A DNA stretch of 25,471 nt from a virus. Where the stretch lies: positions 1 to 25,471 of IMG/VR virus record IMGVR_UViG_3300021957_000272; one strand, given 5' to 3'. The position numbers and the translations under genes are program-made. Shown in pieces: positions 1 through 25,471 of the stretch; the stretch's first letter is position 1, and each line of letters begins with the position of its first letter. The notes beneath the pieces are model-generated. The model saw only the letters and a list, made by a program, of their open reading frames with translations. It had not been told where the DNA came from and made no database searches.

Positions 1-1
1 G

Positions 2-67
2 GTCGTGCCAGCAAAGCCTGAGACTGTCATGCGCCAGAAAACCCTAACGCTAAAGGAGATTGACTGA
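2..67 (+). CDS. C-terminal end of an unidentified protein, cut by the left edge
   Basis: This frame is open from the window edge and ends in TGA at 65-67. The 21 visible residues end in TLTLKEID. The stop overlaps the ATG of the next gene in a TGATG arrangement, and the Shine-Dalgarno sequence of that gene (AAAGGAG, 52-58) lies inside this frame. That is typical of two genes in one operon with coupled translation. Too little is visible to name a family. Reality of the gene is inferred from the coupling alone. Confidence 0.55.
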   Translation, partial: VVPAKPETVMRQKTLTLKEID

Positions 68-282
68 TGCCGCCAAAGCGCTCAGAAAGCTCGTGGAAGC
101 CGATTGTTAACGCGGTTGCAGCTTACCACCGCCACAACGGCTACGGCCCGACAGTGAACGAAATAGCCTATGCCGTGGGTCGATCCAGAACAGCCGTCAG
201 GTTTCAATTGGAACGGTTGTTAGAGGATGGGGTGCTTACCCACACGCCCGGCAAGATCAGAACGATCAGGGTGGTTGAATAG
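67..282 (+). CDS. Stand-alone LexA-like winged helix-turn-helix DNA-binding protein
   Basis: This 71-residue basic protein looks like the N-terminal DNA-binding domain of LexA. It contains YGPTVNEIAYAVGRSRTAV around residues 26-44, matching the LexA pattern 'PTVREIA..LG.S..TV', followed by an L-rich helix and a wing ending GKIRTIRVV. There is no room for the Ser/Lys self-cleavage peptidase of true LexA, so it cannot be an SOS-type autoproteolysing repressor by itself. ATG 67 has a strong AAAGGAG eight bases upstream and overlaps the previous stop. It is on the strand opposite all virion genes and converges on them, so it probably belongs to the early or regulatory half of the genome. Its target is unknown; control of phage early or late promoters is a guess. 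Confidence 0.85.
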   Translation: MPPKRSESSWKPIVNAVAAYHRHNGYGPTVNEIAYAVGRSRTAVRFQLERLLEDGVLTHTPGKIRTIRVVE

Positions 283-284
283 AT

Positions 285-311
285 AAGGGGGCGAAAGCCC
301 CCTTATTTTTT
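285..311 (+). terminator. Rho-independent terminator between convergent operons
   Basis: A perfect 8-bp stem AAGGGGGC / GCCCCCTT (285-292 and 297-304) closes a GAAA tetraloop and is followed by A and six T on the plus strand (305-311). It lies three bases after the stop of the LexA-like gene. The hairpin also covers the TAA of the minus-strand holin-family gene. On that strand it is followed by mixed sequence rather than a T run, so it should work mainly for the rightward transcript. Confidence 0.9.
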
Positions 312-668
312 GGGTCGTTGCTGGATGCTTTCGACTACGCCGCCACCAAAGTAAAAACCAAGGATGATCAGCATTGCATAGTTGATCGTGAACTGATCCA
401 TCACCTTGGTCACTGCGTCCGGGTCGCCCCGGCCAGTGATTGTCATGCCAAGCACCAGCATATAACTGCCCAGAAACGTAGCCCCAAACATCAGGGCAAG
501 ATAGCGTTGGGCAATTTTGAATGGGGCATACGCCGCCATCAGATCAATCTTGGCTTTGCTCTTTGCCGCAATTGCTTCCTCATCAGAGGTGTGCATGTCG
601 TCAATGAGCTTCATGCCCTGACTGATCACGTCACCTGACCCTAATATTTTTCCTAATACAGCTAACAT
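303..668 (-). CDS. Three-helix holin-family protein (GTA_holin_3TM type)
   Basis: The 121-residue protein matches the gene-transfer-agent/phage holin family with three membrane segments. The diagnostic stretch is YAPFKIAQRYLALMFGATF, followed by a hydrophobic helix (about residues 55-76) and a second one (about 93-113, ending ILGFYFGGG); the N-terminal part is amphipathic. Its presumed role is to permeabilise the inner membrane for lysis or particle release. I chose ATG 668 over the GTG at 671 because it overlaps the upstream stop as TGATG and sits seven bases from AGGAG. It is the last gene of the leftward operon and lies near the endolysin, which fits a lysis role. Another holin candidate lies at 2548-2721. 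Confidence 0.8.
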   Translation of the reverse strand: MLAVLGKILGSGDVISQGMKLIDDMHTSDEEAIAAKSKAKIDLMAAYAPFKIAQRYLALMFGATFLGSYMLVLGMTITGRGDPDAVTKVMDQFTINYAMLIILGFYFGGGVVESIQQRPKK

Positions 669-880
669 CACTCAACTCCTAACATTCTGGATAGACCAAA
701 AACTTCCATCAACATAAATGTAAAAAACAAAAGCAGCACACCCCCGGCAATCAGTTTGCCGCTAAAATTTGTTGAGCCTATTTTGATAGCCACAAATTCG
801 TTGCCTAAAATTCTCAGCACAAGCTCAAAACTATTTTCGCCAACCTTGGCCTCAACCGGCTTTTTGTTTTCTTCACCCAT
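668..880 (-). CDS. Small single-pass membrane protein of the lysis region, function unknown
   Basis: The 70-residue protein starts MGEENKKP and has a charged, soluble N-terminal half containing FELVLRILGNEFVAIKIGS. One strong transmembrane helix follows near the C-terminus (about residues 43-63, KLIAGGVLLLFFTFMLMEVF). I set the start at ATG 880 because the upstream bases code for a DUF1289 protein in another frame whose stop overlaps this ATG by eight bases, and AAGG precedes it. The longer reading to TTG 970 is therefore unlikely. Its place between endolysin and holin suggests a lysis accessory role such as spanin or holin modulator, but no motif proves it. Confidence 0.7.
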   Translation of the reverse strand: MGEENKKPVEAKVGENSFELVLRILGNEFVAIKIGSTNFSGKLIAGGVLLLFFTFMLMEVFGLSRMLGVE

Positions 881-989
881 CTGCCTTTTTCCCGCGACTG
901 ATGATCTCATCAATCGTTCTGCCGCAACCAATGCACCTGACACGATCCTCATCCAGAACGCATACACCAACGCAAGGGCTTTTACTCAT
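873..989 (-). CDS. DUF1289-family mini-protein (predicted Fe-S or zinc binding)
   Basis: A 38-codon ORF fills the apparent gap after the endolysin. It begins MSKSPCVGVCVLDED and continues RCIGCGRTIDEIISRG. The cysteines at 6, 10, 19 and 22 (C-x3-C-x8-C-x2-C) followed by GRTIDEI match the DUF1289 family (YdhL-like, predicted Fe-S proteins common in proteobacteria, usually about 60 residues). Metal binding is inferred from the four cysteines. ATG 989 lies inside the last codons of the endolysin gene and the TGA overlaps the next ATG, so it is embedded in the coupled lysis operon. Upstream GAGG is about ten bases away, which is a modest site. What a phage does with a DUF1289 protein is unknown to me. 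Confidence 0.8.
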   Translation of the reverse strand: MSKSPCVGVCVLDEDRVRCIGCGRTIDEIISRGKKADG

Positions 990-1431
990 CTGCCAAAGCC
1001 CTCATTCTCTTGACCAGTCTCTCTGAACGGTTCGGAAGCTGCCTTGCCCACTTGCTGTCGAGCATCTCTAATGCAGCCCCAGCCCATTGACGCTCAACAA
1101 CGCAGCGTTTCATGCCCTTAAATTTTTTCATAGTTGGCAGACCCATATTAAACATCATGTTGGCGATGATGCGCTGAGCCTCTTCTGGTAGTTCGCTGAA
1201 ATCCTCATAGAGCCGATGGCAATCCTCGCGCACAATCGCAATGTCCAGATCAAATAGCTGCTTCATGCGGCGTTCAGTGATCGTGTAGCCCAGTGGCTTA
1301 CCGTATTCTGCGTCACCCTCGATGATCCGATGGCCCACGCCAATCGTGAAATGCCCAGCCGTGCATTTATACACGTCCAGCCTCATGCCCTCATCAGCGA
1401 TTAGCTCTTCGCGCAGTTTTTCGATATCCAT
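982..1431 (-). CDS. Endolysin, T4-type lysozyme (glycoside hydrolase family 24)
   Basis: The 149-residue muramidase would cleave the MurNAc-GlcNAc bond of peptidoglycan. The N-terminus shows the GH24 core: LIADEG, then VYKCTAGHFTIGVGH. Aligned with T4 lysozyme E11-D20-T26, the residues are Glu14, Cys23 and Thr29 (numbered from ATG 1431), with the same E-x8-[D/C]-x5-T spacing. Cysteine in the Asp position is a known natural variant in phage endolysins and keeps activity in T4 lysozyme. The C-terminal half has NMMFNMG and a helical WARQLPNRSERLVKRMR end, as expected for the fold. No signal peptide or SAR segment is visible, so export should depend on a holin. ATG 1431 overlaps the upstream stop (TGATG) with GAGG upstream; the GTG at 1434 is an alternative. 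Confidence 0.93.
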   Translation of the reverse strand: MDIEKLREELIADEGMRLDVYKCTAGHFTIGVGHRIIEGDAEYGKPLGYTITERRMKQLFDLDIAIVREDCHRLYEDFSELPEEAQRIIANMMFNMGLPTMKKFKGMKRCVVERQWAGAALEMLDSKWARQLPNRSERLVKRMRALADE

Positions 1432-1850
1432 CACAGCCTCATTTCCAGAACGTGATCAACCGTCTTAGCCCAGCTATCAGCCTCTTCCTTAGCCGTGAAG
1501 CGCGACGCTGGCAACCGCATACTATATTGCCGTACTGACGTAACCGGCATGAACAGGCACCGTCTGGTATTGGGTGAAACAAGGCACAAAACATCGTAGT
1601 CGTCTTTCGTAGGCAGTTTTTTAGTTTTGCAACCGTGACCAAGACTAAAGTGATGCCGGGCTGACTTATGATGGCAATGCACAGCCAGCGTGGCCGTCTT
1701 AACTTGAACCCTGATAAAAGTCTGTTCACAAAACGCAAGTACGTCAATCCTATCCATTGGGCAGTGGGTCGCTTTCCAACCGCCATCCATACTGAGGATA
1801 GCCGCAAGAGCAGTATGCTCACCAATCAGCCCGGTTGTTGTCTCACTCAT
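1431..1850 (-). CDS. PD-(D/E)XK-type nuclease-like protein
   Basis: The 139-residue protein has the layout of small restriction-endonuclease-fold nucleases, such as the group I intron endonuclease/Holliday-junction-resolvase-like PD-(D/E)XK group. It shows LIGEHTALAAIL with Glu11 in the first helix, then MDRIDVLAF with Asp36, then FIRVQVKTA with Gln49 and Lys51 (the [E/Q]-x-K motif). It has His/Cys-rich loops and a C-terminal helix with WAKTVDHVLEMRL. Family assignment rests on this spacing and is moderately secure; activity and substrate are unknown. It overlaps the preceding gene by eight bases and the endolysin start by one base (TGATG), so it is co-transcribed with lysis genes. A junction resolvase for packaging, or a host-DNA or competitor-DNA nuclease, are both possible. 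Confidence 0.7.
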   Translation of the reverse strand: MSETTTGLIGEHTALAAILSMDGGWKATHCPMDRIDVLAFCEQTFIRVQVKTATLAVHCHHKSARHHFSLGHGCKTKKLPTKDDYDVLCLVSPNTRRCLFMPVTSVRQYSMRLPASRFTAKEEADSWAKTVDHVLEMRL

Positions 1851-2352
1851 TTAGCCCAATGGCCCCGGCTGTTGATACCATAACCGCTATAAACAATCCT
1901 ACCACAACAACCACCAAAGCAAAAATAGCCAGACCTATTTTCATATTCTCAATGGCCTCATCGTGTGCAATAGCAGCTTCCCTTTGAGCCTTTAGCCTAG
2001 CCTCTTTTTGTTCGCGCAGAGCCTTGTTGTGGTGGTTAATGATTTCCTGCCACGTTGATGGTTGATCCGCTGGCTTAGGCCAACGCATATTAATCATCTG
2101 TGCGATCTGCTGCATTTCCTCATTCAGACGCTTGCTTTCAAGAACCGCGTCAATGCTGCCCTTAAAGCTAATGTCGCCAACCCCGGCTTGCTTGTTGCGT
2201 TCCTCGTTCAGTTTCTTTTGCGCCGAGAACAGTGTGCCGATCTGTTCGCCAAGATCAGCCACAGATTGAACATCGTTTACCCTAGCTTTTATAAATGCTA
2301 TGGCATTTGAGGCGGCGGTTACTGCTGCTATGGCTGTGGTAATAGGTTCCAT
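1843..2352 (-). CDS. Coiled-coil protein with C-terminal membrane anchor, function unknown
   Basis: The 169-residue protein starts with a moderately hydrophobic helix MEPITTAIAAVTAASNAIAF. A central helical part follows (residues about 35-95), then a charged Ala/Lys/Glu coiled coil (KALREQKEARLKAQREAAIA, about 114-133), and a strong transmembrane helix near the C-terminus (GLAIFALVVVVVGLFIAVMV, about 143-162). Proteins of this build sit near lysis or tail genes in many marine phages, but no function is established to my knowledge. ATG 2352 overlaps the upstream TAA (TAATG), which I prefer to GTG 2385. A spanin-like or membrane-remodelling role is only a possibility. Confidence 0.7.
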   Translation of the reverse strand: MEPITTAIAAVTAASNAIAFIKARVNDVQSVADLGEQIGTLFSAQKKLNEERNKQAGVGDISFKGSIDAVLESKRLNEEMQQIAQMINMRWPKPADQPSTWQEIINHHNKALREQKEARLKAQREAAIAHDEAIENMKIGLAIFALVVVVVGLFIAVMVSTAGAIGLNE

Positions 2353-2555
2353 TAAGACAGCATTCCTTTCCTCAGCGGCAGACACTTGTAAGATTTTGCT
2401 AGAAGGTCGCCGGGCAGTTCGCCAACGTCTTGTGCCATCTCATGCACTCGATCAACACAAGCCTCGTAGGATTTCCACGGCCCGCGAAAATCATGTAGCT
2501 CTATGCAATTTGTTGGAGCGCTTAAAGAGCAAGCTAGAACGACAGCCTTAAACAT
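2352..2555 (-). CDS. Small cysteine-containing protein with short hydrophobic N-terminus
   Basis: The 67-residue protein begins MFKAVVLACSLSAPTNCIEL and contains DFRGPWKSYEACVDRV and a C-terminal KCLPL. Cysteines are at 9, 17, 33 and 58. This 'LACS..P..C......RGP....AC..R' pattern is a recurring hypothetical protein of marine phages. The N-terminal hydrophobic run is too short for a confident signal peptide. V-L-A-C at 6-9 looks like a degenerate lipobox, which would make it a lipoprotein (o-spanin-like), but this is speculative. The start overlaps the upstream putative holin by eight bases and the stop overlaps the next ATG (TAATG). Confidence 0.7.
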   Translation of the reverse strand: MFKAVVLACSLSAPTNCIELHDFRGPWKSYEACVDRVHEMAQDVGELPGDLLAKSYKCLPLRKGMLS

Positions 2556-2721
2556 CGCCTTGGCGACCAGTCAACCGCTTTACAGTCTCGGTTTCCCAGA
2601 TACGCAGTAACCACCAACACAACGCTACCAGCGCAGTAATCTCAGGCAATGCCTCAAAAAACGCACCGATAGTAATGCCTCCGAAAGCTAAGTCAGCCGT
2701 TGTCTTGGTTTCTTCGGTCAT
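2548..2721 (-). CDS. Putative small holin (57-residue membrane protein)
   Basis: This ORF fills the space between the tail-fibre chaperone-like gene and the Cys-containing gene. Its product begins MTEETKTTADLAFGG and has two short hydrophobic segments, ITIGAFFEAL and ITALVALCWWLLRIW, then a basic tail WETETVKRLTGRQGDV. The pattern (charged N-terminus, small hydrophobic hairpin, 'W.ET.TV..L' end) resembles small class II-type holin candidates near lysis genes of marine podoviruses. TAG of the upstream gene lies seven bases before ATG 2721; AGGTGA is close upstream. It overlaps the next gene by eight bases. Function is inferred from size, topology and position. Confidence 0.7.
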   Translation of the reverse strand: MTEETKTTADLAFGGITIGAFFEALPEITALVALCWWLLRIWETETVKRLTGRQGDV

Positions 2722-2728
2722 AGGTCAC

Positions 2729-3088
2729 CTATGCGTAAGGGTTATCACCACAACAAGAAGGCCAAGCTGCTTTCAGTTCTGCAATACTGGTTGCACTATC
2801 ACCGGCAGTCGGTGCGTCACGCAGGGCTTGCTTAGATGCCACAATTGCTGCGGTATCCGCGCCGGTTTCTTGCGCCTTCATAAAGTCGGCATCCAATGCT
2901 TCAAGCAGAGGCTTACGAGCTTCACGAACCTTGTCAGCAAAAATCTCTTTGGCTTTTGTCAGGTCTTCTGAAATAACAGAACCATTCAGTACCCAAGCAC
3001 CACGAAAATCACGGTTTGCTGGAACGGTAGCAGTTGAAGCGTCAATCTGATTACCGTCCTTATCTACGATGTATGTTGTTACAGCCAT
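2729..3088 (-). CDS. Tail-fibre assembly (chaperone)-like protein
   Basis: The 119-residue protein contains RDFRGAWVLNG (residues 26-36), a run of charged helix (KAKEIFADKVREARKPLL), LDADFMKAQETG and the C-terminal element KQALRDAP. This order matches phage tail assembly chaperone / tail-fibre assembly helper proteins, where R-x-F-R-x-AW and 'Y/K-x-x-LRD' recur. Such proteins help fold or attach receptor-binding fibres. Its position two genes downstream of the tail fibre fits. AGGA precedes ATG 3088, and the gap to the upstream stop is nine bases. It shares the R-x-[FW]-R-x-AW motif with the neighbouring gene 3098-3556. Confidence 0.7.
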   Translation of the reverse strand: MAVTTYIVDKDGNQIDASTATVPANRDFRGAWVLNGSVISEDLTKAKEIFADKVREARKPLLEALDADFMKAQETGADTAAIVASKQALRDAPTAGDSATSIAELKAAWPSCCGDNPYA

Positions 3089-3097
3089 TAGTTTTTC

Positions 3098-3556
3098 CTA
3101 TGCGGCTAGTTCATCAGATATACGCCACGCATTGCGCCACGTTCTTGTTTGCGGTAACTGTTCCTTGCGGCATATTACCATAGTCGGGCGGTTGCCCTCA
3201 TTCCAAGTCTCGACCACATGCTGTGGGCAGTCTTTCATTATGAGATATTCAATTGCTTCTTCTTCAGTCATTGCTTCAACAGGCTCTGTCTGATGCAGCA
3301 AGTAACCTCTTGTATGCTTCTTGAAGTCAGGTTGCGCTTCGTCCTTTGCCAGTTCGTGATACACCCACACAGGCGGCAAGATACCGCCCTGCAATGCACA
3401 CGCCATCCAGTTAGGGTCAGGTACAAGTATCTTTGCACATTCGTCTATGCTGTCCTCATACACTACACGATAGTCTGACTGCACACCGTCTAGGTTTTCT
3501 TTAGCCCAGCATAGTCTGTCAAATAGGTGTGTGCCTTTGAAATCTGGCGTTTGTAT
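3098..3556 (-). CDS. Tail-fibre-associated protein with apparent AUA start
   Basis: A canonical start gives 128 residues from GTG 3484, but no Shine-Dalgarno precedes it and the 24 upstream codons in the same frame read like real protein (PDFKGTHLFDRLCWAKENL). That extension begins at an ATA (3556-3554) overlapping the tail-fibre TAA as TAATA, where other junctions in this window have TAATG. GGAG lies ten bases before it, and seven before a preceding ATA. No ATG, GTG or TTG exists between the upstream in-frame TAG and 3484. The 152-residue product contains YRVVYEDS, LPPVWVYHEL and a C-terminal TRTWRNAWRIS that resembles tail-fibre assembly proteins. Function is inferred from context. The start could be a true AUA, a point mutation or a base-call error. 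Confidence 0.7.
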   Translation of the reverse strand: MQTPDFKGTHLFDRLCWAKENLDGVQSDYRVVYEDSIDECAKILVPDPNWMACALQGGILPPVWVYHELAKDEAQPDFKKHTRGYLLHQTEPVEAMTEEEAIEYLIMKDCPQHVVETWNEGNRPTMVICRKEQLPQTRTWRNAWRISDELAA

Positions 3557-6201
3557 TATGCTAAGTCTCCGAACATTGTGGAAAAACTATTTAAATCAGT
3601 ATTAGTTCTGTTAAAGCTGGCACTCACATAATAAGTTTCAAAGTCATACCCACCTGTGAATTTGCGTGTCCTAGTTAAATCGTGTGCGAGAATTAAAGTA
3701 GAATTTCCACCATCTTCTATACCCATAGCAATAGAATATTTATTATTACTAAATGATGACGTTAAATTGATTCCACCATCTCCTGTATTATCATCATCTA
3801 ATGAAGAGACATTCAGACTGTCATTTATACTTGCTTGCCCAGCAGGTATGTCAATCCAAGCCTTCGCCAAACCTTGAACAATATTTGTGGTTGTAGCACC
3901 GCCCTCACTTGGAATTGTCGAGGAAGCAGTCAAACTTGCGGCTGGCAAATTTGTCAGCCCAGAGCCATCCCCAGTTACCGCTGTGGCTGCTAATGTGCCT
4001 GTCACAGATACGCCAGTGGTTGTGGTGGAGAGTTTAACTGCGTTGTCGTAGTAAAGATTGACTGCGCCATTTGTTATGAATGTAGCTTTATTTTCAGTCA
4101 GAGAACTGCTTGTAATAAGCACATCACTGTCGCCGCCTATATATAAATTGCCAGCACCATTATCTCTTACAATACTTAAAGAACCGTTGTGAACAATCTC
4201 CAAGTCAGACCCAGCACCAAAGGTGGCCTTGTCGTTGTCGCCAAAGGTAATGTAGTTACCATTGGTGTCTAGGTTTCCACCCAATTGAGGAGTGGTATCA
4301 CCAACAACATCTGAAGCCGGCATATTGGTAAAGTTATTTGCGTCAAGATAGTAAGTGCCTTGCTGACCATCTAGCAAATCAGCGTCTAAACCACTAGCTG
4401 CTCCATCAACTGTTTTAACAGCGGTAAGCAGTTCGCTTGCAGTTTGATCGGCTGTAGCACCAGCCTCAATGCCATCCAGCTTAGTTCCGTCTACAGATAC
4501 GTCACGCCCATCAACAGTCTCAGACCCAGAGAATGTAAGGTTGCCTGTTAGCTGCCCACCAGACAACGGCAAAAAGCCAGAACCAGCAGTTACCCCAGAT
4601 TCCCAAGCAGTTCCATTATAAACCTTCAAAGTGTCAGACGTTGTGTTGAAGAACAAATCGCCTTCATCTAGGCCTGTTGTTGGGTCTGTTGCACCGCTGC
4701 GATACACTTCTGCAAAAGATGTAACGCCGGAAACATTTGCAGCAACGGTTTGAATAGCGTTAGTTGCTGTTGTTCCATCTTCAATATCAGCCAGTGTCGC
4801 AATGTCAGTAGCGCGGTCGGCAAGCGTATCCATATCTGTAACAATTGCAGCAGTGCCAAGCGTATTCATGTCAGCAACAGCGTCAGCCGTACCAAGCAAT
4901 CCTACCTCTGTAGCAACGCCAGAAACATTGCTTAAATGCGTTGTGTTGATCCCAGCTACGGTTGTTATGTCACTGTCAATTCCAGCGACAGTTGTTACGT
5001 CACTTTCAATTCCAGCAACAGTGTTAATATTTGTTTGATTAGAAACCGTAGGTGTTAACTGTAGCCAACTTGTCGTGGCTAAGTTGTAAACCTTCATCAC
5101 ATCGTTGGTTGTGTCGAAATATAACGCACCGTCAGCAAGCGCATTTCCATCATTGTCCAGTGTTGGGTCAGACGCTTTGGCTCCAAGCATCGCATCATCG
5201 AACAAATCCAACGCTGCTTCTGCGCCTGTTTGTGCAGCTTCTGCGGCTGTTTGTGCAATTTGTGCGTTTACTCTTGCTGTTGTAGCAAGGCCAGCTTGTG
5301 TTACTGCATTTTGAGCTTGAACAAGAGTAACTTGGTAATAATGCAGCGCAGAATATCCTGTGCTGCCATCGCTCAAAGTGTATTGAACTTCAAAAGCAGT
5401 ATTAACTATTTTATCTGCATCATCCGCCTCTGTTGCTGCGTTAGTTGCGCTTGTTGCTGCGTTAGTTGCGCTTGTTGCCGCGTTTGTTGCAGACGTAGTT
5501 GCAGATGCAGCATCCACCAGCAAATCCCATTTTGCACTGTCTGTGTTCGTGGTTAACGGCTCAGAGCCAGAAGATGTGTGCGCTGTGTTAGCAATAAAAA
5601 TATTGTTTGTGCTTGTGTCTTTAACAATATCCCTGACATCGTATGAAGTGCTTGCAGCCCAATCGCCTTTAAAATCACCAATTTCTGTAACGGCCTCTGG
5701 ATTACCAGTAGTTAAATTAAACTGAAGCAACTTGCCCGCCCGGTCAGCTTTAGCTGGCAAAGTCATATCCAGTGTGCCGCCGTCAGCCACTAGCGCTGGG
5801 TCATACACTGGCGCTCTCATTGAGCGTTGACCCTCTTCAGCAAGTTGCTGATCAAAAATTGTCAGCGCATCAAGCTGCTCATTCAAGCTAGACGCAAGCA
5901 AATCACCGGCAGTCACAAAGTCTGTGACGCGCTCAATGTCACGCGCCCCAATAATGATGATTGTGTCTGATGCAGTTGGTGTTGATGGCACACCAGAACC
6001 AGTCACAATTGTAACTGAGCCGGTGCCGTTGGCATTTACCACAACCGTGTAATCAGTTGTTAGTGTTAGCAGCGTCGTGTTGAAATAAACAGCCACGTCG
6101 TTTTGGTCGAGTACCTCAAACGAAAACGCATACGGCCCCAGCCCGGCTGACCCGGTAAACACGACACGGCGTGTAACTGCATTGATGTTATAGTCTGCCA
6201 T
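3556..6201 (-). CDS. Tail fibre / receptor-binding protein with T7-type N-terminal domain
   Basis: The 881-residue protein starts with a virion-attachment domain like T7 gp17 (about residues 1-150: VTRRVVFTGSAGLGPYAFSF, LTTDYTVVV, then RDIERVTDF and LNEQLDALTIFDQQ). An Ala/Thr/Ser repeat shaft follows (SATNAAT units, about 235-258). Two copies of a 'G.L.F.TT.D..KVYN...W' module come next (about 355-380 and 512-538), with TTVAGIDSDI repeats between them. A beta-rich region (LSGGQLTGNLTFSG; VDGTKLDGIEAGATA; DADLLDGQQG) and a short C-terminal tip complete it. No intramolecular chaperone peptidase motif is visible. GAGG is six bases before ATG 6201. The role is host receptor recognition; the receptor is unknown. 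The tip-coding end is visibly AT-richer than the rest. Confidence 0.9.
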   Translation of the reverse strand: MADYNINAVTRRVVFTGSAGLGPYAFSFEVLDQNDVAVYFNTTLLTLTTDYTVVVNANGTGSVTIVTGSGVPSTPTASDTIIIIGARDIERVTDFVTAGDLLASSLNEQLDALTIFDQQLAEEGQRSMRAPVYDPALVADGGTLDMTLPAKADRAGKLLQFNLTTGNPEAVTEIGDFKGDWAASTSYDVRDIVKDTSTNNIFIANTAHTSSGSEPLTTNTDSAKWDLLVDAASATTSATNAATSATNAATSATNAATEADDADKIVNTAFEVQYTLSDGSTGYSALHYYQVTLVQAQNAVTQAGLATTARVNAQIAQTAAEAAQTGAEAALDLFDDAMLGAKASDPTLDNDGNALADGALYFDTTNDVMKVYNLATTSWLQLTPTVSNQTNINTVAGIESDVTTVAGIDSDITTVAGINTTHLSNVSGVATEVGLLGTADAVADMNTLGTAAIVTDMDTLADRATDIATLADIEDGTTATNAIQTVAANVSGVTSFAEVYRSGATDPTTGLDEGDLFFNTTSDTLKVYNGTAWESGVTAGSGFLPLSGGQLTGNLTFSGSETVDGRDVSVDGTKLDGIEAGATADQTASELLTAVKTVDGAASGLDADLLDGQQGTYYLDANNFTNMPASDVVGDTTPQLGGNLDTNGNYITFGDNDKATFGAGSDLEIVHNGSLSIVRDNGAGNLYIGGDSDVLITSSSLTENKATFITNGAVNLYYDNAVKLSTTTTGVSVTGTLAATAVTGDGSGLTNLPAASLTASSTIPSEGGATTTNIVQGLAKAWIDIPAGQASINDSLNVSSLDDDNTGDGGINLTSSFSNNKYSIAMGIEDGGNSTLILAHDLTRTRKFTGGYDFETYYVSASFNRTNTDLNSFSTMFGDLA
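4951..5040 (-). repeat. Three 30-bp direct repeats in the tail-fibre gene
   Basis: Units at 4951-4980, 4981-5010 and 5011-5040 (the last diverged) encode the 10-residue repeat TTVAGIDSDI. The first two differ at only a few positions. They make a regular segment of the fibre shaft and are a natural place for length change by recombination. Confidence 0.75.
5432..5494 (-). repeat. 21-bp tandem repeats coding SATNAAT heptads
   Basis: Units 5432-5452 and 5453-5473 are identical 21-mers, followed by a degenerate third copy at 5474-5494. They encode seven-residue Ser-Ala-Thr-Asn-Ala-Ala-Thr repeats, the length of one heptad, fitting a trimeric coiled-coil stalk next to the T7-type N-terminal domain. 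Identical copies suggest recent slippage or selection for length variation. Confidence 0.85.
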
Positions 6202-6237
6202 TTAATGCCTCACATTCTGCTGTGAATAATACACTAT

Positions 6238-9105
6238 TTACTGTTTTTCCGCTACCCGCTCTCGCAGTTCTGGATATTGATCCATTAAGATCTTCCGAGC
6301 CACACTAGAATACTTGCTGTAAATTGCTTTCATTGCATCCAGCTTGTCTTCTTTGGTAGGCAATTGATCATATATTGATGAATACAACAGATCTGTCAGC
6401 GCGTCTTTTAGCATAGGCTTGGTGGGGTCTGGTTGGTTCAATGCGTAAATCAATGAATTGTACTGCTCGTTATTAAGGATCACGCCGCTGATGCGCTTGC
6501 TTGGCATTGACAAGCCATCGCCAAGCTCCATCATTTCGCGATCTAGCCCCTCATACTTTGCGTCCATAATGCGAACAGGTGACCACATTTCCCAGCCAGC
6601 CCCGGTGCCTTGTGTGCGAACCTCGCCCCATAAATTTAGGGATGGCGGCAAATCAGCGCTAAACATTGGATGCCGAGCTTTGGCTTTTTGGATGGCTGTG
6701 TAAAAGCCCCTAGACGCAGGGTTAAGCAATGTCGGATCGTCACCAAAAAATCCTTCGCCGGGCAGCAGTGTACTTGACGCCGTTGGATCCATAACGCGCT
6801 CAATGCCAGCGCCCAAGGATGATACGGTCGGGATGATTTGCAACGCGGCTGTCGTGGCTCTTTCAGCAAAAAACGACTGTGCCTCTTCGTAAGCTAGCTT
6901 AGGATCAGCGTTATTTAAGATCCGGGCGAGATCTGACACACCATCTAAGAATGGCTGCTGCATTGCGTAGTTATATAAACCAAGCGCACCGGCTGTTGTT
7001 AGGTTTTCTAAAACGCCGTTATCATCCTCATACTGAGCATAATACGAATAGTCAGCAGACATAGCCAACAAGCCCGACAGCGGATCGAGGCGCGAGTAAG
7101 TTACGCCGCGATATGTGCCGTCGTCCATTTTAAAGTTGACAGTGTGCGGCTTGAGGCCAAGGCGCTCCATAGCCTGACGCGCTTGCGGGTCTGTTGGCCC
7201 AGCCCCCATAATAATTATGTTGTTGTCAGGCGTGTGCAGCCCGCCGCCCATCCACGCAAAGCCAACCATTAGAGCAGACCCAGTCATAATCTTTGCTAGT
7301 GCCGTATCAGCTTCACGGCCACCAGCAAGTAATGACCTGCGGATATCGGGGTATAAAAGCGCTAAGGGTGATCTTTCTGCAACGGCGTTCATAACATTGA
7401 CCGGCGTTTTAAAGAACGGCGCACCAAACAATTTAACAGCGGGATGCGACATAAAGCCCTGCATCTCACCAGCAAAGCCGCCCAAATCGCCTTGGAACGT
7501 CAATACCTTTGCAGCTTCACGCGCTGTTTCCATTGCTTTTTGGTCTGGGTTTTCAAGCGCTCTAACATACTCAGCAGCAGCCAAGTCTGACGCCTCGGAT
7601 TTAGGTGTGCCGCCTTCCACCAGCCGGTCGTAAAAATCATACTGGCGCTGGCGGGCTTGTTGCTTGATTGACGTGCGGTAGGCGAAAGCCTTAAAAAACT
7701 CATCTTCTGCCAGCATCGCCCGGCCAGACATTCGCACATAGGTGCCGACAGTATTTAACGCCCCGGCTGCAACATTGCCATCTTTGATCTGCTTGTAAAT
7801 CTCAACAATATCACCAGTGTCGCCAATAGCGCGTCTGTTTCTAACATCAATTTTACTGGCAAGATCACTAGCCTCTTCTTTTACAAAAGCCTTACCCGAC
7901 ACAACAAGCGCGTCAATAAAACTGGTGCCAATTGTTTCAAGCCTAATTAAGCCATCACGCGCATAGGCTCTGTCTTTTGGATTAACGCCGCCGGGTCTAA
8001 TTCTGTTGACGCCAGTGTTACCGATAGCGCCAGCCACCATTTCCTCTAAGCTCTTGGTAAGCATAAAGACCGAGTTGCCAGCGACGTTTACAGAGTGGGT
8101 GACTGGATTTGACAAGATTGAGTTGATAAAGACCTCAGTCAAAACATCACCGCCACGTTGCATAATGCCTCTAACTAGCTTTGTTTTTGCGGCTGGGTTT
8201 GGCAGTGACAAATACAAGCTGCCAAGATGCTCAATATTAACGCCTTCGTTTTCTAATATGTTTAGCAGCTCATCAGCGCGGCGCAAATCAATGCCCACTG
8301 TTTGCGCTTGCTGCATTGCCCGCATCAATCTGGCGCTTTCACTAACAGCGCCTGATAGGTTTGAGTACAACGCAAATTCCATTGTGAGGTACTGGGCGGC
8401 ATCAGCAAATAATTTTCGACGCATCTCTGGATCAGTTGCATCAGCAGCAAACTCAAAAGCCTCTTGTGTTTTGCGCGTTAGATCTCGCGCCAATATCAAA
8501 CCGGCCAGAACGTCCTCAGCCACATCGCCCCTGCCGGGCTGACGTGTGAGCCATTTCTTTAGCACCTGATCCGCGCCTTGCTGCTCTGCCAGTTCTAGCA
8601 TTGAGTTATAATTAATCGTGCCGCGCCGGGCGCGTTCAAACAAATCTTTGTTTAGCTCTTTGATGTTCGCCATATAACCGGCGAGATCAAAGTCACCCGA
8701 CGCATTCATGATTGCCGGAAGGTTCAACCCCTTTTCAAAAGTGATATCCAGCACACCTTCAAGCGCGTCAATGTCCTCTTGGTTGGCTTGGCGTATGACT
8801 GTGCTGCCGCCAATGACCTGCACATCTTTTTCTGGGATCTTGGCGGTAACCCTCTTTTCGGCCTCAGCGGTTTTGCGCTTAACAAAGCCAACCGCGCCGG
8901 TAACTGCATCGTCAAGTAAGCTGGCAACTTGCACCGGCTCATCCGGCAACGACACTGGGTTGTTAAGCTGCACAACCTCTTCTGGCGTGACAGGCGCTAA
9001 GTCCTCTTGCTCAGTCGTGACCTCATCAGACGCACCAAATGAAATCTCTTCCATTTGTTGAGCCTTAGACATTTCATCCATTTCTTCGCTGAGATCACGC
9101 GCCAT
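6238..9105 (-). CDS. Large internal virion / ejection protein with LPD38-like region
   Basis: The 955-residue protein has an acidic, disordered-looking N-terminus (to about residue 60) and a long helical body including SILSNPVTHSVNVAGNSVFM. About residues 552-690 contain HPAVKLFGAPFFKTPVNVM, then ALMVGFAWMGGG, then RGVTYSRLDPLSGLLAM. This order (FF.TP.N, short hydrophobic helix, 'Y.RLDP') resembles the polyvalent-protein-associated domain LPD38, found in very long phage and conjugative-element proteins thought to enter the host with DNA. By position it corresponds to the T7 gp16 slot (last large internal protein before the fibre), though no transglycosylase motif is visible. ATG 9105 has GGAG seven bases upstream, two bases after the previous stop. 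Role in genome ejection is inferred. Confidence 0.75.
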   Translation of the reverse strand: MARDLSEEMDEMSKAQQMEEISFGASDEVTTEQEDLAPVTPEEVVQLNNPVSLPDEPVQVASLLDDAVTGAVGFVKRKTAEAEKRVTAKIPEKDVQVIGGSTVIRQANQEDIDALEGVLDITFEKGLNLPAIMNASGDFDLAGYMANIKELNKDLFERARRGTINYNSMLELAEQQGADQVLKKWLTRQPGRGDVAEDVLAGLILARDLTRKTQEAFEFAADATDPEMRRKLFADAAQYLTMEFALYSNLSGAVSESARLMRAMQQAQTVGIDLRRADELLNILENEGVNIEHLGSLYLSLPNPAAKTKLVRGIMQRGGDVLTEVFINSILSNPVTHSVNVAGNSVFMLTKSLEEMVAGAIGNTGVNRIRPGGVNPKDRAYARDGLIRLETIGTSFIDALVVSGKAFVKEEASDLASKIDVRNRRAIGDTGDIVEIYKQIKDGNVAAGALNTVGTYVRMSGRAMLAEDEFFKAFAYRTSIKQQARQRQYDFYDRLVEGGTPKSEASDLAAAEYVRALENPDQKAMETAREAAKVLTFQGDLGGFAGEMQGFMSHPAVKLFGAPFFKTPVNVMNAVAERSPLALLYPDIRRSLLAGGREADTALAKIMTGSALMVGFAWMGGGLHTPDNNIIIMGAGPTDPQARQAMERLGLKPHTVNFKMDDGTYRGVTYSRLDPLSGLLAMSADYSYYAQYEDDNGVLENLTTAGALGLYNYAMQQPFLDGVSDLARILNNADPKLAYEEAQSFFAERATTAALQIIPTVSSLGAGIERVMDPTASSTLLPGEGFFGDDPTLLNPASRGFYTAIQKAKARHPMFSADLPPSLNLWGEVRTQGTGAGWEMWSPVRIMDAKYEGLDREMMELGDGLSMPSKRISGVILNNEQYNSLIYALNQPDPTKPMLKDALTDLLYSSIYDQLPTKEDKLDAMKAIYSKYSSVARKILMDQYPELRERVAEKQ

Positions 9106-9107
9106 AG

Positions 9108-11642
9108 CTATTCTCCGATCCCCAGAGCGCGTAGGCTCACTGGGTCTAGCGTTGTAAGTTCTGATGCGCCTCTTTGAAGGCTGGCCCCCATACCTCTTCC
9201 ACCATCTCCAACGCCCCCTCGATTTCCTCCGGCGTCACCTGATCCGCTTGGCCGTTGTTGTCCAGCAACACCTGATCCAATGCGTGGTTCAATATCCCCA
9301 CCTCCGGTTTGGACATATTCAAAACCCGATCCCCTAAGACGGTCTGCACCTTCTGAGATAAACGTATCTGTTGCTGTTGATCTAACATTTTCATCACCTT
9401 TCCATTTCATAATAACAAGGTCTGGCTTTCCCTTTGTTTCGTCCCACCCGGACGCCTTCCATTGCCTTGTAATTCTCTTGTATTTTTCTTCACTGCCGCC
9501 AAATGCCGGGTCACGCAGATAGCTTTCGTTATACGGTATTCTTTCAACCTCTACAAACCCAAATTGAGAATAATATTTTGGTAAAAACCCTTTAGGATAT
9601 TTTGCTGATGGCACGGCATAGGCATCAAGAACGGTTGCGCCCTCTTGAAGCGCTTTTAAAATGGACGCTGACCCAATGCCTTTGCCAACAGATCCGGCCT
9701 CATTATTCATAACCCCAACAATAGAGGTTTCATTTGGCGTCAATTCTGGGCTTGTTGCCCCATACATTTCTGCATAGTTTGTATTTTTATTTAAGCCAAA
9801 ATAAACTTTTCCAGCGTCCTTACCCTGACTGCCAAGCGCATAAAACACCAACTCACCTGTCTTTGCTTTTTTTGCCAATTCAGATTTTGTGTATGTTGAC
9901 AAGGTTGCAGATAATGCGTTTTCTTGTGTTGCTTTGATTATTTCAGCGCCACCCATACCCAATGGGTTCCTGTTCTTTGCAGGCCCAACAGGATTGGCAG
10001 TTGATCTCCAGTTACCTTGAACAACATCTTGAACTAGTTTTGCTTGTCTAGCGCTTTTTATAAAACCCGGCTCTGCGGTTGGTATTTTAGCCAACCTTTC
10101 TGGCGTTAACTCCGCTGTTGGCAAAGCCATAGTTAAGGCTCTATAAGCGCTTGCTGGGGTGCTACCAGTTGCCATTTTCCCCGAAAGATACTCATCAAAT
10201 ATATCATCAACCCGCACACCATAAGGTATTTGCGCCACAGGCTCGCCAAACAACCCTATGGGATAGGATGGGTGGGGTACGCCACCTTCAACAGCCCTAA
10301 CATCAACCGGGGATTTTTTGTCCATTTTAATTAAAACAGACCCCTGACCGATAGGATAACCAGCCTCAGTTGGGTTTATTGTTTCGTTAATTATTCTGCT
10401 AACCGGGGGTGCGCCCAGTTCTCTCATTCCCGGCGCGTCAAGGGCGTCAGCAATAGCCGCTCTTGTTTCAAAAGATTGGCTCTCTAACCAAGGTAACGCC
10501 TCATCAGAGAAAATGTCAGGCATACCAGAAAATTTTGCGCTTAATGATTGAGATATGGCAGATTGATTTTCTGGTGATATGTAACCCTCATCCGCATATG
10601 ACCTCATTTGCCTATGCAAGATATTGGCAAAATCAATATTAGATCTGTGCGCCCTTGGTGACATTGTAGAAACCAGCATATAATCAGCGCCACTATTTGC
10701 TATGCGATTTGCTATCTTTGGGTCTAATGACGCAAACCCAAGGCCTTGCTTCCTAGACGTTTCCAATGTCCCATAACCAGACCCGCCCTTTAATGGCCTT
10801 GGCTCAATTGGAGCTTCCGACAGGCCTTCATATGCGCGACCAAAATCCAACATATCGGCTGGAACAAATACAACTTTTTTACCAGCTATATTTTCTATTG
10901 GAAAATCATTTGACCCAACACGCGGCAAGGTAACAGACACCTTGGTTAATTCCTCAATTGACTGACCACCTTTACCCATCAGCTTCTGAGCGCCTACAAT
11001 AGCTTCATCAACTATCTGGGTAGGGTCTACATTCATACCAAGCGTGACGCCCTTCTGCGCCTCTTCTAGGCGGGCTGGTGCGCCTGCTGCATAATCAGCA
11101 ACAGCACCAGCCGTGGCCTTAGCAGCTTGCGGCGCGACAAGCCCCATCGAGGCAAACTCGCCAGTTAGATATCCCTGCTTTAAACCTTGCTTGAACTCTG
11201 GGCTAATATCCAAGCCCTCAACAAATCCATCAAACAATTCACCGGCTTTTTCAGAACCAAGTGTGCCGGATATGGCGCTCCATCCTTTTTGGAACTCATC
11301 CCATCCCTGACCCTTTTCCGCCAAAGCTGCTTTTAAGCCGCCGAGACCCAAAGCAAAAAGATCTGGCACCCCTGTTGCTACAGCGGCAGGAACGCCTACA
11401 AAAGAGCCAAGCATAGTGCCGCTAACCTCAGCCTCAGTAACTGGTGCGCCAGCTTGCTCAGACAGCGGGTATATGCCGCGATAATCGCCGGGGCCAGCCG
11501 CCTGCACTTTCTCCATAGACATAGCTCGGTCATAAACGCGCCGCATACGGTAGCTGCCAGCGTCATCGCGAACAGTCTCAATTGACCCGCCGCTTTCAGC
11601 CGCAATGATAGTGTTCATCATTTCTTGTGCTATATCGGTCAT
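9108..11642 (-). CDS. Large internal virion protein with C-terminal GNAT-like domain
   Basis: The 844-residue protein lies between two other large internal proteins and overlaps the upstream gene by ATGA, so it is probably packaged in the head and ejected. Residues 1-250 are helical and Ala/Gly-rich. Residues about 255-500 contain a mixed alpha/beta region (KKVVFVPADMLDFGRAYEG; GADYMLVSTMSPRAHRS) that I cannot assign. Residues about 595-743 look like a GNAT acetyltransferase fold: ELVFYALGSQGKDAGKVYFG, then SIVGVMNNEAGSVGKGIGSA with the acetyl-CoA-loop-like GKGIG, then LPKYYSQFGFVEVERI, the 'YY..FGF' strand typical of GNATs. The remaining C-terminus is Gly/Arg/Ser-rich and overlaps an 80-codon ORF in another frame. 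GNAT assignment is by motif reading only; catalytic activity and substrate are unknown. Confidence 0.75.
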   Translation of the reverse strand: MTDIAQEMMNTIIAAESGGSIETVRDDAGSYRMRRVYDRAMSMEKVQAAGPGDYRGIYPLSEQAGAPVTEAEVSGTMLGSFVGVPAAVATGVPDLFALGLGGLKAALAEKGQGWDEFQKGWSAISGTLGSEKAGELFDGFVEGLDISPEFKQGLKQGYLTGEFASMGLVAPQAAKATAGAVADYAAGAPARLEEAQKGVTLGMNVDPTQIVDEAIVGAQKLMGKGGQSIEELTKVSVTLPRVGSNDFPIENIAGKKVVFVPADMLDFGRAYEGLSEAPIEPRPLKGGSGYGTLETSRKQGLGFASLDPKIANRIANSGADYMLVSTMSPRAHRSNIDFANILHRQMRSYADEGYISPENQSAISQSLSAKFSGMPDIFSDEALPWLESQSFETRAAIADALDAPGMRELGAPPVSRIINETINPTEAGYPIGQGSVLIKMDKKSPVDVRAVEGGVPHPSYPIGLFGEPVAQIPYGVRVDDIFDEYLSGKMATGSTPASAYRALTMALPTAELTPERLAKIPTAEPGFIKSARQAKLVQDVVQGNWRSTANPVGPAKNRNPLGMGGAEIIKATQENALSATLSTYTKSELAKKAKTGELVFYALGSQGKDAGKVYFGLNKNTNYAEMYGATSPELTPNETSIVGVMNNEAGSVGKGIGSASILKALQEGATVLDAYAVPSAKYPKGFLPKYYSQFGFVEVERIPYNESYLRDPAFGGSEEKYKRITRQWKASGWDETKGKPDLVIMKWKGDENVRSTATDTFISEGADRLRGSGFEYVQTGGGDIEPRIGSGVAGQQRPSGSGDAGGNRGGVGDGGRGMGASLQRGASELTTLDPVSLRALGIGE
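9146..9388 (-). CDS. Candidate overprinted gene inside the 3' end of the GNAT-like virion gene
   Basis: This 80-codon ORF lies entirely within the gene at 9108-11642 in another frame of the same strand. Its ATG (9388) follows AGGTGAT, a seven-base match to the end of 16S rRNA, at suitable spacing. The product (MLDQQQQIRLSQKVQTVLGD ... TPEEIEGALEMVEEVWGPAF) is an acidic, well-mixed helical sequence, whereas the host frame over the same bases is low-complexity Gly/Ser/Arg. That contrast suggests the small frame is the constrained one here. I do not recognise a family. It could be a chance ORF; conservation across relatives would decide. Confidence 0.5.
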   Translation of the reverse strand: MLDQQQQIRLSQKVQTVLGDRVLNMSKPEVGILNHALDQVLLDNNGQADQVTPEEIEGALEMVEEVWGPAFKEAHQNLQR

Positions 11643-13381
11643 TGTTCAAGTGCCGCCCGGTTGCGTTTCACGACAGTAATTGCGTCTAATAGTTTGTTGT
11701 GGCTTTCTTGGTGATTTGTATTGTTTTCTAGAATACTGGATGATTTTAATGCAATTTCATCAAGCGCATCATCTGTGTCCATCTTTGCAAGACCCATACG
11801 CAATTGTTTATTTTTAATGTTTTTGATTACGTTTAGCGCCGCCGATATCTCATCTTGCAAACGCTTTTTCACATTGCCGCGCTGAATGAATTTATCAGCC
11901 CAGTCAATCCGATCTAGATTTGGGGTTTGTGTAATGGCTGCGTCTAACTCAACTATGCCATCCATCACAAGCCTAGCGGCCTCACTTCTTTCACTCCCCG
12001 GATCAAGCGTTAACATACCAACATCAGGGATGCCAAACGCGCCTTTAATCTTGTTGATAGCCTGCGTTCTAAATGTATCTCTGTTAGACTTTATTACAGT
12101 CAGATATTTTCTAGCGCTATCTAGCGTAATTTTTCTATTTGCCCTCGCGTCTAAAACATCTTCAACGGTCAGAAACTTGTCCATACCCTTTTGGTCTAAC
12201 ATTAGAATTGTATCTGGATCATCATTGCCGCCCTTAACAAAATACGCATCATTAAACTTTGATGCTTTATCTGGGTCTATATCACGCAACGCAATTATCT
12301 TTGCCCGGACAACCTCATCATCAGCGTCGCCATCAATTAAAAATCCAGTAAGCTCAACTTCTAAATCTCTTGCAGCGGCCTTTCTTTGGCGTTCATCTCT
12401 TGCATCTTGCTGTGCCTCTCTTGCATATACATCATTGATTGCAGTGTTTGATCTTTTAAAGGCTTCAAGGCGCTCCTCTGAGTTAAGAGACAGAGCAATG
12501 TTTGCGATCCCATTATCTGTGATTTTCATCTTGCCGGTGTTTAATGTATCTAATATTTCTTGGCTGTTTTTTAGCGGGTCACGCAAAACATATTCGCCTA
12601 TGGCGTTTATTTTGGCGTCGCTAACAGCCTTATCAAAGTTCTCCATTGAGGTTACTAAAAACGCTGGATCTTCAATCTCATCAGCAAACTTAGCTAGTTT
12701 CGATTTTTCACTAAAAATAATCCCAGCCATTTCATCTGGGCTTTTTGCTGCGCGGTTAATAACCATCTGGCCTATGTCAGTAATAATTTGGTCAGCGCCC
12801 TTTTTGGCAAGGTAATCAGCTTGCTCTTCGGCTTTCGTAGCCATCATTTTAACGTGAGTTGTATAGGCGGTGTTGCCGATAGTTGACAGGCCAAGGCGCA
12901 ATTTAGCGCCGGTCGCCGGATCAACATCAGTCATCGCGCCACTAAAGCCGTTAATAACGCCGTCAATCTGACTTTGGAGTTTAACAACATTTGTAAAGTT
13001 TACATGACCCTCAACTGCTATTTGCTTGATTGCATCACGCGCTGCTATCTCAAGGTTAGCCGCAACAGTGTTTAGCGCCGCCTGCCGCTCTGCTCTGCCG
13101 CGCACGGTTTCGGTGCTGCCGGGGATTAGCGCTTTTCTAGCCTCAGCATCCTCAGCCTTAATGAGATCAACAACGCTTGGCGCGTTGGCAGCGCCAAACT
13201 CAGCGCCCTCGATCTTTGCTTGTGTCTCATACTGCTGAAAAGCAAAACGCGACATTTGATCCAAAGATTGTGCAATTGTGTTCGCCACTCTAGCTTGCGC
13301 GGTTCCAGTGGCAACAAAGTTAACGCCGGGAAGCGACGCGATGCCAATGCCAAGCGGCCTATATTCTAGTGACCTAGCCAT
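11639..13381 (-). CDS. Internal virion protein (T7 gp15-like position)
   Basis: The 580-residue, mostly alpha-helical, charged protein begins MARSLEYRPLGIGIASLPGV. It has long Ala/Lys/Asp/Glu-rich helical stretches (YAREAQQDARDERQRKAAAR about residue 325) and no membrane segment or signal peptide. It follows the gp14-like gene with a TAATG overlap and precedes the two other large internal proteins, the gene order of the T7 internal core (gp14-gp15-gp16). No sequence motif ties it to gp15, so the role in forming the ejection apparatus is inferred from context. The region is AT-richer than the tail genes upstream. The Shine-Dalgarno is poor, so translation is likely coupled. Confidence 0.65.
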   Translation of the reverse strand: MARSLEYRPLGIGIASLPGVNFVATGTAQARVANTIAQSLDQMSRFAFQQYETQAKIEGAEFGAANAPSVVDLIKAEDAEARKALIPGSTETVRGRAERQAALNTVAANLEIAARDAIKQIAVEGHVNFTNVVKLQSQIDGVINGFSGAMTDVDPATGAKLRLGLSTIGNTAYTTHVKMMATKAEEQADYLAKKGADQIITDIGQMVINRAAKSPDEMAGIIFSEKSKLAKFADEIEDPAFLVTSMENFDKAVSDAKINAIGEYVLRDPLKNSQEILDTLNTGKMKITDNGIANIALSLNSEERLEAFKRSNTAINDVYAREAQQDARDERQRKAAARDLEVELTGFLIDGDADDEVVRAKIIALRDIDPDKASKFNDAYFVKGGNDDPDTILMLDQKGMDKFLTVEDVLDARANRKITLDSARKYLTVIKSNRDTFRTQAINKIKGAFGIPDVGMLTLDPGSERSEAARLVMDGIVELDAAITQTPNLDRIDWADKFIQRGNVKKRLQDEISAALNVIKNIKNKQLRMGLAKMDTDDALDEIALKSSSILENNTNHQESHNKLLDAITVVKRNRAALEQ

Positions 13382-13809
13382 TAAGCAATACTCGTTTTCA
13401 TCATTAACCCAGACCCAAACGTGCCAACACCGGCAGCAAAGCCAGCTTGTCTGGCGGCGCTGGCTTGCAACATATATTGATCAGCCTGCATATAACCGCC
13501 ACGCAAAGCGATAATCTCATTATTCTTAACGGTGTATAATTCCTTAACGCCCTTTGCCCGCGCTGCTTTCTTTAGGTTGTCCACATTGCCAAGCCCAATA
13601 CCACCATAAGCGTTGATGGTCGCTGCTGTGGCTATCATGTTATCCATTACCGCAACAGCCTGCTGCTTTTGCTTTAATGCCTCTTGTTGGGCTTCTAACC
13701 GCGTGTAACCGGCTTGCGCTTGTAAAGCAGCAGACTGCGTCTGCCCGGCTCTGTACTGCATAAATGCGCTGGCACCAGCAAGCGCTAATCCTAAACCACC
13801 ACCACTCAT
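13381..13809 (-). CDS. Internal virion protein, T7 gp14-like
   Basis: The 142-residue protein has a Gly/Ala-rich hydrophobic N-terminus (MSGGGLGLALAGASAFMQYR), a Gln/Ala coiled-coil (AALQAQAGYTRLEAQQEALK) and a Gly-rich C-terminal hydrophobic part (GFAAGVGTFGSGLMM). This build (hydrophobic end, Q/A-rich helix, central 'NAYGGIGLGN' loop) is that of small gp14-like internal or ejection proteins that insert in the host envelope in podoviruses. It sits directly after tail tubular protein B, overlapping it by ATGA, and before the large internal proteins. Assignment rests on architecture and order rather than strong identity. Confidence 0.65.
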   Translation of the reverse strand: MSGGGLGLALAGASAFMQYRAGQTQSAALQAQAGYTRLEAQQEALKQKQQAVAVMDNMIATAATINAYGGIGLGNVDNLKKAARAKGVKELYTVKNNEIIALRGGYMQADQYMLQASAARQAGFAAGVGTFGSGLMMKTSIA

Positions 13810-16013
13810 TGCCCTGCACTCACTTTGTAATCAATGCCAAGCAGCGTCATTTTTAACGGCACCTCTTGACCAATTGTGATTTGACCATCGTATGTATAAC
13901 CTAACATAGAATGTAGCGTTTTGATACCAGTGTACTCAGGAACAGCCCCACCAAGAACGCCGGAACCAAATCGCCTAAAAGGAACCAGTTTGCCGTCGAT
14001 GGTCAGCGATTGTGTTTCAAATAATTCTGCATTTACCTCAAAAATGCGCTTCTTAAACCCCTTCAAAGACCCGCTAGACAAGCGAGGCTCAACCGGCAAT
14101 GTCTTTACCTCTGGCGTAAAGTTGATGCCAACTTGATGGCTTGTTGTTGCCGCCGTTCCAAACGTCACCGTAAAAGGCGTGGCGGGTACAACCTGATCCG
14201 GCTCAATAACGCCGTCGCGAATAATTTTTACGGTTTCGCCTTCAAGGTGATCCATAGTCACGCTGGATGCGGCACCGCCAGTTTTAGAGCAATCAAGTAA
14301 TGCGTCAGCGTCAAACAGTTCGACATAATAAACATCACTGCTATTTATTGTGCGCTTGACTACAGTATAAATGTCATCAACATCGACGCCAATATTTAAG
14401 AACTCGCCATCGGTTGTCCACTCAGATGGCGCAATAACATTCTGGCTCCGCAACAACGTGTAGCAAGCAATGCTGCCGTCGTCATCATTCACAATTAACA
14501 GGCGGTCACCTTCATCAGTGCCTGTTGCCTTACGCACAGCCATCTCGCCCGGCGTCTTTAACAGATGCGACGACAGCAACGATATTTTGGCTGACGTGTA
14601 GGCTTGCACGGTGTCGCTATAAATAAATTCTTGCAGCGCTTTTCCTTGGCGCTGAATAAACAGCGTTGAGCCATCGACGTTTTGCAGCCTGATACCCGGC
14701 TTCATACCAAAGGCTGTTTGCTGCTTTACAATCATATTTGTTGGCGTAATAGGTTCATCCAGCGCTTGTGGCACATAAAACTCAGCGCCAGTTGTAAACA
14801 CTTGCAAATGGCGTCCAGAGTAAATATCGACAATAGCATTGAAGGTGCCGGTATCTAGTGTCGCCTCAACGCCCGCATCATCAAGCGCTTCACCGGGGTC
14901 AAAGTTAAAAAAGTCAGATACGCGGCTACCCCACAATGTTGATGGGCGACCTTTGCTACCGCCAAAATACAAACGGCCTTCGTGAAATGTCACACTGCGC
15001 GGCCAGCCCCGCGTGGCTGACCAAACCTCTTCGTAACCGTGTTCGCTATTCCATTTGCCTTGAGTAATCCCGGTTGTATCAAAAAAGGGTATTTCAACGT
15101 AGGCTTTCATTTCTGTATCGCTGACATACTCAACATAACGCGCACGACCAAAACCGCTATCAACTGCGGCATATTCGCCTTCAGCCGCTGTGCTAAATGC
15201 AGTCACTTTATACTGAGATGTGCCATCAGGCGCTGTATCCCACGCCGGGTAAACTGTAAGCAGTTTAGTTGACGCGACATAGTCTTCAACGTGGCGCTTT
15301 TGCCCTGACCCAGTGCCAGCCGTAATTTCGATAAACATACCATTAGGCTCATCGTCTAGCGTGTAGTTAGATGCAGCCTTTAGCGTTATAGTATTAGCCC
15401 CACCGCCCTGAGCCGTGCCGGTGTCGGTTGTTACTGCGCTAGCTGTGATCGTAATGTTCCCAACCGTGCTGGATGGTGTGATCGTAAACTGCGGGCTGTG
15501 AACATCAAACTCAAACGCATATTTTGGGATGTGATCAAAATCAATCGTGCTAGCTGTCCAATCTGCGTCTGTAGCGCCGCGCACAATTTTTATCGGCTCA
15601 AGATCCTCATGCACGACAATCACGGTGTCAGCGGATTGAACCCAATTCATTTCTGGTAATATAGCTGATGTTACCGCAGCCACTGTTAAGAAATCATTAC
15701 CGCCGCCATTAATGGCTGTGATCTGTGCGCCATCCTTAAAGACATACATTTTGCCGGGGGTGAACACCAGCATATAGCTATCAGATACACTAAACTCAAA
15801 CGGCACCATACGAACTGCGGTGCCTGCGCCGCTGTCCAACTCGGCAATAAACTTAGTGCCGTCACGGCGTTTTGCCCCGCCTTGCGGCTGAATGCTAACA
15901 TTACGCGCAGTGGTCAGGCCAGAGCTATACTGGTCAATATCAGTCCTAGCGCGTAGCTTTGGGTCTAGCTCGCCGCTGGTAAAATCGTTTTGGATCTGAA
16001 TAATCCGGCTCAT
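13806..16013 (-). CDS. Tail tubular protein B (nozzle, T7 gp12-like)
   Basis: The 735-residue, beta-rich protein opens with IIQIQNDFTSGELDPKLRAR and ARNVSIQPQGGAKRRDGT, the conserved start of phage stabilisation / tail tubular protein B in T7-like and marine podoviruses. Later it contains RSVTFHEGRLYFGGSKGRPS and WGSRVSDFFNF, also typical. It forms the tail nozzle distal to the gatekeeper. Its length is close to T7 gp12 (about 800). ATG 16013 is one base after the stop of tail tubular A, with AAGG seven bases upstream. Identification is strong. Confidence 0.93.
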   Translation of the reverse strand: MSRIIQIQNDFTSGELDPKLRARTDIDQYSSGLTTARNVSIQPQGGAKRRDGTKFIAELDSGAGTAVRMVPFEFSVSDSYMLVFTPGKMYVFKDGAQITAINGGGNDFLTVAAVTSAILPEMNWVQSADTVIVVHEDLEPIKIVRGATDADWTASTIDFDHIPKYAFEFDVHSPQFTITPSSTVGNITITASAVTTDTGTAQGGGANTITLKAASNYTLDDEPNGMFIEITAGTGSGQKRHVEDYVASTKLLTVYPAWDTAPDGTSQYKVTAFSTAAEGEYAAVDSGFGRARYVEYVSDTEMKAYVEIPFFDTTGITQGKWNSEHGYEEVWSATRGWPRSVTFHEGRLYFGGSKGRPSTLWGSRVSDFFNFDPGEALDDAGVEATLDTGTFNAIVDIYSGRHLQVFTTGAEFYVPQALDEPITPTNMIVKQQTAFGMKPGIRLQNVDGSTLFIQRQGKALQEFIYSDTVQAYTSAKISLLSSHLLKTPGEMAVRKATGTDEGDRLLIVNDDDGSIACYTLLRSQNVIAPSEWTTDGEFLNIGVDVDDIYTVVKRTINSSDVYYVELFDADALLDCSKTGGAASSVTMDHLEGETVKIIRDGVIEPDQVVPATPFTVTFGTAATTSHQVGINFTPEVKTLPVEPRLSSGSLKGFKKRIFEVNAELFETQSLTIDGKLVPFRRFGSGVLGGAVPEYTGIKTLHSMLGYTYDGQITIGQEVPLKMTLLGIDYKVSAGQ

Positions 16014-16014
16014 G

Positions 16015-16629
16015 CTAGAACCTTATATCGGAAATAGGGAACTCTTGTATTGTCTGAGCCGGGCGGTCAGCGCCGTCAATGTTAATAGCAACACGCAACA
16101 GCCCGCCACGCATATTTTCTGATGGCGCACCGTATGCCTTTTGGTGGTAATAATCCCCTTTAGTAAGCTGGTCGGTTACCGGCTCGGCAAAGTCAGCCGC
16201 TAGCGCTGTCTTTAACAAGCGCACAAAGTAAGGTGGGAAGACGGCCTCTGTTGGTCGAAACTGGTAATCAATCCAAACCTCTTCGTAATTTGTGTAAAGG
16301 CCAAGATTGTAGATCTCAAAATCTCGCACTGGCAGCGCTCCAACAGCGCCAACATTAAATACAGCTTTTGGGTTGCCAAGGATATCGCCCGGCAGCGCAT
16401 AGGTATATTTCCACTCATTGATAGGGGTGCTAGCCAAGCGGGCTAACTTAACTTTTTTAACAGACCAACTAAATGGGTACTGCATTAAGATAGTATCGCG
16501 GATATCGTCATAAAGACGATCAGCCACTTGCGCTTCATCGGTGCCGGTGGCAAACGATGAAAGCGGGGCAGCGCCCAGCATGATCAGAGCCTCGGAACAT
16601 ATAGATAGTTTGGTATCGCCCTGCGCCAT
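16015..16629 (-). CDS. Tail tubular protein A (gatekeeper/adaptor, T7 gp11-like)
   Basis: The 204-residue protein has the gp11 pattern: SICSEALIMLGAAPLSSFAT at the N-terminus, then VADRLYDDIRDTILMQYPFSW, then KYTYALPGDILG and YEEVWIDYQFRPTEAVFPP. This family joins the portal to the tail nozzle. Length is similar to T7 gp11 (196). GGAG is seven bases before ATG 16629. It is immediately upstream of tail tubular B, as in other podoviruses, and downstream of a terminator-like hairpin. Confidence 0.93.
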   Translation of the reverse strand: MAQGDTKLSICSEALIMLGAAPLSSFATGTDEAQVADRLYDDIRDTILMQYPFSWSVKKVKLARLASTPINEWKYTYALPGDILGNPKAVFNVGAVGALPVRDFEIYNLGLYTNYEEVWIDYQFRPTEAVFPPYFVRLLKTALAADFAEPVTDQLTKGDYYHQKAYGAPSENMRGGLLRVAINIDGADRPAQTIQEFPISDIRF

Positions 16630-16640
16630 TACGCCACTCC

Positions 16641-16674
16641 AAAATAGGGAAATGGGGCGGCTTGCGCCGCCCCA
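16641..16674 (-). terminator. Terminator-like hairpin between decoration and tail tubular A genes
   Basis: On the minus strand a 9-bp GC-rich stem (TGGGGCGGC/GCCGCCCCA, 16674-16666 and 16661-16653) closes a GCAA (GNRA) loop, followed by TTTCCCTATTTT. The T tract is broken by CCC, so it may be a partial terminator or attenuator that lowers expression of tail genes relative to capsid genes. It could also protect the 3' end of capsid mRNA. Confidence 0.65.
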
Positions 16675-16680
16675 CTATTG

Positions 16681-16953
16681 TTAGTCAGCGTCAGCGACTG
16701 ATACAGCCGTGCCGTCTGATACGTCAACAACACCAGATGCGTTTGACAGAACAACAACGATTGACATTGTTGGTGTCGCGCTGTCGTGAACAAAGATGAT
16801 ATCGCCGACTGCCAGTGTGTCTGACAGGTCATTGAAATAACCTTCTGTGTTCACGTCAGCAATTGCGTCTGCTGATGTGTAAGTGTACATGCTAGGTGCA
16901 TTGCCAGATTTAGCTGCACCAATAACATTCCAACCTGCTGAAGAGAAAGCCAT
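16681..16953 (-). CDS. Putative head decoration / capsid-accessory protein
   Basis: The 90-residue protein starts MAFSSAGWNVIGAAKSGNAP and continues with YTSADAIADVNTEGYFN, VGDIIFVHDS and a short beta C-terminus. Small proteins with this sequence pattern directly follow the capsid gene in many marine phages and resemble capsid decoration or fibre-like beta domains. The Shine-Dalgarno AAAGGAG at good spacing before ATG 16953 is among the strongest here, consistent with high expression. Function is inferred from position and composition. Confidence 0.65.
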   Translation of the reverse strand: MAFSSAGWNVIGAAKSGNAPSMYTYTSADAIADVNTEGYFNDLSDTLAVGDIIFVHDSATPTMSIVVVLSNASGVVDVSDGTAVSVADAD

Positions 16954-16968
16954 TTTCTACACTCCTTT

Positions 16969-17802
16969 CTATTCAGTGCAAGAGATTTTAACAATGCCCT
17001 CGTCATCGATGGCAACCGCGCCAGCGCTGAACATTGAAGAAACTAAGAAGCTAGTTTTTTCGGCAATGTAATTAATTTCACTTTTTTGGTTCATGCCGAT
17101 ACCCATACCCATTGCATCCTTATGGAATGCAAAGCATGTGCGGGTTGATGGCAGTGGCAAGCCACCTTCATCGCGGTCACCAAGAGTTACGAACTTGAAG
17201 CCCATAAAGGTGTCAACCTCACCAGAAACCAGAGCCTTTACTGTCGCAAAGTCTGAGCTTGTGATTTCGGTTTCGCCCAACATGCCAGCCAAGTTATTAG
17301 CGTGGATGATCATGCAACGGCCTTCAGATGGTACATTGTTCGCATCGAGCAGCTTCTTTGCTTCAATCAGCTTTTCGATGTTCATGTTTGTACCAGCGCC
17401 GCCAACAGTAGTCGCAACGGTCAGTGATGTTGATGATGCGTTGAGGGCATCAAGAACAAGCTGATCCATACGACGGCCAATGGCGTTACCAACTACCTGC
17501 ACCAACTCACGGCGCTCGTCAAAGTTGACTTTTTGCTGTGAGAAGATATCGCTGTATTCAGCAGCGATGTAGTCAGACATTGTTGCTGTAACCTGCGAAT
17601 AGGTTACGTTAAGAGGGGTCACATCAGTTTGCGGAACGCGAACTGTTGCGGTGCCTTTTCCGATCTTTGGAAACTTCACCTGATTGCCTTCGACATTTGC
17701 CCGCTCGCGGGTTAAGCCTGCCAGTGCGCGTGACGACTGGTATGCCTGCTTAACCTCGGCATCGAACAACTGTACAAAAGCATTGGAAATGCCAACTGCC
17801 AT
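16969..17802 (-). CDS. Major capsid protein
   Basis: The 277-residue protein lies directly downstream of the scaffold and shows podovirus coat features. The N-arm/early region is ISNAFVQLFDAEVKQAYQSS. It continues with GNQVKFPKIGKGTA, a D-rich loop, and DQLVLDALNASSTSLTVATT before a domain with IIHANNLAGMLGETEITSSD and HKDAMGMGIGMNQKSEINYI. These are typical of the HK97-fold coat proteins of marine T7-like phages. It is preceded by a 140-base structured leader and a terminator, and by AAAGGA plus AGGAA close to ATG 17802, so independent high expression is likely. Confidence 0.9.
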   Translation of the reverse strand: MAVGISNAFVQLFDAEVKQAYQSSRALAGLTRERANVEGNQVKFPKIGKGTATVRVPQTDVTPLNVTYSQVTATMSDYIAAEYSDIFSQQKVNFDERRELVQVVGNAIGRRMDQLVLDALNASSTSLTVATTVGGAGTNMNIEKLIEAKKLLDANNVPSEGRCMIIHANNLAGMLGETEITSSDFATVKALVSGEVDTFMGFKFVTLGDRDEGGLPLPSTRTCFAFHKDAMGMGIGMNQKSEINYIAEKTSFLVSSMFSAGAVAIDDEGIVKISCTE

Positions 17803-17840
17803 TTTCCTATTCCTTTGTAAAAGTTAAAACACGATTTGAC

Positions 17841-17930
17841 GCCTAGCAGGTATCCTTCCGGGCTGCGGCTTGAGCATATACGCTACGCCCCCAAGCGTTT
17901 GCGACAGGTCGAAAGCCGATTGTCTGTCAA
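17841..17930 (-). promoter_or_regulatory. Structured leader upstream of the capsid gene
   Basis: Between the scaffold terminator and capsid ATG lie about 140 bases without an ORF. Three potential hairpins follow one another: GACAG/CTGTC (17928-17924 with 17907-17903); CGC-ACGC/GCGT-GCG with small bulges (17903-17881); and GCC-GCAG/CTGC-GGC with a 2-base bulge (17869-17841). A perfect TTGACA (minus strand 17930-17925) is present but no convincing -10 box follows at 16-18 bases. This may be a capsid-mRNA leader, processing site or phage-specific promoter region. Folding was done by eye. Confidence 0.4.
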
Positions 17931-17944
17931 GGGTGATTTTATAG

Positions 17945-17975
17945 AAAAACGCGGCAATTGTAAACAACTGCCGCG
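17945..17975 (-). terminator. Strong rho-independent terminator after the scaffold gene
   Basis: On the minus strand an 11-bp stem CGCGGCAGTTG/CAATTGCCGCG with one G-U pair closes a TTTA loop (17975-17950) and is followed directly by TTTTT (17949-17945). It starts seven bases past the scaffold stop. It separates the packaging/portal/scaffold unit from capsid, implying that capsid transcription either starts anew downstream or depends on partial read-through. Confidence 0.9.
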
Positions 17976-17981
17976 CTTGCA

Positions 17982-18785
17982 TTAAATGGCACTATATTCT
18001 TGCTTGCCATAGACGTTTTCAAACATCTTTTCGACCTTCGCCCGGTAGGCTGGGTCACTTTGATATTCGGGCTTGCCAACCATTGCCATTAGCTCTTCTT
18101 TAGATGGCGCGTCGGTCATTGGCGACACGTCAATTGGCACTGGTTTATCGCCATAATATGAGCGGATCTTTTGCAAAGCGCGTAAGCCCTGCGCGGTGCC
18201 ACCCATAATTTTAAACTCTTCAAAATCAGCATCAGACCAAACGCCTTTGCGAACTAGGCTAGACGCCCAGTCAGTCATTGACTTGATTGCAACGTCAGCA
18301 TTTGGGCCGAGCTTTTCGTATTCCTCTTTGTATGAGATCTCGGCTTGCTGACTTTCGCCCTGAGCCATTTCGATAAATGTGCCAGCTAGCTGTTCAAACG
18401 CTGCCTGACTAACACCATTTTCTTTTGCCCAGTCTTTGTAAACGCTATAAAGCGGGTCATCGTCACCAATGCCAGCCTCTTCAAAGATTGTTGTGTCGTA
18501 CTTGTCAGGGGCTTTGTGCTTGCCCTGACTAAACTTCTTTTGCAGTTCGTTGTAAGACTTGACAAGGTTTTCTAGATCCGGGCCATCGTCTTCGTTCCAA
18601 AACTTTTCTGGATACCACTCTGGCTTTTCAAGCTCTATTTCTTCACCTTCTTTTGCAACGGTTACGCTATCAACTGACGGCTCGTTGTCTGTTAGCTGGT
18701 GTGGGATTGTTGTCTCTTCAGCCTGCTGCTGGTTATCGTCGCCCTCGACTTGGGCTTCGGCCAACAGTCCATCTGTATCATTCAT
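17982..18785 (-). CDS. Capsid scaffolding protein (T7 gp9-like)
   Basis: The 267-residue, strongly acidic protein between portal and capsid genes has a disordered Glu/Asp/Gln-rich N-terminus (AQVEGDDNQQQAEE). A conserved segment KPEWYPEKFWNEDDGPDLEN then LVKSYNELQKKFSQG follows, as in marine podovirus scaffolds ('P.WLP.KF...E.L.KSY.ELEKK'). The C-terminal part is helical and charged (YRAKVEKMFENVYGK). It would direct procapsid assembly and then leave. ATG 18785 overlaps the upstream stop by ATGA. A strong terminator follows. Confidence 0.88.
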   Translation of the reverse strand: MNDTDGLLAEAQVEGDDNQQQAEETTIPHQLTDNEPSVDSVTVAKEGEEIELEKPEWYPEKFWNEDDGPDLENLVKSYNELQKKFSQGKHKAPDKYDTTIFEEAGIGDDDPLYSVYKDWAKENGVSQAAFEQLAGTFIEMAQGESQQAEISYKEEYEKLGPNADVAIKSMTDWASSLVRKGVWSDADFEEFKIMGGTAQGLRALQKIRSYYGDKPVPIDVSPMTDAPSKEELMAMVGKPEYQSDPAYRAKVEKMFENVYGKQEYSAI

Positions 18786-19051
18786 AGTGATCTCGCTCTT
18801 TTCATGCGCCGCTCAATTTCCCTGACCAGACTATTCTGGCCTTCGCGAGCATAACCGTGACTGGCGTCCTCACCGGGATACCAGCTAGGCTGCTCAATCG
18901 TCAGCGACCTTAGATGGGTGAGCAGCTTTGCCCCATCATCGCTGGCGAACACGCGCAGATAAAGACGATCAATGTCATCCTTATCTACTTGCTGTTTTTC
19001 TGCTATTTCGGGGTCTACGGTTTGCAACCCCTCCCAACCGTCCGGGTTCAT
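18782..19051 (-). CDS. Bbp19-like small phage protein
   Basis: The 89-residue protein contains RLYLRVFASDDGAKLLTHLR SLTIEQP and ends with GQNSLVREIERRMKRA. The pattern 'F....G...L..LR..T.......EGQ..LV..I' matches Bbp19-like phage proteins found between portal and scaffold or capsid genes. Function is unknown; a packaging or head-assembly role is suggested by position. The start overlaps the portal stop (TAATG) and the stop overlaps the scaffold start (ATGA). Confidence 0.75.
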   Translation of the reverse strand: MNPDGWEGLQTVDPEIAEKQQVDKDDIDRLYLRVFASDDGAKLLTHLRSLTIEQPSWYPGEDASHGYAREGQNSLVREIERRMKRARSL

Positions 19052-20616
19052 TAGACCATCCCTTCTGGTGGTGCCTCGCCTTCAACTGGCGCACCACCCT
19101 CTGCTTGCGCTTGAGCCTGCATCATTTGCGCGGCCTGTTGCATCATCTCCTGACGTTCTTGCGGCGTCGTGCGTAGTTCCGCTGGCACCCCTAGTTTATC
19201 AGCAACATAATCTGCAATGCTGCCTGTCTTGACAGCCATTTGGCCTTCTGGGCCAAGGGCTGACGACATTTGCACCCACTGCATAATTTTCTCAATATCA
19301 CCCATATTTTGCGCTTGTGCAATCGGGCTGACCGGCGTCACTTTAACCTCTAGGCCATTGACGCGCAGTGGCATCTCAATCAAACCGCGCTCATCCATTA
19401 CATAAAGGATGCGGGCAACCAGCGGCACCATAGTCTCGGTGATCAAGCGGCCAAAAGCGGAGCCAAGGTTCTGCGCCAGTTCTTTCATGCGCTCGGCAAT
19501 CTCTGTCGCAGACCGGGCTGACATATTGTCGGGCGGCAGTGTGTCATCAAGCAAGATCTTTTTGACGTTCATGCGTAGGTCATTGATCACGATCTGCGAC
19601 ACGTTGAAATCACCAGAGCGTGGCATCTGTCGCAAGCTCTCGCCTTGCGGGCCACCGTTACGCGCAACCGGGATAATAGCGCCCGGCTGGATGCGGATGT
19701 TTTGCGGGTTCAATACGCCATCATCAGCCGCAGTGTAAACACCCGCAATTGACAAGCTGGCATTCTTTAACAGCAACTCCAGTGTCTTGTTTAGCGTTTT
19801 AATGTCAGGGATAGCTGTGACCAGCGGCCCACGACCGTAAACCTCGCCCGCAACTTTCATATACCGCGCAACGATCCAAGGCGATGATTTCATGCGGCGC
19901 ATAAGCAGACCGGCTTTGCCCTCAGCCCAAATGACGTGATAACAGAAATCGCCTTTGTCTGGGTCATACAGCGTAGCCTCAACAAGTTCGATTTCTTGCG
20001 TAGGCTTGTCGTCAATCATGCGCTGCAAGCGCTCTGGGATTTCGGCGTCTTGCCAATGCTGCTTGATGGCCTCGCCTTTTAAGCGCATCCGGCGGTAAAC
20101 ATTATCGACCTTGCCGTGTGCGCCCTCTTCGATGCTGACCAGATATTGCGGCACAGCAGTAAAGCGAATTGGCGTCATGTCGTCACCGGGCTGTACTAGC
20201 ATGACGGCAGTGCCAACAGCTAGATCAAGCAAAAATTCGCCCATAGCCAAATCAAAGTTAGACTGGCGCAGCAGGCTAAACATAATATCGCTGTACATAT
20301 CCAGCGCAGTTTGTGCCTCTAAGCGACGCTCTTCTGGGATTTCTGGCCCCGGCTCTAACCGGCACCACGGTGCGTAGGGTGGAAACAGGCCAGACTGGAT
20401 GCGGTTGGCAAAGCGCTGCGTTGCATTGATAGCTGTACTATCAAACACGCGCACCATTTTGTTTTGCCCCGGAGAGCCGCCGCCCTCGTAATAGCCATCA
20501 TAAAGATTGCGCTGCGGCAAGCCAAACTCATAGCAATCTTCATAGATCTGCCGCCAGTTATCTTTGCGGCGCTGCGCCACATCGTGACGCTTTAGGATAT
20601 CTTCAACACTATGCAC
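19051..20616 (-). CDS. Portal protein (head-to-tail connector, T7 gp8-like)
   Basis: The 521-residue protein matches the podovirus head-tail connector family. It shows DILKRHDVAQRRKDNWRQIY near the N-terminus, STAINATQRFANRIQSGLFP (a hallmark 'A...LA..L..G.FP'), PQYLVSIEEGAHGKVDNVYR, SSPWIVARYMKVAGEVYGRG, and SARSATEIAERMKELAQNLG near residue 350. A Gln/Met/Ala-rich C-terminus ends PPEGMV. It forms the dodecameric DNA gate on which the terminase docks. The start is GTG 20616, overlapping the upstream stop by eight bases with AAGGA nine bases before. Length is close to T7 gp8 (536). Confidence 0.95.
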   Translation of the reverse strand: MHSVEDILKRHDVAQRRKDNWRQIYEDCYEFGLPQRNLYDGYYEGGGSPGQNKMVRVFDSTAINATQRFANRIQSGLFPPYAPWCRLEPGPEIPEERRLEAQTALDMYSDIMFSLLRQSNFDLAMGEFLLDLAVGTAVMLVQPGDDMTPIRFTAVPQYLVSIEEGAHGKVDNVYRRMRLKGEAIKQHWQDAEIPERLQRMIDDKPTQEIELVEATLYDPDKGDFCYHVIWAEGKAGLLMRRMKSSPWIVARYMKVAGEVYGRGPLVTAIPDIKTLNKTLELLLKNASLSIAGVYTAADDGVLNPQNIRIQPGAIIPVARNGGPQGESLRQMPRSGDFNVSQIVINDLRMNVKKILLDDTLPPDNMSARSATEIAERMKELAQNLGSAFGRLITETMVPLVARILYVMDERGLIEMPLRVNGLEVKVTPVSPIAQAQNMGDIEKIMQWVQMSSALGPEGQMAVKTGSIADYVADKLGVPAELRTTPQERQEMMQQAAQMMQAQAQAEGGAPVEGEAPPEGMV

Positions 20617-20905
20617 TGGCTTGGTTCCTTTTGCTTATGGCTGCCGCTTTTTTCTTGGCGTCTGCTTTTGAGCTAGCGCCCCAAGCGCGTAGCGATAACA
20701 GCAGACGTGTGGGTTCGCCGTCCTTATATTCTGGCCCCGGCATACCGCCCATTCTAGCCAAGAATGATGCCCGGCGCGGATTGTCGCCAGACTTGACCGG
20801 CGCTTTTAGGTTCATGCCTTGCGCTTTGGCAGAACGACGACCGGCCTCATTTAGACCGCCTTTCGGGTTCTTACCCGCCTTGCGTGTCCAAGCTGGGCTA
20901 GCCAC
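20609..20905 (-). CDS. DUF6321-type small basic protein
   Basis: The 98-residue basic protein contains WTRKAGKNPKGGLNEAGRRS, then LKAPVKSGDNPRRASFLARM, EPTRLLLSLRAWGAS and a Lys-rich C-terminus. This sequence pattern is a widespread small phage protein family (DUF6321) of unknown function, often near terminase or portal genes. The start is GTG 20905 with GAGG seven bases upstream, overlapping the previous TAG by eight bases. The basic charge would suit DNA or RNA contact, which is inference only. Confidence 0.78.
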   Translation of the reverse strand: MASPAWTRKAGKNPKGGLNEAGRRSAKAQGMNLKAPVKSGDNPRRASFLARMGGMPGPEYKDGEPTRLLLSLRAWGASSKADAKKKAAAISKRNQASA

Positions 20906-21053
20906 GCGCCGCCCTCATATTATCAATGAGGTTTGGATATGGGCGACCGGCTTTTTTAGCAGCCCGCATAGCGCTGCGTTTTTTTGCAGAACTCAACGCC
21001 TTTGGCTTGCCCAAATCTTTTGGCCGCTTTTTATCCCAAACCTGTTTGGTCAT
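20898..21053 (-). CDS. 51-residue basic protein, unknown
   Basis: This ORF fills part of an apparent gap between two longer genes. The product begins MTKQVWDKKRPKDLGKPKAL and ends AGRPYPNLIDNMRAARG, with an Ala/Lys-rich helix between. 'GRPYPN..DN..A' is a recurring end of tiny basic phage proteins near terminase/portal genes. Its ATG overlaps the stop of the 11-codon ORF (ATGA), and its stop overlaps the DUF6321 start by eight bases. Basic, likely nucleic-acid-binding or virion-associated; function unknown. Confidence 0.72.
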   Translation of the reverse strand: MTKQVWDKKRPKDLGKPKALSSAKKRSAMRAAKKAGRPYPNLIDNMRAARG

Positions 21054-21085
21054 TTGCCGTAACCCTTACCTTTTTTCTTAGGCAT
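21050..21085 (-). CDS. Eleven-codon micro-ORF (MPKKKGKGYGK)
   Basis: ATG 21085 is preceded by AAGGA at six bases and the ORF ends in TGA overlapping the next ATG (ATGA). It starts inside the end of the upstream 51-codon gene (overlap eight bases). The Lys/Gly-rich peptide resembles similarly short 'MPxKKxKxYG' peptides in marine phages. It could be a real micropeptide or only a device that hands ribosomes from one gene to the next. Confidence 0.5.
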   Translation of the reverse strand: MPKKKGKGYGK

Positions 21086-21233
21086 AATTTTTCCTTTTCG
21101 CCATTTTGGTTTTCATGTTGGCCTCAGTTACCCGGCCACCAGTCTGCCGAGCGTACTCTTTAGCCGCATTCATGCCAGCCTTGCTGTAAGCAAAGTGCCG
21201 GGTCTTTCCATCTTTAGAAACTACTTTTGGCAT
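21078..21233 (-). CDS. 51-residue basic protein, unknown
   Basis: The product begins MPKVVSKDGKTRHFAYSKAG and continues AAKEYARQTGGRVTEANMKT before a Lys-rich end. Short proteins with 'FPYT..GK..AK.YA..TG..V' are common beside terminase/portal genes of phages. ATG 21233 directly abuts the TAG of the upstream gene. Function is unknown; the basic character and neighbours suggest a DNA-packaging or virion role, unproven. Confidence 0.72.
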   Translation of the reverse strand: MPKVVSKDGKTRHFAYSKAGMNAAKEYARQTGGRVTEANMKTKMAKRKNYA

Positions 21234-22019
21234 CTACGCCCCCAATGTTGAGTTGGATGATAACAAAGTTCGGTTGCCAAGCTGCCTTAGCCCAGCACTG
21301 CTGCGGCGTATACGCTCGGCCTCAATCTCTTTTGTAAGATCTGAGCGGATAACTTTTTTGCCCAGCGTCGCCTGCTCTTCCTCTTCATCTTCTGGCATTA
21401 TTCTAGCGGCACTACCGGCCTCGTTCATTCTTTCTGCCCGCGCTTCAGCAGCGGGGTCACGCCCAGTCAACCTGCCAAGGCTATCATAAACGCCGCTTAT
21501 TCTGCCGGTGCGTTTATCAACCACAGCTTTAGACCCAGCTTGACTAAGCACATCTTTCATGCGGTTGCCCATAAACTGAGCGGCGTAGTTTTGCGCCACC
21601 TCAAAACCAGCAAATGGCATTACAGCAGCCATAATCTTGTCAGTTGTACTCATGTTCTCAATATTTTTTTTGCCAAGCGCGATTTGCTTGTCTATCTGCT
21701 TTTGGGCTTTTGATCTTTGTCTGTTATCGACAGCGCCACGATCACTAGCACTAGCACTTTCCCTGCCGTCGCCGGGATCCCTGCCACCGCCGCCGCTGCC
21801 ACTTGCGCCAGAAGGGCCACCAGCCGCCCCGCCCGCTCTCTCCGACCCAAAGCCGGAAGGTTCATTACCAAACCCCGGCGGGTATGATGGAACGCCTTTA
21901 TGAAACTCACCAGTGCCACCGCGTGATTTCAAAAGCTCGGCTTCGGCTGGTGTGATATAAGCCAACAAATGCCGCTGGCCTCGGATGGTAGTTCTGCTTG
22001 GTGGGTTTCTTTTTGCCAT
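21234..22019 (-). CDS. Hypothetical phage protein with Gly-rich linker
   Basis: The 261-residue protein starts with a conserved-looking basic N-terminus containing RHLLAYITPAEAELLKSRGG, an element that recurs in marine phages ('HLLAYIT..EA.LL...GG.G'). A Gly/Ser/Pro-rich linker follows (about residues 50-95), then a helical middle with an Ala-rich hydrophobic patch (IMAAVMPFAGFEVAQNYAAQ), an acidic EDEEEE patch and an Arg-rich C-terminus. It lies four bases after the upstream gene. No function known; a minor virion protein is possible given its position between terminase and portal. Confidence 0.7.
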   Translation of the reverse strand: MAKRNPPSRTTIRGQRHLLAYITPAEAELLKSRGGTGEFHKGVPSYPPGFGNEPSGFGSERAGGAAGGPSGASGSGGGGRDPGDGRESASASDRGAVDNRQRSKAQKQIDKQIALGKKNIENMSTTDKIMAAVMPFAGFEVAQNYAAQFMGNRMKDVLSQAGSKAVVDKRTGRISGVYDSLGRLTGRDPAAEARAERMNEAGSAARIMPEDEEEEQATLGKKVIRSDLTKEIEAERIRRSSAGLRQLGNRTLLSSNSTLGA

Positions 22020-22022
22020 AGC

Positions 22023-22247
22023 TTACACCGGCCCTAATGTTTCTGTGATGCCCTGCTCGGCGTCTTCGCGGGTTTTGGATAACAACATACGCTGACCGCC
22101 AACATACCGAGCGCGGCGTTGTGCTGCTAGCTTCATGCGCTTATCACGCGCCTCAGCCTCGACCTGTTGCTCTTGGCGCTTTTGAGCAGCTACTAACTCT
22201 GGATCTGGTTTTGATACCTTTGACCCGCCACCAAATAATCCGCTCAT
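22023..22247 (-). CDS. Small charged phage protein, putative virion-associated
   Basis: The 74-residue protein begins MSGLFGGGSKVSKPDPELVA, followed by a Gln/Glu/Arg helix (QKRQEQQVEAEARDKRMKLA) and GQRMLLSKT. This 'GGG...P.P....A....E......R...A..R.R' arrangement is common in hypothetical proteins next to gp13-like genes. GAGG lies about eight bases before ATG 22247, which overlaps the stop of the upstream gene (ATGA). Function unknown. Confidence 0.65.
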   Translation of the reverse strand: MSGLFGGGSKVSKPDPELVAAQKRQEQQVEAEARDKRMKLAAQRRARYVGGQRMLLSKTREDAEQGITETLGPV

Positions 22248-22741
22248 TTATAATACCTCGCATACATTCGATAATCAGCGCCGTCAGGGCCGTAGTTTTT
22301 TAACAGCCCCTCTGGCGTGAATTGTAACGCATCAGCCCACCTGACAGCAAGGTCATTCTGCGTATTTACGGTTAACTGCAACCGCTTCAATACCATCTCG
22401 GTAGCGATCAGGTTGAAATAGCGGTATGCACCCCTAGTAAGCGATACCGGCGCGGTAGCAACGTGGTCTGTTGTCAGCATCCAGCCCTCAGCAACCCCCG
22501 GCCATAATTTATTAACGCCAAAGCAGCAAGCGATTTTGCCCCGCAATAAAGCCGTGCAGGCAAGGCCGGTAGCACTTGCCCCCTGCAACGCCTCTTTGTA
22601 ATCAGGCACAAGTTTTAAAAACTGGGCATCCATCGGCCTTAATTCTGCCATATAGGCATGACCCCAGTAAAACGGCACAATAGCAACATCACTATTACCG
22701 CACAGCGTTTCCCGCCAGTTAGAATATGTTAAAATCTGCAT
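22244..22741 (-). CDS. T7 gp13-like (DUF2833) protein with acetyltransferase-like fold
   Basis: The 165-residue protein carries VPFYWGHAYMAELRPMDAQF near the start and LQFTPEGLLKNYGPDGADYR at the end. These are hallmarks of the DUF2833/T7 gp13 family, whose members have a divergent GNAT-like fold ('RP.D..E', internal 'G..A.FG', 'YGPDG'). In T7, gp13 is required for virion assembly but is not stable in the particle. Whether acetyl-CoA is bound is not clear. The ORF overlaps the 3' end of the terminase large subunit by 23 bases and has a weak Shine-Dalgarno, so coupled translation is likely. Confidence 0.78.
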   Translation of the reverse strand: MQILTYSNWRETLCGNSDVAIVPFYWGHAYMAELRPMDAQFLKLVPDYKEALQGASATGLACTALLRGKIACCFGVNKLWPGVAEGWMLTTDHVATAPVSLTRGAYRYFNLIATEMVLKRLQLTVNTQNDLAVRWADALQFTPEGLLKNYGPDGADYRMYARYYK

Positions 22742-24272
22742 TCGCTGTTAGCTGATTAAACTGTTTACTAAACTGGCTATTGCGCGTAATGCTCCGCACC
22801 TCACCGGCACCAAGCATCAAATACCCAAACGCATCACCAACGTGCGAATGTTCATTTTTATTTGGCGCATCCCGGAACCGCTCATACCCGGCACCAACCG
22901 CAACGCGCTTAAAATGATAACCGCCCGACAGCGATTTGCGGGTGCGGGTGCATTTTCTGTTGACAACCAAGCCAGCCTTGCCGTCGATCATACGGTTCAT
23001 CGGCATAGCGCCCGCCTCGCGCCGCACCTTAAAATCGTTTGTGCTAGTTGGCCGGGCATGAAGCCCCATCGTTTTTAAATGCTCAAATGCGGTGACCTCA
23101 AATATCTCATCGCGCTTGACACCCGCCGGGTCACCCCAAACCAAAACATCCGATTTCGGAAACATACTTTGTATGTCAGCCAGCAAGTGATGGCAAAACC
23201 GCTCAAGCCCCATATCAAAAGCAACAAGCTCATGCACGACATTCCATCTGCCGTTCTGCATTTTCTGCCCAAACACAGCCGCCGGGGTCAAACCAAAGTC
23301 AAGCCCGATATGCACCGGCCATCCCGGCTCAATCTCAGCGTCACCAGACATAACGCTGTCACTGTACTCAGGCCAGACCGGCTTGCCGTCTTGCACATAA
23401 ACATACTGCGCCCCGGCGTAACACTGGATCCAGTCCAGCGTCTTACCGGCTAGCTGCTGCTCGTAGTATCCAACCGGCAGGTTATTCACGTTCTCAGCTA
23501 TCGGATTATTCAGCCAATGCTTGCCAGCCGCAAACATCGCATCTTCATGCTCGGCTGTTCCCTCGACCACGCCGCCCGGCTGCTTGTAAAACTTCCAAGG
23601 ATATTTTCCGCGAATAGGGTTTTTCTCGGCAAGGTTCGGCCACCAGTGGTCGCTATCCATTGGGTTGGTACTCATCCACACGCCGCGCCAAGTGCAACCG
23701 GCATTCGACTTGGTCGGGTAACGACCGACACGCGACGTTAATCCATCGACTACCGCCTTTGGCAACTCACGCGCCTCATCAATAAAGCCGCCGGTCAATT
23801 CAAGCGATAACAGCTTTCGCACGTCACGCGGCTGATCCAACGCCAAAAAGATCACCTCACAATCAAGCCCAGCCGCGCCGTCACGCGGCGGCAGCTTGAT
23901 GTGATGGGTGATCGGCGGCGACCAGCGCATCGGCCCCCAAACATTCTCAGGGAATAACTCCTGCCACGTCTTGATCGTGGTCGTTCTTAACTCTGGGTAG
24001 CTGTTCCTGATAACTGCAAATCGAGTATATCTGATCCCATCTATCGGCGATGGTTCCTGTTTCACAGCCCGCAACATCACCTCTGCCAATGAAGCAAACG
24101 TCTTGCCAGAGCCTACCGGCCCCATCAATCCACGCACGAAACTGTCGTCTTGTAAAAATTGCCATACCGTTGGGCTTTGCGAAAAATCAAGGTTTAAACC
24201 CGCAAGCGCCTCAGTCGTTGGCTGCTTGCGACGCCGGGGTGATCTGTCTGTTGCTCTTGGTGATCTCGCCAT
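22719..24272 (-). CDS. terL: Terminase large subunit (packaging ATPase-nuclease)
   Basis: The 517-residue packaging motor has Walker A GPVGSGKT at 51-58, Walker B GGFIDEAREL with Asp165-Glu166, and an RNase H-like nuclease with three expected acidic positions: HIGLDFGLTP (Asp325), VLVWGDPAG (Asp381) and HVGDAFGYLML (Asp480). It cuts and pumps DNA into the prohead at the portal. I chose ATG 24272 (GAGG six bases upstream, one base after the previous stop) over TTG 24290. The N-terminus is Arg/Pro-rich. It lies downstream of the small subunit and a zinc-ribbon gene in one operon. Confidence 0.96.
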   Translation of the reverse strand: MARSPRATDRSPRRRKQPTTEALAGLNLDFSQSPTVWQFLQDDSFVRGLMGPVGSGKTFASLAEVMLRAVKQEPSPIDGIRYTRFAVIRNSYPELRTTTIKTWQELFPENVWGPMRWSPPITHHIKLPPRDGAAGLDCEVIFLALDQPRDVRKLLSLELTGGFIDEARELPKAVVDGLTSRVGRYPTKSNAGCTWRGVWMSTNPMDSDHWWPNLAEKNPIRGKYPWKFYKQPGGVVEGTAEHEDAMFAAGKHWLNNPIAENVNNLPVGYYEQQLAGKTLDWIQCYAGAQYVYVQDGKPVWPEYSDSVMSGDAEIEPGWPVHIGLDFGLTPAAVFGQKMQNGRWNVVHELVAFDMGLERFCHHLLADIQSMFPKSDVLVWGDPAGVKRDEIFEVTAFEHLKTMGLHARPTSTNDFKVRREAGAMPMNRMIDGKAGLVVNRKCTRTRKSLSGGYHFKRVAVGAGYERFRDAPNKNEHSHVGDAFGYLMLGAGEVRSITRNSQFSKQFNQLTANADFNIF

Positions 24273-24273
24273 T

Positions 24274-24483
24274 TTACGCCTCTGGGTCAAAAATAATAGT
24301 TAAATTATCGTTAAATTGGTCGCTTTCTAATTCAAGCATAGGCCCGCCGCACTCGGTGCAAACAATAGCCTCACCACTATCATAAACACGGCCTCTAGTA
24401 AGCCGGGAGCAATAGCCACACAATATATCTCGCTTAAAAAATCTAACGCTAAAATATTCCTTTAAGTCGATCACATCAGCCAT
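24274..24483 (-). CDS. Small zinc-ribbon protein between terminase subunits
   Basis: The 69-residue protein starts MADVIDLKEYFSVRFFKRDI and has CGYC (22-25) and CTEC (42-45), a treble-clef or zinc-ribbon pair, followed by an acidic C-terminus. I prefer ATG 24483 to the longer reading because it overlaps the upstream stop by eight bases, the junction style used throughout. Its location directly between the small and large terminase genes suggests a packaging accessory or DNA/RNA-binding role, unproven. Confidence 0.75.
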   Translation of the reverse strand: MADVIDLKEYFSVRFFKRDILCGYCSRLTRGRVYDSGEAIVCTECGGPMLELESDQFNDNLTIIFDPEA

Positions 24484-24877
24484 CGTCGCCGTCAATCTCG
24501 ACGATACGCGCCGTCGGCCCGGTAATGTTAATGCCAATCATGCTAGGCTTTTGATCGCCCGCATTCGGCTCCAGCAACCCGCGATGCTTTGCCAAAAGCC
24601 TCAGCGCCGATAGCTTGTCGTGCATCTCAACCTCAATTGTATTGCCAAACTGATTAGGCGTGACCTTAACCTTTTTCACCGCCCGGCGGGCGCGATCCGA
24701 TAGCTGATCGCTGGGCGTCAACGTGACCCTGCCCATATCATCCCACTGGATAACGTCAGTCGCCTCACCGGCTCCAATCGCCTCCAACTCTTGCACCACA
24801 GCCTCGCGGCGATCAGCGTCACTCGACGCTAACGCCGCCCGCTGCTGCCTAATCGTCGGCGTTTTGTTTTCTGACAT
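24476..24877 (-). CDS. Terminase small subunit-like DNA-recognition protein
   Basis: The 133-residue protein has a charged helical N-terminus and a C-terminal part with DRARRAVKKVKVTPNQF, then VEMHDKLSALRLLAKHRGLL. The latter ('K..AL..L.KH.GL') is the conserved end of the Terminase_2 small-subunit family. N-terminal helix-turn-helix identity is not obvious. It would recognise the packaging site and regulate the large subunit. ATG 24877 has GGAG seven bases upstream and is preferred to ATG 24904. It overlaps the upstream gene by 29 bases. Confidence 0.78.
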   Translation of the reverse strand: MSENKTPTIRQQRAALASSDADRREAVVQELEAIGAGEATDVIQWDDMGRVTLTPSDQLSDRARRAVKKVKVTPNQFGNTIEVEMHDKLSALRLLAKHRGLLEPNAGDQKPSMIGINITGPTARIVEIDGDDG

Positions 24878-25130
24878 GCAGGCACTCCGATCCTGTTGCG
24901 GCATAGCCAGCCAGATCCACCCAGCTATCCTGATGATCCGGCGTCGCCGATAAACGCGCCAGCTTTACGCCAGCCATCATCATAGCCACATGCTCCGGCT
25001 GAAACTCAATGCCAACCAGCGCCGTCCAAATAATAGCAATGCGCTCGTGATTATCCCAAATACTACCATATTCTTCGCCTCGATCAGCGACAGTTTCCTT
25101 GGCGGCGTCTAATAATTCGTATCTGTTCAT
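24849..25130 (-). CDS. DUF6378-type phage protein
   Basis: The 93-residue protein contains VADRGEEYGSIWDNHERIAI, then ALVGIEFQPEHVAMMMAGVK LARL, then DSWVDLAGYAAT. The order 'R...YG....N..RIA.LW', 'P..VA.MM...K.AR', 'D..VDLAGY' matches the DUF6378 family found in phages. It is somewhat like all-alpha NTP-pyrophosphohydrolase helices, but I cannot show catalytic residues. ATG 25130 overlaps the upstream stop (ATGA), with AAGG very close to the start. Function unknown; nucleotide metabolism is a loose guess. Confidence 0.75.
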   Translation of the reverse strand: MNRYELLDAAKETVADRGEEYGSIWDNHERIAIIWTALVGIEFQPEHVAMMMAGVKLARLSATPDHQDSWVDLAGYAATGSECLHVRKQNADD

Positions 25131-25294
25131 CCTTCAGTATCCCCTTTAACGTCAATAATTTTTAAATTACATACAGTGCAATCGAACTCACGTTTATGCA
25201 CGTCATCGCGCCGCAACACAATCGCGCTGCGACAGCGCGGGCATTGCCGGTTGGTTAGCTTTCGCTCAAATGAGCCATCGCCCTCATCAATCAT
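25127..25294 (-). CDS. Small zinc-ribbon protein (CxxC...CxxC)
   Basis: The 55-residue protein starting at ATG 25294 has CPRC (18-21) and CTVC (38-41) with an Arg/Asp-rich loop between, a zinc-ribbon layout. AGGAG lies six to eight bases upstream, so I chose this start over ATG 25354, whose extra codons overlap another real-looking gene. It overlaps its neighbours by eight and four bases. Nucleic-acid binding is plausible; role unknown. Confidence 0.75.
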   Translation of the reverse strand: MIDEGDGSFERKLTNRQCPRCRSAIVLRRDDVHKREFDCTVCNLKIIDVKGDTEG

Positions 25295-25469
25295 CGGCCT
25301 CTCCTGTTCCACCACAAGAATAGCATGAAGTCCATTGGACGCAACCATAGCCATCAGGCTCGCGGATCATGCCGTTGTCGCAGTCTGGGCAAACGGTGCG
25401 AAAATTTTGTGTGACACCCCCATCTACGCTAGGGGCAGGGCGGGGGGCAAGGGGTCGTTTTTTTGCGGG
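25287..25469 (-). CDS. Partial small protein with DnaJ-type cysteine motifs, cut by the right edge
   Basis: The frame is open to the right edge and ends TGA at 25289-25287, overlapping the next ATG by eight bases. The visible 60 residues include a Pro/Ala/Arg-rich part, then TVCPDCDNGMIREPDG and SCYSCGGTGEADD. CPDCDNG and CYSCGGTGE are CxxCxxG/CxxCxGxG motifs as in the DnaJ zinc centre, with an extra Cys between. It is too short here to be a DnaJ; it may be a small zinc protein or the tail of a larger one. The true start is outside the window or at an unrecognised codon. Confidence 0.65.
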   Translation of the reverse strand, partial: PAKKRPLAPRPAPSVDGGVTQNFRTVCPDCDNGMIREPDGYGCVQWTSCYSCGGTGEADD

Positions 25470-25471
25470 CG

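Follow-up and report, generated by a model that had tools for sequence, protein, structure and literature searches.

Antiholins and lysis-timing proteins such as RI of phage T4 act through transmembrane (TM) or periplasmic domains. The gene described here likewise encodes a small accessory beside holin and endolysin genes but, unlike the products of the RI-like genes, its product has no hydrophobic stretch. It belongs to DUF1289 (Pfam: PF06945; COG3313; YdhL of Escherichia coli), a bacterial protein family without a known job, with which it has the SPCxGxC...CxGCGRTxDEI core in common. The binding of an Fe-S cluster by DUF1289 is a database prediction, COG3313 being titled 'Predicted Fe-S protein' in BFVD. 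In the accessible text, a library screen for resistance to H2O2 and HOCl lists the ydhL gene (PMC8228696). Viral genomes of the HMO-2011 type with iscU and erpA (PMC9038755), as well as viruses with iscU or A-type carrier genes (PMC5332604), are described in the accessible parts of two further papers.

As in the virus analyzed here, DUF1289 genes of cultured phages occur in tailed phages. The proteins of Oceanospirillum phage GJ44, Pseudomonas phage ZRG1, Roseobacter phage CRP-1, and haloviruses are 35-62% identical to the protein studied over the matched part. Unlike the gene studied, DUF1289 lies near genes for nucleotide metabolism or replication in five of the seven annotated records of cultured phages; in CRP-1 it is paired with a ribonucleotide reductase (RNR) gene. 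In the GJ44 record the neighbor is an amidase gene, and the accessible part of the published ORF list places DUF1289 there too (PMC8451122). No close relative was found among 50,697 phage records (best E 5e-3), a set from which records very near the window may have been left out. No report of DUF1289 as a lysis-cassette module was found in the accessible text of the open-licence literature.

The short DUF1289 gene in the window

The analyzed stretch, herein referred to as the window, comprises 25,471 bases of viral DNA (IMG/VR record IMGVR_UViG_3300021957_000272). The product of its 38-codon DUF1289 ORF, which starts with ATG on the minus strand, is MSKSPCVGVCVLDEDRVRCIGCGRTIDEIISRGKKADG. Features of the locus are collected in Table 1.

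Table 1. Features of the lysis cassette around the short DUF1289 gene (window coordinates).
Feature	Position	Strand	Evidence or remark
Short DUF1289 gene	873..989	-	38 aa; Cys4 = C6, C10, C19, C22; PF06945 41.8 bits
GAGGG, Shine-Dalgarno-like	999..1003	-	9 bases before DUF1289 ATG; sequence read
GGCAGATG, first copy	987..994	-	at DUF1289 start
GGCAGATG, second copy	878..885	-	at smallTM start
Phage lysozyme 'lyzA', T4-lysozyme type	982..1434	-	PF00959 44.9 bits; phrog_7 endolysin
One-TM 70-aa protein 'smallTM'	668..880	-	hydrophobic stretch 43-61; ATG overlaps DUF1289 stop
Holin-like membrane protein 'hol9646'	303..671	-	phrog_9646 (unknown function) E 3.8e-30; phrog_3427 holin E 0.043, weak
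PD-(D/E)XK-like gene, upstream of lysozyme	1431..1850	-	PF11645 25.0 bits, below cut-off 26.1; phrog_5018

An earlier note, made from the letters alone, had assigned these 38 residues to DUF1289 by their cysteines and a GRT-x-DEI motif. The pattern is present as described, C-x3-C-x8-C-x2-C followed by GRTIDEI, and the assignment was borne out by the Pfam search (E 9.3e-11, cut-off 27 bits, profile positions 1-26 of 47). A six-frame search of the whole record for DUF1289 gave a sole match (E 3.4e-12, profile positions 1-33). Every one of the 22 sequences in alignment A3, among them that of the window, matches PF06945 at E ≤ 0.001. The P, the four cysteines, G-CGRT, and EI are invariant across 51 aligned viral members, an invariance partly forced by a scan pattern that imposed CxGCGRTxDEI in most of them and by a regular expression that demanded the first two cysteines. 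The W that follows DEI is replaced by R in the window protein. This protein had no match in NCBIfam or PHROGs, and eight viral DUF1289 proteins gave no convincing PHROGs match (best E 0.035). From its four cysteines a metal site, either Fe-S or zinc, would be expected.

The description of this protein as much shorter than its cellular relatives also stands. From the first cysteine to the end it has 33 residues, compared to a cellular median of 52 (from 40 of 41 loci, one of them misread); thus, it ends about 19 residues earlier than cellular DUF1289, from which its place in a lysis cassette also sets it apart. The 41 cellular loci come from a scan of genome contigs (best 69% identity over 29 residues). 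Forty of them were read, L311 wrongly, and some ORF starts are too long; the other 39 are all longer than the viral short form. As the profile match ends at position 26 or 33 of 47, the C-terminal helical part of PF06945 (about 34-47) is absent from the window protein, which belongs to DUF1289 in all but this part. In structural models the missing part corresponds to a predicted C-terminal helix: the model of a long viral member (L182; pLDDT 79.5) has a helix at 39-56 without a counterpart in the AlphaFold model of the 38-mer (pLDDT 71, pTM 0.38). The 38-mer model had no match in PDB at E ≤ 10, and neither the L182 model nor sequence searches with DUF1289 gave anything credible in PDB. The best BFVD matches of L182 have E-values from 2.3e-3 to 1.7e-2, none reaching 1e-3, and three are titled COG3313.

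Conservation of the core with GRTxDEI and absence of the C-terminal helical tail of longer members would suit a mimic that displaces the host DUF1289 protein from its partner during infection. We regard this reading as unlikely: the genes flanking 35 cellular loci are mixed and, judged by eye, share no theme, and nothing ties the short form to the host's own DUF1289 protein.

The ORF occupies what looks like a gap, bounded by the lysozyme stop codon (984-982) and the start of the next gene (ATG, 880-878). Its own ATG (989-987) precedes the lysozyme stop, and its own stop codon (875-873) falls inside the next gene, so that it overlaps both neighbors by 8 bases. The earlier note had called both neighbors lysis genes; for the upstream one this follows from PF00959, and for the downstream one, smallTM, it is suggested by its position and the holin-like gene after it. 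smallTM has no match in the family databases searched (Pfam, PHROGs), and its homologues in two other loci without DUF1289 (L007 and L021) start with MGEENKKP at the corresponding junction. The holin-like protein has one hydrophobic stretch above the threshold.

Overlap with both neighbors and a length of just 38 codons are what might be expected of a chance, untranslated open frame within the lysis genes. This explanation is scarcely credible, given the PF06945 matches in the window and in every member of A3, the clean presence or absence of DUF1289 at the junctions listed, and variation mostly at third codon positions. Across 53 distinct core DNAs the median dN/dS is 0.046 (419 of 1,378 pairs), part of this core being forced by the scan pattern. 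For the 20 codons outside the pattern, among which the regular expression still demanded the cysteines, the median is 0.060 (52 distinct sequences, 393 of 1,326 pairs) and pN/pS is 0.12, with synonymous sites near saturation across the whole set; variable columns number 8 at first, 6 at second, and 20 at third positions. Within the 12 cores of group A, the gene order of the window (see below), pN is 0.043 and pS is 0.33 (ratio 0.13). The window ORF is therefore a real gene and, judging from these substitution patterns, the short gene is under purifying selection. Its translation is suggested by the overlaps, the codon pattern, and the GAGGG motif, which stands at the same place in 14 listed group A loci and is also lysozyme coding sequence. 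The earlier note had proposed inspection of the same gap in related phages; the frame is conserved there, with no loss of reading frame, in relatives retrieved by search patterns that demanded the cysteines.

The PD-(D/E)XK-like gene is present in the cassettes of most relatives fetched with the holin. Beside the cassette, positions 1843-2385 encode a 180-aa protein with a strong hydrophobic stretch (152-170), for which a spanin-like role can be guessed. The remaining window genes read as phage head, connector, tail, and terminase genes, and the phage is probably podovirus-like. Megablast of positions 1-20000 found nothing in the phage records. By the head-tail connector, the closest phage is Methylophilales phage MEP301 (67% identical), whose annotated lysis genes, in the accessible text, are unlike those of the window (PMC8024684).

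Short and long viral forms

A context-blind DNA pattern for CxGCGRTxDEI detected at least 120 stretches in viral contigs, 101 of them distinct after removal of repeats. Two are cut by contig ends (L118, near a SleB gene, and L128); the remaining 99 comprise, among the matches listed, 57 short and 42 long forms. A lysozyme, holin, or 2TM module was found within 1.2 kb of 55 of the 57 short forms and of none of the 42 long ones, again among the matches listed; many of the contigs are related, so these are not independent events, and the lysis-module queries were taken from short-form loci, so that other lysis genes near long forms could be missed. The short set listed consists of 53 forms near lysis modules and four others. 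Two of these, L145 and L174, are just over the tail limit, belong to the same subfamily, and lie near lysis modules. Of the other two, L200 has just 64 bases of contig upstream, and L149, in a neighborhood that looks cellular by eye, differs in sequence and falls outside this subfamily. The window gene belongs to the short DUF1289 subfamily of viral contigs, a variant of a family already known. Among the matches listed, this subfamily, cut to the cysteine core and kept by selection, is seen only among lysis genes.

The 42 long forms listed adjoin genes for SleB-type hydrolases (7), RNR (11), IscU/IscA (5), or T4-type gp23 capsid protein (3), or have unclassified neighbors (16); one neighbor of each kind was checked with Pfam, and two for RNR. 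As a control for the bias of the queries, 62 neighbor ORFs of 18 long loci were searched (14 unclassified, three gp23, and one RNR locus; two of the 16 unclassified loci were left out). All 25 families found with Pfam were non-lysis families, and no lysis family was among the 25 PHROGs families listed of 64. These neighbors include UvsY, helicases, radical SAM proteins (2), glutaredoxin (1), and RNR.

In five contigs (L182, L199, L093, L105, L140) the long DUF1289 gene adjoins an IscU-like gene (NifU_N, PF01592, by the Pfam check in L182), and in L182 and L199 it stands before an IscA-type gene (PF01521 in L182). In ten contigs (L084, L088, L090, L094, L104, L117, L136, L152, L170, L172) it follows and overlaps an RNR gene, and in five (L095, L097, L108, L134, L150) it comes after a SleB-type cell wall hydrolase gene, the two genes being 1 base apart or overlapping by up to 8. 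The RNR neighbor of L090 scores above the cut-offs for class II (B12-dependent) domains, that of L088 only below them. The SleB neighbor in L095, the one examined, has PF07486 and an N-terminal hydrophobic stretch. The location of long forms near iscU/iscA or class II RNR genes is in line with a metal or Fe-S site in DUF1289 and would fit it without proving it.

The same neighbors bear on the possibility that the short form is a late redox or Fe-S helper, or a host-takeover protein, that rides in the lysis cassette without acting on lysis. Besides the iscU/iscA (5 of 42) and RNR (11 of 42) neighbors of the long forms listed and the radical SAM and glutaredoxin genes near the 18 control loci, the published viral iscU, erpA, and A-type carrier genes and the listing of ydhL in the resistance screen point this way; small late genes could also settle readily in a lysis cassette. 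Other small modules are shuffled within this cassette too, and co-location may thus reflect mere shared expression. Against this reading stands the confinement of the short form to lysis cassettes (55 of 57 among the matches listed, the exceptions being the edge-cut L200 and L149 of another subfamily) in three different gene orders. We consider it the main rival of the favored reading, and somewhat less probable than that.

Gene orders, possible exchange, and phage lineages

In total, 63 distinct short loci, window included, were obtained from the scan and from loci fetched with the lysozyme (best 80 of 597) and with the holin-like protein (best 80 of 351). In 61 of the 63, among the matches listed, a gene for a lysozyme, holin, or small TM protein is the closest labelled neighbor on one or both sides within 1.8 kb; in the remaining two the contig ends 9 or 64 bases upstream. 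Three gene orders were found. The order of group A (14 loci) is lyzA > DUF1289 > smallTM, 2TM, or holin. The order of group B is holin > 2TM, EF-hand TM, or TM98 > DUF1289 > lyzB, and that of group C is holin > 2TM or smallTM > DUF1289 > a gene of unknown type called 'RLNQF'. In group C, smallTM precedes DUF1289 in one locus and follows it in another, and no lysozyme was labelled within 1.8 kb. The holin of one group C locus, L139, matches GTA_holin_3TM (PF11351) and the phrog_3427 holin; the label 'holin' for the other types is based on position and size.

The phages with these cassettes differ. A terminase of the HMO-2011 type (64-65% identical) was found in two of four group B records and in none of three A and five C records, the portal type of group C in all five C records, of which one is its source, and in no A or B record (seven compared), and the connector of the window in none of the 12 records compared, all of which may be fragments. 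The window terminase is 25% identical to that of HMO-2011 over 118 residues, and direct comparison of the window connector with the group C portal revealed no similarity. The module therefore crosses phage lineages; by these markers, the three gene orders are spread over at least three of them. A position in lysis cassettes of several lineages is what would be expected of a lysis-timing regulator. As far as gene neighborhoods can tell, the link to lysis is stronger than the earlier note had supposed, being found again in further lineages and under different gene orders.

The presence of the module is optional. DUF1289 was found in 11 of the 80 holin-fetched loci (best 80 of 351) and was not found in the other 69, four of which have less than 700 bases upstream; 25 of the 80 have the order lysozyme > smallTM > holin without it. 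Lysis does not need DUF1289, since it was not found in these 69 loci. Among 30 lysozyme loci examined (from the best 80 of 597; one is nearly without downstream DNA), 8 have DUF1289. In module-less loci other genes occupy its place, and no cysteine-less copy was found among the downstream ORFs listed.

Cultured Puniceispirillum phage HMO-2011 represents the empty form of group B. Its holin-like, 2TM, and lysozyme genes stand in the group B order, and its lysozyme is 69% identical to lyzB; unlike in group B, the 2TM gene is followed by the lysozyme gene with no intervening DUF1289. The annotated gp57 of this phage (37 aa, GTG start; L328:2804-3004) resembles the C-terminal end of a longer 2TM gene (66 aa) whose start lies upstream.

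In the window, copies of GGCAGATG flank the module (Table 1), and L212, which has no DUF1289, contains one copy at the junction. The run shared just before the two start codons measures 0-5 bases in 10 group A loci, those of the 14 in which the next start was found. Because this run is so short, exchange at a short repeat is only a suggestion. Within phage lysis cassettes, the short DUF1289 gene is a swappable accessory.

In four group C loci (L135, L144, L159, L100) the DUF1289 frame is open upstream into a hydrophobic, lipoprotein-like start within the 2TM gene. A lipoprotein reading of these forms was set aside, as the hydrophobic N-terminal part of the frame lies over the 2TM gene and may be open by chance.

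Possible role of the short form

Our tentative preferred reading, with a probability of about 0.45, is that the gene encodes a translated, soluble, Cys4 metal-binding mini-DUF1289, a swappable accessory of the lysis cassette that most likely modulates the timing or efficiency of the burst. The truncated protein would be made late, and overlaps of stop with start codons would couple it to lysozyme or holin-accessory genes. Its metal-folded knuckle would then bind a cassette protein or a host protein, and this binding would modulate when or how well the cell bursts. Late expression is suggested by the position of the gene, and the effect on lysis is our best guess from the gene neighborhood. An accessory of this kind, if it acts on lysis, would be new.

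An effect on lysis is held to be slightly likelier than co-expression alone because the short forms listed occur only in cassettes, and there in three orders. It is also favored because DUF1289 adjoins two other kinds of wall hydrolase, the SleB type and the amidase of GJ44. Several facts speak against a lysis role: the absence of DUF1289 from most of the holin-fetched relatives (best 80 of 351), the location of most long viral forms listed away from known lysis genes, their association with Fe-S assembly, radical SAM, and RNR genes, and the absence of a close relative among the phage records searched. The variety of adjoining genes (lyzA, lyzB, smallTM, 2TM, EF-hand TM, TM98), together with the lack of a labelled lysozyme in group C, argues against one dedicated partner.

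In a more specific version, close to the metal- or redox-sensing component of lysis timing that the earlier note had proposed, the mini-DUF1289 would be an Fe-S or zinc sensor that reads the iron, oxygen, or redox state of the dying cell with its Cys4 site, binds the holin or endolysin, sets the moment of lysis, and spreads between unrelated phages by exchange at overlapping start codons; we regard all of this together as quite improbable. Protection of a lysozyme thiol was considered too. The window lyzA has Cys in YKCTAGHFT where lyzB has Asp, a position that we take to be Asp20 of T4 lysozyme, and DUF1289 might have guarded this catalytic Cys. This candidate was rejected in view of lyzB and of DUF1289-free lyzA: in loci that were not deduplicated, lyzB adjoining DUF1289 has Asp in 30 of 32 cases (the other two were not read by the regular expression), and Cys-type lyzA also occurs without DUF1289 in 8 loci, in a set where 110 of 138 lyzA loci went unread by that expression.

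For a family without a known job, the phage short form offers a testable minimal version. Tiny genes such as this one are missed: the eight viral DUF1289 proteins searched have no convincing match in PHROGs, and in the phages CRP-1 and Rollin its matches fall where no gene is annotated.
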